A stretch of DNA of 64,000 nucleotides from Streptomyces sp. NBC_00285 (GTDB lineage Bacteria; Actinomycetota; Actinomycetes; Streptomycetales; Streptomycetaceae): NCBI RefSeq assembly GCF_036174265.1, contig NZ_CP108055.1:1-64000 (forward strand), in the 5' to 3' direction. The notes beneath the pieces were generated by a model. The model saw only the letters and a list, made by a program, of their open reading frames with translations, was not told the origin of the DNA and made no database searches. Positions within the stretch are counted from its first letter, which is position 1. The number at the start of each line of letters is the position of its first letter. Below are positions 1 through 64,000 of the stretch, piece after piece. Both the position numbers and the translations under genes were made by a program.

Positions 1-1
1 C

Positions 2-67
2 GCCGTCACGAACGTGCGGGGGCAGAGCGTGACGCCGCTCCCCGAGTTCCGAGCGCCGTTGGTCTAA
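2..67 (+). CDS. C-terminal end of a protein running in from the left
   Basis: An open frame enters from the window edge and ends at TAA (65-67), encoding AVTNVRGQSVTPLPEFRAPLV. Codon third positions are mostly G/C, as in the neighbouring genes, and the stop lies just before the promoter module of the next unit. Only 21 residues are visible, so no family can be named. Confidence 0.5.
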   Translation, partial: AVTNVRGQSVTPLPEFRAPLV

Positions 68-74
68 GTGTGCT

Positions 75-115
75 GGTCAGGGGTGGGTTCACTCACCCCT
101 GAAACACACTATTAT
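75..115 (+). promoter_or_regulatory. Repeated sigma70-type promoter with operator-like inverted repeat, copy 1
   Basis: A -35 element TTCACT (88-93), a 16-bp spacer and a -10 element TATTAT (110-115) fit a vegetative promoter. A perfect 9-bp inverted repeat, TCAGGGGTG (77-85) and CACCCCTGA (94-102), brackets the -35 element and so looks like an operator. Three further copies lie at 3758, 6517 and 8050. It drives the gene starting at 185. Confidence 0.8.
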
Positions 116-184
116 TGAAGTTGTTCGGGGGGTGGTGGCTCCACCCCCCGACCCGCAGAGACCAACAGCGAAGGGGATCACCGC

Positions 185-1360
185 ATGACTCAGCAGTACG
201 CCGAGCGCGCTACGAACCTCGCCCCCACGGGGGCCCGTAACGCCGACCTGTCCGACCTGGTCAGCATCCTGGAAGCCGGGGAGCGCCGGAAGCTGGACAT
301 CATCGCCTCCGTGTCCGCGCTGCGGATGCGTGAGGGAAACATCCACGTCGAGGGCGTGGAGTCCCAGATCAGCGCGGCAGGTGTGACGGCCGTCGATGGC
401 ATCTACCGGCCGACCGCCGTTGCCGACGAGGGGGTTTCGGACAAGCTCCGCATCCCGCTCGCCTACCTACGCCGCATGCGCGCGGAGAACGTCCCGCTGC
501 TGGACGAGAACGTCAACGCGTGGATGCGGCAGGAGCCGGAGCGCCGTTTCATGCTCCGCGCGTTCCGGAGCGAGAACGGCCCCGGCATGCCCGGTGAGGG
601 TGTGGCCCGCGCGCTGCTGTCCGACAGCTACAAGCTGATGGACAACCTTGACATGCTGCTGGCCGCCCTGGACGGGGTGGAGAAGTCTGGGCACCCCACC
701 CGGATCACGGGGTGCGACCTCACCGACCGGCGCATGTATGTGCGCGTCGAGTCCGAAGCGGTCGCGATCCAGGCCCGCAACCTGCTGCGCGGCTACCGCT
801 CCCCGTTCGACGGCCGCAGCGGTGACGAACTCCCGATGATCTCCGCAGGGTTCGTCATCACCAACAGCGAGGTTGGTTCGGGGGCGTACACCATCACCCC
901 GCGCGCGGTCATCCAGGTGTGCCGCAACGGTCTGACCCAGACCAAGGACGTCATGCGCGCCGTGCACCTGGGGGGCAAGCAGGACGAGGGCGTTGTGTCC
1001 TGGTCCGGCCAGACCCAGCGCAAGACGCTGGAGCTGATCACGTCCAAGACCGCCGACGCCGTGCGCACGTTCCTGTCACGGGAATACGTCGAGGCCAAGG
1101 TGTACGAGATGGAGGCCGCCGCCGGGAAGACGCTGGACGAGCCGACAAAGACCATCGAGCACGTCACCAAGTCGCTCAGCATCGGCAACGAGGCCAAGGA
1201 CCGGATCCTTTCCCACTTCATCCGGGGTGGGCAGATGACGGCCGGGGGCGTGATGCAGGCTGTCACGTCGACCGCGCAGACCCTCACCGACGCCGACCAG
1301 GCCGCCGCCCTGGAAGCGCTCGCGGTTCCCGCCCTCACGGCCGCCGCCGCGCACGGCTGA
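185..1360 (+). CDS. DUF932 domain protein (plasmid/phage-type)
   Basis: The 391-residue product has DUF932 hallmarks: RIPLAYLRRM near residue 90, LLSDSYKLMDNLDML near 145-160, and AGFVITNSEVGSGAYTI-PRAV near 220-245. DUF932 proteins are common on actinobacterial plasmids and phages and are often called phage/plasmid-like or antirestriction-like; their biochemistry is not settled. It is the first gene behind promoter copy 1 (about 60-nt leader), with a GAAGGGGA ribosome site. A strong hairpin follows, so it is probably transcribed alone. The family call is fairly secure and the role is unknown. Confidence 0.8.
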   Translation: MTQQYAERATNLAPTGARNADLSDLVSILEAGERRKLDIIASVSALRMREGNIHVEGVESQISAAGVTAVDGIYRPTAVADEGVSDKLRIPLAYLRRMRAENVPLLDENVNAWMRQEPERRFMLRAFRSENGPGMPGEGVARALLSDSYKLMDNLDMLLAALDGVEKSGHPTRITGCDLTDRRMYVRVESEAVAIQARNLLRGYRSPFDGRSGDELPMISAGFVITNSEVGSGAYTITPRAVIQVCRNGLTQTKDVMRAVHLGGKQDEGVVSWSGQTQRKTLELITSKTADAVRTFLSREYVEAKVYEMEAAAGKTLDEPTKTIEHVTKSLSIGNEAKDRILSHFIRGGQMTAGGVMQAVTSTAQTLTDADQAAALEALAVPALTAAAAHG

Positions 1361-1368
1361 CAGACCCC

Positions 1369-1411
1369 CGTGCGGGCCGGGCAACTCCCCCAGCCCAGCC
1401 CGGCCCGCACG
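1369..1411 (+). terminator. Strong hairpin terminator
   Basis: Perfect 14-bp arms CGTGCGGGCCGGGC (1369-1382) and their complement (1398-1411) enclose a 15-nt loop just after the DUF932 stop codon. There is no U-tract, as is usual in Streptomyces. Confidence 0.7.
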
Positions 1412-1609
1412 GGTCCGACCGTCCCAGAGCGCGGAGCGCGCGACCCAGCCCCGCAGGGAGCGCGGAGCGCGCCCGCCCCGCCTCTGCCGCGTAGCGGCAG
1501 CGCGACGCGTCGACGGAGCCGCCCGCGCGCCCACAAGAAGCCCGTTGTGCCCAGGGGCGCAGTGCAGCCGGCCTCCGTCGCCCACCGCCCCGCCCCGTGA
1601 GGAGTCCTC

Positions 1610-2098
1610 ATGTCTGCACGCCCGGAGATCACCCACCCCGGAGACGACGCCATCGCGGCCGCCATGAGCCGCACCCTGACCGCCCTTTCCGCCGTGTTCC
1701 AGGCACTCGGAGACGGTGAGCACACGCTGAACCTCGTGGCCGAGCGGACCGACAACGCGTTCGTCACGGGCCGAACTGATCTCTCGATCGGCATGGAGCC
1801 GCTGCGCCTGGCCGTCCTGGACGAAGACGAGTTCTGCGCCCTGCGCATGCTGCTGGTGTTCGCGCTGGAGGGCAGCACGATGCGCAGCGCCGTCCTGATC
1901 GCCACCACGGCCGCAGAGCCCACCCCCCGCGCGTGCGGCTGGTCCGTGCGTGACGGGTGGCTTCACCCCATGGACACGGACGAACTCCAGGCCGCCGTCA
2001 TTCCGTGCCCCGACGTCGCCGCCGTAGAACGTGAGGTCTACCCCGCCCCCGTTCTCATCCAGCTCCCCGACTCCGACGAGGAGGCCCCGCATGCCTGA
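1610..2098 (+). CDS. Hypothetical protein, first of a tandem paralogous pair
   Basis: The 162-residue product has a GAGGAG ribosome site before ATG. It aligns along its length with the next gene: both start with an AxASAM-R-L-ALxA-F-ALG-G block, continue through a LLxFALE-ST-R-AVL-ATTA core, and share CGW-VR-GWLHPMDT-EL near the end. No known family is recognised. The last 8 bp overlap the start of the second paralogue, which implies translational coupling. Confidence 0.8.
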   Translation: MSARPEITHPGDDAIAAAMSRTLTALSAVFQALGDGEHTLNLVAERTDNAFVTGRTDLSIGMEPLRLAVLDEDEFCALRMLLVFALEGSTMRSAVLIATTAAEPTPRACGWSVRDGWLHPMDTDELQAAVIPCPDVAAVEREVYPAPVLIQLPDSDEEAPHA

Positions 2099-2564
2099 AC
2101 CGGAGCTCCCACGGCCCGACAACGCCGCCACGGCGTCCGCCATGGGCCGCGCCCTGCACGCGCTGACCGCGTTGTTCCCGGCCCTCGGAGAGGGAAGCCA
2201 CGAGCTGCACATCAACGCCGAGCGCACGGACGGCACGGAGGTGAGCGCCGACCTGTACGTGACCGTCGAGCCGGGATCGTGTCACGTGGATCACTCCGCC
2301 GAGGAGTACGTGCAGTTCTTCGTACTGCTGACGTTCGCGCTGGAGAACAGCACCGTGCGTGACGCCGTCCTGGTCGCCACGACCGCCGACGCAGGCATAC
2401 GCACGTGCGGGTGGGAGGTACGGGCCGGATGGCTGCACCCCATGGACACAGCCGAACTCCACAAGGCCGCCACGTCCCTCCCCGCAGACGACGCCGCGCC
2501 GCACGTGGTCTGTCACGCCCCCGTCCTGCACCGCCCCCACGGGACCGCCGAGGAGCGCTCATGA
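2091..2564 (+). CDS. Hypothetical protein, second tandem paralogue
   Basis: The 157-residue product starts at ATG 2091, inside the end of the upstream paralogue (ATGCCTGA overlap). An upstream in-frame start would give a low-complexity tail with no counterpart in the paralogue, so 2091 is preferred. It shares FALENSTVRDAVLVATTAD and GWLHPMDTAEL with its neighbour, pointing to a local gene duplication. The stop overlaps the next ATG (ATGA). Function unknown. Confidence 0.8.
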   Translation: MPEPELPRPDNAATASAMGRALHALTALFPALGEGSHELHINAERTDGTEVSADLYVTVEPGSCHVDHSAEEYVQFFVLLTFALENSTVRDAVLVATTADAGIRTCGWEVRAGWLHPMDTAELHKAATSLPADDAAPHVVCHAPVLHRPHGTAEERS

Positions 2565-2767
2565 GCGACAAGCCCGCCGTCACGCCGGACGGCTACTGCA
2601 CCAACACCAAGCCGGTTTCCGGCACGATCGAGCAGGTCAACGGCCATGCGCTCGGCGGGAAGTTCTTCAAGATGCACGGCCGCCGCTACGCGGACTGTCC
2701 CTGTGGCCGCCGCCCCAGCCTGACCGACCGGGGCACCCTCCGCCGACACAAGCCGCCGAAGGAGTAA
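2561..2767 (+). CDS. Small basic protein with CxC motif, hypothetical
   Basis: The 68-residue product is coupled to the previous gene by ATGA. A CPCGRR segment near the C-terminus and many Lys/Arg residues suggest a small nucleic-acid-associated or metal-binding protein, but no family is recognised. A strong hairpin follows at 2781-2816. Confidence 0.75.
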   Translation: MSDKPAVTPDGYCTNTKPVSGTIEQVNGHALGGKFFKMHGRRYADCPCGRRPSLTDRGTLRRHKPPKE

Positions 2768-2780
2768 CCCCCGCAGACGC

Positions 2781-2816
2781 CGTCCACGCCCCTCCCCCGG
2801 TACGGGGGCGTGGACG
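2781..2816 (+). terminator. Hairpin terminator
   Basis: CGTCCACGCCCC (2781-2792) pairs perfectly with GGGGCGTGGACG (2805-2816) around a 12-nt loop, 13 bp after the stop of the three-gene unit. Confidence 0.65.
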
Positions 2817-2937
2817 GCCGCCCCGGCCAGCGCGCCACTGGCCGACTACCGCCCCGCGCCCGCACCCTCCCCTTCGGCGAGTGCGGGGCGGCACGCCCCC
2901 TCAGCCCACCCGGTCGAGTCCCGAGGAGTCGCAGCCC

Positions 2938-3739
2938 ATGACCAGTCCGATCCTGACCATCGACACGCCCGCCGGCCCCGTGCGCGCCACCGCCGGCCCC
3001 CGCCACGCCGACGCCGTCGTGTTCGAGCTGGGCGGAGCGATGCGCGGCAGCGTGCACGTCACCGGCACCACCGACCCTCACCGCTGGGACCAGTTCACCG
3101 CCGTCCGCGCCTGTCTCGGCCCCGTCAACGCCTTCAAGACCACCGCCCCCGACGAGGACCTCCCGCGGCCGCACCGGCTACCACGGCAGCCTGACCCTCT
3201 ACCGCGACAGCACCGGCCGCCCCGGGGTCTCGGTATATCCGCTGCCGTCCGCCGCTGATCACCCGCCATCAGAGAAGACGGAAGCGGTACTCACCGCCGT
3301 CCTGCGCGGCTGCGCCGAGCACGTCGCGCAGCGCGCCGACCTGCCCGCGATCCTGGAGGCCTCACGGCAGCGTGACACCCCCGGCCTGCTGCGCTTCCTC
3401 ACCTGGTCCGCCTCCTGCCACCAGGCCGAAGCCGTCCGCCTGGAGCGCGAGGCCCGTACCGCGCTCCCGGAGCGGAAGGCCGCCGAGGCCGCATGGCGGA
3501 CCGCCGCACGGTGGCTCTCTTTCTCCCCGGACCCGGTCCTGCTGCTGATGCTGGCCGACCGCCCCGACTCACTGACCCAGAAGATCAGGGGGTTGCAGTG
3601 GTGGGCCCCCTACTGCGTCAGCGCGGCCGCCGAGGAGCACGAGCGCGCCCGCCGCGCCCAGGAGGAAGCCGACTCCCTGCGTGCCCAGCAGCGCAGGCGC
3701 CCGCGCGGCCGCCGCCCGGCCCTGGTCGGCACCCCCTGA
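2938..3739 (+). pseudogene. Hypothetical gene interrupted by one frameshift
   Basis: ATG at 2938 follows a CGAGGAG ribosome site. The frame reads MTSPILTIDTPAGPVRATAG... to about 3165 (...TTAPDEDLP). The GC3-rich coding frame then shifts by one and continues as GRTGYHGSLTLYRDSTG...RRPALVGTP to a stop at 3739. Skipping one base near 3165 would give about 266 residues, with an Arg/Glu-rich helical C-terminus. This is a sequencing error, a recent mutation, or less likely a programmed +1 shift. No family is recognised. Confidence 0.65.
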
Positions 3740-3757
3740 CAGACGGAGGAAAGCGCA

Positions 3758-3798
3758 GGTCAGGGGCGGGTTCACACCCACCCTAGAAACACTATTAT
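3758..3798 (+). promoter_or_regulatory. Repeated sigma70-type promoter, copy 2
   Basis: GGTCAGGGGCGGG is followed by TTCACA (3771-3776), a 16-bp spacer and TATTAT (3793-3798). The palindrome seen in copy 1 is only partly kept. It drives the run of genes from 3872 to about 6507. Confidence 0.8.
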
Positions 3799-3871
3799 TA
3801 AAAGTGCGAGAGGGGCGTCACAAGTCCTGCCCCGCCCCCTCTCGCACCCGCCCCGGACTGAAGGAACCGCC

Positions 3872-4114
3872 GTGACCGAGCAGCTCACGTTCGCCGCCAA
3901 CACCGGCTCGTTCGGCCGCCGGGTTCTTGACCGTCAAGATCGCAGCACCTGTTACGGGGTCGTCTGGCACGACCCGAACGGCGTCTGCGCGTGGGTGGCC
4001 GAGTTTCCCGGCAACCGCCCCGGCAGCGGCGGCATCCCCGGCTTCACCAGCCGCACGTGGGCCGCGCGGTTCCTCTACCGCTACTGCAAGCCCGAGCCGT
4101 CCGGCCGCCCCTGA
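3872..4114 (+). CDS. Hypothetical small protein
   Basis: The 80-residue product starts at GTG after a GAAGGAACC ribosome site. It contains YGVVWHDPNGVCAWVAEFPGN and ends in a basic segment with a single Cys. No family is recognised. It is the first gene after promoter copy 2. Confidence 0.7.
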   Translation: MTEQLTFAANTGSFGRRVLDRQDRSTCYGVVWHDPNGVCAWVAEFPGNRPGSGGIPGFTSRTWAARFLYRYCKPEPSGRP

Positions 4115-4188
4115 CCCACCGCCCCTCACCCCTCGCCCACACGCTCAGCCCGTGATCCCGGGGGCGCTTGACCACGAAGGCTCCCGAG

Positions 4189-4524
4189 ATGGCCCTGAGT
4201 ACCGGCCGGCAGTACGCCCGCACCCTCGAAACCGGCGACCGCTACATCACCACCGACCTCGACAACACACGCCACGAGATCACCGTCTTCACCGTCACCG
4301 AGCACCTCGACGACTCCAACTCCGTCCGCCACCAGTACGCCGACCCGGTCGACCACGCGCACTTCACGTACTCGGCCGTCGTGCACGTCACCTACCGGGC
4401 GCCCCGCTGCCCCCACGGCCACGACTGGCGGTGGTGCGAGCGCCTCCCGTGCGTCGACTGCGAGTGGCCCGACGAGATCGACACCGCCTACATGGGCAAC
4501 GCACCCGCCCGTACCGCCGCGTGA
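4189..4524 (+). CDS. Hypothetical protein with CPHGHDW and CxxC motifs
   Basis: ATG 4189 is chosen because GAAGG lies 8 nt upstream; a TTG at 4168 in frame has a poorer site. The 111-residue product has a beta-rich N-terminal half (RTLETGDRYITTDLDNTRHEITVF) and a C-terminal CPHGHDWRWCERLPCVDCEW segment whose Cys/His residues could bind zinc. Function unknown. Confidence 0.7.
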   Translation: MALSTGRQYARTLETGDRYITTDLDNTRHEITVFTVTEHLDDSNSVRHQYADPVDHAHFTYSAVVHVTYRAPRCPHGHDWRWCERLPCVDCEWPDEIDTAYMGNAPARTAA

Positions 4525-4555
4525 CCATCCGACACCGAAGACAGGAGCCCCGATC

Positions 4556-4927
4556 ATGCGTTGGCTGATGAGCCTCGGTGAGCGCACCCGCCCCGATGCG
4601 CCGACCTACGCCGAGGACCCCGCCCCCGACCAGGCGCGCGCCCTGGCCCTGGTCGACGACTTCGCCCACCTCTTCACCGTTCTGCGGGAGTGGCGGCGGG
4701 AGTACGGCGAGGAGCTGACCGCGTGGGCCGTACAGGTCGAGGCCGACAACGTCGAGAACCTCCCCGCGGAACTCATCGAGCAGTGGGAATGGGAGGGCGC
4801 CCCGGTCCGCCTCGACACCGAACGGGGCGGCTACGTGAAGGTGTCCGACTACCGCGAGGTGCCCGAGCGCCCCGGCATCAGCGCCCGCACCACCACCGGC
4901 CTCCCTCTGTGGACCGCCGCACCCTGA
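4556..4927 (+). CDS. Hypothetical acidic protein
   Basis: The 123-residue product has an ACAGGAG ribosome site. It has a helical acidic middle (LVDDFAHLFTVLREWRREYGEELTAWAVQVEADNV) and no Cys cluster, signal peptide or membrane segment. No family is recognised. It is part of the promoter-2 transcription unit. Confidence 0.7.
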   Translation: MRWLMSLGERTRPDAPTYAEDPAPDQARALALVDDFAHLFTVLREWRREYGEELTAWAVQVEADNVENLPAELIEQWEWEGAPVRLDTERGGYVKVSDYREVPERPGISARTTTGLPLWTAAP

Positions 4928-4977
4928 CTCGTCCGGCAGGCCGCTCGCGTCGCTCACCCCCCCTGGAAGGAGAAACC

Positions 4978-5688
4978 GTGTCCGCCGGACGCCACTTCGG
5001 CATGGTCATCAGCCGCTTGCCCCGCTTGACGTACATGGCAACGGTCCTCGCCTCTGCGGACTGCCGGTTCGTGTGCTCGACCTGCTACACCGACTGCTGG
5101 GCCATCCACCGGCTTCACGGCGAGACCGCATGGATGTGCTCGCAGTGCGCCGATCTCAAGGACAACGGTCTGACGCCCGGCCCCCGCAGCTTCCACACCC
5201 AGCCGCCCCGTCCGCTCCGGGTGGGTGAGCAGCTGCGCAGCCCTGAGGGCGTGTGGGAGGTCACCAGCTCCCAGCGCGTATGGACGTGGGGAGGCCGCCC
5301 CCTCCAGCAGCAGGCCTGCGTGTATGTCGTCACCCGCGAGGACGGCCACGAGGAGGAGTGGCGGGGCCACGACATGGCCGACTTCCACCTGATCCCGGCC
5401 GAGTTCGAGCACATCACCCGGTCGCGCCGCAACGAGCTGGGCAGCGCGCTCACGGCCGCCGGCCTTTCCTGGGAGGACAACGGACGCCGGGCCACCCCAC
5501 GGCGTCTGACGTACACCGTCACCGGCCCCCCCGGCCGCCAGTGGTCCATCCGGCCCGTCGCCGGAATCGACTTCGACCCGTGGCAGCCGTCGAATCTGTG
5601 GCGGGCCGTCCGAGCCGCCCCGCCCCACCAGAGCCCCGTCATGTCCGCCCGTGCTCTGGCCGACCACATCCGGGAGAGCCCCACGTGA
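4978..5688 (+). CDS. Hypothetical protein with N-terminal zinc-ribbon-like CxxC pairs
   Basis: GTG 4978 sits 5 nt after AAGGAG. The 236-residue product has CSTCYTDC (about 34-41) and CSQC (about 57-60), a likely zinc-binding knuckle. A beta-rich region follows (VWEVTSSQRVWTWGG, ACVYVVTREDGHEEEWRGHDMADFHLIP). It is translationally coupled to the next gene by GTGA. Function unknown. Confidence 0.7.
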   Translation: MSAGRHFGMVISRLPRLTYMATVLASADCRFVCSTCYTDCWAIHRLHGETAWMCSQCADLKDNGLTPGPRSFHTQPPRPLRVGEQLRSPEGVWEVTSSQRVWTWGGRPLQQQACVYVVTREDGHEEEWRGHDMADFHLIPAEFEHITRSRRNELGSALTAAGLSWEDNGRRATPRRLTYTVTGPPGRQWSIRPVAGIDFDPWQPSNLWRAVRAAPPHQSPVMSARALADHIRESPT

Positions 5689-5885
5689 GCGGCCAGCTGC
5701 GCCCATGGCGCCCGGAGGACTTCGACGACCGGTGCGAGACGTGCGGCGCACCCCCAGGCCAGCTGTGCCACGCATGGTGCGACACCGGATACACCGCCGA
5801 GGACGCCCGCCGCGATGCCGAGATCCACGACCAGGGCACGCGGAACCCCGCCCCGAGCACACCCCCCAGCCATCCGAAGGAGTGA
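5685..5885 (+). CDS. Small zinc-finger protein of actinophage/plasmid type
   Basis: The 66-residue product starts at GTG overlapping the previous stop. CETCGAPPGQLCHAWCDTGY followed by TAEDARRDAEIH matches the short C-x2-C-GAPxGxxC-x3-C finger common in small actinobacterial phage and plasmid proteins, often assumed to bind DNA. The finger call rests on motif spacing only. Confidence 0.7.
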   Translation: MSGQLRPWRPEDFDDRCETCGAPPGQLCHAWCDTGYTAEDARRDAEIHDQGTRNPAPSTPPSHPKE

Positions 5886-5895
5886 ACAGAGCGCC

Positions 5896-6507
5896 ATGAC
5901 ATGCGAGTTGATTACACAGGAGCAGTTCAACGCGTTCGCCGACGAAGTGGCGCGGGAGCTGGGTACGCACTGCCGTACGGCCGAACTCACCAACTACGAC
6001 GGCGGTTTGGGACGGTTCATCGTCGACGGAGACGGCCGCGCCCTGCGCCTGTGCCAGCCCGACGACCGCCACCCTGACCGCTTGAAGATCCACGCCGCAC
6101 TGCCAGACGAGACCAAGATGATCGCACCGTCGATCGGGGTCACAGCCCGCAGCGCCCGCCACGTGGCCCGTGAGATCACCCGGCGGCTGTACCCCCTGCA
6201 CGCCGAGGCCGCACAGCAGGCCGCCGAAATCGCCGCACGGCAGGAGGCAGAGGAGAGCAGCCGCCGCGCCGTCACCGAAGCCGTGGCCGGCGCACTCCCC
6301 GGGGCCCGGATCGACGAGCAGTACCGGCACACCCGGATCATCTGGCAGCACGACACCAGGCCGCCCGGCGAGCACGGCCCCGTCCAGGTCGACAGCGCCA
6401 CCGTGCTGGTCGGCCCCTCCGGTGAGAGGGTGCAGGCCGAAGCGTCCGGGCGCCCCAGCTCCGTGATTGCCATGCTGGCCGCGTTCACCCTGGCGTCACG
6501 GGAGTGA
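5896..6507 (+). CDS. Hypothetical protein
   Basis: The 203-residue product starts at ATG 5896 after a weak AGGAG site. It has an N-terminal mixed alpha/beta half, a long Ala/Glu-rich helix (HAEAAQQAAEIAARQEAEES) and a C-terminal half rich in beta residues. It is the last gene of the promoter-2 unit; promoter copy 3 starts 10 bp after its stop. No family is recognised. Confidence 0.7.
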   Translation: MTCELITQEQFNAFADEVARELGTHCRTAELTNYDGGLGRFIVDGDGRALRLCQPDDRHPDRLKIHAALPDETKMIAPSIGVTARSARHVAREITRRLYPLHAEAAQQAAEIAARQEAEESSRRAVTEAVAGALPGARIDEQYRHTRIIWQHDTRPPGEHGPVQVDSATVLVGPSGERVQAEASGRPSSVIAMLAAFTLASRE

Positions 6508-6516
6508 AAAAGAGCA

Positions 6517-6557
6517 GGTCAGGGGCGGGTTCACACCCTCCTAGCTCACACTATTAC
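6517..6557 (+). promoter_or_regulatory. Repeated sigma70-type promoter, copy 3
   Basis: GGTCAGGGGCGGG precedes TTCACA (6530-6535), a 16-bp spacer and TATTAC (6552-6557). The upstream block is nearly identical to copy 2. It drives the genes at 6643-8042. Confidence 0.8.
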
Positions 6558-6642
6558 TAGTAGTGGGCCGAGGGGGCGCCGTCACCTCCCCCCTCATTCA
6601 CCGGCTGACAGCCCCCTTCCCCCTTCAGTCCCAGGAGTTGCC

Positions 6643-6987
6643 ATGCTTGGAACGCTGCGCCGCGCCCTGCGACCGGCACATCTGCGCATTCCCGCCCGCC
6701 GGTTCGCCGCCGGGATCGCGGAACTGCCGCCCACCGCGCGCGAAGCATTCGGCACCGACGTCACGGCCGGGGAGGCCATCGCCTACAACCGCGTCCGTGT
6801 CGCCACGGCGACCGCAGTCGCTCTCTACCGCAGCGGGCACACGCTGCCGCTGTCCGACGACGACCTGGACGACGCGGTGCTCGCCCTGGACTTCCCCTAC
6901 TCGGCCCCGAGCACGGAGACCCGCGCGTCCATCCGTGCCGCGCTCGCCGTCCTGGACGCCGACTACACCGTCACCGTCACCCGCTGA
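6643..6987 (+). CDS. Hypothetical protein
   Basis: The 114-residue product follows a CAGGAG site. It has a basic N-terminus (MLGTLRRALRPAHLRIPARR) and a helical core with LSDDDLDDAVLALDFPY and RASIRAALAVLDADYTV. There is no transmembrane segment or known motif. It is the first gene of the promoter-3 unit. Confidence 0.7.
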   Translation: MLGTLRRALRPAHLRIPARRFAAGIAELPPTAREAFGTDVTAGEAIAYNRVRVATATAVALYRSGHTLPLSDDDLDDAVLALDFPYSAPSTETRASIRAALAVLDADYTVTVTR

Positions 6988-7048
6988 CCAGCCATCCGCC
7001 CCGTCCGTGGGCCGCCCCGACCAGGGCAGCCCACACGGAAGGAGTCCG

Positions 7049-7288
7049 GTGTTCCTCGTCGTACCCGACCCCGCTCACGGACTCGTTGCCGCTCCGCAGT
7101 CCTCAGACGACCTCACGCCCGCCACCGAACAGTCCCTTGCCGCCCAGGGCTTCGCCTGGAACAACGAAATCGAGGCGTACACCCGTCAGGCCGATCACGA
7201 CCCCGCGGCCGTGGACGGCACCGCCGGCATGCTGCGCGAGCTGGGCCACTACGTCTTCTCCGCCTACAGGCCGCTACCCAGGCGGTGA
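7049..7288 (+). CDS. Hypothetical small protein
   Basis: GTG 7049 follows GAAGGAG by 5 nt. The 79-residue product reads VFLVVPDPAHGLVAAPQ... and contains ATEQSLAAQGFAWNNEIEAY, resembling a short alpha-helical domain. No family is recognised. Confidence 0.65.
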   Translation: MFLVVPDPAHGLVAAPQSSDDLTPATEQSLAAQGFAWNNEIEAYTRQADHDPAAVDGTAGMLRELGHYVFSAYRPLPRR

Positions 7289-7346
7289 CCCCCGCCCGGC
7301 CGGCCGCCCCGCCACCTCCCGCCCCTTGCGCAGAGGGAGCTCCGCC

Positions 7347-8042
7347 ATGCCCCGACGCCGCACCCAGCAGCGGCCCGTCCGGTATGCCGCCGCCGAGCAC
7401 GAGGGACGCCACCAGGTCGTGGACCAGCTCCACGGGTACGCGCTCAGCAGCCACGCCACCCGTGCGGCCGCCGAGGACTCGGCACGCAAGCTGACCGCCA
7501 ACCCGACGGCCGCGATCGAGGCCGTCGAAGAGCTCGACGCCGCCCAGTGGGGCCCGGCCGCCACCGAGCGCCGGATCCTGCGCCGGTACGGGTACGGCTT
7601 CAGCCTGCGCCAGGACGAAATGCTGTCCCTGTGCGGGGAGTTCAGCCATGACCGGCTGGAAACCCTGGTCTCCGGCGGCCATCTGGCCATGGTGTTCAGC
7701 CCGGCCGGTCTGCCGTACTACACCACGCCCGAGCGGTACGCCCATCTGTCGCCCCGCTGGATACACGACGGCGCCGAGTCATTCCCGGCCGGCGACGTCG
7801 CGCGCCTCGAACGCCCCCGCCCCGCACTGGAGTTGCTGCCCGCCCGCACGCGCTACAAGCCGTGCGAGATGCACGGGATCACGCTGTGGCGGTGCCTCAT
7901 CTGCGGGCCGCGTGAGCGCTTCGAGTGCCAGTGGGGCGAGTGCACCGCCAACCGCGTCACGGCCTACTGCGAGCGCTGTGTGCGCATCGATCCCCGGCGC
8001 ACCTTCGCGCTACCGCCCCGCCGAGAGCACGACTGGCCGTAA
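7347..8042 (+). CDS. Hypothetical protein with Cys-rich C-terminus
   Basis: ATG 7347 follows AGAGGGAG. The 231-residue product has a basic N-terminus and a middle region with AIEAVEELDAAQWGPAATER. The last 60 residues have six regularly placed Cys (CEMHGITLWRCLICGP, CQWGECTANRVTAYCERC), suggesting two zinc ribbons. It is the last gene before promoter copy 4. Function unknown. Confidence 0.7.
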   Translation: MPRRRTQQRPVRYAAAEHEGRHQVVDQLHGYALSSHATRAAAEDSARKLTANPTAAIEAVEELDAAQWGPAATERRILRRYGYGFSLRQDEMLSLCGEFSHDRLETLVSGGHLAMVFSPAGLPYYTTPERYAHLSPRWIHDGAESFPAGDVARLERPRPALELLPARTRYKPCEMHGITLWRCLICGPRERFECQWGECTANRVTAYCERCVRIDPRRTFALPPRREHDWP

Positions 8043-8049
8043 AGCATCA

Positions 8050-8089
8050 GGTCGGAGGGGGTTCACTTTCCATCAAGAGACACTATTAT
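8050..8089 (+). promoter_or_regulatory. Repeated sigma70-type promoter, copy 4
   Basis: GGTCGGAGGGGG precedes TTCACT (8062-8067), a 16-bp spacer and TATTAT (8084-8089). It is the most diverged copy upstream of -35 but has identical -35/-10 geometry. It drives 8126 and the gene at 8917. Confidence 0.75.
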
Positions 8090-8125
8090 TTGCATTAAAA
8101 CGCCTGCCCGAGGAGGACTCCCGCG

Positions 8126-8910
8126 ATGAACACCGAGGAACTGGCCGCATCCCTGGCGGCGCCGACCGCGGCGACGGTGCGCGACGCGCTGCGCAGCCTC
8201 ACACCAGCAGCTCTGGACGCGCTGGCCGTCGAAGTCGTGGAGGCCACCGAGGAAGCCTGGCGCCAGATCGTGGTCAGCCGGGTCGCAGCGTTTGCGGCCA
8301 CCCAGCCTCGCGGCGGTCGCGCGCCCGTGGCGGCCTACTTCACAACGATCGAGCGCATGAGCACGGACGGCATGTCCATCGAGTGGAACCCGTTTATGGC
8401 GGCGCTCACGACCAACGAGGACATCCCCGACCTCAGGAACACCCGCACCATGGTGCGCGTGGTGCGCCCGCCGGAGACAGCGCTGGCCAGGAGATCGCCG
8501 ACCCGGAGCTGGTCACAGCGCTTGACCAGCTCGCCCTCCTGGACCCTCCCAACCACGAGGACTTCCTCCGTGTTCACCTGCCTCATCGACGGGCAGCTCG
8601 CCGTCAACAGCCCGGACCCCCGTCTCGCGCTCGCTCTGCCGCACGCGCCGGCGACGTCGCGGACGGCGACCTGCTCCTGGCCGCGGTCGGCGAGGAGGGA
8701 GCCGACTACTTCGTCACCCCCTACATCGCCCACCCCGAGCCCTTCGACCCGTCGTGCGGCTGCGGCGTGTGCTGCCTCGTCACGGCGCCCGGCGAGGTGG
8801 TGCTGCTGTCCCAGGGCGATTCCTGGGAGTCCTGCGATCCCTGGCCCGCCGACGACCGCCTACTCATCGTCTCCGCCCAGCGGCTGACGGACCGGCCCCT
8901 CGAGGAGTGA
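8126..8910 (+). pseudogene. Hypothetical gene with several frameshifts
   Basis: ATG 8126 follows CGAGGAGG. The N-terminal part reads MNTEELAASLAAPTAATVRDALRSL... to about 8480. GC3-rich coding then moves frame three times: GQEIADPELVTALDQLALLDPP (about 8487-8565), VFTCLIDGQLAVNSPDPRLALALP (about 8570-8650), and DGDLLLAAVGEEGADYFVTPY...RLTDRPLEE (about 8660-8910). The last part has a CGCGVCCLV cluster. About 260 residues were probably encoded. Several frameshifts in 200 bp suggest decay or a poorly sequenced patch. No family is recognised. Confidence 0.6.
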
Positions 8911-8916
8911 TCCGCC

Positions 8917-9145
8917 ATGCCCCGTACGACGTACACGCCGTCACTGCCCGGCCTCAGCGCCGCCGACGACGACCTGGACACCATCATCAACTGGGGTGCC
9001 GGCGCTGACTCCTCGGCCTACATCGCCAAGATGCTCACCGCCCCGGATGCGCACGGCATCGACCTCGACCGCACCGCCGTCCTCTACATGGCCACCGGCA
9101 GCGAGTGGCCCGAAACCCGGCTCCTGGCCGATATCGGTAAGTTCG
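8917..9145 (+). pseudogene. PAPS reductase/ATP-pyrophosphatase-like gene, 5' part, split by a 9-kb element
   Basis: The first 76 residues read MPRTTYTPSLPGLSAADDDLDTI... and contain INWGAGADSSAYIAKML, a variant of the SGGxDS pyrophosphate loop, then AVLYMATGSEWPETRLLADIGKF. The reading then enters foreign sequence. The 3' part resumes at 18129. Joining across the shared GTTCG gives LLADIGKF-EFMIPLLRENGVRF in frame. Members of this fold adenylylate a substrate before sulfur transfer or reduction; the substrate here is unknown. Confidence 0.8.
9141..9145 (+). repeat. Left junction core GTTCG of the Tn554-like element
   Basis: The same five bases occur at 18124-18128. Recombination between them restores the host reading frame. 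Confidence 0.6.
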
Positions 9146-9286
9146 GCTATCAGAACCTGCGCAATGGCCGACCTCTGGATGTGGCGAAACACCATCCGGG
9201 CCATCACGGCACGTCCGGGTGCGTTGCTCATCTCGCCGCGTGAGAACGCACGTGTCCTGAGTGCCTGCTCTGTGGCCGCGACAACT

Positions 9287-10504
9287 TCAAGGAGCGGGGG
9301 GGCCGTATATGCGTGCTGCCTGGCGCATCGGATCGCTCGCCGTACTGATGGCCTTCGGGGTGACCGCGGCCAGCTTCTTGCCAAGCGTCTCCATTTCTCC
9401 ATGCATCCGGCTGAAGTGATCCGTCAGCTCAGTGTATGCACCGCTCGGCACAAAGTAGGGCAATTTGAGTTCGCCACCACCTTTGGCACGCCATGGCAGG
9501 TCAGACTTAAAACCTCTTCCGAGCGATTCGATCCGCTCGAAGCCAGCAGGGACATGAGCGGCGAAAGTTTGCAGGCCATCCCCGCGAGGATGGGGGAGTC
9601 TACGTACCAGATAGCTCGCCAGGTCTTCGCTTATGGTCAACTCCCTAACTGGGATTGAGGTGATCTCCACTTCATCCTCTCCAGCTCTCTGGTAGAGAGT
9701 TTCCCGGTTGGCTTTGGCGATGCTTGGCAACGCGATACACCAGATGCACTTTTCGAAAAAGAGCCGCAAGACACGTGCCTCGTTGCCAGAGATGCGTGGT
9801 GTCGCGGCTAGCTCGGCCAGGAACTTCTTCAGCTCGGAAGCTTTCTCGGCGGTGAGGCCCTGATCGTCGAGATCGCGCTCGTAGCTGTCGAATGTCCGCC
9901 CGACCACATGCTCCAGGACGGCACAACGGCGCAGCACGGCCTCTTCGACGGTACTGGCGGGGCTGTCTGCCGCTGATGGCACGAAGGTGTTTGCCGGCGA
10001 TGGAGTGACGGCTCTTTCGGCAAGGCCCTTGCCGACGCTTACAGCGCTGCTCGCGAATCCCAATGTGAGGCTGGTCCAGACTTCTCTCCAGAGTCCTGGA
10101 TTCGTCTCGTAATCGGGCACGCGGCTTTCCACAGCGGCCACCGCGTAGCCAAGCGGGTATGGCACGACGATGGTGGGGATCGTGACGATGCGGCTGCTGT
10201 TATCGGACTGTTTGCCGAGGAGGGGCTTGAGGAATCGTGATGTGACCCGCTTGGTGATCATCGAGGTGGCAGCCGACGCGAGCGGGCCGAGAGTAAGTTC
10301 GATGAGTACGTCGAACAGAATGTCCCGCAAAGTGTCCGATTCGGCAATGTCAGGGTTTTCGAGCTGGTCGAGCCGGACGTCGCGGACCTGACCAGCTGCC
10401 GCGATCACCGATGCGGCAACCTCTCGAAGCGACCGGATCTGCGCGTGCCGTTCGAAGCTGAGCCGATCCTTTAGATCGCGGATAGCAGTGGCGTCGACTG
10501 TCAT
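9287..10504 (-). CDS. Cargo protein B of the 9-kb element, hypothetical
   Basis: The 405-residue product starts at ATG 10504, 15 bp after the stop of the 1030-aa cargo gene, so the two form an operon. A helical N-terminus is followed by hydrophobic stretches (about 65-80, LFDVLIELTLGPLASAA, and about 140-160, LTLGFASSAVSVGKGLAERAV) that could associate with membrane. The C-terminal half is charged, with FFEKCIWCIALPSIAKANRETLYQ. No catalytic motif or known family is seen. It probably works with its large neighbour. Confidence 0.75.
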   Translation of the reverse strand: MTVDATAIRDLKDRLSFERHAQIRSLREVAASVIAAAGQVRDVRLDQLENPDIAESDTLRDILFDVLIELTLGPLASAATSMITKRVTSRFLKPLLGKQSDNSSRIVTIPTIVVPYPLGYAVAAVESRVPDYETNPGLWREVWTSLTLGFASSAVSVGKGLAERAVTPSPANTFVPSAADSPASTVEEAVLRRCAVLEHVVGRTFDSYERDLDDQGLTAEKASELKKFLAELAATPRISGNEARVLRLFFEKCIWCIALPSIAKANRETLYQRAGEDEVEITSIPVRELTISEDLASYLVRRLPHPRGDGLQTFAAHVPAGFERIESLGRGFKSDLPWRAKGGGELKLPYFVPSGAYTELTDHFSRMHGEMETLGKKLAAVTPKAISTASDPMRQAARIYGPPAP

Positions 10505-10519
10505 GGTGAGCGCCTCGGG

Positions 10520-13500
10520 TCACATGGTGAGGTCTGCGCGGTTGGCTGACAGCACCACCAGGTTGGTCGGTACTCTTACGTCCCACGGCGCGCCGCGTTT
10601 TACGCTGCCGATGGCGTAGGTCGTCGTCGGGCTGGTTGGTCCCTCGTAGTTCCGGTCGAGGTCGAAATGTTGGCCTCCGGCGGCGAAGCTGACGATTTCG
10701 TAGCGTTCTCCGTCGATGAAGATTTCTCGCCCCACGTCGCGGTTGGTGATCCGCTCGTCGGTGTCGACGAGGAGGGCCTGCGTGTTGCCGTTGGTTAGGT
10801 TGAGGTGGCCAGAGCCGCGCAGCACGTCGGGATGGGCGTCCTCCAGTAACTCCAGCCACATGTCTGAGTACTGGAGGCCAAGCACTTCCGCGGGGTTAGT
10901 TGTGACCAAATCCCGGGCGGTGGGCGGGATGCGCTGCAGCGGTTCATTGGGATCCCACTCATCCAGCCGGTCCTGCTGCCATTCAGGCAGCGACGGCTCA
11001 CTGTCGAGGTAGGCCAGAACACGGGCTTCGTGACCGGCGGTGATTGGGACGATGACGCGGGCCGAGCCTGCTCGCAGGAATGCTTCGTGCTTGGGGTCGT
11101 TCGGGACAGAGAGATGCTGGCGCAGTGGCCAGGCCGCAGTGCGGCCCCAAAAGTAGGGTTCGAGCACATAGCTCATCTGATCCCACTCGAATGACTGCGC
11201 GAAGAACCTCACAACCGGCGCCTGCTCGTCCGCGGCAACTGGGTCGAGTTGCGGAACTCCGTCATATTGCACGACGGCGTCGTAGGTGTACGGTCCGCCG
11301 CGCATCAGCCCTATCGCCCATTTCTTGAGTTCGTCGCGTTCAATGGCACGGTTCTGTACCGAGGGTCGGCCGCCGAAGAGAGGGACACTCGGCGTACCGA
11401 ACCGGGCCTGACTCAACGACTCCCGGTACCGTGTCTCCAACACCTCGTGAGCCTGCAGAAGCCGCTGGTAGGTGTCGAGCTGCCAGCGTGCAAACAACGC
11501 TACGCTGCGGCGGCACTTGAGGTAGACGTTCATGGTGGCCGCGTTGTCGTAGGCGTTGGCGAAGCGGACGGTTACCGGGATGCCATGGTCATCGGCGACG
11601 CTGGGCATGGCAAGCACGAAGGATGACTGATAGCTCTGCAAACCGTCGGCGTCAGAACCTCCCTCCAACTCAACACCAGAGTCGAGGACGACCTCCCCGC
11701 CCACGGCGAGATGGGCATGGAATTTGTTGACTACATTCCCGGCGCCGCGACCTCGGCCGGTCGTCGCGTATCGGCCGCTGATCGGCTCGTAACCCACCGG
11801 CACCTGAAGTGCCTTACCGACCGTGACCTCACCTTCGTTGTCTGAGTCCTTGATCTCGATAGCGAAGGCGTCCCCGATCTGCATCAGCAGCGGTGGCGGA
11901 GCGGCGACGTCACGCGCCCCGTATGACTCGGTGAGGCACAGATAGTTCGCTTCGGTAATGTCGTGCGGACCGAAGGCGAGAGGCAGCGGCTTAGGTACGT
12001 CCGGCCGTACCGGCTGCGCGGCCTCGATGAGCGACAAGGCCGGTTCTGGGATCGAGAACTCAATCATGAAGCGCTTGCCGTATTGGTAGAGCTGTAGCCG
12101 CTGCACCTTCTCTACCCACCGGTAAACGCCGGACCGTGCTTGAGGCTGACCTCCTCCTCCATCGGCCGTGTTGTTGATCGTGTGGCTGGTGAGTTCGCGG
12201 ATCGTGTCGGTGGTCACCGTGCGGCGCAACTCCCGAGCGCGTTCCTGAGTGCGGGTCACCGCTTTGCTGACGACGTCCTGTGCGGTGCGGGTCGCCGACC
12301 GGCTGGCCTCCTCCTCCGATCGACTCAACTCGACCCCAGCCGATGTATCGACGTTGGTGAGTCCGTACTTGCCGGAGGTATTGACTCCGGCTCGGACGGC
12401 AAAGTCTGTGGAGATAGAGTTACTTGATTCCGCCTGCAGCTCGAACCGGTCCGTCGTTTCCAGCTCGTGTTCGGTGGTCGTCTCTGTCGTGGTCTCGTTT
12501 TCCACTGTCGCTTCAAGTCGGTGAGAGCGCTCGTGCTCGCGGGTTGTACTCTCGCCAGCGAGGACGTTCTCAATGTGCGAGATCTCGCGGGCCTCATAGC
12601 CGACCAGGTCCTCGCGAACGACGAGCAAATCACCCCACCCAAGGGCTGTGATCGCCGGGCGGGCCTTCGTGGTGGGTCTCCTCGGTTCAGGGAGCTGCTC
12701 GGTGAGCGATTGCTCATACACCCGGATCTTTCTACACAGGTCGTTGGCAGTAGCGAGCTTGGCTTGCAGGTCGACCTGTAGATCGTCGATGAAGTCGCCG
12801 AAGTTCGAGAACGTGCCTCGATCCTGAAGGAATGCGGCGAGAACCGTCCGAGCGGGTGCGCGGAGGCGCGTGCCGAGCGCAGTAAAGAACCCATCGTCGA
12901 CGGACAAGTCGCCAGAGTCGTCGAAGAGAAGTGTTGCCTTCACCATGATGGTCTGCAGTGCGCGGGCCTCGGCCACGGCCGCATTCCTGTCCTTCCTGAC
13001 GTCGACCTGCTGGGCTGGCTGTTGCGCCTTGGGCCCGCCGCCGTGGCCAGTTCCCAGGACGCTAGCTGGCGTTCGCCACGCAGAGGGGACGACCAGCGGG
13101 ATGGTGAGCAATGCCGGACCGTCAGCCACGGCGTATGCGCCAGCACCGATCCGCCGAATTACCTCGGCGAATCGCAGCGCGGCCTCGTGTGCCGTCATGA
13201 GTCGGACTGGCTCCGGATCGCCGGCGCGCTGCCGGAGCTGCAATGCCAGCCAGGATGCAATCAACCGATCATGGGCGGTGCCGAAGTGCCCAGTATGTGC
13301 GTATTCTTCCACGGACGCTGATTCGCCAAGGACTTCGACCGTCTTGTCCTGGAACTTCGCCCGCGGCTTCTTGGTGAACTGAGACGCCAGGTCCACCCAT
13401 GGCACTTGCTCTCCCAGTTCACCCTCGTCCCAGTACGGCAGCCTCTGCGCTGCGTCGGCGAGATCCTGACCCGAGCTGCGCCACAGCCTGCCGACCGCGT

Positions 13501-13612
13501 CTAAGGATCGAAAGTGCGATCCCCCAGGGTTGCGAGGGGTCGGCTCCAGGGTGCGCCGATTGTCCGCACCGCGGAGACTGACCAATCGAAATACCTCATT
13601 GGTGGCGCTCAT
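10520..13612 (-). CDS. Cargo protein A, 1030-aa multidomain protein of unknown function
   Basis: ATG 13612 is preferred because GGAAGG lies just upstream; 46 further residues are open upstream without a good ribosome site. The product shows: a globular N-terminal third; IENVLAGESTTREHERSH followed by a Glu/Thr-rich heptad-like stretch (about 380-480); a Ser/Thr-alternating segment and long helix; then QYGKRFMIEFSIPEPALSL and beta-rich domains. Near the C-terminus, NRDVGREIFIDGERYEIVSF with LDRNYEGPTSPTTTYAIGS resembles the beta repeats of phage tail or adhesin proteins. No signal peptide is seen. A structural or effector protein is possible; function is unknown. Confidence 0.8.
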   Translation of the reverse strand: MSATNEVFRLVSLRGADNRRTLEPTPRNPGGSHFRSLDAVGRLWRSSGQDLADAAQRLPYWDEGELGEQVPWVDLASQFTKKPRAKFQDKTVEVLGESASVEEYAHTGHFGTAHDRLIASWLALQLRQRAGDPEPVRLMTAHEAALRFAEVIRRIGAGAYAVADGPALLTIPLVVPSAWRTPASVLGTGHGGGPKAQQPAQQVDVRKDRNAAVAEARALQTIMVKATLLFDDSGDLSVDDGFFTALGTRLRAPARTVLAAFLQDRGTFSNFGDFIDDLQVDLQAKLATANDLCRKIRVYEQSLTEQLPEPRRPTTKARPAITALGWGDLLVVREDLVGYEAREISHIENVLAGESTTREHERSHRLEATVENETTTETTTEHELETTDRFELQAESSNSISTDFAVRAGVNTSGKYGLTNVDTSAGVELSRSEEEASRSATRTAQDVVSKAVTRTQERARELRRTVTTDTIRELTSHTINNTADGGGGQPQARSGVYRWVEKVQRLQLYQYGKRFMIEFSIPEPALSLIEAAQPVRPDVPKPLPLAFGPHDITEANYLCLTESYGARDVAAPPPLLMQIGDAFAIEIKDSDNEGEVTVGKALQVPVGYEPISGRYATTGRGRGAGNVVNKFHAHLAVGGEVVLDSGVELEGGSDADGLQSYQSSFVLAMPSVADDHGIPVTVRFANAYDNAATMNVYLKCRRSVALFARWQLDTYQRLLQAHEVLETRYRESLSQARFGTPSVPLFGGRPSVQNRAIERDELKKWAIGLMRGGPYTYDAVVQYDGVPQLDPVAADEQAPVVRFFAQSFEWDQMSYVLEPYFWGRTAAWPLRQHLSVPNDPKHEAFLRAGSARVIVPITAGHEARVLAYLDSEPSLPEWQQDRLDEWDPNEPLQRIPPTARDLVTTNPAEVLGLQYSDMWLELLEDAHPDVLRGSGHLNLTNGNTQALLVDTDERITNRDVGREIFIDGERYEIVSFAAGGQHFDLDRNYEGPTSPTTTYAIGSVKRGAPWDVRVPTNLVVLSANRADLTM

Positions 13613-13980
13613 ATTGATCCTTCCTGTTGAAGTAGAGCTTGCCCTGTCTCGCCCAGGCTCCTCCTTCCGTGCCGACGTGTACATAACGGATACATGATTG
13701 ATTGTTGATGTTTTGAAATAGGTGGTGACTGTGGGATGCTGCACCGCCATTGTGAGCGTCGTTCGAATACCAAGGGTCGTGTTTGGCCAAGAAATATCCG
13801 GGGTGCAGGGCCCGGCGTTCTCGTGAAATGCTGCTTTCGTTCCTCGACGGTTGACGGCCCGTTGGCTCTGCCGCTGGTCCCGACCGGCGAGGTCGAGATC
13901 GTGCCGCCGGAGCCAAGCAGGATGAATCGCGAGAACGCTGGGGCTCTGTCCAGGAACCCCTGTCAGTGATTGATGCTCGG
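13613..13980. other. Intergenic region upstream of the cargo operon
   Basis: About 370 bp, locally more AT-rich than its surroundings (for example TGATTGATTGTTGATGTTTT near 13693). It presumably holds the promoter of the minus-strand cargo operon. I see no convincing gene or strong hairpin. Confidence 0.4.
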
Positions 13981-15651
13981 CTACGTCGAAGGGCGGAACG
14001 CCTGTCGGCGGGAGAGTTCGGCGGCGTAGTCAGCCCTTGTGGAACCAGCCTCCTTGGTCCACTGCTCGGCACGGCTGATGTGAAGCCCCAGCAGGCGGCT
14101 GAGGACGACGGCCGGGAGTTCCGAGGAGAGCTCCATGAGTGTGGTGTTGCGGGCGGGCCGTGCCTTGATACCCAGGGCGGTGAGCTTGCGCATGAGCTGT
14201 CGGCTACTGATCGGCTGTCCGCCAGCCGTGCCCGGGAACAGCCAGGGGTGATCGTCACTGCGTCCGAGAGTGGAGTACCCGTGCCGCTGCTGGACGAGCT
14301 CCAACACGAGGGAGTCCAGCGGTGGCTGCAGGTCGGTCGGGTGGGACCCGAGTGCGAGCGCAACCGCGTCCTTTGTACAGGTGACCTGGTCCAGGCGGAT
14401 CCGGGAGGTTCGACTCAGAGGCTGGGCGAACAGCAAGAGAAGAAGGCCCGTGACGCGGGTGGCGGTGTCGACCCCGTCTCCCTTCACGAGCCGGCGGACG
14501 TGGGCCCATCGTTGATCTTGCTCAATGAGGACCATCGCCGAGTCCTGAGGCGGGATCGGGATCACGACGTGGTGAGCGTGGCGATTGCGTACTGACCAGA
14601 CCAGGAAGGTCCGGGCGAGATAGCGAACCCAGAGGTCAGTGGCCAGCCAGTCGTCGATGTCGTGTTGGGTGCATGTGGCCAGGCTCGTGCCGCGGGCCCG
14701 GAGCCATTCGATCAGTTGGATTGCGGCCTTGACCTCACGGCGGACGACAACCGCTTGGTGCAGCGTGACGGGCCGTTTCTCGGCGTCTCGCCGGAGCCGC
14801 CGCAAGTGGTGCCAGGTGGCGAAGCCGCGGACGACCTGACGCTCGCTTACGTCCTCGATTCGGGCGACGGCCCGGGGCAGCCATCGCTCAAGTTCGGCGA
14901 GGCGCTCGTCGCGAGCCGGAAGAACACCGTCGGCAGCCAGGGCTGCTCTCAAGTGCCGGACTGCTTTGACCGGGTGTCCAAGGCGGTCGAGGAGGTCGTG
15001 CGTCACGGGCCCCTTCGCGGCAGCGAGAGCGGCCAACAGACGCCGCGGAACGGGTTCACGAAGCCAGTACAGAAGAGAGAGCGGATCGCCCCGGTGTAAG
15101 CATTGGAACACCGGTTCCAGGTCCGCTCGGACGGTGCCGTCCGGCCCGCCGAGCAAGCCGGTCAACTGCCGGTTGAATGCACACGAGTTGCAAAGCCCGT
15201 GGTGATAGAGCCGTTCGAGGGCACCACACTGGACACAGTTGCGTCTGGCGATGGGGTGCTTGTCGTAGCAGGACCGGCAGAGTGCTTCCCCGTTCGGGCC
15301 GCGTCCAGTGAGCGGCTTGGCCGTGCCACAAATGTGGCACGGCACCGGAACCCGAATGCAGCTGTGACAGAGAGGCCCGCCGTCGGGCAGCCGGGCCTTC
15401 ACCGACCGTTCGTTGCCGCAGCGGGAGCACGTCTCGGGCGGCCGCAGCTGGTTGGAACACGCCTCGCAGCGGGGCGCCTCGCTCTGGGCGAAGTAGCAGG
15501 GCCGGGTCCGGCCGCAGTCCGCGCAGACGGCTGTCGGTGGCCGGAAGCATCGTCCGCAGAGTCGCTGGTGACCGTTGCCGCGAACGATGTTCGCGGTACG
15601 TCCGCAGCTGGTGCGTGGTTGACCGGGTCGGCTCGGGTGCAGGGGTGACAC
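13981..15651 (-). CDS. Zinc-ribbon recombinase-like protein, C-terminal part (frameshifted from 16511 gene)
   Basis: This 556-codon frame continues the zinc-ribbon array of the upstream gene in a different frame. It has repeated CxxC pairs (CGRC, CADC, CEAC, CSRC, CHSC, CHIC, CRSC, CVQC, CNSC), a helical region, and a C-terminal tyrosine-recombinase-like domain (LLLLLFAQPLSRTSRIRLDQV, WLFPGTAGGQPISSRQLMRKL, ARPARNTTLMELSSELP, LLGLHISRAEQW). A clear catalytic Tyr is not visible, so it may be an accessory recombinase like Tn554 TnpB. The true protein probably spans 16511-13981 (about 840 aa), with one frameshift near 15610. Confidence 0.65.
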   Translation of the reverse strand: MSPLHPSRPGQPRTSCGRTANIVRGNGHQRLCGRCFRPPTAVCADCGRTRPCYFAQSEAPRCEACSNQLRPPETCSRCGNERSVKARLPDGGPLCHSCIRVPVPCHICGTAKPLTGRGPNGEALCRSCYDKHPIARRNCVQCGALERLYHHGLCNSCAFNRQLTGLLGGPDGTVRADLEPVFQCLHRGDPLSLLYWLREPVPRRLLAALAAAKGPVTHDLLDRLGHPVKAVRHLRAALAADGVLPARDERLAELERWLPRAVARIEDVSERQVVRGFATWHHLRRLRRDAEKRPVTLHQAVVVRREVKAAIQLIEWLRARGTSLATCTQHDIDDWLATDLWVRYLARTFLVWSVRNRHAHHVVIPIPPQDSAMVLIEQDQRWAHVRRLVKGDGVDTATRVTGLLLLLFAQPLSRTSRIRLDQVTCTKDAVALALGSHPTDLQPPLDSLVLELVQQRHGYSTLGRSDDHPWLFPGTAGGQPISSRQLMRKLTALGIKARPARNTTLMELSSELPAVVLSRLLGLHISRAEQWTKEAGSTRADYAAELSRRQAFRPST

Positions 15652-16511
15652 AGCGGCTGGTCGTCGACAGTTCTGGTGGCGACCGGCTTGGTTCGCCCGC
15701 AGCGCGAGCAGGGCAGGAGGCGGAACTTCTCGTAGCAGGCGCGGCAGGCGCGTTGGCCGTCCAGGCCGTGGCGGAGCTTTCGGTCGGTGCCGCAGAACGG
15801 GCAGGCCGGCAGCACAATGTTCCGGGCGCCGCGGGCCAGGAGGTCTTCGATCAGGAGGATGAGCTTGTGCGGCCCGTGGGCGCCCTCTCCGGTCAACAGG
15901 CGGAGGTTGACCTCCAGGGCCAAGGCCAGCTGACGCTGCTGGGCGGGCATCTGGCAGATTGCCCGGACCGCGGCGGCCACCTCATCCCGGGCGAGGCCGG
16001 GGTCGACTGCGGCAGTGTGGTCGCAGACGACGTCGACGGGGTCCTGGTTACCGGTGTCGGGATGAAGGGCACAGCGGGGCTGGCCGAGGCGGTCGTGGCT
16101 GGCGGCATACGCGGTCCGGCCGCAGATGACGCACGGGTTCGCAGCCGCGGCCTGCTTCATCTGGCAGTAGGCACAGATCCGCTGGTCGCCGTCGAGGTTG
16201 GGCAGGCGGTGCTGTTTGCCGCAGTGGGCGCATCTGGGCAGCACGACCCGAGTGGCGCCGACAGCCTGCAGGGCCCGCACGAGTTTCTGGATAGCCACGG
16301 GTCCCTCGGGGCGACCGGACGTGAGCAGTTCGGGGTCCCGGCTGAGGGCCTCGGCGAGCTTGCGGTGACGGGACTTCATCTTGGCCGTCGAGGCGATGGC
16401 CTCGGCGACCACGGCCGGGGAGAGCTCGGGTTCGATAGCCAGGACGACCTCGGCGATCAACGCGGTCGGCTCGGTGAGGAACCGGGGAGGCTGGTCATGC
16501 TCCTGGGGCAC
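15399..16511 (-). CDS. Zinc-ribbon recombinase-like protein, N-terminal part
   Basis: Translation from ATG 16511 gives helical segments (TALIAEVVLAIEPELSPAVVAEAIAST) alternating with zinc ribbons (CAHCGKQHRLP, CAYC, CVICG, CPFCGTDRKL, CRACYEKF, CSRCGRTK, CHPC). After about residue 300 (near 15610) it becomes an Arg/Pro/Ala shadow, while the ribbon pattern continues in the frame ending at 13981. The start is 7 bp after the stop of the HTH gene, so the recombination genes form one operon. Confidence 0.65.
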   Translation of the reverse strand: MPQEHDQPPRFLTEPTALIAEVVLAIEPELSPAVVAEAIASTAKMKSRHRKLAEALSRDPELLTSGRPEGPVAIQKLVRALQAVGATRVVLPRCAHCGKQHRLPNLDGDQRICAYCQMKQAAAANPCVICGRTAYAASHDRLGQPRCALHPDTGNQDPVDVVCDHTAAVDPGLARDEVAAAVRAICQMPAQQRQLALALEVNLRLLTGEGAHGPHKLILLIEDLLARGARNIVLPACPFCGTDRKLRHGLDGQRACRACYEKFRLLPCSRCGRTKPVATRTVDDQPLCHPCTRADPVNHAPAADVPRTSFAATVTSDSADDASGHRQPSARTAAGPGPATSPRARRPAARRVPTSCGRPRRAPAAATNGR

Positions 16512-16518
16512 GCGGGGC

Positions 16519-16848
16519 CTACTCCTTCACGATGCGGGCCCGCGTCGGCCGGAGGCCGCCGAGTCCGCCGTGGGTCTCGGCGGCGTCGCCGGCCGCCTTG
16601 CGGCGCTGGGCGGCGACGGCGACCGGCTGGATCAGCTCTTCCATCGAGCAGCCGAGGATGTCGAGCAGGGCCATGAGTGTCTTCAGGCTCAGCCGCTCGG
16701 GCCTCTCCACCACGAGCCGGTAAGTCTGGCTGGGGGACAAGTCGATGCCCCGCTCGGCCAGCAGTGGCCGTAGGTCGGTGGTGGAGAACATGCCGCGGGT
16801 TGCCATGACCTCGCGCAGGTGCCAGCGGTAGTCCAGTTTTGCCGTCAT
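16519..16848 (-). CDS. XRE-type helix-turn-helix protein
   Basis: The 109-residue product has a Cro/C1-like HTH: LREVMATRGMFSTTDLRPLLAERGIDLSPSQTYRLV, then SLKTLMALLDILGCSMEELIQ (about residues 10-75). It lies between the two recombinase genes (9 bp after the first, 7 bp before the second). That placement suggests an operon regulator or a recombination directionality/helper protein, the position TnpC would occupy by analogy. Confidence 0.8.
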   Translation of the reverse strand: MTAKLDYRWHLREVMATRGMFSTTDLRPLLAERGIDLSPSQTYRLVVERPERLSLKTLMALLDILGCSMEELIQPVAVAAQRRKAAGDAAETHGGLGGLRPTRARIVKE

Positions 16849-16857
16849 GTCGTATCC

Positions 16858-17961
16858 CTACTGGTCAGCGGTGAGTGCACGGTCCAGGACCTTCCGCATC
16901 ATCGTGTTCATGAAGTCCCCGCTGACCCCGGTGTAGATGGCGGTCGTGGAGGCATAGAGATGTCCGACCTGTTCCTGGATGAACTTCGGGTCGGCTCCGT
17001 CCTCGATGTTGTGGGTCACATACGCATGCCTGAGGCAGTGCGGAGTCAGATCCTCATCCATGCCCAGGGCGCCGCGGTATTCGGCGAACCGGTCCTCGAT
17101 CTCCCGGGGCTGGAGCCGGCCGCCCCGCTCGGTCAGCCAGAGGGCTGGCCGGTCGCTCGCGCGGTAGCGGGGGCGGAGGTTGAGGAGGTAGTCCTCCACA
17201 GACTCGACTGCCCAGGGCATCAGGCTGAGCACTGTGCGGCGACGGGGCGGGGATCCCTTGGTCCGCTTGCCGTAACGGACGTGCAGGGCGCCGAACTTGC
17301 CCAGCTCAGGAGCCTTCGGATTCTTGTAGAAGTCGGTCGTGTCCAGACGGGATACTTCAGTCGCGCGCAGGCCCCAGCCGTAGATGGTCTTGAACACCGT
17401 GGCGTCGCGGTAGGCCGCCATCGCCCCCTTGCGGCCCAGTCGGATCGCCCGTTCCACCTGGTCGTCTGCGTAGTCGAACAGTGCCTGGCATTCCTCACGG
17501 GTCATCGGCCGCCGGTCGGCGCTGCCCTCGTACTCGGTGAGGTGGGCGACGGTGTTCCACTCGTGGCAGATCTGGACCGGATGGGTGCCGAAGCGTTCCT
17601 CACAGATCTCCGGCCACTGGTAGTACGGCGAGGTAATGTAGTCGCAGAACTGCCGGATGGAGCCCTGGTAGTTGCGGATAGTCGACTCGGCCCGGTCGCC
17701 CGCAGCAATCAGTTCAGTCATCCAGTCGTCGAGGTCACCCGCCGACCACGTCCACGGGTACTCGTTGGCGTACTCCATGAACCGGCGTACCACTGACAGC
17801 CGGTCACCGATCGTCTTCGGCTGCAGCCGCCTGCCGCCCCGCTGCTGGCGCCGCCACCCTTCCAGCATCGCGTCGAACACCGCGTCCTCAGGGTGAAGGA
17901 GGGCGACGCCGTCGACCAGGATCATCCGGCCGAGCGGGTCATCCGACCCCGAACGAGCCAC
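16858..17961 (-). CDS. Tyrosine recombinase/integrase of the 9-kb element
   Basis: GTG 17961 has GGAAGG 8 nt upstream. The 367-residue protein has a SAM-like N-terminal domain (TIGDRLSVVRRFMEYAN, IRNYQGSIRQFCDYI) and the catalytic set: Arg in GLRATEVSRL, Lys in RYGKRTKGSP, HCLRH, GHLYAS and a terminal Tyr in TAIYTGV. It is the outermost gene, reading inward from the right end, as expected for the integrase of a mobile element. Confidence 0.9.
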   Translation of the reverse strand: MARSGSDDPLGRMILVDGVALLHPEDAVFDAMLEGWRRQQRGGRRLQPKTIGDRLSVVRRFMEYANEYPWTWSAGDLDDWMTELIAAGDRAESTIRNYQGSIRQFCDYITSPYYQWPEICEERFGTHPVQICHEWNTVAHLTEYEGSADRRPMTREECQALFDYADDQVERAIRLGRKGAMAAYRDATVFKTIYGWGLRATEVSRLDTTDFYKNPKAPELGKFGALHVRYGKRTKGSPPRRRTVLSLMPWAVESVEDYLLNLRPRYRASDRPALWLTERGGRLQPREIEDRFAEYRGALGMDEDLTPHCLRHAYVTHNIEDGADPKFIQEQVGHLYASTTAIYTGVSGDFMNTMMRKVLDRALTADQ

Positions 17962-18123
17962 GCTGCACCCCTTCCTCTGGGTGCACGAATCATGCATCAC
18001 ATGCAAGCAATGCCGCAAAGCTGCTGGTCAGCTATCCGAGTCGACGAAGACGACAAGGTGGGGAAGGATGCAGATCAGCAGGTCGCGCCGTACGGGATCG
18101 CGCGTCAGATGCAATTCCCCGGG

Positions 18124-18128
18124 GTTCG
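18124..18128 (+). repeat. Right junction core GTTCG of the Tn554-like element
   Basis: Matches 9141-9145; the PAPS-reductase-like coding sequence resumes immediately after it. Confidence 0.6.
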
Positions 18129-18612
18129 AGTTCATGATCCCGCTGCTGCGCGAGAACGGCGTGCGCTTCGTCCAGCTGGCGCGCAACGGGCACCTCCAGT
18201 CCGACGGGTTCACGATCCTCGACGACTCCCGTCACCCCGAGCAGCTCATCGCGCGCGGGCCGTGGACGCTGTGGGCCGACCAGGAGTCCGTGGCACGGTG
18301 CCCCAGGTGGCCGGCACCCGCAAATGCAGCCTCTGGGCGAAGGGAGACGTAGGCGACTGGTGGCTCAAGCAGGTCTTCGGCGGTCGGCCGTTCAGGCAAA
18401 TCATGGGCTTCAACGCCGACGAGGAAGGCCGCCGCCTCGGCGACCAGGTCACCTCGAAGATGCCCGGGCGTACCGGGGAGTTCCCGCTCATCGACTGGGG
18501 CTGGAACCGGCAGCGGTGCGAGTCCTACCTGCTGGAGCGGTTCGGCGTGCACTGGCCGAAGTCGTACTGCACGTTCTGCTTTATGTGGAATCGAGCGGGA
18601 ACCGTTGAGGAC
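18129..18612 (+). pseudogene. PAPS reductase/ATP-pyrophosphatase-like gene, 3' part
   Basis: Coding resumes with EFMIPLLRENGVRFVQLARNG. At about 18292 one G is missing (ESV to GTVPQVAGTRKCSLWAKGD changes frame). It continues with GFNADEEGRRL, EFPLIDWGWNR and FGVHWPKSYCTFCFMWNRAG. The Cys pair KCS...CTFC is typical of this subfamily. The homologous stretch fades near 18612, so the 3' end is also lost. Split, frameshifted and truncated, it is dead here. Confidence 0.75.
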
Positions 18613-18664
18613 GTGTCCGGGCGATCAAGTGGCTGCCCTGCGGCCGGAGCGTTGCAGGCGGTAC

Positions 18665-19513
18665 TCAGCCCTCGTCCGACCGCCACAACCAGCGGAGGGC
18701 ATCGGGGAGCAGGACCCCACCGTGGTTGGGGCTGTGGCCGCCATCGCCCAGGACGAGGCGGAAGTCGTAGCCGGCTTCTGCGAGAGCAGCCGCGACGCGC
18801 AAGTTGTGGGCGAGCCAATTCCACTCGGGCTCGTTCCAGTGCAGGTCACGATGGCCAGCCTGCATGAAAATACGCAGCGGCTTACGGGAAACGCTGGGAA
18901 TGATCCCTGGGTAAGGGTTGCCTCCTGGCATCTGCGTGAAGCTGGACAGGTACCCGATGACTCGGCGGAACTTGTCAGGGCGGAGCCACGCTGCGGTGAA
19001 GGCGCAATTGCCGCCGCTGCTGCCACCGCAGATGCCCCACCGATCGGGGTCCTCGGTGATCGAGTAGCGCTTGGTGACCTCAGGGATGATCTCGGTCAGG
19101 AGAAAGGTGACGTACCGATCGTCGTATGCGTCGTACTCGGTGTTGCGGTTCTTCGGATCCTCAGCGTCGGGGAAAACACCTGGGTCGACGAACACGCTGA
19201 TGGTGACCGGGATGTCACCGCGATGGATGAGGTTGTCCAGGACTATCGCGCCGCGGACCTCCCCTTCAGGGTCCAGGTACCACTGTCCGTCCTGGAACAC
19301 CATCAGCGACGCCGGCTCTGAGCGGTCGTACTGTGCGGGGACATGAACCCAGAACTTCCGTGACGTGCCCGGGTAGACCGCGCTTTCGTTCCAGTCGAAC
19401 TCAATGGTCTCGCCGGCTGGCACGCCCGGCAGGACAACCGAGTCGGGGCCGTGGGCATAGCGAACGTCTGACTGGTCAACCGGAAGCGGCTGGTAGGGCA
19501 CCTCGATGGTCAT
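18665..19513 (-). CDS. Esterase of the enterochelin-esterase/EstD-like (Fes) alpha/beta-hydrolase group
   Basis: ATG 19513 gives 282 residues starting MTIEVPYQPLPVDQ. The nucleophile elbow CGGSSGGNC (Ser near residue 169) and a C-terminal GDGGHSPNHG (His) fit the putative-esterase fold. SRKFWVHVPAQYDRSEPASLMVFQDGQWY is typical of the N-terminal half of this family. There is no signal peptide, so it is cytoplasmic. The substrate cannot be read. An open frame upstream of 19513 looks non-coding. Confidence 0.85.
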   Translation of the reverse strand: MTIEVPYQPLPVDQSDVRYAHGPDSVVLPGVPAGETIEFDWNESAVYPGTSRKFWVHVPAQYDRSEPASLMVFQDGQWYLDPEGEVRGAIVLDNLIHRGDIPVTISVFVDPGVFPDAEDPKNRNTEYDAYDDRYVTFLLTEIIPEVTKRYSITEDPDRWGICGGSSGGNCAFTAAWLRPDKFRRVIGYLSSFTQMPGGNPYPGIIPSVSRKPLRIFMQAGHRDLHWNEPEWNWLAHNLRVAAALAEAGYDFRLVLGDGGHSPNHGGVLLPDALRWLWRSDEG

Positions 19514-19559
19514 GCGGGCCACTCTAGGAGAGACCGTCCGACTGTCGCCCGCCAAGCAG

Positions 19560-19920
19560 AGACCGCCATGCAGGCACTCCGCAACGTCAACCAGCGGCTG
19601 ATGGTTGAGAACAGCCGGCTGATCGCCGCCGACGCTCCGGAACCAACCCGGATAACCGCAGCCGCCCGCAAGCTGCCCGGCCCTTGAGAAGCTGCGAGTC
19701 GCCGTGATGTTCAGCGATCCAATCCCTCGCCGACGCCCGAACAAAAGCGAGCAAAAATGACTGAACGCTGTCCGCGCAGTTGAGAAACTCGTTACCGGTG
19801 GGCAGGGCCTGGGTGGTGTTGCCGCGCTTGAGCTGGACCCGCCCGAGGTCGGCGAGCACGATACAGATGATCGAGTGCGGATGGGGAAAGATTCTTCAGA
19901 TGTTCCGGACGCCCCACGTC
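19560..19920. pseudogene. Gene debris: TPR regulator fragment and coiled-coil fragment
   Basis: On the minus strand (about 19920-19740) ADLGRVQLKRGNTTQAL...FLNCADSVQS resembles the C-terminal end of Streptomyces HTH/TPR regulators. On the plus strand (19569-19685) MQALRNVNQRLMVENSRLIAAD looks like a transposase-type coiled coil. Neither is complete. I see no functional gene in these 360 bp. Confidence 0.4.
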
Positions 19921-19924
19921 ACCC

Positions 19925-21334
19925 CTACTCGTGAACACCCCCCGTGAGGAGCCGGGCCATGGTGTGGATCTCGGTGTCGGGTAGGAAGTCCGCGCGTACC
20001 CGCTGCCGGGCACGCTCGCCCAGGGTGTCGATGTCCATGCCGCCGTGCAGGGCCGAGATCACCAGCTCCGCGAAACCCGGCAGGTCGTGGGGGTCGTCTA
20101 CGAGCAGCCCGGTCCGGCCGTGGGTGACCTGGGCCCGGATGCCGCCGACACCCGCAGCCACGACCGTTCGTGCCTTCCACATCGCCTCCGTGACGGTAAG
20201 CCCGAACCCTTCGGCGAGGCTCTTCTGCAGAACCACCGTGGAAGCCCGCTGGATTGAGTTGACCAGCAGCGCGTTGTCCACCAGGTCATCCATCGGCAGG
20301 CAGACCAGCGTGACCCTCCTGCGCTGGGCGGGTGGGAGCCGCAGCCACGCGGTGCGGCAGCGCTCGAACCACAGGGCCTGCTCGGTGTCGTCGGGCACGC
20401 CCAGCGGGTCGGGACCAACTAACGCGAGGTGGCCGTCCGGCACATGGTCTGTCACCGCGGCCAGCACCCCGTGCATGTCCTTGAGCCGGTCCCAGCGGGA
20501 GACCTGGGCGATCAGAGGCTCTTCGGGGTCGGGCGGCGCTTCGCCGGTCACCTGGACGGGTGGGCCGCCGCCGTTCGGGCCCGCCGGGGTGCCGTCATCC
20601 GGCCGCAGACCGCAGCGGACCAGGGCACGCCGGACCGTGGCCTGGTCCAGTGGGCGATTCTTAGCGGAGAACGGCGCGATGAACGGCGCCAGGACCGCTG
20701 CGCGTCCGTTCCGCAGCCGGTCCGGGATGTGCCACGGCACCGAGAAGAGCGTGCCATGTGCGCCGTCCAGGAGTGGGGCGAGCAGGTTCCAGGCCCGGTC
20801 GGACACCTCGGTCGGCCGGTCGACGCCGACATGACACCGCCAGTACACCCGTACTCCCCGCCGGGCAAGCCGTGGCACAAGTCCCGCCGTTTGATGGTCG
20901 TGCAGCAAAACGACGTCCCCGGGCCGGACGAGGCTGGCGAGCCTCTCGCCCGGCCCGCCCAGGGCAGCGAGATAGGCATCGCGTTCGGTCGGTCCCAGCT
21001 GACCGCCGTCGCCTGTACTGCCGTACAGTGCGAGCCCGAGCCGCTTGGCTAGCGTGAAGAAACCGGTGTCGCCGCCGACGACCGCCCACCGTGCCCGCAT
21101 CCCCAGCCGCCGGTACAGGGGCAGCAGTGTGTGCAGCATCTCCGCGACGCCGCCGCCCGCGCCGGTGGAGTTGACATGCCACAGGGTTCCGCCGCCCAAG
21201 GATTCACGGAGAGCCGCCGCAGCGGTGTGCAGCCGCGCCGTGCGCTCGGGGCCAATGAGTACTTCGAAGCCGGCGAGGTCGAACGGCAGCGGCGTCGGCT
21301 GGAGTGTCAGCCCGCCCTCGGCTACGGCGCTCAT
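19925..21334 (-). CDS. GT4-type retaining glycosyltransferase, trehalose synthase (TreT/TreP)-like
   Basis: The 469-residue product has an N-terminal domain with LWHVNSTGAGGGVAEMLHTLLPL and ARWAVVGGDTGFFTLAKRLGLALYG, the signature of the trehalose synthase/phosphorylase-like GT4 group. The C-terminal Rossmann domain has PLIAQVSRWDRLKDMHGVL and the EX7E motif EGFGLTVTEAMWK. It would join an NDP- or phospho-activated sugar to an acceptor in the cytoplasm. It overlaps the SIS gene by 4 bp (ATGA). The true acceptor may not be glucose. Confidence 0.8.
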   Translation of the reverse strand: MSAVAEGGLTLQPTPLPFDLAGFEVLIGPERTARLHTAAAALRESLGGGTLWHVNSTGAGGGVAEMLHTLLPLYRRLGMRARWAVVGGDTGFFTLAKRLGLALYGSTGDGGQLGPTERDAYLAALGGPGERLASLVRPGDVVLLHDHQTAGLVPRLARRGVRVYWRCHVGVDRPTEVSDRAWNLLAPLLDGAHGTLFSVPWHIPDRLRNGRAAVLAPFIAPFSAKNRPLDQATVRRALVRCGLRPDDGTPAGPNGGGPPVQVTGEAPPDPEEPLIAQVSRWDRLKDMHGVLAAVTDHVPDGHLALVGPDPLGVPDDTEQALWFERCRTAWLRLPPAQRRRVTLVCLPMDDLVDNALLVNSIQRASTVVLQKSLAEGFGLTVTEAMWKARTVVAAGVGGIRAQVTHGRTGLLVDDPHDLPGFAELVISALHGGMDIDTLGERARQRVRADFLPDTEIHTMARLLTGGVHE

Positions 21335-21981
21335 TCGGCCGCCTCCTGCACCCGCTCCTTGAGGAGGCCGACCAGCATGTGGTTCACTGACAAGATCGCG
21401 TCCTCGAAGTGGAAGTTATTGTCATTCGCCCCGGTCTGACCGGGGAAACGCGAGGTGCCAGGCACCACCAAGCAGATGTCTGCCGACTTCCGGCAGCGTC
21501 CCCCCGAGCCCTTGGTCATCACGAAGGTTTGCGCACCGGCCGACCGCGCCACTTCCAGCGCCCGGAGCACGTTCGGGGAGTTCCCGCTGCCGGAATAGGC
21601 CATGACGAAGTCGTCGAGTCCCACACGGCCCGCGAGCTGTGAGGCGAACATAAGGTCGGGCCCCACGTCGTTGACCAGCGCGGTCAGTTCCGCCGCGGAG
21701 CCGCACAGGTTCACGAAGTCCAGCCGCGGAACTCCGGGGGAGACTGGGCGCGACTTGTCCTCGGAGACGAAGGGGTGCAGCCGGAAGTCGGCGTACACGT
21801 GATCGAGCGTGCCAGCGTTACCCCCGTTAGCCAGGGCGTAGACCGTCCCGCCCGCACGGTAGGTGCGGAACAGTTCGTCCGCAACGCGGACCACGTCCCG
21901 CGCCGGGAACCGATCCAGGACGCAGCGCTGTTCGTCCAGGTAGAGCCGTACGGCCGCGGCCAAGTCCCGGTTCGCCGTCAT
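21331..21981 (-). CDS. SIS-domain phosphosugar isomerase (GmhA-like)
   Basis: The 216-residue product starts at ATG 21981. It has YALANGGNAGTLDHVYADF and FVMAYSGSGNSPNVLRAL, the two phosphosugar-binding Ser/Gly loops of SIS isomerases, followed by QTFVMTKGSGG. The length and NGG-x-AG resemble sedoheptulose-7-phosphate isomerase GmhA/DiaA. It lies between a cupin gene and a glycosyltransferase with 4-bp overlaps on both sides, so all three should act in one sugar pathway. Confidence 0.8.
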   Translation of the reverse strand: MTANRDLAAAVRLYLDEQRCVLDRFPARDVVRVADELFRTYRAGGTVYALANGGNAGTLDHVYADFRLHPFVSEDKSRPVSPGVPRLDFVNLCGSAAELTALVNDVGPDLMFASQLAGRVGLDDFVMAYSGSGNSPNVLRALEVARSAGAQTFVMTKGSGGRCRKSADICLVVPGTSRFPGQTGANDNNFHFEDAILSVNHMLVGLLKERVQEAAE

Positions 21982-22754
21982 GCCCGCCTTCCCGGGTGCT
22001 CCGCAGTGATCCGCCCGTCGGCGCGTCCGGTGTCGTCGGCCCAGCGCACGACGTCGTCGAGTTCGGTTGTGGAAACCTCCACGGACGTGTACGCCTGCTT
22101 CGCGACGACCCGGTGCAGTGTGTCCGGCGGTGACGTCCAGAACGTGCCCGCCGTGTGGCGGGTCCAGGCGGCCGCCGGTATGGCGACCGGGACGCCGGGG
22201 CCGTCCGGTGCAGGGGCCCCGTTCAGTACATCGGCCACCCCGTCCACGACGTAGTTCGTCTCCGTCTTGCGCCGGTGCGACTGGAGCGAGGAACGGTTCC
22301 CCGCCTCCATACGGATGCGTTTCACCACGTAGCCGCAATCTGGCGCGTTCTGCGTGTACCAGACCTCGGACCCCCAGGGCTTGGTCACCATGTAGTCGCT
22401 CAGGTCGTGACACGGCTCAGGTGCGTCCGGCCTCACTGGGCGTGTGCTCTCCGGAAGGCAGCCGGCCTCCAGGAGCAGCGCGTCCCCGGGACCCGCCGCG
22501 GCGCATCCGAAGACGCTGCCCGGTAAGGCGTGCCAGCCCTCCAACGGGGTGAGGACCCGGTCGCGGCCGCCTCCACTCTGGACCAGCCGGACCGACCCTG
22601 CCAGGACGAGGAACGTGCGGTAGCCAGCGGACGGGGGGCGCGACGGCAGGGCGCCGTCCGGCCCCAGCCGGTGCTCGACGAAGAGGTAGCGCCGGGCGGT
22701 GTCGGAGGCGACCAGGTCACGGCTCACCGCCGGCGTGAAAGGGGAACTGTGCAT
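21978..22754 (-). CDS. Bicupin protein, phosphomannose-isomerase type II-like
   Basis: ATG 22754 has GGAG 7 nt upstream; an earlier in-frame start gives a poor N-terminal extension. The 258-residue protein has an N-terminal beta-rich domain and a C-terminal cupin starting MVTKPWGSEVWYTQN, then RIRMEAGNRSSLQSHRRKTETNYVV and a distal HRVV. WGxE and SLQxHxxKxE are the metal-binding signature of mannose-6-phosphate isomerase-like cupins. It is first gene of the sugar operon. Confidence 0.8.
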   Translation of the reverse strand: MHSSPFTPAVSRDLVASDTARRYLFVEHRLGPDGALPSRPPSAGYRTFLVLAGSVRLVQSGGGRDRVLTPLEGWHALPGSVFGCAAAGPGDALLLEAGCLPESTRPVRPDAPEPCHDLSDYMVTKPWGSEVWYTQNAPDCGYVVKRIRMEAGNRSSLQSHRRKTETNYVVDGVADVLNGAPAPDGPGVPVAIPAAAWTRHTAGTFWTSPPDTLHRVVAKQAYTSVEVSTTELDDVVRWADDTGRADGRITAEHPGRRA

Positions 22755-22801
22755 GGTCACTCTCCTGCTCGCTCGCGAACATGACTCGGTCCGGTCAGGG
22801 T

Positions 22802-25423
22802 TCAGGACTCCACTTGGGCGAGACGCTGCGCGCACACCCGCAGGCCGTCCTCCCTCCTCAGGGAGCGGTACAGCTCACGGGCCGCCCGGTAGTGCCCGGT
22901 CGCCTCGGCGGGACGCCTGCCGTCCTGGGCCAATACGCCCAGGTGCAGCCGGATACCGGCCATCGACAGTCGGTCGCCGAACGGCTGTACCAGCACGAGG
23001 GCGCGCTCACACCCGCGTACGGCGGACACTCGCGCGCCGCGCCGGTGGTCGAGGACCGCGTCGCAGTGCACCAGGAGCCCGCGCAACCGCCAATCCAGTT
23101 CGAAGCCCTCCATCAGCTTGGCCGTCCGCGACAGCGCCCGCGCCTCGCGGTCCCGGCTTGTGACGATCCGCTCCCTGATCCGGGCCACCGCCACCAGCGC
23201 GCTGTTGCGGACATCACCGAGTTCGCGGAAGACGCCGTCCGCACGATCCAGGAGCGCTTTTACCCGGGCCGCATCCTCCGCCTCCACCACGTCCCGCGTC
23301 CGGCCGCTGCCGGGGCCCACGCACGGTCCAGGGGTCCAGCCAGCGTCGTCCAGCGCGAGCAGCGCCTCGTTCAACAGGGCGAACGCCTGCCCCCGCTGCT
23401 CGCCTGCGGCCTCGAACAGCGCGGTAGCCTCACGCAGGCACCGCAGTCCAGTGTCCGTGTCGCCGCGCAGCGCAGCGCATTCACCAAGGATCTCTAGCGT
23501 CCAGGACACACCCCGGGTGTCCGCGATGCCCCGGGCCGTGTCCAGGGCCTCCCGCAGTCGTTCCTGGGCCGCCTGCGGATCCCCCCAACGCAGCTGTACC
23601 AGGCCCAGGTTGCTGCTCGCGTCGATGACGCCGAATGGGTCGTCGAGCGACTTAAACAGGTCCACCGACTGTTCCAGCCGCTCGACGGCGGTGTCCTTCG
23701 CCCCGAGTTCACGGTCGATCTCCCCCAGGTTGCGCAGTACCGCGGCGCGCGCCCGGTCGGCATCCAGCCGCTCGGCGGCTTCGAGCCCGGTCTCCGCGCA
23801 GCGCGCGCCGACGTCCCACAGACGCAGGTTCTCCAGGGCGACGCTGCATGCGTCGGACAACTCCCAGCACAGCCCCCATGCCCCGATATCCCGGCATCGG
23901 GAGACGACCGCAGCCAGCGGCTCGCTCTCCAGGCGGAACCAGCCGAAGGGGTCGGTGATCGCGAGCTGCTCGCTCTCCGCGTCGAGCGGATAGCGTGGGG
24001 CGTCGGTCCGGCCCAGGTGGCGCACACCAGAGGGATGAACGGCCCGGTCAGCGAGGTCCGCCATCGCCAGGTAGGCCGAGGCGAGCCGGATGACGGCCGC
24101 GTCACGGTCCTGGCGGGTCAACTGCCGGGTGGCCTGGCCCCGGGCGAACTCCCGCACCAAGTCGTGCAGATAGAACCGGGACGGCTGGAGCACTCTCGTC
24201 CGCTTCGTCCTCACCAGCTGGGCCCGGCAGAGGGCACTCGTCAGCTCCTGCGCCTCCATCAGGGAGCAGCCGCACAGTGCGGCCACCGACCAGTTGGACC
24301 ACTCGTCTGCGGGATGCAGCCCCAGCAGGTCGAAGGCGCGGCGGGTGGGTTCAGTCAGATGCTCCCGACTGAGCGCGACACTTTGCTCGACGCTCAGATC
24401 GCCGAACGTGAACTCGGACAGCAGCCGGTTCTCGGCGCGCTGCCGGGCGAGCCGCCCCAGGAACGAGGTGATCGGCTGGGAGCCGTCCACCAGTCTGCCG
24501 CTCAGCACGCGCAGTGCCAGAGGGAGGCCACCGGCGACGTCGGACAGCTGACGGGCGGCCTCGGCCTCCCCCTCGATCCGCTCCCGGCCCAGGACCCGAG
24601 ACAGCAGCTCCAGCGACTCCGTCACGGACAACCCGTCCAGTCGCAGGCGCAGGCTCGCGGCCAGCCCGCCCAGCGGGTCACGGCTGGAGATGAAAGTGAC
24701 GCACCGTCCGCTGGCCACCAGCAAGGCCCGGATCTGCTCCTCGCCGTTCGCGTTGTCGAGGATGATCGCGGCACGCCGGCCGGACATAATGGAGCGGAAC
24801 TCGCGGCTGCGCTCCATCAGGCCAGCCGGGATACGGCGTTCGTCCATCCCCAGGTCACGCAGCCAGCCGCCAAGGACGTGCCGCGCGGTGAGGGGGTTCG
24901 GTCCGTAGCCCTGGAGATCTACGTAGAGCTGGCCGTCAGGAAACCTCGCGATGACTTGTTCGACGGCGTGGATGATGAGCGAGGTCTTGCCGATCCCGCC
25001 CGGCCCGCAGATCACCCGTATGTCGGCCGTGGGCCCGCCGCGCCGCCTGCCCGATGCGCTGAGTAGGGCGATCTCGTCGGCACGGCCCACGAAGTCGGGT
25101 AAGCCAGCCGGGAGTTGATGCGGGACGAGCGCACCTGATAAGGAGCCAGACGAGGCGGACGGACCGGCCCCGGCCCGCGCGGCGAACACTTCGGCGAGTG
25201 CGCCAGCGACGCCCGCCGCCGCCAGCCCCCACCAGGAGTGGTTCTCCAGCCCTGCCAGGACAGAACCAGTGGCTGCCGTCCCCACCCACAGGGTCAGGGT
25301 GGACGCGCGCCTCAGGCTAGCCACGTACGGAGCACCCTTGGCGGGCCCGAACGGCTCCGTGACCGGAGTGCCGTCAGGGTGCCGGGATGGGACGCACGTA
25401 TCCCCTGCAAGATCGCCCCCCAT
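22802..25423 (-). CDS. NB-ARC ATPase with TPR repeats, two N-terminal membrane-like helices
   Basis: With ATG 25423 the product is 873 residues; the frame stays open to a GTG at 25852, but that extension is Arg/Pro-rich and has no gene-like composition. Hydrophobic stretches lie at about 44-56 and 62-82. A linker leads to FVGRADEI and the P-loop GPGGIGKTS (about 140-148), ILDNANG, ISSRD, GGLPLAL, a winged-helix-like region, and then many TPR units. AfsR/SARP-like NB-ARC proteins have the same core, but no DNA-binding domain is seen. It lies 48 bp upstream of the sugar operon and may sense a signal for it. Confidence 0.75.
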   Translation of the reverse strand: MGGDLAGDTCVPSRHPDGTPVTEPFGPAKGAPYVASLRRASTLTLWVGTAATGSVLAGLENHSWWGLAAAGVAGALAEVFAARAGAGPSASSGSLSGALVPHQLPAGLPDFVGRADEIALLSASGRRRGGPTADIRVICGPGGIGKTSLIIHAVEQVIARFPDGQLYVDLQGYGPNPLTARHVLGGWLRDLGMDERRIPAGLMERSREFRSIMSGRRAAIILDNANGEEQIRALLVASGRCVTFISSRDPLGGLAASLRLRLDGLSVTESLELLSRVLGRERIEGEAEAARQLSDVAGGLPLALRVLSGRLVDGSQPITSFLGRLARQRAENRLLSEFTFGDLSVEQSVALSREHLTEPTRRAFDLLGLHPADEWSNWSVAALCGCSLMEAQELTSALCRAQLVRTKRTRVLQPSRFYLHDLVREFARGQATRQLTRQDRDAAVIRLASAYLAMADLADRAVHPSGVRHLGRTDAPRYPLDAESEQLAITDPFGWFRLESEPLAAVVSRCRDIGAWGLCWELSDACSVALENLRLWDVGARCAETGLEAAERLDADRARAAVLRNLGEIDRELGAKDTAVERLEQSVDLFKSLDDPFGVIDASSNLGLVQLRWGDPQAAQERLREALDTARGIADTRGVSWTLEILGECAALRGDTDTGLRCLREATALFEAAGEQRGQAFALLNEALLALDDAGWTPGPCVGPGSGRTRDVVEAEDAARVKALLDRADGVFRELGDVRNSALVAVARIRERIVTSRDREARALSRTAKLMEGFELDWRLRGLLVHCDAVLDHRRGARVSAVRGCERALVLVQPFGDRLSMAGIRLHLGVLAQDGRRPAEATGHYRAARELYRSLRREDGLRVCAQRLAQVES

Positions 25424-25886
25424 GCTCTTGCCGCCGCACCAACCGTTCCCTGCGCTGCCGATGCCCGATGATGATACGGAGCCCGAAGGAGACCCGTCCA
25501 TACGTGGTGTTGTGGGATGTATGCCTCCCGGACGGGCGAGGCGGGAGCCGCTCCCTCCCGGCGGCCTCCGGGCCCGCGACGAAGTGTGTCCCGACAGCCA
25601 GCCTGGGCGGCCAGCCACCCTGGGACGGGCCCGGATCCTGACAGTGCGCCCATCGATCGGAGTCCGTAAACGCCACGGCCCGGCCGGCACCACATACAGC
25701 GTCGTGCGCCTCACCGCCCGGATCTCCCGGCGGACGGTCCCGACGGCGTCGCCCGCACGCCGGAGGAGCCGCAGGCCGACGCCCCTCGAGGATCGGCGAG
25801 ACGACGACGCACCACTGGCGGGAGGGCATACTCCGCCATACCTGTCGGTCACACCATTGACTCATAGGTAGAACAGCCCGTGACCT
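25424..25886. other. Intergenic/uncertain region
   Basis: Long open frames exist on both strands here, but they are Arg/Pro/Gly-rich and show no motif. The minus-strand one could be an N-terminal extension of the NB-ARC gene. It probably holds that gene's promoter and a recombination scar at the truncated Mom gene. Confidence 0.35.
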
Positions 25887-26483
25887 GTGGGAAGCGCGTC
25901 CAACAGTGCGCAGAAGGAGCCGTACACCGAGTCGTTGGTTTGCTCGCGATTCGTCCTGCTGGATGAGTGCCCTGGAAATTCCGAGTCGTGGTTCCTCGCG
26001 AACTGCCTAAACCGCCTGCTCGCCAGTGGTGTACACGGAGTCGTCTCGTTCGCGGATCCTGTCCCGCGCCGGGCCGCCTCGGGAGTTCTGGTCATGCCTG
26101 GGCACGTCGGCACGATCTACGCCGCCACGAACGCGGTCTACGCCAGCCGGGCCACCGCCCGGACGGTGAAGCTCCTGCCGGACGGCACCGTCTTCCACGA
26201 CCGCACGGCACAGAAGATCCGCCGCCAGGAGCAGGGCTATCAGTACGCCGAAGCCCAGCTCATCGCGCTCGGAGCTCCGGTTCCGCGGGCCGGGTGCAAC
26301 CCGGCCGTCTGGCTGCGGGAGGCCCTGGTCGCGGTCGGCGCCCGCAACGTACGGCACCGCGGCGCGCACCGCTACGTATGGCGGCTGGGCCGAAGCCGGC
26401 GGGAGCGCGAGCAGATCAAGCTCGGTCTCCCCGCTCAACGGCCCTATCCCAAGCAGCCCGACCCCGAACCGATCGCGGTCTGA
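25887..26483 (+). pseudogene. Mom-family DNA-modification protein, 5'-truncated
   Basis: From about 25917 the frame reads EPYTESLVCSRFVLLDECPGNSESWFLANCLNRLL, VVSFADPVPRR, PGHVGTIYAATNAVYASRATARTVKLLPDG and HRYVWRLG. These are hallmarks of the Mom-like GNAT proteins that modify adenine (phage Mu Mom makes the carbamoylmethyl-type modification). In-frame stops at 25869 and 25881 precede it, and the usual N-terminal 70-80 residues with part of the catalytic GNAT core are missing. It is probably inactive unless a rearranged start supplies them. Confidence 0.75.
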
Positions 26484-26571
26484 AGGCTGTTCAGCCCCGC
26501 AGTCCGTACCGCCCGCCGCGGTCGCCCGGTCTCACCGCCCATTTTTCCCCTGCTCTCCCAGGAGGAGACCC

Positions 26572-26988
26572 ATGCCCGCCCTCTGGAATCCGCCGCCGAC
26601 CCTCTCAGTGCACCAGCTCGAAGGCTTTCCCGTGATCGGCCACGCGCACGGCCCCAAGGACACCGCCCCCTGGTCGACGCGGCCCGGGAACCGAACCCGA
26701 TACAGCATCCACGCCGTCGACACCGCCCAGAACAAGTTGCTCGTGTCGATCAGCAGCGTCGTCATCGCCGGCGGAGACACCGAGTACCCGCACCCCCAGC
26801 GGGGCGTCACCGGCTGGGCTCCCCTCGCGCGTTTCGACCTCATCCTCCTCACTCATCTGCGCACGAGCGGCTCGTACGCCGGACACCAGTGCCACCACCA
26901 CATACGTGCCTACCCCGAGGCGCGGCCCTGCTGGCACTGCAAAGCCCGTCCTCCCGAGGCCCAGTGCACCCACTTCACCGAGTCCTAG
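26572..26988 (+). CDS. Hypothetical protein with C-terminal zinc-knuckle-like motif
   Basis: The 138-residue product follows CAGGAGGAG. It has a beta-rich body (RTRYSIHAVDTAQNKLLVSISSVVIAGGD), a LARFDLILLTHLRTSGSY helix, and CHHHIRAYPEARPCWHCKARPPEAQC, whose Cys/His spacing could bind zinc. It precedes the PAPS-reductase-like gene by 60 bp, probably in one operon. No family is recognised. Confidence 0.7.
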   Translation: MPALWNPPPTLSVHQLEGFPVIGHAHGPKDTAPWSTRPGNRTRYSIHAVDTAQNKLLVSISSVVIAGGDTEYPHPQRGVTGWAPLARFDLILLTHLRTSGSYAGHQCHHHIRAYPEARPCWHCKARPPEAQCTHFTES

Positions 26989-27048
26989 CCCCACCAGACC
27001 GGCCCCGTCAGGGCTGCCCGCTAGCCCGCCCAGCAGGAAAGAGGAACC

Positions 27049-28083
27049 ATGTCGCACCCCACCCCCCTGTATGCCGACCTGGTTGCGTTCGCCGCGACCC
27101 GGCACCGCATCGTCATCAACCTTTCCGGCGGGAAGGACGGCCCTGTGGCCGGCCTGATCGCGATGGACGCCGCCCGCCAGGCAGGCGTCGCCGACCGCGT
27201 CTGGACCGCCCACGCGAGTCTGGGACCGATGGAGTGGCCCGCCGTCACCGTGGACGGAGTTCGCTGGCCGAGTGCCAGCGAACTCGCTGCACAGCACAGC
27301 CAGGCCCTCGGCGTGCCGCCCGAGCGGCATATCGAGGTCCGGCGCAGCCGTGAAGTCGGCGGTGAACGGGTGCCGTTCGACCTGCTGACCTTCATCGCGG
27401 AGCGGGGCGACTGGCCGTGGCTCGGCCGGGCCCGCACGTGCACGGGCCCGTGGAAGACGAAGATGGTGTACCAGGCGTTCACTCCCCAGGTCCGCGCGCT
27501 CAGGAAGGAGACGGACGGCCCGCTGATGTTCGCGAATATGCTCGGGATGCGGGCCGAGGAGAGCCCGGACCGGCGTAACCGGGAGATGTGGCGCCGTACG
27601 ACCGACAACTCGGCCCGGGTCGTCGACGAGCGGTTGCCTGCCCACCTGGTGAGCACCGAGGAGGTCTGGGAGCGCACGATCATTGCGGGGCTGCCCTACC
27701 ACTGGTGCTACGACTCGCATCCCGGTGCCAAGGACCGGCGTGGCTCCAGTCGCTGCTCGTGCTCGGCCTGCACCCTGGCCAACCACCGCGATCTGCTGCT
27801 GATGGCCGGGCGCCGGCCGCGGCTCGCCGAGCTGTGCGCGCTGGTCGAACGCGTCCGCCAGGTGCCGTTCAACCCGAACATCACCATGGCCGAGCTCATC
27901 GCGTTGTCCCGCCGGCGCAATGCCCCCGACCCCGGCGTCGTGGTTGAGGAGACCGAGGACTTCGAGCGGATGGAACGTGACGTCCACGCCGCCCTGTGCA
28001 AGCCGCCCACATGGGACTCCAAGGCCCGCACCGGGCCGGGCGAGCTCCTGCACAGCGCCGCCGGGTGCGACGGCTGCCACTGA
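27049..28083 (+). CDS. PAPS reductase/DndC-like ATP-pyrophosphatase family protein
   Basis: The 344-residue product starts after AAGAGGAACC. The PP-loop is INLSGGKDGPVAGLIAMDAA (about 24-43). It continues with the strand VWTAHASLGPMEWP, WPWLGRARTCTGPWKTKMVY, MLGMRAEESPDRRNREM, and a CSCSACTLANHRDLL Cys cluster that could bind an Fe-S centre or zinc. This architecture is shared with DndC/PAPS-reductase-like proteins of phages and islands; the substrate (sulfate, tRNA or DNA) cannot be told. Its neighbour is a broken Mom gene, so a nucleic-acid-modification role is a reasonable guess. Confidence 0.8.
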   Translation: MSHPTPLYADLVAFAATRHRIVINLSGGKDGPVAGLIAMDAARQAGVADRVWTAHASLGPMEWPAVTVDGVRWPSASELAAQHSQALGVPPERHIEVRRSREVGGERVPFDLLTFIAERGDWPWLGRARTCTGPWKTKMVYQAFTPQVRALRKETDGPLMFANMLGMRAEESPDRRNREMWRRTTDNSARVVDERLPAHLVSTEEVWERTIIAGLPYHWCYDSHPGAKDRRGSSRCSCSACTLANHRDLLLMAGRRPRLAELCALVERVRQVPFNPNITMAELIALSRRRNAPDPGVVVEETEDFERMERDVHAALCKPPTWDSKARTGPGELLHSAAGCDGCH

Positions 28084-28123
28084 CCACCACCCCGCACACC
28101 GCCCCTCTGGAGGGATACTTCTC

Positions 28124-28465
28124 ATGATGACGACCACCCAGTGCATCCTCGATCTCGCTGCAGCGGCACCGGCCAGCCACGGCGAGGACCTGGTGCTGCT
28201 CCTGGCCGAGGCGAACGAGCTGTACCAGCAGGGCCTGCAGGAGCTGCACCGGGAAGTGGCAGCACGTCTCGACGGGCTGGCCATCGCGGACCTGATGTTC
28301 GCCGCGGACACCGTCGGCATGCCCTGTGATGCCTCTCAGGGCCGCGACGAGGTGATCCTGCTGCTGGCCCTGGTCGAGTGGGAGATGACGCCGGCCGCCA
28401 TGGCCTACACGGAGATGGCCGCGGACGCCGCACGCCGGGGTGTCTGTCTGATCCGCGAGGAGTAG
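28124..28465 (+). CDS. Hypothetical small helical protein
   Basis: The 113-residue product starts at ATG 28124 (28127 also possible) after GGAGGG. It is all-helical by composition (GEDLVLLLAEANELYQQGLQELHREVAARLDGL, VILLLALVEWEMTPAAMAY). It is 40 bp downstream of the PAPS-reductase-like gene and likely in its operon. No family is recognised. Confidence 0.7.
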   Translation: MMTTTQCILDLAAAAPASHGEDLVLLLAEANELYQQGLQELHREVAARLDGLAIADLMFAADTVGMPCDASQGRDEVILLLALVEWEMTPAAMAYTEMAADAARRGVCLIREE

Positions 28466-28598
28466 GCCGTGCGCCGTGGGGCGGCCGGCCGGGAGAAACC
28501 TTGAGGCGCGGGCTGGACCTCCGACCGAAACTTCTGCCATTATTTGTTTTGCGAGCCGGGCAGGCCGGCTAGCTGCTGACAGGACGGACGGTTCTGCC

Positions 28599-29315
28599 AT
28601 GACCTCGCAACGTGAGCCTCGCCTGGCCGACGCTGCCGAGATCGCGGCCGAACAGGGCCTGACACCCGCACGGATCACCGGCCTCTATACCGAGCGCGCG
28701 GAGAACGCGGCTGGCGAGACATTTCCCGAGCCTGTCGACAAGCGCGGCCGCGCCCGCCTGTGGGACCACGCGGAGGTCACCGAGTGGTTCGCCCACCGGG
28801 CGCTGGCACGGCTCGCTGAACACGCACCTCCCTCCCTCGCCCCGGAGACGTTGCTGAACGCGGCGGACGCCTCGAGGTATCTCGGTTACAAGAACCCCAA
28901 CCAGGTCACCACCTTCGTGCGCGACCACCCCGGTTACTTCCCCGAACCGGACGTCGTCGAAGAGAAGGGCACGGCGGAGAACCCTTACCGCCGCCAGCTC
29001 TGGAAGGTGCAGACCCTGCAGGAGTGGATGGCCAGCCGGCCCGGCCGCGGAAGGCGAGCCGGAGCCAGGGAGGCACCGCCTCTGCCCGACGTTCCCGTCG
29101 ACGGTGATCCCGACGAACTGCTGGGGGCGAGCCAGGCAGCCGCCTTGCTGGGGTACAAGAGCGTCGGCTCCTTCTCCAGCAGTCTGTCCCAGGGCAACCT
29201 TCCGCTGTTGAAAGACACGGACGGGGTTGCCGAGAATGCCGGGCGCCAGAACGGGCGCCGGCGGTGGACGCGCCGGCGCATCCTCGATCAGGCCGCCCAG
29301 CGGTCCAAGCGGTAG
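28599..29315 (+). CDS. Protein with three MerR/AlpA-like helix-turn-helix modules
   Basis: The 238-residue product contains three related modules: LADAAEIAAEQGLTPARITGLY...LWDHAEVTEW (about 8-67), LLNAADASRYLGYKNPNQVTTFV...LWKVQTLQEW (about 87-146) and LLGASQAAALLGYKSVGSFSSSL...RRWTRRRILDQ (about 175-232). Each has the LxxxxxAxxLGxxxxxxxxxx pattern plus wing of excisionase/AlpA-like proteins. It is likely a DNA-binding regulator or element-specific architectural protein. It stands alone between the PAPS operon and the replication-relaxation gene. Confidence 0.75.
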   Translation: MTSQREPRLADAAEIAAEQGLTPARITGLYTERAENAAGETFPEPVDKRGRARLWDHAEVTEWFAHRALARLAEHAPPSLAPETLLNAADASRYLGYKNPNQVTTFVRDHPGYFPEPDVVEEKGTAENPYRRQLWKVQTLQEWMASRPGRGRRAGAREAPPLPDVPVDGDPDELLGASQAAALLGYKSVGSFSSSLSQGNLPLLKDTDGVAENAGRQNGRRRWTRRRILDQAAQRSKR

Positions 29316-29490
29316 TACCCGGTGGTGAGCGGACTTCCGCGCACCACCCCATGAACGCGGTCCCCGGTTTTTGGGAGTTGGTCCCTTGCGGGCCGGGTGT
29401 CGCACGATGGCCGGCATGGCGTGGTTCGCCACCACGCCCCGCAGCGGCAGATGCTGCTGCGGACCGGCCATCGCCTGTCTTCTGACCGCC

Positions 29491-29563
29491 CCGACCATGG
29501 CCCCGACCACGACGTTGTTCTTGGGTCGTGACCTTGGTCGGGGTCCCGTGGTCGGGGGTCGGG
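29491..29563 (+). promoter_or_regulatory. Site A: CCGACCAC/GTGGTCGG cluster before the replication-relaxation gene
   Basis: CCGACCAT (29491) and CCGACCAC (29503) are 12 bp apart. They are followed by inverted copies TTGGTCGG (29534), GTGGTCGG (29548) and GGTCGGG (29557). The block 29501-29543 shares its outer CCCCGACCAC/GGTCGGG arms, its 43-bp length and an inner TCGTGACC with site C (37211-37253). It lies 28-100 bp upstream of the 29591 start, fitting an autoregulatory operator or replication site. Confidence 0.65.
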
Positions 29564-29590
29564 TCGGGGGCTGAGGGTTGTCTCCCCTCC

Positions 29591-30505
29591 ATGACCCGTT
29601 CCACTTCAGATGTCGCGGCCGCCGAGCTGGCCCCCAGCCCTCGTGAACCATTGCGCTTGCAGGTCCTGACCGCGCTCGCCCTGCACCGGATGGCCACGAC
29701 CGGCCAGCTGCGCCAGATGCTGCGGCCGGACGGCTCCCGCCAGTTGCTCTCGCGGGTGCTGAACAACCTGCGCTCCACGGGCTTCGTCGACCTCACTCCA
29801 TTGCCGGACTCGGCCCGCTCTCGTACGCACGCCTGGTACCTCACGCCTGAGGGCTCGCGTCTGACCCGCGATCTCCCCATCCTGCGGGGGCGTCCGCCGT
29901 ACCCCATCACCTCAACTACCGCGGCGTCGCTGAAGACTCCGCACACGCTGACCGTCACACGGTCCCACCTGCCGTTTGCGGCAGACGCCCGCCGGCTCGG
30001 GCACGAGCACGGTCCGTGGGACTGGACTCCCGAGGTATCTCACCCCATCGGTGAGGGCGAGCGGCTCGTGGCCGACGCCGTCATGCACTACACCGTCGTC
30101 ACCGGCGACCACCGGCGGAAGCTGCGCGCGTTCGTGGAGGTCGATCGCAGCACCATGAGCAGCGAGCGCCTGGCCGTGAAGTTGATCGAGTACGCCAGAT
30201 TGTTCCAGTACGAGGCCCAGCCCGTCGGCCGCCGCCGCCCCGTCTCCACCGGCCCGGCCTGGCTCCGCTGGTATCCGCTCTTCCCCCGCCTACTTTTCGT
30301 GCTCACCGGCGCCTCCCGGGCCCGGCTGGGCGACCGAATCAGCGATCTGCAGGCGATGGTCACCCAGCACCCGCTCGTCGCAGCCCTCGCCCGCGAAGTC
30401 CAGCTCGGAGCCGTCGTCCTGGAGGACATCGAAGAGCACGGTCCGTCTGGGTCGGTGTGGGTGCCGCTGACTGGGGGCGAGCCCCGCCCGTGGACCGGTT
30501 TGTAA
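29591..30505 (+). CDS. Replication-relaxation family protein (plasmid replication/regulation)
   Basis: The 304-residue product has the actinobacterial Replic_Relax pattern. An N-terminal winged helix (LQVLTALALHRMATTGQLRQML...LLSRVLNNLRSTGFV) is followed by HAWYLTPEGSRL, LTVTRSHLPFAADARRLGHEHGPWDWTPEVSH, a nuclease-like FVEVDRSTMSSERLAVKLIEYARLF and a C-terminal LLFVLTGASRARLGDRI. The family is named from Streptomyces plasmids, and its exact biochemistry is not settled. A repeat-rich operator-like site lies just upstream. Confidence 0.85.
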   Translation: MTRSTSDVAAAELAPSPREPLRLQVLTALALHRMATTGQLRQMLRPDGSRQLLSRVLNNLRSTGFVDLTPLPDSARSRTHAWYLTPEGSRLTRDLPILRGRPPYPITSTTAASLKTPHTLTVTRSHLPFAADARRLGHEHGPWDWTPEVSHPIGEGERLVADAVMHYTVVTGDHRRKLRAFVEVDRSTMSSERLAVKLIEYARLFQYEAQPVGRRRPVSTGPAWLRWYPLFPRLLFVLTGASRARLGDRISDLQAMVTQHPLVAALAREVQLGAVVLEDIEEHGPSGSVWVPLTGGEPRPWTGL

Positions 30506-30542
30506 TCGGTCCACGGCCGGCCCCCGGACGGGAGCAGGAAGC

Positions 30543-30572
30543 CGGCGCCCCGGACTCCGGTCTGGGGCGCCG
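30543..30572. terminator. Bidirectional hairpin between convergent genes
   Basis: CGGCGCCCC (30543-30551) pairs with GGGGCGCCG (30564-30572). A second inverted repeat, GTGGACCG/CGGTCCAC, flanks the stop of the replication-relaxation gene near 30490-30514. It separates that gene from the minus-strand gene ending at 30674. Confidence 0.6.
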
Positions 30573-30673
30573 TGCTGTTGGGCCGATCTGCTGGCCCCTG
30601 AGCTTCGGGCCGTTGGAGGGGCCGGCCGGCTCGTCGGCCTCGTCCATACGGGCCGCAATGCGTCGGCAGCCCC

Positions 30674-32161
30674 TCACTTCAGGCGGGAGAGTGGGGGCAG
30701 CAGGCCGTCACCGGGCCAGAAGTCCTGCTCGGCTACGAGGACGGCGAGGAACCTGTCGACCTCGGCGAGAACCGCGGCACGGTCTTTGGGCCCATAGGCG
30801 ATGAATTCGTCGGCTGCGGCGTCGAAGGCGCGCACCTGGCTGTGCGGGGCGGCGGTGATGAGGGCGCGTGCGATGTCGGGGAGGCCGAGGCTGAGGGCGT
30901 CGCACTCCCTGGTGTGGACGAGCTGCACGAGGCCGGTAATAACTTTCTCCCAGTCGCCGACCGTCGGCCAGTGGGCGCCGCCGCCCAGTTCGTGGGTGAG
31001 GGTGGAGAGCGGGATGATCTCGCCGGGCCTGCGTCCCTGGGTGAGGCGGTCGTGAATCCGGGCGCCGTCGGGCTGTTGCACCTGGGGGTGGAGCAGGGAG
31101 GCCGCGGTGACCAGGGTGGTGTTGATCTCCTGGGTGCCGTCGCCGGGGTAGTACGGCTCGTGCGCGAAGAGGAGATAGACGTCCGTGGTGCGGGCTGCGT
31201 CGTCGGGCGGGGTCTGCGTCATGGGTCGGTATCCCTTCAGCGGTGACGTGTCGGTGTTGGGCGAGGGTGTTGGCCGTGCCGCGGGTTCGAAGCCGTGCGG
31301 GAGCGGGCCCAGCGGGCCGTTGCCGCCGTGGGGCTGGCCGGCCTCGCTGGGAGGCGGCTCGGCGTGGGTGCGCTCCACGGTCTGGGCGACTTGGTAGGCG
31401 AGCTGGGCCATCAGCCGTTCGCGGTCGATGAGGCGGGGCGAGGCCGGGCGGGTGTCCTCGTTGTGGAGCAGGCCGGCGGCGTCCCACAGCAGGGTGTGGC
31501 CGAGTTCGGCCGAGCGGTGCAGTTCGTGGAGGTCGCTGTCGGCGGCGGCGTGGACGATGTTGGTGTGCAGGGCGGCGAGCCTCTGGAGGTACTGGCAGGC
31601 GGCGTCTCCTTCGACGATGCGGACGTGCTCACGGGTCCGGTCGTCGAGCCGGTCGGGCAGGGCTTCGGTGAGCAGCGGGGCGAGCAGCATCGCCGGCAGG
31701 ACGACGTCGGTGGGCACGTCGTGGCTGAGGGCGTGCAGGGCGGCGAAGAGGCTGATGATCCCCACGAGGACGGTGGAGAAACGCAGGGTTGCGGGGCTCG
31801 TGGCGGTCGGCGCGATGCGGTGCGCGGGGTGCCGGGTCAGCCGGCGCAGGGCCAGCCGCTGTGTGAGCGTCGCGCCCGGGGTGAGGACCCCGATCTGTCG
31901 AGGGAGGCCGGGCAGGGTGCCGTTGCCGGGCACGGTCCAGGTCAGCCATCCCCACCCGGTGCGCTCGTGCACGAGCGCGGGCTCGCCTGTGCCGGTGCAC
32001 GTGGTGCCGGTGCACGTGGTGCCGGTGCACGTGGTGCCGGTGCAGACGTGGCCGGTTCGCAGGGCGCGGGATTGTTCTTCCTCCCACCGTCGAGGATCGC
32101 GGGCGAAGGGCCGCAGCGGCTGCTGGGGTGCCGTCCGGGGTGTGTGGAGCGTGTCTGTCAT
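30674..32161 (-). CDS. Hypothetical membrane-associated protein with CTGTT pentapeptide repeats (possibly two genes)
   Basis: ATG 32161 overlaps the upstream stop (ATGA). The 495-residue frame has a Cys/Thr/Gly repeat (about 39-58), a hydrophobic pair around 130-165 (LVGIISLFAALHALSH, VVLPAMLLAPLLTEAL), a helical domain, then a Pro/Gly linker. At 31222 an internal ATG (MTQTPPDDAARTTDVYLLFAHEPYY) has AAGGGA 9 nt upstream and begins an apparently independent domain. This may be a fusion, or a second gene translated from within. No family is recognised. Confidence 0.7.
   Translation of the reverse strand: MTDTLHTPRTAPQQPLRPFARDPRRWEEEQSRALRTGHVCTGTTCTGTTCTGTTCTGTGEPALVHERTGWGWLTWTVPGNGTLPGLPRQIGVLTPGATLTQRLALRRLTRHPAHRIAPTATSPATLRFSTVLVGIISLFAALHALSHDVPTDVVLPAMLLAPLLTEALPDRLDDRTREHVRIVEGDAACQYLQRLAALHTNIVHAAADSDLHELHRSAELGHTLLWDAAGLLHNEDTRPASPRLIDRERLMAQLAYQVAQTVERTHAEPPPSEAGQPHGGNGPLGPLPHGFEPAARPTPSPNTDTSPLKGYRPMTQTPPDDAARTTDVYLLFAHEPYYPGDGTQEINTTLVTAASLLHPQVQQPDGARIHDRLTQGRRPGEIIPLSTLTHELGGGAHWPTVGDWEKVITGLVQLVHTRECDALSLGLPDIARALITAAPHSQVRAFDAAADEFIAYGPKDRAAVLAEVDRFLAVLVAEQDFWPGDGLLPPLSRLK
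31987..32047 (-). repeat. 15-bp coding repeats giving CTGTT pentapeptides
   Basis: Units of CACGTGGTGCCGGTG (plus strand) occur in tandem with almost no divergence. They encode Cys-Thr-Gly-Thr-Thr in the minus-strand gene. The near identity suggests recent slippage expansion. Confidence 0.75.
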
Positions 32162-33594
32162 GAGGTGCTCGCTTCCAGAAAGCCGGTCCCGGTCAGGGCG
32201 GAGGTGCAGGTGGCGCAGCGGCCGTCGCCGTCGGGGTGCGCGCGACGGGGAGTGGGGCCTGGGCAGGTGCGGCACAGCGGCCAGCCGAGGCAGGCCGGGC
32301 AGAGGTCTTCACCGGGGGCGGTACCGGGCCTGCCGCAGCCTGCGCATTCGACGAGCGCCCGGTAGGTGAGCGCCTGGCCGACCGTGCGGGCGGCGGCGGA
32401 CGACGACGTGGTGGAGGGCTGCGTCGTCCACGAGGCCCCGCCCGGGCCGGCGTCGTCGAAGCGGGCAGCAGGAGGCGGGTAGAGCTGCGCGGAGCGCAGC
32501 CGGGCGGCGACGATCGCGTCGACGGAGGTGCGGATCCTGTTCGGCAGCGGGCGGCCGGTGATGACGTGGCGCAGCTGCGCGGAGTTCCAGCCGGCCTCCA
32601 GCATCGCGGTCATGACCCGGCCCTGGTCGTACAAGGCCTTCTCCTGCAGCAGCAGTCCGGGGTGGGCCGACCCGATCGACAGCAGCAGCCGGGTGCCCGG
32701 ATCGAGATCCTGCCGCGCCGGCGTGTCCGTCCGCTGCAAAGGCACAGCCGGGCGGCCGCTCGTGCGAGCGCCGCGGGCGCACGGAGGGAGGGAACTGGTC
32801 TTCTGCTGGTTGGTCTTCTTACTGCTGGTGTTCTTTGCGGGGCGGCCGGCCAACGCAGGGTTATCCAGTCCTGGATTTCCCGACTCTGGCCCGGACCTGG
32901 TGTTGTGCAGGGCAGGCAGGTCGGTGATGACGTACGTGGCCGAGCCGAGGGTGCCGTCGGGATGACGGTCGCGGTCCCGCCGCAGAAATCCGTGCCGCTC
33001 GAGCTCCCCCAGCCCGGCCGCCACCGCGTCCACACCCTCGCGCCCCCGCCGGGCCAGGTCCGCGACCGTCAGGTGCCAGCCCTCGCGATGGGTGCTGATC
33101 AGACCGAACAGGCCCTTCGACTTGAAGGACATGCGCCTGTCGCGGAACAGGCCGTTGGCGATCTGCGTGAACCCGTCGCCGGCCATCACACCGCGGCGGA
33201 TGCCCATGCCGTAGCCGCCCCGGCCGTCCGCAGGTGCCGACGGCGCGTGGAGCGCTGTGGCGGCGTCCGCCATGAGAGCGTCGGCGAAGACGGGGTGGTC
33301 GGTGATGGAGTAGACGGCCTCGCCGAGCGTGCCGTTCGTGCGGCGCAGGCGTTCGCGGAACAGGTAGCCGTGGATCTGAAGTTCCTTCAGCCCGGTGCGC
33401 ACTGCGTCCCGTCCGTCGGGTCCGGAGCGGACGAGGCCGGCGACGGTCACCTGCCAGCCGTTCTGGTGGGTGCTGATGTATCCGAAGAGGCCTTTCGCCT
33501 TGAAGCTGACGCGGTGGTCGCGGAACAGGCCGTTGGCGATCTGCGTGAACCGGTCCCCGGCCATCACACCGCGACGAATCCGCGCACCGGTCAT
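32158..33594 (-). CDS. Plasmid-type HTH protein with duplicated winged-helix domain and Cys-rich tail
   Basis: ATG 33594 gives 478 residues; a longer open frame to 33783 looks non-coding. Two near-identical modules start IRRGVMAGDRFTQIANGLFRDHR and IRRGVMAGDGFTQIANGLFRDRR (about residues 5 and 130). Each runs through SFKxKGLFG-ISTHxxGW to a winged helix, and each ends in Y-ITD. This resembles replication/regulatory HTH proteins of Streptomyces plasmids. The C-terminus has CAGCGRPG, CPACLGW, CRTCPGP and CATC zinc ribbons. It is first in a two-gene operon, with site B about 160-265 bp upstream. Confidence 0.8.
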   Translation of the reverse strand: MTGARIRRGVMAGDRFTQIANGLFRDHRVSFKAKGLFGYISTHQNGWQVTVAGLVRSGPDGRDAVRTGLKELQIHGYLFRERLRRTNGTLGEAVYSITDHPVFADALMADAATALHAPSAPADGRGGYGMGIRRGVMAGDGFTQIANGLFRDRRMSFKSKGLFGLISTHREGWHLTVADLARRGREGVDAVAAGLGELERHGFLRRDRDRHPDGTLGSATYVITDLPALHNTRSGPESGNPGLDNPALAGRPAKNTSSKKTNQQKTSSLPPCARGARTSGRPAVPLQRTDTPARQDLDPGTRLLLSIGSAHPGLLLQEKALYDQGRVMTAMLEAGWNSAQLRHVITGRPLPNRIRTSVDAIVAARLRSAQLYPPPAARFDDAGPGGASWTTQPSTTSSSAAARTVGQALTYRALVECAGCGRPGTAPGEDLCPACLGWPLCRTCPGPTPRRAHPDGDGRCATCTSALTGTGFLEASTS

Positions 33595-33750
33595 CACGCG
33601 CCCCCCAGCGCACTCGACACGCTGGGCGCACTGGGCGCACTGTGTGCGCCGCAGCCGGGGCATCCCACACCGCTCACGGAAGCGAGACGGCCGGTACCTG
33701 CGGTAGAAGGGACATGCGCGAGATCCATGCAGGCAGCCCACCCGCCGATA

Positions 33751-33859
33751 CCGACCACCACGGCGGCCACAACCCCCGACCACCCATCACGATCCGGCAC
33801 CATGCGCACTCGGCTGCCACGGTCCGGCCCATGGCCGGGCCGACCACACCCCCGACCAC
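33751..33859. promoter_or_regulatory. Site B: four CCGACCAC motifs upstream of the minus-strand operon
   Basis: CCGACCAC occurs at 33751, 33776, 33840 and 33852; the last pair has the same 12-bp spacing as the 37-kb array. The cluster lies upstream of the duplicated-wHTH gene, which reads away from it, so it may be its operator. Confidence 0.55.
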
Positions 33860-34053
33860 GACCTATGCGCCACGAGACGGGCAGGCCGTTCCGCGAGGTC
33901 GGCCTGTGGAGCCCGGCGGACAGGCAGAGTCAGGTGATCGCCTACCGCCGAGGGGGGCCCTGCCGCTCGCACTCCAGGGCCTCTTCACCGAGCAGTCCCA
34001 GCGCCTTGGTACAGCCCGCATCATCTGGCCAAGACGGTGACGTGACCCGCCCT

Positions 34054-34902
34054 TCAATGAAGATCTCGGGTCTGACCTCTTACTGATCGTTTCAAAATGC
34101 CTTCCGGAGTCGGCGAAGGCAGATGATTCCGCAGGGCCAGCTCCAGCAGCCCTTGGTGGAGATCGGCACGGCGCTCGTAGCGGATCCGCAGCCGTTTGAA
34201 CTGATGGAGCCAGGCGAATGTGCGCTCGACTAGCCACCTGGTGCGCCCAAGGCCCGAGCCGTGTGCGACCCCGCGTCTGGCGATGACGGGCTTGATCCCG
34301 CGCGCCCACAACAAGCGGCGGTACTTGTCGAAGTCGTAGCCGCGGTCGGCGTACAGCCGTTTGGGCCGATTGCGGGGACGACCGCGCAATCCCCTCATAC
34401 GTGGGATCCCTTCCAGTAACGGGATCAGCTGCGTGACGTCGTGCCGATTTCCCCCGGTCACCAAGACGGCCAGCGGTGTGCCGTGCTGGTCGACGATCAC
34501 ATGGTGCTTGGAGCCAGGACGCGCACGATCGACAGGTGAAGGACCGACAGGGTCTCCCCCCTTCAGAGCGCGGACGTGAGAGCCGTCCATCGCGGTGTCG
34601 TCCATCGCGAGCAGTCCCCATGCTCTCAATGCACCAAGGAGAGCGTTGTGGAGGCGGGGCCAGACACCAGCCTCGGTCCAGTCCCGAAGCCGACGCCAAC
34701 GTGTCACCCCTGAGCAGCCGACGACCTGAGCAGGAACATCCCGCCATGCGACGCCCTTCCGCAGCACGTAGACGATGCCGGCCAGAGCAACCCGGTCCGG
34801 TACCGGCAACCGCCCAGGATTGCGGTACCGCCGAGAACGCCGCGGCGGGAGCAACGGAACTATCCGCTCCCACAGGTCATCAGGAACAAGATCGGCAGAC
34901 AT
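34054..34902 (-). CDS. IS5-family transposase
   Basis: The 282-residue single frame starts MSADLVPDDLWERIVPLLPP, typical of Streptomyces IS5-group transposases. It has the DDE motifs MDDTAMDGSHV (first Asp), LYADRGYDFDKYRRLL (second Asp) and RWLVERTFAWLHQFKRL (Glu). The C-terminus (ILKRSVRGQTRDLH) reads through the inverted repeat at 34082. It looks intact. Confidence 0.9.
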   Translation of the reverse strand: MSADLVPDDLWERIVPLLPPRRSRRYRNPGRLPVPDRVALAGIVYVLRKGVAWRDVPAQVVGCSGVTRWRRLRDWTEAGVWPRLHNALLGALRAWGLLAMDDTAMDGSHVRALKGGDPVGPSPVDRARPGSKHHVIVDQHGTPLAVLVTGGNRHDVTQLIPLLEGIPRMRGLRGRPRNRPKRLYADRGYDFDKYRRLLWARGIKPVIARRGVAHGSGLGRTRWLVERTFAWLHQFKRLRIRYERRADLHQGLLELALRNHLPSPTPEGILKRSVRGQTRDLH

Positions 34903-34928
34903 GCGGCAGATCCTGCCCCGACATACCT

Positions 34929-36050
34929 TCAGCCGGGAGTCGTTACATCGGCCGGTGCCTGAAACGACCGACTCTCCCCTCGGTTTCCGAAAGCCGGATA
35001 CCCCGGCAGCGGGGCCACCTCCCAGCCTCCGGCGACCTCACGCAACAACAACCGCATCGTCTCCGCGAACGCCGGGAACTCCTCCAGCGTGCTCGCCATC
35101 TCCCAGCGATGCCTCAGCACCTGACGCCTCGTCGGGACCGGACGCCGAGTCCGGTGCAGCGGCTCGTCCTCCACGGTGCGAGGAAGCATCCTCACCGTCG
35201 CGTCCACCGTCCAGACCGCTACGGCCTGCCGCATGCCGGCCTGCCACACCTCGTCCTCGGCCAGCGCCGGGTACACACCGACGACCTCCGCGCGATACGC
35301 CTGCTCGATCTGTGCGGCGATCCCGGCCGGCAGGGTGAAGACACACCAGCAACTGGAGAACGGCATCCGGCAGTACGCGGCCGTCAGGAACACCGACTGG
35401 TAGCAGGCCGCCTCGAAGTCGATCAGCCGCAGCCCCTGTGAGGTGAGCAGGTTGTTGTCGGGACACGTGTCGCCCGGGGTGAAGGCCGGATACTCCTGCC
35501 CACCCGCTGTCCCGATCCGGGCCAACTCCCCGGCAAGGCCCTGCGGAACTGCGATTCCGGCGCCGTCGAGCAGCACGAGCAGATCGGTGGCCCTCCGCGC
35601 GATCCACGGCTCGTCCCCCCAGGACAGCATGCCCTTGTCGTAGCGGGACCACAGCCGCGCGAGATCGGCACGCCGGTGCACCGACGCGGCAGCCAGCTGC
35701 CCAAGCCCGCGGGCCCAGGCCAGCAACCCGCTCTCCGCAACCGCCGGATCACTCCCGAGCAAAACATCCGCCAGAGTAGGCGCGTCCCCGAGATCCGCCA
35801 TGACCAGCAGGGGAACCTCAAGGTCCACACCCAGCACCTCAGGACCGGCGATCCCGAGAGACAGCCCAGCGGCCTCAGCCGTGAAGCCGCGCAGGGACTC
35901 CCGCTCGTTACCGAACGCCTTGACGATCACACTGCCGCCACCGGCCGTTTCACAACGCAACACGATGCTACGCGAGCTGCCACCCAGATCAACCGGACCG
36001 GACAACTCGACACCCAACAGTTCACCGGCGGCACGCAAGATCGACTCCAC
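34929..36050 (-). CDS. Aminoglycoside-phosphotransferase-fold (APH-like) kinase
   Basis: GTG 36050 gives 373 residues. The APH-type signature is present: FTPGDTCPDNNLL replaces the usual HGDxxxxN catalytic loop (Pro for His), and LIDFEAA supplies the metal-binding Asp. The N-lobe has SVIVKAFG with the likely ATP-binding Lys. Small-molecule kinases of this fold phosphorylate antibiotics, choline, sugars and others; the substrate is not readable. It ends 27 bp from the transposase start and may be an IS passenger. Confidence 0.75.
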   Translation of the reverse strand: MESILRAAGELLGVELSGPVDLGGSSRSIVLRCETAGGGSVIVKAFGNERESLRGFTAEAAGLSLGIAGPEVLGVDLEVPLLVMADLGDAPTLADVLLGSDPAVAESGLLAWARGLGQLAAASVHRRADLARLWSRYDKGMLSWGDEPWIARRATDLLVLLDGAGIAVPQGLAGELARIGTAGGQEYPAFTPGDTCPDNNLLTSQGLRLIDFEAACYQSVFLTAAYCRMPFSSCWCVFTLPAGIAAQIEQAYRAEVVGVYPALAEDEVWQAGMRQAVAVWTVDATVRMLPRTVEDEPLHRTRRPVPTRRQVLRHRWEMASTLEEFPAFAETMRLLLREVAGGWEVAPLPGYPAFGNRGESRSFQAPADVTTPG

Positions 36051-36106
36051 CCCGGCATCCTGCCACCACCACCTCGGACACCGTAGGCCGCTATGTGAAC
36101 ACCAAC

Positions 36107-36124
36107 CATTTCGAAACGATCAGT
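36107..36124 (-). repeat. Inverted copy of the IS5 end
   Basis: Reverse complement reads ACTGATCGTTTCGAAATG, matching 34082-34099 at 17 of 18 positions. Confidence 0.65.
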
Positions 36125-36720
36125 CAAGCCCCAAGCAAGCCCCTGCCACGCCCGCACGGACTTATGCGCGCCCGGCCACCCAGGCGCCGAACGGCCTCTC
36201 CGGAACCTTCGGATCCCGGGCACGGCCCAGTGGCGGGCCCAGGGCCCCCGCCCCAGCCTCGCGTTCCTCGTACCGCGAACCGACGACACACACATCAACA
36301 CATCACGTCGCGGCACTCACCCCTGAGCTCTCCACCACCCTCCCCGCCCTCCCCATCCGACACCACGAACCCTTCCGAACCGATCCAGCACCTGGAGAAG
36401 CACAATGAGTAACGAACAGCACACCCCCAACCCCGACACCCCCGACGCAGCAGTCGGTGCACATCCGCCGCAGCCCGCCACAAAAGCCCGGGACAAAACC
36501 ACGGAAAGACCACGGAAAGACCACAGACCGGAACGACATCGCGAAGAACACCGGCCTGACCGCAACCCGCGAAACGTTCCCCGGAACACTCCACGTGGTC
36601 GCTGCCACGATCCGCAACACCCTCCTCACAGATACCAGCACGGAATGAACCCACCCACGCCGGCAGCCTGACCGCCGACCCGTGCCCCGCCGCCCGCGGC
36701 GAACAACGATCCGATCCGGC
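36125..36720. other. Mostly non-coding stretch with a possible decayed small gene
   Basis: ATG 36405 after GGAGAAGCACA starts MSNEQHTPNPDTPDAAVGAHPPQP; good coding then seems to move frame (NDIAKNTGLTATRETFPG... to 36648). This could be a frameshifted small plasmid gene. The rest of this 600 bp is Pro/Arg-type noise in all frames. Confidence 0.3.
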
Positions 36721-36863
36721 TGCGCACCCGGTACGCACTGCCAACTGCGCACCCCCCACGGGCCGGTGCGCAGACACTGCGCACCAGGCCGCGGATCCTG
36801 CGCAATCCACGTACGCGTGTGAATGCGCAGCCCCCACCCGGATGCTCGGGAGCCGGCTGCGCA
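36721..36863. repeat. Array of seven TGCGCA palindromes, iteron-like
   Basis: TGCGCA occurs at 36721, 36746, 36767, 36778, 36799, 36824 and 36858. The first six are spaced 25, 21, 11, 21 and 25 bp, symmetric about 36775 and close to whole helical turns. No gene is seen here. The pattern suggests a cooperative binding site such as a replication or partition locus. Confidence 0.6.
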
Positions 36864-37037
36864 TCCCCCTGCCACTGCACATCCGCCTGCCACTGCACAG
36901 TCCCCCAGCGCGGGAGTCCCGCAGGGCCGCACACCCGCAGGAGTGCACCCCGCATTACGCACCGGGCGCCACCAACCCCGATCGCCAGGTGACCCGGCAT
37001 ATCGCAACAAGACCCCGCCAGGGGTGCGAAACGCCCC

Positions 37038-37204
37038 GGTCGGGGCCGCGGTCGGGGCCGCGGTCGGGGCCGCGGTCGGGGCCGCGGTCGGGGCCGCGGT
37101 CGGGGCCGCGGTCGGGGCCGTGGTCGGGGCCGTGGTCGGGGCCGTGGTCGGGGCCGTGGTCGGGGCCGTGGTCGGGGCCGTGGTCGGGGCCGTGGTCGGG
37201 GCGA
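37038..37204 (+). repeat. Dodecamer tandem array GGTCGGGGCCGC/T
   Basis: There are thirteen full 12-bp units from 37038 plus a partial one at 37194. The first six end in GC and the next seven in GT, so the two halves were amplified separately. Open frames through it give only simple repeats (GAAV, PRPR) and are not genes. Each GT-GGTCGG junction recreates the GTGGTCGG motif of sites A and B. Confidence 0.85.
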
Positions 37205-37210
37205 CCACGA

Positions 37211-37253
37211 CCCCGACCACACGTTTGTATCCCCTTCGTGACCGTGGTCGGGC
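37211..37253. promoter_or_regulatory. Site C: 43-bp inverted-repeat site next to the dodecamer array
   Basis: CCCCGACCAC (37211-37220) and GTGGTCGGG (37244-37252) form arms around 23 bp. The overall length and the inner TCGTGACC are the same as in site A at 29501-29543. A truncated start (ATG 37335, MSPRNRPSASCAVT) follows in the position the replication-relaxation gene takes at site A. Confidence 0.65.
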
Positions 37254-37442
37254 CTTCATGGCCGGTGGCCGGGTCAGGGCTACAGGCTGCCTCGCGTCAG
37301 AAACAACAACCCGCTCCCACACGGAAGTTCGACAATGTCACCTCGCAACCGTCCCTCGGCGTCCTGCGCAGTCACCATCACCGTCACTGACCACGCAGTG
37401 CCGGTCCTCTCGCGGGCCTCACGGTCTTGGGTCGGCGCTCCG

Positions 37443-38276
37443 CTAGCCGAGCTTTCGCAGCACCTCGGCGACGGTGGCCCGGTACGTCCGCAGCGCCTGC
37501 AGCCCGGCGGTATAGCGGTCGCGGTGCCGTGTGATGTCCAGGGTCTGCTGCTGTGCCCGTGCAGCGTGCCAGAGCTCGGCCGTGTGGTGGCGTCGCTTGC
37601 AGATGACATCCGCGACGGCGGTGGCCCGCTCGCGCTGCGAATGCCGGGTGTTGCCGTCACTGCCCCGCTGCCAGGCGCTGTCCGTATACGCCGCAACGGG
37701 GTCGGGATAGCGCGTGAATCCTTGCTCTGCCACACAGCGGGACCACACATCCCACGCCGCCCGCAGGCGCGGGTCCCGCTTGACCGCCTTGTCCACCTCG
37801 ACCGCCCGCGTACTCGCGTAGAGCCAGTCCCGCTTGACGTCGATGCCGCGCAGCAGCCGCCGGCTCGACTCCGCGTTGCAGGCGGGAAAGTCCGCATACT
37901 CGGCGTCGGTCATCCGGCGGCCCGTCGGCCCGAGGGCCAGGGACTTGACCGGGTCCCAGCCATAGCCCCAGCGGCGGGCGGCGGCAAGATCCAGGGCACC
38001 GTAGTCGGTGCCGACCGCAGTGGCGACGACAGGGTCACTGGGGTAGCGGGGATCGAGCGGGAAGTCCCGGTGGCCACGCTCCGCCATGCACAGCCGGACC
38101 AGCAACGCCGATGCCCGCTGCGATCGCTGGTAGTCCTGCGGCGTGTAACCGTAGCGATCGGCCGGCAGAGGGCCGAGGTCCGACGCCGAACGGATGACCC
38201 CCGGGCCTCCCGGACCGGACACACAGATCGCCGCCAGCACCACCACGACACCCAGCCGCCACCCCCACATCGTCAT
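37443..38276 (-). CDS. Exported hypothetical protein
   Basis: ATG 38276 gives 277 residues with a signal-peptide-like start (MTMWGWRLGVVVVLAAICVSG). The mature part is helical and charged, with three paired-looking Cys (VRLCMAERGHRDF, FPACNAESSRRLL, WSRCVAEQGF). Two stretches of the form xxxxCxxExGFxxYPDP/F-LDPRYPSDP suggest an internal repeat. It is likely secreted; no function is recognised. Confidence 0.75.
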   Translation of the reverse strand: MTMWGWRLGVVVVLAAICVSGPGGPGVIRSASDLGPLPADRYGYTPQDYQRSQRASALLVRLCMAERGHRDFPLDPRYPSDPVVATAVGTDYGALDLAAARRWGYGWDPVKSLALGPTGRRMTDAEYADFPACNAESSRRLLRGIDVKRDWLYASTRAVEVDKAVKRDPRLRAAWDVWSRCVAEQGFTRYPDPVAAYTDSAWQRGSDGNTRHSQRERATAVADVICKRRHHTAELWHAARAQQQTLDITRHRDRYTAGLQALRTYRATVAEVLRKLG

Positions 38277-38856
38277 GCGCACGGATAGTAGCGAACAACA
38301 TGCAGCGGCCCGCCGGGACCCCAGCACTCATCCACACACGTCAAAACCCCGAACGGCAGAAAACCTCACGCCGAAAAACCCGCCCGACACCACCCCCGAG
38401 CCAGGGCCCGATCCTGACACCCAGACCCCCAAACACTCACCCAACCGCTCAAGGGAGACCCAAACCAGGCACGTCCACGGGTGAGCCCGTGCCCAACCGC
38501 CCGAAGCTCCCCTCAACTCGTCGGCGCCGGCCGGCCTCACACCACGCGGACACGGCTGAACACGAGGCTTTCGAGCCCGCGCCACCATCGCGGACGCTGC
38601 CGTACACCTCCGCCGCCGCGACTCCGTGAACGTGCGCGTGTTGGGCCCGGTCGCTGACCTGCTGTTCCGCTAGAGTCTGGGCTGCGGCAGGCTGCGCACG
38701 CCGCGAGCCCGCGTCCGGTACCCCGCACCGGTCACGCACCGGGCCAAGGACACCGGAATCCCCAGGGTTCCAGGGACGGTCCCGCACTGTTCGCTCATGC
38801 CTGCGCGTCATCGACTCTGCGGGGCGGCGGGGGCCCTGGAGCGGAGATCGATCCTC
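38277..38856. other. Intergenic region, 580 bp
   Basis: Between a minus-strand exported protein gene and a plus-strand ParA-like gene. It should hold both promoters. I see no convincing gene; open frames are Pro/Thr/Arg-rich. Confidence 0.35.
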
Positions 38857-39777
38857 ATGACCAAGTCCGGTGCCAGCGGCCCCAAGGCCCGCGCCCGCAA
38901 AGCCCAACAGGCCACAGGCGTCCGCTACACCCAGGTCCGCCAGGCAGCCCCGCCCTCCCGCCGCGGGCGCACCGTGCAGTTCCTGCTGGAGGACCAGTAC
39001 GACCTCGGCACGCTCGCGGTCCAACTGGCGGCCGCGTGGGCGCGGCAGGGGATGCGCGTGCTGCTCGTGCACGAGTACAAGCCGTACCGGTCCGACATGG
39101 CGCTGTATTCGCGCCGCGTCCGGGAACGGAAGGCCGCCGAGCGACGGCAGCAGGAGTGGCCCGGACACCGCAGCACGCTCGTGTGGAGAGCCGACTCCGG
39201 CCCGGGGGCGGGCGGGCTCCTGGTGGAACAGCACGTCCCCTGGTCGACGCCTCCCGCCGCCCCCGTCGCAACCGACCGCACTCCGCTGCGCGACGCGCTG
39301 CAGCAGGGACGCCGCCACTTCGACACCGTGGTGCTCATGGGCCGGCCGACCTGGCCGCAGCGCGAGCTCGTGGACCACTTCATCGTGCTTGCCGCCGGCA
39401 ACGGCGCCCCGAACGCGGAGACCCTCACCCACGGCGTGCTGCCCGAAGAGCGCCAAGAGCGCCCGCTCACCGCCGAGCAGAGCGCCGCCCTGCTGCGCGA
39501 ACGCCACCTCAACTTCCTCTACCACCGCCCCTCCACCTTCCTCGGCATGATCACCGGAAGCCGCCAGCAGCCGGCCGCGGAACCCGAACCCGGCTTCGTC
39601 CGCGCGGTGGAAGCCAACATGACTGCCGCCGGCATCCCCCTCCTCGGCCACATCCACCTCGGCGACCACGGCCTGGCCGCCCACGTACAGCGCACAGACC
39701 AGGCGGCTCTGGCCGCCGCCTCCCCGCTCGACCCCGGCGTCGAACACGCCGCACAGGCCATCGCAGACCGCTGGTAG
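38857..39777 (+). CDS. Degenerate ParA/MinD-like protein
   Basis: The 306-residue product has a basic N-terminus (KARARKAQQATGVRYTQVRQ), then VQFLLEDQYDLGTLAVQLAAAWARQGMRVLLVHEYKPYRSD. In layout this is the ParA P-loop region, but with the Walker A Gly-Lys-Thr replaced. FDTVVLMGRPTWPQRELVDHFIVLAAGNGAPNAETL resembles the ParA Walker B/switch region. It is probably a partition-related protein that no longer hydrolyses ATP. It lies near the repeat arrays of a presumed replicon. Confidence 0.6.
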   Translation: MTKSGASGPKARARKAQQATGVRYTQVRQAAPPSRRGRTVQFLLEDQYDLGTLAVQLAAAWARQGMRVLLVHEYKPYRSDMALYSRRVRERKAAERRQQEWPGHRSTLVWRADSGPGAGGLLVEQHVPWSTPPAAPVATDRTPLRDALQQGRRHFDTVVLMGRPTWPQRELVDHFIVLAAGNGAPNAETLTHGVLPEERQERPLTAEQSAALLRERHLNFLYHRPSTFLGMITGSRQQPAAEPEPGFVRAVEANMTAAGIPLLGHIHLGDHGLAAHVQRTDQAALAAASPLDPGVEHAAQAIADRW

Positions 39778-40063
39778 CCCGCAGAGAGCGTGTCGCAGGT
39801 GCTCGCGGAGGTTCCGTCGACGGAGCAAAGTGGGCTGTGCCTCGTTGTGCTGAACCTGGTGGAATCTGCTGCCGCGACCGGTACGGGTCCGGCAGAAGAG
39901 GGCCACGGCGGCGGATGAGCAGGCGGCGTCGGCGGAGGAGATGCGGCGGGCCACGGACCTGATGTGGGCCTACCTCAGCGAGGACCAGGCGCGGGTCAGG
40001 GCCGGACTCGCGTGGCAAGTACGGGACCACGACTGACTGTTCGACGACCTGGGCGAACCGTCG
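39778..40063. other. Short region with a possible gene fragment
   Basis: A frame ending at 40036 contains ADEQAASAEEMRRATDLMWAYLSEDQARVRAGLAWQVRDHD, which has gene-like composition but no convincing start. It may be the tail of a lost gene. Confidence 0.3.
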
Positions 40064-40342
40064 ATGTCCGCGCCGCTCCCGGACACAGTCGCCGCCCTCA
40101 CGCCGGTGGACTGCGAGTTCATGATGACGACCGCGGTACGCAAAAGTGTCGCCGCGGACACAGGACTGGCCCCCAGCGGACTGGGGGACTTCCCGACGAC
40201 CGCCCAGATCCACGCGCACACGGTCTGCATGGCCGTGATGCTCCTGGAAGCCCACGGACGCCAGGGAACTCTGGGATTCACCGCCGCATCGGCCAACGAC
40301 TTCGTCCGACGCGGCCACCCGCACCCCTACCCGGCACCCTGA
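40064..40342 (+). CDS. Hypothetical small protein
   Basis: The 92-residue product (MSAPLPDTVAALTPVDCEFMMTT...) has helical stretches and a HAHTVCMAVMLLEAHGRQGTLGF segment. There is no clear ribosome site and no known family. It converges on the next minus-strand gene. Confidence 0.5.
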   Translation: MSAPLPDTVAALTPVDCEFMMTTAVRKSVAADTGLAPSGLGDFPTTAQIHAHTVCMAVMLLEAHGRQGTLGFTAASANDFVRRGHPHPYPAP

Positions 40343-40352
40343 GCCAGCTGGT

Positions 40353-40889
40353 TCAAGAGGCGGTGCTGCCGGCGACGTGCGCCAGTTCCCCAGCCGACTC
40401 GGGGGTCAGACGGTAGAACCCCTGGAGGCTTACCGCGCGCTCCAGACGCCCGTCGACCACGTGCTTCAGTCCGCGGGTCTGACCTCGACGATTGCGCCAG
40501 GTGAGCTGTGCCAGGAGGTCGGCGGGGACCGGCACGTCGAAGCGTACGGGCGTCGCGTCCACGTGCACGGGTGCGGCGCCGCACCCGCCGGCACCGAGCA
40601 TCGACCACTCGCTGTGCCCGGGAAACGCCTCGTCCTGCCACGATGCGGGGGCGGAACCGCAACAGGCGCCCCATTCCCTGTCGAGCACCCGCATCCGGCT
40701 CACCACAAACACCGTGCCCCGGTTGACGTGCACCGCATACACCTCATCCCCGGCCTCGGCTCCTGACCAGGCGGGCAGCGAGGAATGGACGCCACTGAAC
40801 GCGACCGGAGGCCGCTCGCCCACACGCCCGGCCACACGCAGGGCCTTGCACGTGTCGTGGGTCCACAGGACAGTGAAGGCATCAGGCAT
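40353..40889 (-). CDS. Hypothetical protein
   Basis: The 178-residue product is beta-rich (EVYAVHVNRGTVFVVSRMRVLDREW), with CCGSAPASWQDEAFPGHSEWSMLGAGGCG in the middle. The C-terminal RGLKHVVDGRLERAVSLQGFYRLTPESA has the feel of a 5-nitroimidazole/barrel-type domain, but no family is certain. Third-position GC supports coding. Confidence 0.65.
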   Translation of the reverse strand: MPDAFTVLWTHDTCKALRVAGRVGERPPVAFSGVHSSLPAWSGAEAGDEVYAVHVNRGTVFVVSRMRVLDREWGACCGSAPASWQDEAFPGHSEWSMLGAGGCGAAPVHVDATPVRFDVPVPADLLAQLTWRNRRGQTRGLKHVVDGRLERAVSLQGFYRLTPESAGELAHVAGSTAS

Positions 40890-41319
40890 GCCGTGATCCT
40901 ATGAACGAGCACTGACATTGATGCTGGTACTCAGGCCCCGGTGATCGTGGCTCTGGCACTGACTGACGTCCTGCTGGACTGTCTTGCGGCTGGTCTGTCC
41001 GGCCACCGTGACCTGTTCAACCAGGGCACGCCTGCGTCGCGGCCGCCGGAGCAGAGCGGCATTCAGCAGCCCCGGCGCGTGTTCTCGCCCGGGAGTTGGT
41101 GATGACGCAGCACGTACCGCCCACGGCGGATCCGGCTCCGATGAGGTACCCGCCGCTGCCCCAGCCGGGACCGCGGACGTCCACGCCCGGCCCGGGGCCC
41201 TCCGGTCCCCGGAGACGCAACCGCTGGTGCAGTCGCCGCAGACACGGCATTCCTGGAACTCACAGCATTCCGTCGTACTCCGCTTACGCCGATGGCCCGT
41301 GCCGCGTTTTTGACGGTCG
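40890..41319. other. Intergenic region, 430 bp
   Basis: A possible small frame at 41102 (MTQHVPPTADPAPMRYPPLPQP) is Pro/Arg-rich and unconvincing. I see no other feature. Confidence 0.3.
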
Positions 41320-42936
41320 TCAGCAGTACAGCCACTGTTCCCAGGCTTTGCGGCCGGTCAAGGCGGTGGCGGGGATGCCCAGTTCGGTCAGTGCGCCGGG
41401 GTACACGCGCTCGTAGGCCGTGTTGTAGGCGCTGGCGAGGGCGGCGTCTCCGAGCAGCCAGGGCGCGGGGCCGTGGTCGAGGTCGAGCACGGCGAAGGGG
41501 CCTTCGTAGCGGATGCGGCCGTGGAGGAGGCCGCGCTCGAGCAGGGTGTGCCAGCCGCGCCCGACGCGCTCGATTTCGGTCATGCCTTTGGCGGTGTCGA
41601 TGACGGAGGCGACGTCGAACCGTCGGGGCGGGATGCGGGCATAGAGCTTCGCGATCACCCAGGGCAGGCCCAAGATCCGAAAGAGGTGGGTGCGATGGGC
41701 GCCGCCTGAGGAGACGTTGTAGAGCGGTCCGGCCGGTCCGTTGATGACGCCGAGGGAGATTTCGGGTTCCTCGGCAAGGTGGTGGCGGACGAACGCGGCG
41801 AGCTGCTCGGGCTCGGTGGTGAGCAGTTCGCGGGTGGCCCAGGGCATCCAGCTGGGGCCGCGAGAGGCCTCGGACCGGTCGAAGTCGCCCCAGACCTCAT
41901 CAACGGCCTGCACGATGGCGTCGGTACGCACCCAGGCCGCACTCTCGCTGAATGCCCAGTAGTGCTCCCCCTGACGGGTGTAGAGGTTGAAATACGGTGA
42001 CTGCGGCGCATCGGCCTGAAGCTGGTTGGTGGCTGCGCGCACCCGATCGCTGATCTCGTGCTCGGGCCAGGTCTGCTGGAGTTGGGTGATGGCGGTGACG
42101 GTGGCGTCGAGCGCGGCGAGGTCGGCATCGAAAGCGCGCAGGACAGCCACCCGATCGATGCCGGGTGGGTCAGTGCCCGCGGCGGGGACTTCTGGCCTTT
42201 CGCCGTGCAAGGTCAGGGTGACCTGTGGGCGGTGACGGCTGGTGGCCTCGAACGACTGCAGGGCTTGCTCGACGGCGTCGGGGGTGGCGCTCCAGCCGCG
42301 CACACAAAGACCGTCGTCGCGGTCCGCGGTCAGGGTGCCGTCGCTGTGCCACGTCGTTGCCCAGGCGCCGCCCGGCTGGTCGAGGTGGACGGGCCGGCGA
42401 GCGAGGTCGGCTTCAAGTCGCTGAAGGTCGCCGCGGTGCCGGGCACGGGCGAGCAGGCTCGGCGCGGGGCGCAGCACATGCACCAGGAGTTCTTCGTCGA
42501 GCGGATACTCTGCGCGCTCGCCGTGCCATTCGTGTAGGAGGGTTCGTGCCTGAGTGATGCGGTGTGCGGCCTGCTGGGCTGCATCGCGAAGTTCGCCGCC
42601 GTCGAGGTGGTCTTCGACGGCGGCCGCCGCGTGCTGGCCAGCGTCGGCCACTACCTGGTCCCACAGGTACAGCTCTTCGGTGGCCTGGTGCCACAGGTAG
42701 CCCTCGCGGGCGGAGGTGTCCGACTCCTGGGCCGTGGTGAGGGACCGTACGATCTGGGCGCGTTCGGTAGGCGGCTGGCTGCGGCCGCGGCGTACGGCGA
42801 ACTGCAGCAGGATCGAGATCAGGCGGCGGGCGAGGTGTGTGGGCCGGGGGCGGCCGTGCTTCGTGGTGCACGTCTTCATGCGCGAAGCCGTGCACGTGGG
42901 GCATGTCCAGTCCAGTGTGTTCCAGTCGGCCGTCAC
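41320..42936 (-). CDS. Large hypothetical protein with N-terminal zinc-finger motif
   Basis: GTG 42936 is preferred because GAGAGG lies 8 nt upstream; an ATG at 42969 is in frame. The 538-residue product starts with WTCPTCTASRMKTCTTKHGRPRPTHLARR, a Cys/His finger also seen in small actinobacterial plasmid proteins. A long helical, acidic middle is followed by a mixed C-terminal half (LYNVSSGGAHRTHLFRILGLPWVIAKLY, AVLDLDHGPAPWLLGD). No catalytic motif is recognised. It is a stand-alone gene. Confidence 0.75.
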   Translation of the reverse strand: MTADWNTLDWTCPTCTASRMKTCTTKHGRPRPTHLARRLISILLQFAVRRGRSQPPTERAQIVRSLTTAQESDTSAREGYLWHQATEELYLWDQVVADAGQHAAAAVEDHLDGGELRDAAQQAAHRITQARTLLHEWHGERAEYPLDEELLVHVLRPAPSLLARARHRGDLQRLEADLARRPVHLDQPGGAWATTWHSDGTLTADRDDGLCVRGWSATPDAVEQALQSFEATSRHRPQVTLTLHGERPEVPAAGTDPPGIDRVAVLRAFDADLAALDATVTAITQLQQTWPEHEISDRVRAATNQLQADAPQSPYFNLYTRQGEHYWAFSESAAWVRTDAIVQAVDEVWGDFDRSEASRGPSWMPWATRELLTTEPEQLAAFVRHHLAEEPEISLGVINGPAGPLYNVSSGGAHRTHLFRILGLPWVIAKLYARIPPRRFDVASVIDTAKGMTEIERVGRGWHTLLERGLLHGRIRYEGPFAVLDLDHGPAPWLLGDAALASAYNTAYERVYPGALTELGIPATALTGRKAWEQWLYC

Positions 42937-43025
42937 ACATCGGTCCTCTCGTCGGCGATGTCTGCTCATCTGCTACCGCCGGCATAGTAGGGGCGCCTTC
43001 GGGGTGGTTGGCTAAGCTGCGGATC

Positions 43026-43463
43026 ATGTGGAGGCAGGCAGCGACAGCGGTCTTCCCCGGTGTGGGCTTCCGGGAACCGGCCCAGGCATCCGATCTCGTC
43101 GCGGCGGAGGGGCGGCTCAGACGAACGCTGCCGGCAGAGCTTCGGCTATTGCTCCTCGAAAGCAACGGCGTCATCGGACATGCTCGCGTGGACACCGTCT
43201 GGCCCGTCGATCAGATCCTCGAGAGGAACCTGCTCTTCTGGTCAGACCAGACGTTCACGCAGCTCTACATGCCGTTTGATGCCCTTCTCTTCTTCGGGGA
43301 CAACGGAGGCGGCGACCAGTTCGCCTTCGTGCAGAAGCCCCAGCGTCCCGACATCTTCGTCTGGGAGCACGAGAGCGACAGCCGTCGATGGGTTGCCAAC
43401 AACCTGCAGGACTACCTCGGCCGTTCGCTTCGGGAGGCCGGCGACGACTGGTACCAGCTGTAG
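43026..43463 (+). CDS. SMI1/KNR4 (SUKH) family protein, orphan immunity-like
   Basis: The 145-residue product has the SUKH fold pattern: EPAQASDLVAAEGRLRRTLPAELRLLLLESNGV, WPVDQILERN, FDALLFFGDNGGGDQFAFV, then VWEHESDSRRWVANNLQDYLGR. SUKH proteins often neutralise nuclease toxins in polymorphic toxin systems, but also occur alone. No toxin gene is visible next to it. Confidence 0.85.
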   Translation: MWRQAATAVFPGVGFREPAQASDLVAAEGRLRRTLPAELRLLLLESNGVIGHARVDTVWPVDQILERNLLFWSDQTFTQLYMPFDALLFFGDNGGGDQFAFVQKPQRPDIFVWEHESDSRRWVANNLQDYLGRSLREAGDDWYQL

Positions 43464-43567
43464 TGCGGCAGGCCTCCGACATCGATCAAACCACCGTCCT
43501 ACGCTCTCCTTCTACATGACGGAGCCCCCGCGCAGGGCTGGCAGATCACCGAATTGCGGGGCGATCT

Positions 43568-44113
43568 CTATGGCGCTTCTGTTCCCAGGGCTCGCCGCGC
43601 GGCTTGCTGGAAGGCACGGTCTGGTGCACGTTTTGCCTGCCATCCTTCCTTGAAGCGCTCGGCGTACTCGGGGAGTTGGCCGTGGCCCTCCCGCAGGGCC
43701 GCCGAGAACCAGTCCATCCCGGCCATCTCCCAGTCGTACATCGCCACGCGCAGTTCCTCAGCCGCCTCCGCTGCAGCCACCGGGCCGGCAACAGCGATGG
43801 CTGCGACCGCGGTGCTGAACTGGACCCACGCCTCAGGCAGCTCGGCGAAGGAGGCCCTCCACTGCTCCGGTGTGGACTGCTCGTCCCGGGCCAGATCCGA
43901 AAAGCGCCACCATGACGCCGACAGCAGCTTCGTGCTCGCGATGAGCGCCCCATACGCCTCCCGCCGCGCGTCTTCGCGCCGGTACGCCCGTTCAGCATGC
44001 AACTGCCGCTGCTGCTGGCGCCCTTGACCGACCACCGAGACCCACCCGCCGGCCACGGCTCCGAGCACGCCGATCACCGCGCCCACCACACCCGCCACAC
44101 TCGCGTCCATCAC
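43568..44113 (-). CDS. Small membrane-anchored hypothetical protein
   Basis: The 181-residue product has one N-terminal transmembrane helix (SVAGVVGAVIGVLGAVAGGWVSVV). A basic coiled coil follows (GRQQQRQLHAERAYRREDARREAYGAL), then a helical cytoplasmic domain. This single-pass plus coiled-coil layout is common in Streptomyces proteins of unknown function. Its start abuts the broken IS5 element at 44116. Confidence 0.75.
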   Translation of the reverse strand: MMDASVAGVVGAVIGVLGAVAGGWVSVVGQGRQQQRQLHAERAYRREDARREAYGALIASTKLLSASWWRFSDLARDEQSTPEQWRASFAELPEAWVQFSTAVAAIAVAGPVAAAEAAEELRVAMYDWEMAGMDWFSAALREGHGQLPEYAERFKEGWQAKRAPDRAFQQAARRALGTEAP

Positions 44114-44115
44114 CG

Positions 44116-44814
44116 GGCATTAGAAGCCGTATTGAGATCGGCAGCCGGTGGCGACACCTGCCAGCGGGACGCCAGGCACTCCTCGCCCTCGCACACCTAC
44201 GATGCAGCGACACCTACGGCCAGCTCGCCGCCGCGTTCAAGGTTGGCATCGCCACCGTGTACCGCTACATCCGCGAAGCCGTCGATGTCCTCGCCACCTT
44301 GGCCCCCACCCTCGAACAAGCCGTCAGCACCGCGGCCACGAAAGCGTTCGTGATCCTGGACGGCACCCTGCTGCCGATCGACCGCATCGCCGCCGACCGC
44401 CCCTTCTACTCCGGCAAACACGGGAAGCACGGCATGAACGTGCAGGTCATCACCGACCCCTTCGGCCGCCTGCTCTGGGCATCACCCGCGCTGCCGGGAG
44501 CGGTCCACGACATCAAGGCCGCCCGCACCCACGGCATCCCCGCCGCTTTGACCCAAGCCGGCGTCCGTTGCTGGGCGGACAAGGCGTACCAAGGAGCAGG
44601 CGGCACCGCCCGCGTCCCCTACCGCGGTCGCTGGGACAAACTCTCCACAGGTCAGCGAGCCGTCAATGTCTCCCACGCGAAGATCCGCGCGCTCGGCGAG
44701 CAGGCCATGGCCACCCTCAAGACCTGGCGCCTCCTGCGCAAACTCCGTTGCAGTACGACCCGCATCACCACCATCGTCAAGGCCATCCTCTCCCTGCAAC
44801 TCGCAGCGCACTGA
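44116..44814 (+). pseudogene. IS5-family transposase (DDE_Tnp_4 type), 5'-truncated
   Basis: In-frame coding from about 44119 reads WRHLPAGRQALLALAHLRCSDTYGQLAAAF-KVGIATVYRYI, then VILDGTLLPIDRI (first Asp), CWADKAYQGAGG (second Asp) and ALGEQAMATLKTWRLLRKL (Glu) to a stop at 44814. The catalytic part is intact, but the N-terminal 40-50 residues and the left end are missing. Confidence 0.8.
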
Positions 44815-44853
44815 CGAGACCGGGATCAACAACACAGAAGGGACCCCAGCATC

Positions 44854-45099
44854 GTGCCTGACGTCAAAGTCACCTACGACAAGAGCGTGAACGCGGCGTA
44901 CATATACTTCACCGACCCGCAGGTCAGCGTGAGATCAGCACATACCTATCCCTGCGATCCGATCGACGTCGACGGCATGATCAACCTCGACTTCGACGAG
45001 CAGGGCCGTCTCATCGGCATCGAGGTCCTAGCCGCCACTTCGAAGCTCCCCGCGTACGTGCTCCAAGCCGCCGAGCGGCTGGACTCCGAGGGAAGTTGA
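44854..45099 (+). CDS. DUF2283 family protein
   Basis: The 81-residue product starts at GTG. It has the DUF2283 pattern: VTYDKSVNAAYIYFTD, then INLDFDEQGRLIGIEVLAAT and LP-YVL-AA. The family is small, widespread, of unknown function, and often found near toxin-antitoxin and mobile genes. Confidence 0.85.
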   Translation: MPDVKVTYDKSVNAAYIYFTDPQVSVRSAHTYPCDPIDVDGMINLDFDEQGRLIGIEVLAATSKLPAYVLQAAERLDSEGS

Positions 45100-45214
45100 G
45101 CCTGGGAGCAGCCCGGCGAGTGCTGCCCTGCACAGCCACCGGCGCAGGTTGGAAATGGCTCAGTATGAACTGCGGCTTCACACAGATTACCCCGCCGTGA
45201 GACGGCAACCCCCA

Positions 45215-45739
45215 TCACGAGCGGAGGGACAGCAGGATCCGGCGTCTATGCAGGTTGATGCCAGCGACTTCGACCATGACCTCATCATCAATCTGCAAGA
45301 CGCTCTCCGGCTGATCCGCATCCCGCTCTGCGAGCTCATGGATCGGAACCAGTCCCGCGAAATTCTCGTGGACTTGCACGAACGCTCCGATCCTCACGAC
45401 CCTCTCCACCCGGCCGGGAATCACGCGACCGAGCTGAACGCGAGCGAACTCATCAAGCGGATCCGGATAAAGCGCCTTCAGCGAGAAGGAAGCCCGTTCC
45501 CGCTCGACATCGACGTCCAGGACCACGATGGTGACCTCCTGTCCGACCTCCACGATGTCCGACACCGCCTCGAAGTGATGAGCCCAGGTCAACTCGGCTG
45601 CGTTCACCAGTCCGTGGAAGCCTCCGATGTCGATGAACGCGCCGAACCTCTCGATGGACGACACCACCCCTTTGCAGACCTGGCCCTGCTCCAGCGTCTC
45701 CAGGACCGTCCGGCCACCTTGGTCTGCCGTCTCCGCCAT
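45215..45739 (-). CDS. S1 RNA-binding domain protein (two S1 domains)
   Basis: The 174-residue product has two S1 motifs. The first is QVCKGVVSSIERFGAFIDIGGFHGLVNAAELTW...VGQEVTIVVLDVDVERERASFSLKAL. The second is VIPGRVERVVRIGAFVQVHENFAGLVPIHELAE...IDDEVMVEVAGINLHRRRILLSL. It resembles ribosomal protein S1 segments, but is much shorter than the ~480-aa chromosomal S1. A cytoplasmic RNA-binding role is likely. Confidence 0.85.
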   Translation of the reverse strand: MAETADQGGRTVLETLEQGQVCKGVVSSIERFGAFIDIGGFHGLVNAAELTWAHHFEAVSDIVEVGQEVTIVVLDVDVERERASFSLKALYPDPLDEFARVQLGRVIPGRVERVVRIGAFVQVHENFAGLVPIHELAERDADQPESVLQIDDEVMVEVAGINLHRRRILLSLRS

Positions 45740-45813
45740 ACCGCCACCCCTTCGTCAACGGCCAAGACTCTCACGTCAGACCAGCGCGAGAGAGGCGGCA
45801 GAGCGGTCTGAAG

Positions 45814-45887
45814 GTGGGGCCAACTCTCGTTGTTACTTCCGGCCTTGAAGATCAGGAAGTGGGGCCAGAACTCGTTGGGTGGGGCCA
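45814..45887. repeat. Triple GTGGGGCCA repeat, solo IS21-type end
   Basis: GTGGGGCCA occurs at 45814, 45859 and 45879, with AACTC following the first two. Multiple short repeats like this mark IS21-family ends. No istA/istB gene is attached; an istB relic is far away at about 59860. Confidence 0.5.
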
Positions 45888-45917
45888 CGACTTCTCGCGC
45901 CAGCTGTCTGTAGTTGG

Positions 45918-46799
45918 TCACAGGAAGTAGTGGCCTTGTTCGATGTCCTCGATGAGGCCGGGGTGGGTGGGCTTCCATCCCAGGAGTTGCTGGGTGATGC
46001 TGCTGGAGGCGGGCATGTCGGTGCTGAGGAGGCGCACGAGCATCCCGTTGAACTCCTCGGCGGGCAAGGAGTGTGCGGGTAGGTCGAGGTGTCGGCCGAT
46101 GGCCTCGGCGATCTCGCGGACCGGCACGCCGTCGTCGCCGACGGCGTTGAGGACGGAGCCGGCGGGTGCCTGCTCTACGGCAAGGCGGTAGAGGGCCGCG
46201 GCGTCCTTGACGTGGACGGCGGGCCAGCGGCTGGTGCCGTCGCCGATGTAGCCGCAGACGCCCTTGGCCCGGGCCGTGGCGATGAGCTGGGGAACGAAGC
46301 CGTGACGCTCCCCCTGGCCGTGGACCGAGCGGGGCAGCATGACCAGAGAGGTGCGCACGCCCGTTTCTGCTGCTGCGAGCGCTGCCTTCATGTTGGCGAT
46401 GCGGGCGGCGACGGGTCCTGCCGCGACGAGTTCGTCGTGCTCGGTCGCGGGCCGGCCGGGTGTCACGAGTGTGGCGCCGGAGATCACAAGGGGCCTGCCG
46501 GAGCCGGCGAGGGCGGCGGCGAACGTTTCGATGGCCTTGGCGTCCGTCCCCGTCGCGGCCTCGCTCATGCTGGGAGTGACGAAGGCCAGGTGGATGACGC
46601 CGTCGCTGCCCAGGGCGCCGGCGCGCAGCACGTCGGTGTCGTTCAGGTCGCCGCGCAGCACCTCCGCTCCCATCGCGGCGACCGCGTGTGTGGAGGCGTC
46701 CGAGCGGGCCAGCCCGAGGACCTGGTGCCCGGTGTTGATGAGTTCGGGGACGACGGCTGAGCCGATCCAGCCGGAAGCACCGGTGACGAAGATACGCAT
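45918..46799 (-). CDS. SDR-family NAD(P)-dependent oxidoreductase (epimerase-like)
   Basis: The 293-residue product starts MRIFVTGASGWIGSAVVPELINTGHQVLGLARSD, an extended-SDR Rossmann signature (TGxxGxxG). It continues with LRGDLNDTD and GVIHLAFVTP. The Tyr of the usual YxxxK motif is not obvious (ARIANMKAALAAA), so it belongs to the atypical SDR group. It is divergent from a TetR gene, with three palindromic operators between them, so it is the likely target. Confidence 0.85.
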   Translation of the reverse strand: MRIFVTGASGWIGSAVVPELINTGHQVLGLARSDASTHAVAAMGAEVLRGDLNDTDVLRAGALGSDGVIHLAFVTPSMSEAATGTDAKAIETFAAALAGSGRPLVISGATLVTPGRPATEHDELVAAGPVAARIANMKAALAAAETGVRTSLVMLPRSVHGQGERHGFVPQLIATARAKGVCGYIGDGTSRWPAVHVKDAAALYRLAVEQAPAGSVLNAVGDDGVPVREIAEAIGRHLDLPAHSLPAEEFNGMLVRLLSTDMPASSSITQQLLGWKPTHPGLIEDIEQGHYFL

Positions 46800-46864
46800 G
46801 AGGGGGACTCCTTGGTGACGGCGCGACCGAGGACGCGCAGCTCAGATTCGCTCGCGGGAAACTG

Positions 46865-46945
46865 ATGCGACCCTGTTGCATCAACAGTAGCGCGGCCATG
46901 CGACTAGGTCGCATCATTTGGCGAGATGATGCGACCTGGTCGCTT
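46865..46945. promoter_or_regulatory. Three TetR operators between SDR and tetR
   Basis: Sites of the form ATGCGAC-N3-GTCGCAT lie at 46865-46881 (CCT spacer, one mismatch), 46898-46914 (TAG spacer, perfect) and 46929-46945 (CTG spacer, one mismatch). They are 33 and 31 bp apart, about three helical turns, so repressor dimers would line up on one DNA face. Confidence 0.8.
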
Positions 46946-46961
46946 CGCATAGACTGCGACG

Positions 46962-47555
46962 GTGAGCAGATGGGCACCGGACGCACGTGAACGCCTGGAG
47001 AGCGCAGCGTTGGACCTGTTCGTGGAAAACGGGTTCGACGAGACGACCGTCGCGCAGATCGCGGATCGCGCCGGCTTGAACCGCGCCACGTTCTTCCGTC
47101 ACTTCACCGACAAACGCGAGGTCCTGTTCGGCGGCGAGGACGTACTCGCCGGCCTGTTCGCCGACGGCATCCGCGCTGCCGCTGCGGACGTGACGCTCGC
47201 GCAGTGCCTGCGGGCGGCGTTCGCGGCCACCGACCCGGTCATGACCCCGCAGCGGCGGGCCAAGGCCGTCCAGCGCAGGCGGGTGGTCGCGGCCAACAGC
47301 GACCTGCAGGAGCGGGGACTGCTCAAGCACGCCCGGATCGCCACGTCGATCAGTACCGCGCTGCGCGAACGCGGCACAGACGAGCTGACCGCCCGACTGG
47401 GCGCGGAAGTGGCGATGCTCGCCTTCGCCATCGCCGCCGAGCGCTGGTTGAAGGCGGACGACGACGAACCGTTCCCGCCCCTCGCCCAAGCAGCCCTAAG
47501 CGACCTTCAGGTGCGCGCCGCCGAGCTCGACACCCGACCCCGCCCCTCCACCTGA
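46962..47555 (+). CDS. TetR-family regulator
   Basis: GTG 46962 gives 197 residues. The N-terminal HTH (RLESAALDLFVENGFDETTVAQIADRAGLNRATFFRHFTDKREVLF) is typical TetR; the C-terminal ligand domain is not assignable. The start lies 17 bp after the third palindrome of the shared intergenic region, so it likely represses itself and the SDR gene. Confidence 0.9.
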   Translation: MSRWAPDARERLESAALDLFVENGFDETTVAQIADRAGLNRATFFRHFTDKREVLFGGEDVLAGLFADGIRAAAADVTLAQCLRAAFAATDPVMTPQRRAKAVQRRRVVAANSDLQERGLLKHARIATSISTALRERGTDELTARLGAEVAMLAFAIAAERWLKADDDEPFPPLAQAALSDLQVRAAELDTRPRPST

Positions 47556-47646
47556 CGCGAGAATCTGGCGCACACCGTCTGGCGCATCACAACGGACAGC
47601 AGACCCTGCCTTCATGCACGCCGGAGCCAAAGATCACGCGACCGAG

Positions 47647-47964
47647 TCACCACGCTCGAACTCGCATCCAACAAGATCGGTACGACAACGGCTTCTCAGG
47701 CCATAGCCCACAGCTTGATCCCTTCACGCCCGAGCTTGCCGCAAGGAGGCCTCCGTCGGCGGTGCACGCCAGCTCAGTGACCCCGTGGTCGATATGGGCC
47801 GGCCTGTCCAGCTCATGGACTCGCTGAGAGGTGGTGAAATCCCAGACCCGCACCGTGCCGTAGGAGTCACCGGTTGCCAGGCGGGGGGTGACCGGACAGA
47901 ACGCCAGCGCCTGCAGTCCTTCCTGTGGGTACGGGTGGCTAAGGAGGCTACGGGTACAGGTCAA
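47647..47964 (-). pseudogene. WD40-repeat protein fragment
   Basis: LQALAFCPVTPRLATGDSYGTVRVWDFTTSQRV and VTELACTADGGLLAASSG represent one to two WD40 blades. The sequence lacks the rest of a propeller and ends in unrelated residues. It is a leftover of a larger gene. Confidence 0.65.
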
Positions 47965-48013
47965 GAGGGCGTTGCCCGGTGCCCTCTCCCCCGAGTGGGA
48001 CAGCCGCCCCCAA

Positions 48014-48235
48014 TCACGCGCTGGGCGTAGCCGGGAGGGGCTGTGGCAGGCGGGGCAGGGGCCAGGTCGGATCCCATCGCCAGCCGGCCCACGCGGCGAG
48101 GTCCGCGAAGGGGCCGGAGGGTTCTTGGATCATCGCGAGGACCTGACTGCGGGCGGCGTCCACGGCCCGGTGCTCGGTGTCGGTGACGATGCCGAGCCGT
48201 CGTACGTGCACGTACTCGTCTTCGTCCTTCCACGT
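48014..48235 (-). pseudogene. Fragment of a hypothetical protein
   Basis: LTWKDEDEYVHVRRLGIVTDTEHRAVDAARSQVLAMIQEPSGPFADLAAWAGWRWDPTW reads like a genuine protein tail ending at 48014. No start is visible; the 5' part is replaced by the transposition-helper fragment. Confidence 0.4.
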
Positions 48236-48239
48236 GAGA

Positions 48240-48623
48240 ACCGTGCGGATGCTGACCAACCAGGGCATGGACCAGGACTCCCCGCTGTCCTGCCTGCTGG
48301 TCGGCCAACCGACGCTCAGACGCACCATGAAACTCGCCGTCCTCGCCGCCCTGGAGCAGCGGACCGCGCCGCGTTACACCATGCCCGGCATGACCTCGGC
48401 AGAGACGTCCAGCTACGTCGCCCACCACCTGAAGATCGCCGGGCGCCCGGACCAACTGTTCACCGAGGACGCCCTCACACTGATCCACACCACCTCGCGC
48501 GGCTACCCGCGGGCGGTCAACAACCTCTCCCTGCAGGCCCTCGTCGCCGCCTTCGTGACCGGGAAGAACCTGGTCGACGAGACCGCCGCCCGCGCGTCCG
48601 TGAGCGAGGTGGTCGGCGACTGA
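48240..48623 (+). pseudogene. C-terminal fragment of ExeA/TniB-like AAA ATPase (transposition helper)
   Basis: RMLTNQGMDQDSPLSCLLVGQPTLRRTMKLAVLAALEQRTAPRYTMPGM, then AETSSYVAHHLKIAGR and LFTEDALTLIHTTSRGYPRAVNNLSLQAL, matches the C-terminal half of ExeA-type ATPases linked to transposons. Walker A and the N-terminal half are absent. Confidence 0.7.
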
Positions 48624-48695
48624 CTCCCCACCGCACTCGTGGGAGGCTCACCCATGCCGGAAGCGGTTTCTACCAGGGCCAGAAGGGGCGATCTC

Positions 48696-49412
48696 ATGCC
48701 GATCCAAGGTGTGCTTTTCGACGTGGACGACACTCTGTTCGACTACTCGACCTCGGAAGAAGTTGGCGTGCTCGCCCACCTGCGGGAGCAACGGCTGCTC
48801 GATCAGTTCCCCGACCCCGCCACGGCACTCGCCTTCTGGCGGAAGATCATGGAAGTGCAGTACGCACGCTTCCTCAACGGCGAGCTCACTTTCACCGAAC
48901 AGCGGCTCGAACGCACCCGTCAATTCCTCTCCCACCTCGGGCAGGACACCTCGGGCATGCCGGACCACGAAGCGGCTGCCTGGTTCGCCAGCTACGAGGC
49001 TCACCGCAACGCAGCCTGGGCGGCATTTCCCGATGCCGAGCCTGTCCTCAGGAAACTCGCACCGGACTACCGCCTCGGGATCGTCTCCAACTCATCCGGC
49101 GACCACCAGCGCGACAAGCTCCACGCCATCGGCCTGCTGCCCTACTTCGACAACGCGCTCATCTGCTCCGACCAGCACGGCGCCGCCAAGCCTGCACCGA
49201 GCATCTTCCTCGCGGGCTGCACGGCGCTCCGCCTCCCACCACACGAAGTGGCCTACGTCGGAGACAAGTACACGCTCGACGCCGTGGGGGCCCACGACGC
49301 GGGGCTGCACGCCTACTGGCTCGACCGGGCGAACATCAACTCCGGCAACGCCACCGGCAGTATCCGCGTCATCCACTCCCTCGACGAACTCCCAGACGCC
49401 CTCACCCGCTGA
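48696..49412 (+). CDS. HAD-family hydrolase
   Basis: ATG 48696 has GAAGGGG upstream (an in-frame ATG at 48654 is less likely). The 238-residue product has the four HAD motifs: FDVDDTLFD (I), IVSNSSGD (II), AAKPAPSIF (III, Lys) and VGDKYTLDAVGAHDAGL (IV). A helical cap domain lies between motifs I and II. It is likely a cytoplasmic phosphatase; the substrate is unknown. Confidence 0.9.
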   Translation: MPIQGVLFDVDDTLFDYSTSEEVGVLAHLREQRLLDQFPDPATALAFWRKIMEVQYARFLNGELTFTEQRLERTRQFLSHLGQDTSGMPDHEAAAWFASYEAHRNAAWAAFPDAEPVLRKLAPDYRLGIVSNSSGDHQRDKLHAIGLLPYFDNALICSDQHGAAKPAPSIFLAGCTALRLPPHEVAYVGDKYTLDAVGAHDAGLHAYWLDRANINSGNATGSIRVIHSLDELPDALTR

Positions 49413-49586
49413 ACCCCACCGCCACCTTGCCGACCACAGCGACACCTCACCAACCATCGCCCCGCTGGGACGTCCCCAGCGGGGCCTTCTCATGCTCACT
49501 TCGTTGGCACGTTCAATGCCGCACTCCTCAGCATTTCCAGCGCCGCCTAATACTCCAGCTGTAGATCGCTCTTGAGCTGCTGGATC

Positions 49587-50189
49587 CTACGCTTTCCGTG
49601 GCTTGCGCCGCTTGCCCCAGCTGCCTTGCGGCCGACTCCGGTCCTGGGCCAGCATCGCCGCGTCGAACTGGACCTTGCTGTTCACTGGTCGTGGTTCAGG
49701 TAGGAGCGTGGTCGCCATCGATCGCCACGGGATTGCTGAGGCCCAACCGACCAGGGGCATGGTCTCGTCGTAGTGCGGGGCGAACTGCGCGACGGCGATG
49801 GCGGGCATTTGGTGGTTCAGACTGCGGACGTGTTCGAGGAACGTCTGGGGCAGCGAGACGTGGTGGGTTTCCAGGTAGTGCGGGAAGTCCTGGCGCCACA
49901 ACCAGGTGCCATCAGTCACCAGCGACGAGCATCCCGAAGAGTGTCGATGGGCGTTGCCGGTGATGATGTCGTGGCCCCCTTCCATGACGTCGATCAGGAC
50001 GTGACCGGCGTCCAGGTAGGCCACCAGGTCCGCCTCATCCGGCTCGCCGACGGACCGGACGGCGTCGCGGATCGATCCGTTCGGCTGGCCGGAGCGGGTG
50101 TCGAGTTCGTCGTAGAAGCCCAGCAATTCCAGCACTGCGTCTCCTTCGACGAGCCGTTCCACCCCGCTGGCGCTGGCAGGTGCGGCCAC
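49587..50189 (-). CDS. IS701 passenger protein, hypothetical
   Basis: The 200-residue product contains VLELLGFYDELDTRSGQPNGSIRDAV, EADLVAYLDAGHVLIDVMEGGHDIITG and SLVTDGTWLWRQDFPHYLETHHVSLPQ. The last part reads like an enzyme-immunity or NTPase-substrate-binding type, but is unassigned. It sits fully inside the inverted repeats, 17 bp from the divergent transposase start. Shared intergenic control is likely. Confidence 0.7.
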   Translation of the reverse strand: MAAPASASGVERLVEGDAVLELLGFYDELDTRSGQPNGSIRDAVRSVGEPDEADLVAYLDAGHVLIDVMEGGHDIITGNAHRHSSGCSSLVTDGTWLWRQDFPHYLETHHVSLPQTFLEHVRSLNHQMPAIAVAQFAPHYDETMPLVGWASAIPWRSMATTLLPEPRPVNSKVQFDAAMLAQDRSRPQGSWGKRRKPRKA

Positions 50190-50205
50190 CGTTGATCATC
50201 GGTGT

Positions 50206-51522
50206 GTGAAGACAAACGATCACGCGGTGGCCGCAGGTCACAGCGTAGACGCTGCCCGCTGGCAGGAAGCGTTCGAGGGCCTGATGGACCGCATCGCGGG
50301 CAGGTTCGCCCGGGTCGAACCCCGACGCCGAACACGCCACTTGGTCCTGGGAGTGCTCGCGGACCTGCCGCGGAAGAAATGCTGGACCATCGCCGAATGG
50401 GTCGGCGAGGCCACTCCCGACGCCATGCAGCACTTGCTCAGTCGCGCCAAGTGGGACGCCGAAGCAGTCCGCGACGACCTGCGTGACTATGTGGTCGAGC
50501 ACCTGCACGACGACCAGGCGGTGCTCGTGGTCGACGAGACCGGCGACGTGAAGAAGGGCAGCCACACCGTCGGCGTCCAGCGCCAATACACCGGTACCGC
50601 GGGGCGAATCGAAAACGCCCAAGTCGCCGTCTACCTCGCCTACGCAGGTCAGCGAGGACATGCCGCACTGGACCGCGAGCTCTACATCCCGCGCTCGTGG
50701 ACCGACCAGCCCGACCGCTGCCGGGCCGCCGGGCTCGACCCGGGCACCACGTTCGCCACCAAGCCCGAACTGGCCATCCGCATGATCACCCGTTTCCTGG
50801 ACTCCGGCCACCACGCCCCCTGGGTGGCCGGCGACGAGGTCTACGGCGGCAACTCCACACTGCGCGCCGCCCTGGAGGACCGGGCCGCGGGATACGTGCT
50901 CGCAGTGGCCCGCACCCACGAGGTCACCACCAGGGCGGGGAAGTTCAGCGCGGACACCTTGGCCAAGAAGCTCCCCAAGCGGGCCTGGCAGAAGCTATCC
51001 GCCGGAGCCGGAGCCAAGGGACACCGCTTCTACAATTGGGCCCACATCGACCTGCCCAGCACTGCGCCAGGTCACCACCACCTGCTGATCCGCCGCAACC
51101 GCACCACCGGCGAACTCGCCTACTACCGCTGCTTCTCACCCGGGCCGGTACCCCTGGCAGCCCTGGTGCGGGTCGCGGGATCCCGGTGGCGAGTCGAGGA
51201 GACGTTCCAGTCCGGAAAAGGTCTGGCCGGATTGGACGAGCACCAGCTCCGCCGCTACACGTCATGGTCCCGCTGGATCACTCTCGCCATGCTCGCCCAC
51301 GCCTTCCTGGCCGTCGTCCGCGCCGACGAGCACCGTCTCCGCCCAGGCCCCGACGACCTGATCCCGCTGACCTGCAACGAAATCCAGCGGCTCTTCATAG
51401 CCCTCGTCGCCCGGCCCGTCCACGAGGCCGGGCACTGGCTCCGATGGTCCCACTGGCGGCGTCGTCACCAAGCCCGATCCCGAGCCAGCCACTACAGCCG
51501 TCAAGCCGCGAGCAAAGCATGA
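50206..51522 (+). CDS. IS701-family transposase
   Basis: GTG 50206 gives 438 residues. The catalytic triad is visible as LVVDETGDVKKG (Asp), VAGDEVYGGNS (Asp) and RVEETFQSGKG (Glu). PRKKCWTIAEWVGEATPDAMQHLLSRAKWD is typical of IS701 transposases. The frame is complete and ends 21 bp inside the right inverted repeat, so the element may be active. Confidence 0.9.
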   Translation: MKTNDHAVAAGHSVDAARWQEAFEGLMDRIAGRFARVEPRRRTRHLVLGVLADLPRKKCWTIAEWVGEATPDAMQHLLSRAKWDAEAVRDDLRDYVVEHLHDDQAVLVVDETGDVKKGSHTVGVQRQYTGTAGRIENAQVAVYLAYAGQRGHAALDRELYIPRSWTDQPDRCRAAGLDPGTTFATKPELAIRMITRFLDSGHHAPWVAGDEVYGGNSTLRAALEDRAAGYVLAVARTHEVTTRAGKFSADTLAKKLPKRAWQKLSAGAGAKGHRFYNWAHIDLPSTAPGHHHLLIRRNRTTGELAYYRCFSPGPVPLAALVRVAGSRWRVEETFQSGKGLAGLDEHQLRRYTSWSRWITLAMLAHAFLAVVRADEHRLRPGPDDLIPLTCNEIQRLFIALVARPVHEAGHWLRWSHWRRRHQARSRASHYSRQAASKA

Positions 51523-51557
51523 TCGTTATCTACAGCTGGAGTACTAGCTGTTGCGGG

Positions 51558-52181
51558 TCAGGACGTTGGTGACGACGCGAGTTGTTGGCAGATCAGATGG
51601 TGAGCAAGTTGTGCCGTCGCGAGCAGGTCCTCGCGAGCCGTGTCGACGTTGGACCGCACTGACAATCCGTACCAGACGGATTGGATGAGCCCGGTCAGGA
51701 CCGCTGCGTTGGTGCCCGCGGCTAGTTCCCCGTCCTGGATCGCTCGTTCGATGCGCACGAGGAGGGCCTGCTCGTTCGAGCTGTGCAGTTCGGCGACGTA
51801 GGCGCTGGTATCGAGGGTGCTCGTGCTGTCGGTCATCACGGCGCTGCTGATGAGACACCCGGGATGCGTGTCGCTTGGCTGGGTGAACTCGTGGACCGAG
51901 TCGGTGAGGATGCGTTCGATGACCGTCTGGATGTCCTTCTCGGCGACAGCCTGCTGGTAGATCTCGCGGTAACGCTCGGCGTAGGTCCGCACCGCTTCCT
52001 CGAACAGTCCGGCCTTGCTGCCGAAGGCGGCATAGAGGCTAGAGGTGGAAAGCCCGAGGGCCGCGGTCAAGGTGCGGGTCGAGGTGCCGGAGTAGCCGCG
52101 TCGCCAGAAGAGGCGAGCGGCGTCAAGGACCGCACGGTCGCGGTCGAAGGCTCGGGGGCGTCCACGGTTGCGTTCGGTCAC
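51558..52181 (-). CDS. TetR/AcrR-family regulator
   Basis: GTG 52181 gives 207 residues. The HTH (VLDAARLFWRRGYSGTSTRTLTAALGLSTSSLYAAFGSKAGLFEEAV) is of the AcrR/YcdC type. A C-terminal domain contains CLISSAVMTD. It is divergent from an alpha/beta hydrolase gene with a perfect 14-bp-arm palindrome between them, so it likely represses that gene and itself. Confidence 0.9.
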   Translation of the reverse strand: MTERNRGRPRAFDRDRAVLDAARLFWRRGYSGTSTRTLTAALGLSTSSLYAAFGSKAGLFEEAVRTYAERYREIYQQAVAEKDIQTVIERILTDSVHEFTQPSDTHPGCLISSAVMTDSTSTLDTSAYVAELHSSNEQALLVRIERAIQDGELAAGTNAAVLTGLIQSVWYGLSVRSNVDTAREDLLATAQLAHHLICQQLASSPTS

Positions 52182-52183
52182 GC

Positions 52184-52229
52184 TTGCATTCTAGACCGTT
52201 CGCTCCATAATAGATTTATGGAGCGAACG
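52184..52229 (+). promoter_or_regulatory. Hydrolase promoter overlapped by a perfect palindromic TetR operator
   Basis: The -35 element is TTGCAT (52184-52189), the spacer is 16 bp and the -10 element is CATAAT (52206-52211). The palindrome CGTTCGCTCCATAA (52197-52210), 5-bp gap, TTATGGAGCGAACG (52216-52229) covers -10, the expected start site and the ATG at 52218. Transcription should start at or next to the A of ATG, making a leaderless mRNA. Confidence 0.8.
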
Positions 52230-53015
52230 ATTCAGAAGAAGCTTGCAGTCGGCGGGGACAGCTGGGTCACGGTCGATGTGTACGGGGAGCCGGACGCTCC
52301 GGGCCTCGTCGTCGTCCCGGGCGTGATGAGCGATGCACATACGTGGCGCCGCGTTGCGGGCGCCATCGACGCCTGGCCCTCAGTGGTAGTCGTAAACCGT
52401 CGGGGACGTGCCTCCTCGGGGCCGTTGACCAACTCCTACTCACTACGGACAGAGGTTGAGGACCTCGGTGTAGTCCTTGACGAGTTCGACAGCACGAGGG
52501 CGCTCTTCGGCTGGAGCTACGGCGGCTTGATCACCTTGCTGGCCGCCAACGAACACCCGATTCCCCAGGTGATCGCCTACGAGCCGGTGATGCAGCCGTT
52601 CGGACACCATGCACTGCCGGACCTGAAGAGCGCCACGGAGACAGCGGACTGGGATCGCTGCGTCGAGATCGTCAATCGGCAGATCTCCGGCTTCTCCGCT
52701 GCGCACGTCGAGGACCTTCGGGCCGATCATTCCGCTTGGGCGACCTTGCGCCGCTTGAGCGGACCGCTGTACGCCGAACTCGGCGCGCTCAACGCAGCGC
52801 CGCCTCCGGATGTGATGGCGCGACAGGCAGGTCATGCCGACCTGATCATCGGCCAGTGCAACCGCGGAACAGCCCCCTACGGAACGTCGTTCGACAACGT
52901 GCGGCAGCACATCACTCACGCCGGAGTCCACGAACTCGCCGGGCAGGGCCATCTGGCCCACATTCAGGCGCCGGCAGAGCTTGGCCACCTGCTCAACAAC
53001 CTCGCCGCCATCTGA
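52218..53015 (+). CDS. Alpha/beta hydrolase
   Basis: The 265-residue product has LVVVPGVMSDAHTWRRV and VVVNRRGRASSGPLT for the oxyanion region, the nucleophile elbow LFGWSYGGLIT (Ser near 101) and a C-terminal ELAGQGHLAH (His). No ribosome site precedes ATG 52218, fitting leaderless translation. It is controlled by the divergent TetR; the substrate is unknown. Confidence 0.85.
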   Translation: MERTIQKKLAVGGDSWVTVDVYGEPDAPGLVVVPGVMSDAHTWRRVAGAIDAWPSVVVVNRRGRASSGPLTNSYSLRTEVEDLGVVLDEFDSTRALFGWSYGGLITLLAANEHPIPQVIAYEPVMQPFGHHALPDLKSATETADWDRCVEIVNRQISGFSAAHVEDLRADHSAWATLRRLSGPLYAELGALNAAPPPDVMARQAGHADLIIGQCNRGTAPYGTSFDNVRQHITHAGVHELAGQGHLAHIQAPAELGHLLNNLAAI

Positions 53016-53084
53016 TGGCCACCCATGCCAACGCACCGCTCTCCATCGAGGGCCGCAGGCGACTCGTCGAGCGATCCACAGGTC

Positions 53085-53194
53085 TTGACAATAACTCCCC
53101 GCTCGGCCTGGACCTCCGCCAGCTGCTTGGCCAACTCCGCGGCGAGCGTGTCCGGTTCATTCCGGCGAGCCGCGATCCGCTCCAGCATCCCCAT
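53085..53194 (-). pseudogene. N-terminal fragment of a small coiled-coil protein
   Basis: MGMLERIAARRNEPDTLAAELAKQLAEVQAERGVIVK starts at 53194 and then loses gene-like character near 53085. Similar short Streptomyces proteins begin this way. It is cut by the junction with the hydrolase region. Confidence 0.45.
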
Positions 53195-53300
53195 GCCCTC
53201 CCCGCGCTCTCCCTGCACCGGCCCCCTCTCTGACAGTCTCGGCTGAGACACCCGTTTTGTCGGGTTAGTCTGGATGGGCGAGACAGGAGATCCCCTCAGC

Positions 53301-53696
53301 ATGGCCAGCACCACCCCGATACCCAGCACCGGCGGCGACGATCCGGCGCCGAAGCCGAAGCGGCGGACGTTCCCCGCGGAGTACAAGCTGCGAATCGTCG
53401 CCGAGTACGACGCCGCCCCGCCGGGCGAGAAGGGCGCGGTCCTGCGCCGTGAGCGGCTCTACCACTCGCACATCATCGAGTGGCGCCAGGCCCGTGAGGC
53501 CGGCGCACTCGACGCGCTGACCGACCGGAGGACCTCGGCGGTGCGGCCGAGGAAGGCGGCCGAGCAGGCCGAGTTGGAGCGGCTGCGCAAGAAGGTCGCC
53601 CGCCTGGAGAAGGACCTGGCCCGCCGCGATGCCGCGCTGGAGGTCATGGGAAAAGCCAACGCGCTCTTGGATCTGCTCTCCGAGAGCGCGGACTGA
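53301..53696 (+). CDS. IS3-family transposase OrfA
   Basis: ATG 53301 follows CAGGAG. The 131-residue product has RRTFPAEYKLRIVAEYDAAPPGEKGAVLRRERLYHSHIIEW, the OrfA HTH. The leucine-zipper-like AELERLRKKVARLEKDLARRDAALEVMGKA follows. It ends 11 bp before OrfB in another frame, so the full transposase may need a frameshift or separate translation. Confidence 0.85.
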   Translation: MASTTPIPSTGGDDPAPKPKRRTFPAEYKLRIVAEYDAAPPGEKGAVLRRERLYHSHIIEWRQAREAGALDALTDRRTSAVRPRKAAEQAELERLRKKVARLEKDLARRDAALEVMGKANALLDLLSESAD

Positions 53697-53707
53697 AGCA
53701 TGCCGCC

Positions 53708-54721
53708 GTGCCCGTGATCGATGAGGCTTTCGCGGGCATCCAGGGGCAGTTGGGGACTGCGGCGGCCTGCCGGCTGACCGGACGCTCACGCGCCACCCAC
53801 TACCGCCGCATCAATCCGGTGCTGAAGCCCGCACCGTCCCCGAGACCTGCACCCGCCTCGGCCCTCTCGCCGGCCGAGCGGGCCGAGATCCTGGCGCTGC
53901 TGAACCGGCCGGAGTACGTCGACCTGCCGCCCGCGCAGGTCTGGGCGCGTGAGCTGGACGCGGGCAACTACTGGTGCTCGCAGCGGACGATGTACCGGAT
54001 CCTGTCCGCCGCCGGGCAGAACGGCGAACGCCGCCGCCAGGCCGCCCACCCGCCACGGACGATCCCCGAACTGGTCGCCACCGGGCCGTCGCAGGTCTTC
54101 ACCTGGGACATCACCAAGCTGCCCGGCCCGGTCAAGGGGATCTGGTATCACGCCTACGTCATCATCGACATCTTCAGTCGCTACGTCGTCGGCCACACCG
54201 TCGAGCGGGCCGAATCGGCGGGACGGGCCGAGGAGTTGATCCGCGAGACCATCGAGCGCAACGGCATCGTCCCCGAGACCGTGCACGCGGATCGCGGCAC
54301 CTCAATGACCAGCAAGAAGGTCTCCCAGCTGCTGATCGACCTCGGTGTCACCAGGAGTCACTCACGCCCCAGGGTCAGCAACGACAATCCGTACTCGGAA
54401 AGCCAGTTCAGGACCACGAAGTACACCGCCGACTATCCGGAACGGTTCGATTCGCTGCCCCATGCCCGGGAGTGGATGGACGCGTTCATCGCCTACTACA
54501 ACCATGACCACAGACACTCCGGGATCGGCCTGCACACCCCCGCCTCCGTCCACTTCGGCACCGCCGAGGAGGTCCGCGACCAGCGGGCCATCGCGCTCGC
54601 CGAGGCATACGAGCGCCACCCCCAACGCTTCGCCCGCCGACCGAGACCACCCCGGATACCCGGCCAGGTCTGGATCAACGACCCGTCAAAACGCAGGGAA
54701 ACCGAACCACAAGGTTCATAG
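53708..54721 (+). CDS. IS3-family transposase OrfB (DDE)
   Basis: GTG 53708 gives 337 residues with an rve-type integrase core: VFTWDITKLPGPVKG (Asp), VHADRGTSMTSKKVSQLL (Asp) and NPYSESQFRTTKY (Glu), then AFIAYYNHDHRHSGIGLHTP. It is full length, so the IS may be functional. Confidence 0.9.
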   Translation: MPVIDEAFAGIQGQLGTAAACRLTGRSRATHYRRINPVLKPAPSPRPAPASALSPAERAEILALLNRPEYVDLPPAQVWARELDAGNYWCSQRTMYRILSAAGQNGERRRQAAHPPRTIPELVATGPSQVFTWDITKLPGPVKGIWYHAYVIIDIFSRYVVGHTVERAESAGRAEELIRETIERNGIVPETVHADRGTSMTSKKVSQLLIDLGVTRSHSRPRVSNDNPYSESQFRTTKYTADYPERFDSLPHAREWMDAFIAYYNHDHRHSGIGLHTPASVHFGTAEEVRDQRAIALAEAYERHPQRFARRPRPPRIPGQVWINDPSKRRETEPQGS

Positions 54722-54932
54722 CACCGTGAACGTCTCATTTGACTTGACAACTACCGGCCCGGTCAGGGATCGCAGGAAGGGCACGGCGGTCGGCGCAGCA
54801 GAACCCGACAACGGCCCTGGCGACAGGTCAGACGATCTTCACCATGGACACCCGCCGACGACCAGCGCGAGTACCCTGCCCGCCCCGCACACCAGACCCG
54901 TGACCTGCGCACTTCATGTTGCACAGGTCTCA

Positions 54933-55103
54933 ATGGAGATCATCAAGGTCCTCTGGACCCAAAGCGGAAAGCGTCCCGTATCCGTCGTGAGCTACGACCA
55001 GGCGAGCGCGCAGCACCGCGTCGACGAGCTCACGAAGGACCCCACCGTCACGGACGTGCAGACCGCCCACGTGAAGCCCGGGGAGACGGTGGACGTCGAC
55101 TGA
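54933..55103 (+). CDS. Hypothetical small protein
   Basis: The 56-residue product ([39 protein letters not shown]...) has a beta-alpha-beta look and clean codon usage. There is no strong ribosome site. It lies between the IS3 element and a Tn3 relic. Confidence 0.6.
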
Positions 55104-55115
55104 CAGGAGAAGTCG

Positions 55116-55270
55116 ATGAAATTCAATGCTTTGTTGATGAACGCGGAGATCGTCCGCCAACTACTGGAAGAGGGATAGGAGAGCACCCCGGAGGAACTGG
55201 CACACATCTCGCCCTACCTGACCGAGCACATCAACCGGTTCGGCGAGTACAGCACGCACGAACTCGGCAT
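55116..55270 (+). pseudogene. Tn3-family transposase C-terminal relic
   Basis: [20 protein letters not shown] is followed by TAG and then [37 protein letters not shown]. This is the extreme C-terminus of Tn3 transposases, with a short internal deletion after NA and TAG where Trp is expected ([14 protein letters not shown]). Confidence 0.8.
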
Positions 55271-55381
55271 CCAGCCCGAGGCGAACGGGGCCTTGCGGAT
55301 AAATACGAAGCCGCTGGTCAAGGGCTTGCCTCGGTGGGCTTCAGGAACGCCCCTCGTCGATTTCGGAAACGCGCGGGCCAT

Positions 55382-55684
55382 CCGTGCAGGTCAGCAGGGG
55401 TCGATGACGTGTTCCTCGGCGGAGCGGCGTCCCAGCAGCGGTGGCGCAGGGCTCTTGGCGACCTGTCCGTGCTGTGGGTCGGCGTCCGGTGCGAGAACGC
55501 CGTCGCCGCAGGCCGCGCGGTCGCCCGGGGAGACCGGGCCCGGGGGATGGTCGAGGCGCAGGCGGACGTGGTTCACGAGGGCGTCGTCTATGACCTGGAG
55601 GTCGACACGTCGCGCACCGCGTCCCTGGTGTGCGCGCGAGCCATCGCTGCCCGCGTACACGACGGCGAGGACCCTGTCGGCTGA
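55382..55684 (+). pseudogene. Chloramphenicol phosphotransferase-like protein, 5'-truncated
   Basis: [71 protein letters not shown] is the C-terminal half of the CPT family, which phosphorylates chloramphenicol in producers. The P-loop half is absent; the junction lies near 55390, next to the Tn3 relic. It is unlikely to work. Confidence 0.75.
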
Positions 55685-55998
55685 TCGCTGATCCGGCGTC
55701 CCCCCGTCTCCCCCAGGCCGCGGGGCGCGGTCGCGGCGCCCGCAGCGTGTGCGTGCGAGCAGGCTGGGCGGCACGGCGGTGAGCAGCCCGCGGTCCCGTT
55801 GTCGATGCGAGCGTCACTCGCGCGGGAGCCGCTGAACTACAGTTCCGCCCATGCGATCCATGATCCTGCCGCCGCCCGTCCGCTAGCGGGCAGCGCACAG
55901 ACCGGTTCCGACCCCGACCGCACTGCCGTCGGGGAGGTGGATGCTGCCCGCGCCCCACGCGGCCCCTTTTTCCGGCATCCATCATGGAGACGCTCCGT

Positions 55999-56907
55999 AT
56001 GATCACCCATACCCTCACGCCGCTTCGGCGCGGCCAACTCTCCATCGCGGCCGCAGCCGTCGCCTGGGGAGCCGGTGGCGCGGCGGCGGAACAGCTGTTC
56101 CGCACCAGTGGTCTTGGCCCCTTGGCCGTTTCGTTCTGGCGCTTCGCCATCGCCGCCGCGATCCTGATCGCCAAGCACGTCCAGCAGCAACAGGCCGAGC
56201 AGGACCAGCACGTTCGGCAAGGCGTCGTCGGTGGCCGGTCCCTCTCTGGGCGCTCCTCCGTCGCCACCGGCATCGCTCTGGCGGTCTATCAGACGGCCTA
56301 CTTCGGCGCCGTCCAGAACGCCGGACTCGCTCTGGGCACGCTGATCACACTCGACGCGAGTCCGATCCTGGTCGGTGTCGGAGCTCACGTCCTGCTGAAG
56401 GAGCGGCTCACCAGGCGTGGGGGTGCCGCGATCGGGCTGGCCCTGCTCGGCCTATTGCTCCTGGTCGCGCGCCCGGAGTCCGGACCCCGTCCCCTCCTAG
56501 GGGTCGTGCTGGCCCTGCTCTCTGCCGTCGGCTACAGCGCCGTCACCCTGCGAGCGCGTCACGCGGGAGGCACCACGAGCGCGGGCCCGGCCACCTGGGC
56601 GATCGGCGCACTCTGTCTGCTTCCCTTCGCGCTGGCCGAGGGAGCCTGGCCGAGCGCCGGACATGCCGTCGAGTCCACCACCTGGCTGGTCTTCCTCGGC
56701 ATCGTGCCGACGCTGCTGGCCTACCGCTGGTACTTCAGCGGGCTGGCCACGGTGACCGGCACCACCGCGGCCGTGCTCGTGCTGCTCGAACCGGCCACTG
56801 CGGTGCTCCTCGCCGTACTGCTCGGCGAGCGGATCACCACGGCCCTCGTCCTCGGATCGGTCCTGCTGCTGACCGCCATCGCCGTCCTGGCCCGCGACCG
56901 GTCATGA
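55999..56907 (+). CDS. EamA/DMT-superfamily transporter
   Basis: ATG 55999 is preferred because GGAG lies 9 nt upstream. The 302-residue product has ten hydrophobic segments in two EamA halves: SIAAAAVAWGAGGAAAEQLF, PLAVSFWRFAIAAAILIA and so on, then VVLALLSAVGYSAVTLRARHAG to TTALVLGSVLLLTAIAVLA. A Gln/His-rich loop follows helix 2. It is likely a metabolite or drug exporter. Confidence 0.85.
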   Translation: MITHTLTPLRRGQLSIAAAAVAWGAGGAAAEQLFRTSGLGPLAVSFWRFAIAAAILIAKHVQQQQAEQDQHVRQGVVGGRSLSGRSSVATGIALAVYQTAYFGAVQNAGLALGTLITLDASPILVGVGAHVLLKERLTRRGGAAIGLALLGLLLLVARPESGPRPLLGVVLALLSAVGYSAVTLRARHAGGTTSAGPATWAIGALCLLPFALAEGAWPSAGHAVESTTWLVFLGIVPTLLAYRWYFSGLATVTGTTAAVLVLLEPATAVLLAVLLGERITTALVLGSVLLLTAIAVLARDRS

Positions 56908-57235
56908 AACCGTTGTCCTTGCCGCGGGCGCCGGGCACACCGGTGCCCGCGGGGGCTTGGCGCCCCCGGCTTGCGGTTCACTGATCTCAGCCCCCGGGCC
57001 GCCGCTGCCGGCGGCGACCCGGCCGAGGCCGCCCAAGGTGCCCTCCGCCTGGCCCTGCTGCCCGACGACGGCCCCACCGGTGGCTTCTTCTCGTGGGCCG
57101 GAACGCCCGTGCCCTGGTGATCTGTCATGGGCGGCGTCGAGGACAGGTGTCCCAGCGGTGTGTGGTCCATGCCTGCCGGATCAGACTGCGCACGGTGATG
57201 ATCGTGTCGGCGAGGTCGAAGTCCGGCGCGAAGGA
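56908..57235. other. Intergenic/junction region
   Basis: About 330 bp between the transporter and an IS5 relic. An inverted repeat near 56920-56960 (GGCGCC-rich) may terminate the transporter gene. No gene is seen. Confidence 0.3.
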
Positions 57236-57506
57236 CGCCGTCGGGAAGACCGTAACGATCGCCGACGGCGGCTACCGCGGAACGGGACTGGTAATCCCTC
57301 ACCGCCGTCGCAGCGCGGACGAAGAACTCCCCGACTGGAAGCGGGCGCACAACAAGAGCCACAGGCAGGTCCGGGCCCGCGTTGAGCACGTCTTTTCCCG
57401 CATGAAGACCTGGAAGATCTTGCGCGACTGCCGCCTCCGCGGCGACGGTGTGCACCACGCGGTACGCGGCATAGCTCGCCTGCACGACCTCAACCTCGCC
57501 GGATAG
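57236..57506 (+). pseudogene. IS5-family transposase C-terminal fragment
   Basis: VTIADGGYRGTGLVIPHRR, EELPDWKRAHNKSHRQVRARVEHVFSRMKTWKILRDCRLRGDGVHHAVRGIARLHDLNLAG is the end of an IS5-type DDE transposase: the second Asp of ADGGY and the Glu of VEHVF are present. The upstream half is missing. Confidence 0.8.
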
Positions 57507-57574
57507 GCGCCCGCCACCTGGAGGCCGCTGGCATGAGCTGCTGGTGAACGAGCCGACCCACGCCAGTCCCGAGG

Positions 57575-58498
57575 TCATTTCGTCTGCGGGCGGGCCTGCT
57601 TCACCTCGCGGTCGATAGCCCAGGCGTCAGCGACGGGCCCGAGGTGGCCGAGCTTGTCGGGGTTGATCACCGAGCGGATGGTCTGGATCTGTCCATCGAG
57701 CACCTCGAGGGCCAAGGTGTGGAGCACCTTGCCGTCCCGGTCGCGGAAGATCGCTCCGGGCTGGCCGTTGACCTCGTGCGGCTCGAAGGTCACGTCGATC
57801 CGGGCCATCCGGGGGAAGACGGAGGCGAGCAGTCGGGCCACGTTCTCGGCGCCGATGACGGCCCTGGCAAGCTGCGGGGCCTTGCCGCCGCCGTCCCCGA
57901 CCATCGACACGTCGGCGGCGAGTAGATCCCGCAGGCCGACGACATCGCCTTCGCGGAGGGCGTCGAAGAATCGCGTCGCCAGTTCCTGCCGCTCCTGACG
58001 GTCCGCTTCGAACCGTGGCCGTCCGGCCTGCATGTGCCGCCGCGCCCGTACCAGCAGCTGCCGGCACGCCGCCTCCGACCGCCCCACCGCCGCGGCGACC
58101 TCGTCGAAGCCGAAGCCGAAGACCTCCCGCAGCACGAACACCGACCGCTCCAGCGGGCTGAGCCGCTCCAGGAGCAGCAGCGCCGCCATCGACACAGAGT
58201 CGGCCAGTTCCGCTGAGCGTGCCGGATCCTGATAGGGATCGGTGAGCAGCGGCTCGGGGAACCACGGTCCGACGTACTCCTCCCGCCTCACCCGTGCGGA
58301 GCGCAGCACGTCGATCGAGATCCGCGTCACCGTGGCGGACAAGAAGGCCTTGGTCGACGTGGGCCGGGTCGCCGAGCCGTCGAAGCGCAGCCAGGTCTCC
58401 TGTACCGCGTCCTCGGCCTCTCCCACGCTGCCCAGAATCCGGTAGGCGATCGAGAACAGCAGCGGCCGCAGCTCCTCGAACTCCTCGACCTTGCTCAC
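57575..58498 (-). CDS. ECF sigma factor, ECF41 (SigJ-like) with SnoaL-type C-terminal domain
   Basis: The 307-residue product has sigma region 2 (LLFSIAYRILGSVGEAEDAVQETWLRF), region 4 (SPLERSVFVLREVFGFGFDEVAAAVGRSEAACRQLLVRARRHM) and a C-terminal SnoaL-like domain. That domain has the ECF41 marks DGGGK and NPDKL, which act as an internal modulator in place of an anti-sigma factor. The gene next upstream (58648-59121) is the typical ECF41 target type. Confidence 0.9.
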   Translation of the reverse strand: MSKVEEFEELRPLLFSIAYRILGSVGEAEDAVQETWLRFDGSATRPTSTKAFLSATVTRISIDVLRSARVRREEYVGPWFPEPLLTDPYQDPARSAELADSVSMAALLLLERLSPLERSVFVLREVFGFGFDEVAAAVGRSEAACRQLLVRARRHMQAGRPRFEADRQERQELATRFFDALREGDVVGLRDLLAADVSMVGDGGGKAPQLARAVIGAENVARLLASVFPRMARIDVTFEPHEVNGQPGAIFRDRDGKVLHTLALEVLDGQIQTIRSVINPDKLGHLGPVADAWAIDREVKQARPQTK

Positions 58499-58647
58499 GC
58501 CGACTCCCCCTCGTGGTCCTCCCGCCCGGCCGTACTTGTCGGCGCGAGCATCTTGTGGTGATCATCCGGTCCACCGGCGGCGCAGAGCAAGGCCCCCACG
58601 GGCCGGGAGCCCAGAGCCTGCGGCCCGGGCCGGTTGCCGAGGACCGT

Positions 58648-59121
58648 TCAGTGGAACTGCCCGACCTCGTAGTCGCCGGCCGGCTGCTGGGTGATGATGT
58701 TCAGCCGGTTCACCGTGTTCATGAAGGACACCAGGATCACCAGGGCGGTGAGCTGCTCCTCGTCGTAGTGCTCGGCGGCACGCGCCCAGACCTCGTCGCT
58801 GACCCCATCGGCCGCGTCCGCGACCCGGGTCCCCTGCTCCGCCAGCTCCAGCGCGACACGTTCGGCCTCGGTGAAGACCGTGGCCTCCCGCCACGCCGCC
58901 ACCAGGTTCAGCCGCACCGGGGCCTCCCCGGCAGCGGCGGCCTCCTTTGTGTGCATGTCGATGCAGACGGCGCAGCCGTTGATCTGGCTCACGCGCAGCG
59001 CCACCAACTCCTGCGTCGCGGCCGACAGCGGGGATTCCTTGAGCGCCCTGCCCGCCGACATGAGGTGCTTGAGGGCCTTGCCGGGGTTCGGGCCGGCGAA
59101 GTAGTTCAGTCGCGCGTCCAT
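58648..59121 (-). CDS. Carboxymuconolactone decarboxylase/AhpD-like protein
   Basis: ATG 59121 has GGAGG 8 nt upstream. The 157-residue product has INGCAVCIDMHTKEA, the CxxC-x3-H motif of AhpD-like peroxidase-coupled proteins, and EQLTALVILVSFMNTVNRLNI. ECF41 genes are often linked to such COE genes (carboxymuconolactone decarboxylases, oxidoreductases, epimerases). A matching ECF41-type promoter lies upstream. Confidence 0.9.
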   Translation of the reverse strand: MDARLNYFAGPNPGKALKHLMSAGRALKESPLSAATQELVALRVSQINGCAVCIDMHTKEAAAAGEAPVRLNLVAAWREATVFTEAERVALELAEQGTRVADAADGVSDEVWARAAEHYDEEQLTALVILVSFMNTVNRLNIITQQPAGDYEVGQFH

Positions 59122-59161
59122 CGTGTGCTCCTCCATGGTCGTCACTGGCTACACCCCCTGA

Positions 59162-59188
59162 GACGAGGTAGCCCCACGCCCTGTGACA
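59162..59188 (-). promoter_or_regulatory. Candidate ECF41-type promoter
   Basis: On the minus strand TGTCAC (59188-59183), a 17-bp spacer and CGTC (59165-59162) match the reported ECF41 -35/-10 pattern. It lies about 40 bp upstream of the AhpD-like gene start at 59121. Confidence 0.65.
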
Positions 59189-59479
59189 CGGACGCGTGTG
59201 ACCCACGTCTGCCTGCTGCCGGGGTGTTCGGAGATGCACAGGCGGGGTTGCTGTCTCGTCACAGGGGTGCGGGCAAACCTCGATCAAGGAGCCGATGATG
59301 AACCTCACGCTGTGGATCACTGCTGGCCGCTGTCTGACTGGTCGCCACCGCCAGACCACTCAGCTCAGGGCGAGCCCGTTGCCGAAGGCGCCCGGGCTCA
59401 GCCCGGTGTATGGACTCCGGAACGGCTCCGGCGCCATACGCATGCCAGCCACGATCCATGTTCACCGCACCTCAAGATC

Positions 59480-60021
59480 ACTTGCGGGACAGCCCTTTGT
59501 TCGAGGAGCATTTCGACTCATCGATAGCCTGCATCACCATGATGCTCGCTTGGATCCTGCCGATGCTGCTTGTGCTCAGCAGCTCAGCCGTCGCGACTGG
59601 GCAGATCTTCAAGGGGAGCCCCGGCACAGCCGGAGCACTCCTGCCGGCGTTCCTCGCGCTCGCCGGCGTCAACTCGCCCCTGATCTTCCCAAGATCGATC
59701 GGCGCGCTGGAGGCACAACGCCGCAACGCGGTCAGGGCATTGCCGATGAGGAGGGCATGCGAAGGTCCTCCCGGCAAACTCTTGGCCGAGTCCGGGAAGG
59801 CAACCGCAGGAGATGGATACGGGCCGGTGGCAGCGGCGATCCTCGAAAAGGAACATGTGCCAGCCTCAGATGACTGGGCAGGCGCTTTCGGCGCCGCGAT
59901 GCTTGACCGGCTCCTTCACCGCGCCGCCGTGATCGGCATCGACGGCCCTTCCTACCGACTCCGATCACACCAGTCCCACGCCGACAACCTCCGCAAAGGA
60001 GTGACCGGACGTGCAGGTTGA
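59480..60021 (+). pseudogene. IstB (IS21 helper ATPase) C-terminal relic
   Basis: WAGAFGAAMLDRLLHRAAVIGIDGPSYRLRSHQSHADNLRKGV (about 59875-60003) is the C-terminus of IS21-type IstB ATPases. The open frame upstream (59480-59860) has a hydrophobic stretch (MMLAWILPMLLVLSSSAVA) and is not recognisable as IstB, so this is a chimeric remnant. Confidence 0.6.
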
Positions 60022-60339
60022 ATTCCGGGAGTGCCCCATCTGCTGGACGTCATTCCAGGTCAACCGCAATGCGGCGGCCCGGCACACCTACTGCACCCCC
60101 GCTGCAAAGCAGAGGCCGCTCGGCGCCGACGCCGCGAACGCGACGAAGTCGCCGACGCCACTGAAGGCGAACCGATGACGCCAGCGTCGCCAGACCCGAC
60201 ACCACTCGCGCCCACGGCCGTCCGGAACTGGCCGCACTGCGACAAGCCCGTCACCATCGTCGCCCTGCTGGCCACCCCTGAGGCCGCGCGACCGACCATC
60301 CCAGCAAGTCGGGACGTGATCCCCATGCGCAGACACTGA
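60011..60339 (+). pseudogene. Small zinc-finger protein, frameshifted
   Basis: GTG 60011 starts VQVEFRECPICWTSFQVNRNAAARHTYCTP; coding then shifts by one and continues RCKAEAARRRRRERDEV...PMRRH to 60339. Joined, it is about 108 residues with a CPxC...YC-x3-C finger typical of small Streptomyces proteins. One base near 60098 explains the break. Confidence 0.55.
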
Positions 60340-60411
60340 CATCGTCCGGCTGGAATTGGCAGGACACGATCAGTCGCCGTTCACTACTGTCACATGGGAA
60401 AGGATGTGGAC

Positions 60412-60741
60412 ATGGCACTGGTCAAAAAGGGATCGCGGCTCATCAACGTGGACGGCACCACCTTCCGATGGCGCCTGCGCGGACGGCCAACCTACGACCA
60501 GGGACTCGTCCACTGGCCTCTCACATACGCGGTCGAGCATGCGGACAACCCAGGCACCACACTGGTGATCACCACCAACCAGCCGCATCCGAGCAACTGG
60601 TTCGGAACCCCAGGCAACCCAGTCCTGCCATCCCAAGTGGCTGCCACCATCCGCACCGCTCTCACCCAGGGCTGGACGGCCGAAAGCCCCGGTTCACCCC
60701 TCCACCTCGACCAGTCAGCAGGGTTCGTCTCATCCCACTGA
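60412..60741 (+). CDS. Conserved hypothetical protein
   Basis: ATG 60412 has AAAGGA 8 nt upstream (60394 is an alternative). The 109-residue product is beta-rich: LINVDGTTFRWRLRGRPTYDQGL, LTYAVEHADNPGTTLVITTNQPHPSNWF, then a LPSQVAATIRTALTQGW helix. Similar short proteins occur widely in Streptomyces, without a known function. A clear terminator follows. Confidence 0.75.
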   Translation: MALVKKGSRLINVDGTTFRWRLRGRPTYDQGLVHWPLTYAVEHADNPGTTLVITTNQPHPSNWFGTPGNPVLPSQVAATIRTALTQGWTAESPGSPLHLDQSAGFVSSH

Positions 60742-60754
60742 CGCACCCGCACTC

Positions 60755-60787
60755 AATGACTCACCGACAGGCGATCGGTGAGTCATT
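60755..60787 (+). terminator. Hairpin terminator
   Basis: AATGACTCACCGA (60755-60767) pairs perfectly with TCGGTGAGTCATT (60775-60787), with a 7-nt loop and a short T-rich tail (CTGCTTTCC). Confidence 0.85.
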
Positions 60788-61589
60788 CTGCTTTCCGCTC
60801 CCCACATTCCCCAGTTGATTCACTTCGTGAACCAACTGGGACGAAGAGCGACACTGAGGAAATTTTGAGATCGGCATCAAGGCTAGAGGTCGCGTTTCCC
60901 CAGTACGGTGGAGTCTGCGAGCACCTCGCCTCCCCGCCCGACGACAGGCCGCCCCCGCCCGGCCATCACCCACGGCCGGTCCTCATACGCAACGTCTGAC
61001 GGAGAGGTGCCCGGCCGGGCCTACAGAAAGCGAACGGCCCGCCGACTCGGGGGAAAACGGCGGGCCGCACTGACCGCCACGGTGCCACACCCGTAGACGC
61101 ATCGCACACCGGAACAGGGAATCCGCAGCTGCCCCAGGTTCTCGCGCCGGGCAACGCATGGGTCCCGTCCGCGGACAGTGGACGAGACCCATGATCGAGC
61201 TCCGGGCAGGCCGTGCACCTGCATTTCCCCGCAGGGGGCGGAGCGTTTTTCCTTGGACCACCAACGCACAACCAGCCACCTTGCGTTGCGGCGACCAGCT
61301 AAAGATCAAGACCGAGTAAGCGGCTGTGTATCCACTGCGACCACCCGGCCGCGGAACCGTAAGCTGCCCGATATGCGCCACGGCGATTCCGAGGCACCAA
61401 GCAGGGTGCCGTGGTTCACACGGGCAGGAGCGCCAACGGCGGAACATGACGGGGCAGTTGACCGTCCATCTACATATGGGGGCCACTGACGGAATGCGCT
61501 CACCTGCAGTGCTGGACGAGCGGGGGTGACGGATTCCCGCCGTTGAAGGTCGGGATCCCGGCCGATGCGGTCCTATAGCTGCCCCGCTC
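60788..61589. other. 800-bp region without a convincing gene
   Basis: It contains a hairpin CGGCCCGCCG (61035) / CGGCGGGCCG (61058) and a second interrupted one (ATGGGTC...GACCCAT, about 61158-61193). It may be a decayed gene region with termination signals. No motif was seen in any frame. Confidence 0.35.
61035..61067. terminator. Hairpin, possible terminator
   Basis: CGGCCCGCCG (61035-61044) and CGGCGGGCCG (61058-61067) flank a 13-nt loop. No gene ends close by. Confidence 0.4.
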
Positions 61590-62327
61590 CTAGGTACGCG
61601 CGGACGACGCCACGAGTCCCTGAATGCCGTTGAGTACGCAGGTGAGACCGAAGGCGAGGGGGTCGTCGCCGGTGGGGGCGAAGGCGCCCTCGGCGATGGC
61701 CCGGGTAAGGGCGGGGTAGCGGTCGGCGTGTGCGGTGAGCTGGTCGGTGGTGAGGCGGTCCCACTCCCGGTCGCCTTGCTCGTCGCGGTCGAGTGCCTCC
61801 TGGGTGAGGTTGCGCACCAGGCTCAGGACGAGGATCGCGGCGTCGTGACGTTGGCGGGCAGTGAGTCCGGTCTCCTCGAGGGAGGCCAGGACGGTATCCA
61901 GCCAGGCCACTTGGTGCGGGCCCATGGCGTGCCGGCGGAGACCCGTCGCGGTCAGGATCCAGGGGTGGGCGCGGTAGACGTCCCAGCATGCGCGGGCCCA
62001 GGCTTCGAGGCGAGGGCGCCAGCCGCCCCGGACGCAGGTGAGGTCGGGTGGATCGCTGAGCACCGTGTCGACCATCAGGTCGATGAGGTCGGGCTTGCCC
62101 GGGACGTAGCGGTACAGGGCCATCGTGGTGACCCCGAGCAGCTCGGCCACCCGCTGCATGGACAGGGCCTCGAGCCCTTCGGCGTCGGCGATCTCGATGC
62201 CGCGGCGGGTCACTTGGGCGGGCGTGAACTTCGGCTTGGGCCCGCGCCGCGGACGGTCGTCGGCGGCTCCCCACAGCAGCGCGAGGCTGGCGCCCGGGTC
62301 GCGATCACTCTCCTTGTTCGCTGGCAC
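61590..62327 (-). CDS. TetR-family regulator with TetR_C-like domain
   Basis: GTG 62327 has GGAGG 5 nt upstream; a GTG at 62360 is less likely. The 245-residue product has a long N-terminal tail, then VTRRGIEIADAEGLEALSMQRVAELLGVTTMALYRYVPGKPDLIDLMVD. The C-terminal domain resembles that of tetracycline-type repressors (GFGLTCVLNGI-like). It is divergent from the hydrolase gene across a two-site palindromic operator. Confidence 0.9.
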   Translation of the reverse strand: MPANKESDRDPGASLALLWGAADDRPRRGPKPKFTPAQVTRRGIEIADAEGLEALSMQRVAELLGVTTMALYRYVPGKPDLIDLMVDTVLSDPPDLTCVRGGWRPRLEAWARACWDVYRAHPWILTATGLRRHAMGPHQVAWLDTVLASLEETGLTARQRHDAAILVLSLVRNLTQEALDRDEQGDREWDRLTTDQLTAHADRYPALTRAIAEGAFAPTGDDPLAFGLTCVLNGIQGLVASSART

Positions 62328-62371
62328 ACCGGCCTCCTTTCCGCCAGGGGTCTTGCGCACCCCTCAGTCAA

Positions 62372-62415
62372 CTGTGTATAAGATACACAGAAATTAATCG
62401 TGTAGCACGTACACG
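62372..62415. promoter_or_regulatory. Twin GTGTA-N5-TACAC operators
   Basis: CTGTGTAT-AAG-ATACACAG (62372-62390) and CGTGTA-GCACG-TACACG (62399-62415) share GTGTA-N5-TACAC and are 26 bp apart centre to centre. They lie between the TetR gene and the divergent hydrolase. Confidence 0.8.
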
Positions 62416-62446
62416 GTTTTTGGGTCCGCATCCTCTGGAGGACGCC

Positions 62447-63520
62447 ATGCTCGCTACCGTCATCACCACGGCGGCCTGCGCCACCGTCGCCGCCCCGGCC
62501 GTCGGCCTCCTCGGGCGCCGCGCGTTCGTCCGCTCCGCCAGTGCCCGCCGGCTGCGCATCACCGGCAGCCACGGCATCGACGAGCAGTACTTCGCCACGA
62601 TCGGCGGCCTCGATCAGTGGCTCCACATCCGCGGCGAGGACCGCGCCAACCCGGTCATCGTGGAACTGCACGGCGGCCCCGGCTCGTCCAACTCGATCCT
62701 GGCGGGCGTCTCCCGCGACTGGGAGAGCCACGTCACCCTGGTGCGCTGGGACATGCGCGGCACCGGCAAGACCCTGCGCCGCTCCGGGACGGACGGCCAG
62801 GGCAAGTTGTCCTTCGAGCGGCTGGTGCAGGACGCCGTAGAGGTGGTGGAGCACGTCCGCGAGCGCCTCGGCGTGCAGCAGGTCATCCTGCTCGGGTGCT
62901 CCTTCGGCAGCGCCATTGCGATGCGCATCGCACGCACCCACCCGCACCTCGTCAGCGCGTACATCGGCACCGATCAGAAGATCTTCGACGGCGGCCGGGA
63001 CACCACCGACTACTACGCCGCCCTGGACCGGCTGGCCCAGGCAGGCAAGCAGAAGGAACTGGCCGCCGTCCGCGAGATGGGCCCCGACCAGCGGAGCTGG
63101 AGCGCCGAGCAGTTCAGCCACTTCAGCCGCTTTGCCTCCGCCACCGACCCCTACACGTTCGCCGCGATGAAGTCCGTGGTGATGAAGTCGCTGTGGTACT
63201 CGCCCCTGCACTCGCTGCGCGAGATCGTCACCTTCTTCAAGAGCTTCATGGTCTCCGCCATCGTGCTGCCGGACACCGCGGCCTTCGACGACTGGGCCGA
63301 CGGCACCCGCTTCGACGTCCCGTTCTTCATCATCCAAGGCGCCTGCGACCTGGTGAACACACCCGCTCGCGCCCGCGCCTACTTCGACGACGTCCAGGCA
63401 CCGGTCAAGGCATTCACCCTCATCGAAGACGCCGGCCACTTCGCCATCTACAAACGCCCTGAGGTCTTCCTCGATCTCCTCCAGACCCGCATCCTGCCCA
63501 CCCTCCCCGCCACCCGATGA
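62447..63520 (+). CDS. Alpha/beta hydrolase, proline-iminopeptidase-like
   Basis: ATG 62447 follows TGGAGG. The 357-residue product has HGGPGSSNSIL (oxyanion), WDMRGTGKTLRRSG, nucleophile elbow LLGCSFGSAIAMRIA (Ser near 152), IIQGACDLVNTPA (Asp) and IEDAGHFAIYKRP (His). The HGGPG-WDxRGxGxS pattern is that of the S33/proline iminopeptidase group. A hydrophobic N-terminus (VITTAACATVAAPAVGLL) could be a membrane anchor or signal. Confidence 0.9.
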   Translation: MLATVITTAACATVAAPAVGLLGRRAFVRSASARRLRITGSHGIDEQYFATIGGLDQWLHIRGEDRANPVIVELHGGPGSSNSILAGVSRDWESHVTLVRWDMRGTGKTLRRSGTDGQGKLSFERLVQDAVEVVEHVRERLGVQQVILLGCSFGSAIAMRIARTHPHLVSAYIGTDQKIFDGGRDTTDYYAALDRLAQAGKQKELAAVREMGPDQRSWSAEQFSHFSRFASATDPYTFAAMKSVVMKSLWYSPLHSLREIVTFFKSFMVSAIVLPDTAAFDDWADGTRFDVPFFIIQGACDLVNTPARARAYFDDVQAPVKAFTLIEDAGHFAIYKRPEVFLDLLQTRILPTLPATR

Positions 63521-63663
63521 AGCACCAGCCCACGAGGCGAGGACCGCGCAGCGTTCCGTCACCCACCGCACCGCATTTCGTCGGTGTCCCTATGGCTGCG
63601 GAGGGGACAGTGTCCCCGGGCCTCACCCCTAGCCCATGGGGAAGATCGTTCGGCTGAAGCCCC

Positions 63664-63843
63664 ATGGAGCCCTCGCCGCGAGGCGAACGCCTGCAACTGA
63701 TCATCGCCGACAGCGATCCCCCGCCCATCACCAGCGACTCCTTCGGCAAGGTGGAGTTCGACTACGAGAACCCCATGGTGCCCGGCGTCGACCACCCCGG
63801 CCCCGACCACGCCGGCCGCCTCGAAAGCGAACCGGACGGCTGA
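63664..63843 (+). CDS. Small hypothetical protein
   Basis: A 59-residue frame, MEPSPRGERLQLIIADSDPPPITSDSFGKVEFDYENPMV...ESEPDG, has strong third-position GC and acidic composition. A GAAGC stretch lies upstream. It is short, so the call is moderate; a shorter start is possible. Confidence 0.45.
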   Translation: MEPSPRGERLQLIIADSDPPPITSDSFGKVEFDYENPMVPGVDHPGPDHAGRLESEPDG

Positions 63844-63916
63844 CCTCCGAGTAGGCCTGCCGGCGCCGCGACCCGCTGGTCGGTGCAGAGGTCCGCCGGG
63901 CTGCCAGATGTGATGG

Positions 63917-64000
63917 TCAGTGGTAGGCGCTCACGGCCGCCAGATAGAGGGCGCAGGCCGTACCGATGGCACTGCCGCCGATCAGGAGGGCCGTACCGGG
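63917..64000 (-). CDS. C-terminal end of a membrane protein running off the right edge
   Basis: The minus frame reads PGTALLIGGSAIGTACALYLAAVSAYH to TGA at 63917. The hydrophobic, Ala/Gly-rich stretch looks like a final transmembrane helix. The rest lies beyond the window. Confidence 0.5.
   Translation of the reverse strand, partial: PGTALLIGGSAIGTACALYLAAVSAYH

Follow-up and report, generated by a model that had tools for sequence, protein, structure and literature searches.

Sites A, B and C of the DNA described here are probably the operator-promoter blocks of a single conjugation regulon of the plasmid kind, part of which would have been lost after it joined the end of a chromosome. The window, i.e. 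the whole stretch that was analysed, consists of the first 64,000 bases of a contig of 10,263,655 bases (the second contig has 46,095 bases). Within this regulon each block has its own place: site C is found about 100 nt upstream of the gene with which the T4SS operon starts, B upstream of a divergent wHTH operon and A upstream of a relaxase gene that is situated outside the operon.

A clear excess of the shared motif was apparent from simple counting. The CCGACCAC/GTGGTCGG octamer occurs 23 times in the window, against a mean of 6.72 in 100 dinucleotide shuffles, the largest count among which was 13. Fifteen of the 23 copies reside at the three loci, namely two at site A (29503 and 29548), four at site B (33751-33859) and nine in the array plus site C (37120-37251), and 12-bp steps are found in site A (with the shorter core CCGACC), in site B and in the array. 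The other eight copies (5660, 9900, 17742, 33295, 44028, 48609, 49430 and 63803) are scattered and about as numerous as chance would have it, in line with the caveat of the preliminary description that the octamer also occurs by chance, as near 63801. The claim made there, that three loci have one motif in common at 12-bp steps, is borne out by this excess and its clustering. The same holds for the claim that A and C are of one 43-bp architecture, considering that both contain the frame CCCCGACCAC, a 15-bp spacer, TCGTGACC, 2 bp and GGTCGGG.

The genes and blocks are arranged as follows. Site A (29489-29570, plus strand) is composed of two inverted half-sites, the core TCGTGACC and direct half-sites, and is located 5' of a solo Replic_Relax gene (29591-30505, plus strand) that encodes a predicted MobC-type relaxase of 304 aa (PF13814, 94 bits versus a gathering score of 25.3). 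Site B (33748-33862, minus strand) is partly degenerate and lies 5' of the wHTH operon. This operon encodes a putative tandem winged-helix protein of 478 aa with a cysteine-rich C-terminal region (32158-33594, minus strand), a homologue of which matches HTH_36, and a protein of 495 aa (30674-32161, minus strand) that, like its homologue in plasmid locus L060, has no Pfam family. Site C (37192-37251, plus strand), with degenerate half-sites continuing downstream to about 37282, appears to be the operator block of a lost tcpC operon, of which a truncated 5' end remains (MSPRNRP..., 37335-37387, plus strand).

The same genes are found together in plasmids. Replic_Relax matched 163 plasmid records, 153 from Streptomyces and 10 from Kitasatospora, and the wHTH protein matched 104 (65 from Streptomyces), among which there are 19 where a single place spans 80% or more of the query. 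We examined nine plasmid records in detail, of which eight are linear and one is circular. In five of them (L064-L068) the wHTH gene is read one way and, across a control region, the T4SS operon is read the other way, in the order TcpC, small proteins, VirB4-like ATPase, membrane protein, NlpC/P60, ATP/GTP-binding protein and, as the last gene, Replic_Relax. The wHTH and tcpC genes are likewise divergent in L060, L062 and L063, with Replic_Relax apart, and the stretch examined of L061 had no tcpC or wHTH match. An alignment scan with the VirB4-like protein yielded 67 loci, 66 in Streptomyces and one in Kitasatospora. Together with the nine plasmid loci these form a set of 76, of which 73 have a tcpC match; in L134 and L135 the match is to the later part of tcpC only and the upstream sequence is not a true C, and both were kept in the counts as misses. 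The identity of the operon as a T4SS was evident from AAA_10 (E 1e-38) and TcpC (E 5.3e-11) in L060 and from NLPC_P60 (E 1.7e-23) in L064. The ATP/GTP-binding protein had no match in Pfam or NCBIfam, and the membrane protein scored 37.9 bits with NF046089, whose cut-off is 120.

As to mobility, the MOB-suite labels available via PLSDB class 119 of the 163 Replic_Relax-matching records as non-mobilizable. L060 and L062 carry MOBF and MOBP labels, and therefore another relaxase may act in these two. In Table 1 of PMC5357655, PF13814 stands for the MobC superfamily of relaxases, found there in elements that also have a VirD4 coupling protein, and a table in PMC11104534 has Replic_Relax beside MOBT calls in one element. 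Transfer of double-stranded DNA is described as an actinomycete mode in reviews (see PMC6540685), and T4SS-type ICEs have been reported in Streptomyces as well (PMC9513070).

A comparison of relaxase genes inside and outside the operon revealed an association with the operator block. Used as a DNA query, site A found matches in 24 of 295 same-genus genomes, its own included. The 28 loci from the 23 other genomes have the match upstream of tcpC in 20 cases (with a weak or partial tcpC match in L040 and L056), upstream of Replic_Relax in six and upstream of neither in two. All 14 solo Replic_Relax genes are preceded by an operator block; one is the window's own, six were fetched with site A itself and, being selected, count little (L033 and L055 among them come from opposite ends of a single genome), and the other seven were obtained via protein searches alone (L060, L061, L063, L073, L092, L098 and L116), with the block in seven out of seven. 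In contrast, among the 41 operonic genes only those of L079, L111 and L114 have two or more hexamers upstream, the other 38 having one or none. This count was confined to Replic_Relax matches of at least 150 bits that start no later than residue 40, by which L062 was dropped, and the genes of L093 and L104 were left out as they lie at locus ends. Thus, where a relaxase gene is located outside the operon, it is accompanied by a copy of the operon's control block (14/14 solo versus 3/41 operonic), and on the basis of this correspondence site A is most simply read as a displaced C.

The control region between the divergent genes is well conserved. For tcpC, 75 upstream regions were compared (those of the 73 loci, with both arms of the window's own chromosome). 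The block typically contains GGTCGG half-sites (at C two direct and then two inverted, 12 bp apart), the core ATCGTGACC and again GGTCGG. At least three GGTCGG hexamers are present in 65 of the 75 regions and a GGTCGG pair 12 bp apart in 65, CCGACC in 64, the core joined to GGTCGG in 53 and the palindrome GGTCGGNCCGACC in 46; the exact site C core is missing in eight. In most loci this core and the end of the tcpC start codon are 98-101 nt apart, and site B most often lies 173 nt before the wHTH start. The complete wHTH-tcpC region is 640-760 bp long in 38 of 63 loci, with a consensus that is conserved at B and C and TGCGCA repeats in between. In these 38 regions TGCGCA occurs 8.2 times on average, compared with 0.23 in base shuffles, and a spacing of about 7 and about 15 recurs in 33 of the 63. 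The repeat is absent from L067, L076, L110 and L133, and TGCACA/TGTGCA is found instead in L067 and L110. The change from TGCGCA to TGCACA goes with an RRQTVN helix in Replic_Relax in L067, L110 and the mixed L099; these may represent one clade and the coincidence was not used as proof. Conservation of spacing in relatives, the check put forward in the preliminary description, is thus found at B, at C and in the TGCGCA array. Among the open-licence papers covered by full-text searches, we did not find this control region described.

Before the ribosome site of tcpC there is moreover an inverted repeat in the leader, whose 7-bp arms pair perfectly in 49 of the 73 loci (AGGTCAG/CTGACCT in 45, CAGGTAG/CTACCTG in three and CAGGTCG/CGACCTG in one). 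In the window this repeat is degenerate. A wider regulon, beyond A, B and C, was considered and rejected. The core pattern CGTGAYCNNGGTCGG, which was built for C and A (the spacer of B is longer), occurs once in seven of eight plasmids and twice in the other, the one match in W02 lying outside the known sites, and chromosome G295 has 14 matches, none of them at its module. A looser pair pattern added a few further places per plasmid.

The hexamer itself varies between lineages, and B and C tend to vary together, i.e. in five of the seven loci where it is shifted. In L068, L122 and L125 the dyads of B as well as those of C are GGAGGG; in L117 both sites contain mainly GGTCAG, and in L113 both contain a mixture of GGTCAG and GGTCGG, half each. 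In L085 C has GGTTGG with B unchanged, and L081 is mixed; for L111 (GGTCTG) and L115 (GGTGGG) no B was in hand. Over the 59 of 61 loci for which both a B and a C vector could be used, the mean cosine between the two was 0.92, a value reached by none of 20,000 permutations, and again by none of 20,000 when L122, L125 and L113 were removed. The permutation result is carried by few clades. Such joint change points to a reader that acts in trans, although the same pattern could result from gene conversion between the two sites. In the GGAGGG clade (L068, L122 and L125) the distal GGTCGG pairs keep the old hexamer, and hence there may be two readers.

The window itself holds the remains of such a module. 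It had been presented as a presumed replicon, but an intact transfer replicon it is not: tcpC is cut short, and a VirB4 alignment gave no match in the genome (the same query gave one match in G295, the positive control). By this alignment, no T4SS conjugation operon was recognised in the genome. Between B and the TGCGCA array there is an insertion (34054-36050, minus strand; Pfam) with an IS4/5-type transposase (34054-34902) and a further ORF (34929-36050), at a place where 38 of 63 relatives have a wHTH-tcpC distance of only 640-760 bp, and of the TGCGCA spaced array a remnant is left at 36721-36863. The lack of a VirB4 match together with the transposase and ORF between B and C indicates that A, B and C are what remains of the module; the frames of the relaxase and the wHTH protein are open and may still be expressed. 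A and B lie inside an inverted terminal repeat of 37,031 bp with one mismatch (window 28-37058 versus the other end), which is as expected of a linear chromosome, and the inner end of this repeat falls within the 12-bp array. The right arm has two array units followed by a site C with 95% identity over 206 bp, after which the arms diverge. Both arms have the tcpC start, MSPRNRP...SCAVTITVT, which breaks off at the same place and is followed by arm-specific sequence. A conjugation relic would thus be located within a chromosome's terminal inverted repeat and at its border. The Replic_Relax protein of the window is 95% identical to that of L092 (S. cavernae) and 94% to that of L098 (S. samsunensis), relatives that point to a Streptomyces genome.

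We propose that the intact regulon would operate through a plasmid-encoded tandem winged-helix protein, produced from the operon behind B, that binds the GGTCGG half-sites cooperatively. The protein would repress both divergent promoters, including that of its own gene, perhaps through a bridge between B and C that spans the TGCGCA array, and the transfer genes and the relaxase would thereby be kept in step. In the lineage of the window, the two units at C would have been multiplied in tandem to give the array of 14, and an exchange between the chromosome arms would have stopped inside this array.

With respect to the reader, the preliminary description had suggested one protein for all three loci, either the replication-relaxation protein or the wHTH protein. 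The joint change of the B and C hexamers in five of seven loci agrees with a reader in trans; for Replic_Relax in that role the variation of its helix is unfavourable. Among the loci with the usual hexamer (35 with both proteins, after removal of thirteen loci with shifted, mixed or other hexamers) the mean pairwise identity of the recognition helix is 0.54 in Replic_Relax versus 0.77 in the first wHTH domain. The wHTH protein behind B, whose helix is the more conserved where the hexamer is constant, is therefore our tentative candidate. Two wHTH domains in the one chain of 478 aa are visible in a low-confidence model (pLDDT 56.8), for which Foldseek gave SarS as the best PDB match (E 1.9e-4), with a weak superposition (TM-scores 0.14 and 0.26); SarS itself has two wHTH domains. 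Against the candidate, the first wHTH helix of L113 and L117 differs little from that of the GGTCGG lineages, and single-wHTH proteins are found with both hexamers. At least L068, L120, L122, L123 and L125 lack the first domain.

That Replic_Relax would itself read the CCGACCAC code and control its own gene, like TraA in pIP501, seems improbable to us. Its N-terminal region has the order of elements of a winged helix, with weak MarR-like matches (best E 0.036), and solo Replic_Relax genes do carry site A. However, at least three types of helix (SRQSVSERLN, ARQTVSTPLN and SRQLLSRVLN) occur with the same hexamer, and L111 combines a changed hexamer with a usual helix. MobC relaxases have a restriction-endonuclease-like core with acidic and lysine catalytic residues; D162, E183, D185 and K197 are invariant in 25 of 25 Replic_Relax sequences and the helix-strand order would fit such a core, though in a model with a pLDDT of 60.9. 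A Foldseek search against the PDB gave no match at E<=0.001, the best being the restriction enzyme MspJI at 0.02. Autoregulation by a relaxase is known from elsewhere, as noted in PMC6540685.

The 14 tandem units of the array (CCGACCNCGGCC, 37038-37199, minus strand), each exactly 12 bp at the GGTCGG core, had been suggested to lie at an origin or centromere, in which case selection would maintain their many binding sites. In keeping with this are the 14 exactly spaced copies of an element conserved elsewhere, but the full run is confined to the left arm: 66 of the 75 tcpC upstream regions, among them that of the right arm, have two consecutive units, and the longest run after the 14 is one of three. 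Moreover, the array adjoins a truncated operon. Runs of four GGTCGG at 12 bp are present in 73 of the 295 same-genus genomes (own included), with many of those listed falling in simple repeats; such tandem expansion is thus not rare. We consequently regard an origin or centromere as very improbable, and the comparison favours a local expansion of the usual two units at C. Two further ideas about the array were discarded. As a genus-wide feature it failed in two context checks, L169 and L170, which had no tcpC or wHTH match; L169 showed a distant Replic_Relax-like piece only. As a coding repeat it would be part of a minus-strand ORF (36303-37322) that matches only the PT low-complexity family, below the Pfam cut-off, and was not kept by a codon-position gene call.

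A stronger competitor of promoter control is the view that the B–TGCGCA–C region is primarily an oriT, whose repeats would be bound by the relaxase and accessory proteins, with control of the promoters as a secondary effect. The region is positioned directly before the T4SS operon, the last gene of which is the PF13814 relaxase in five plasmids, and the abundance and spacing of TGCGCA point the same way, as does the binding of pCW3 TcpK to tandem repeats in oriT (described in PMC6540685). On the other hand, no nic site was identified, four loci (L067, L076, L110 and L133) do without TGCGCA, and at site A the same block precedes a solo relaxase gene without any TGCGCA array, which fits promoter control. 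We consider a primary oriT a real possibility, and still hold it to be the less probable one. More speculative, and rather unlikely as a whole, is the combination of both functions: the region of about 700 bp would be an internal oriT fused with the master switch of conjugation, in mostly linear Streptomyces plasmids, within which a MobC-type relaxase nicks and from which the T4SS exports single strands of a linear molecule. Its operator code would evolve fast, hexamer and reader changing together, and plasmid lineages would be kept apart in this way. A T4SS-plus-relaxase module with one operator code, present at 67 genome loci and in plasmids, offers promoters, a repressor and an oriT as candidates with which the movement of linear replicons can be studied.

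The proposed system has various relations to known ones. In the TraB/clt system of Streptomyces, double-stranded DNA is moved by an FtsK-like protein, TraB, that recognises clt. Both cases have short repeated sites close to a transfer gene, but here they accompany a T4SS-like module with a relaxase. With regard to the regulator, Rco of pLS20 is not known to be a tandem wHTH protein. The pLS20 layout is nevertheless similar, with the regulator gene divergent from a large conjugation operon, operators over both promoters and a DNA loop (PMC6540685). In our case, there is a second repeat array between the promoters and the relaxase gene can carry its own copy of the operator; the likeness is one of layout. 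In pIP501, TraN is a two-domain winged-helix chain that represses the tra promoter as well as its own, and this control extends to the relaxase TraA (PMC6540685). According to the same source TraN is a small protein, whereas the present protein counts 478 aa with its cysteine-rich C-terminal region, and the two are likened by description. TcpK of pCW3 is also a wHTH protein that binds tandem repeats next to a transfer operon of the tcp type, though it acts at oriT (PMC6540685), while the repeats analysed here lie upstream of three transcription units. Streptomyces T4SS-type ICEs likewise combine relaxase, coupling protein and VirB4 in mobile elements, yet are integrative elements (PMC9513070). 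Finally, the MobC relaxases that occur with VirD4 (PMC5357655) have a counterpart in the position of PF13814 next to the ATP/GTP-binding protein at the end of the T4SS operon, with the difference that the partner here is one without a Pfam or NCBIfam match and that the elements are Streptomyces plasmids, linear in eight of the nine records and circular in one.

Within the last 62 nt upstream of tcpC, the first gene of the T4SS operon, which were examined in the relatives' loci carrying the conjugation module (L060-L135), a 7-bp inverted repeat is located directly 5' of the ribosome site and is perfect in 49 of 73 loci. The clade that has GGAGGG as dyad hexamer at sites B and C shows paired changes in this repeat, which possibly acts as a translational switch. 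Another concerted change is the shift from TGCGCA to TGCACA/TGTGCA in the spaced array between these sites: the array has the changed form in L067 and L110, and the two forms are mixed in L099 and L132.

The 46-kb second contig (G000:C2) encodes a distant Replic_Relax relative (7346-8032; E 1.7e-20) and holds no GGTCGG pair at 12 bp. In the right arm of the chromosome, at about 10225683-10226492 of G000:C1, the start of tcpC, together with site C, runs in frame into an open frame of 269 aa resembling a helical-repeat protein, a junction that could represent promoter capture. Two stretches within window 47696-50402 recur at 98-99% identity in the right arm, outside the terminal repeat. At window 22802-26480, a protein that matches TPR and, at a borderline level, NB-ARC adjoins a Mom-like (PF25680) protein, and together they possibly form a defence or DNA-modification pair.
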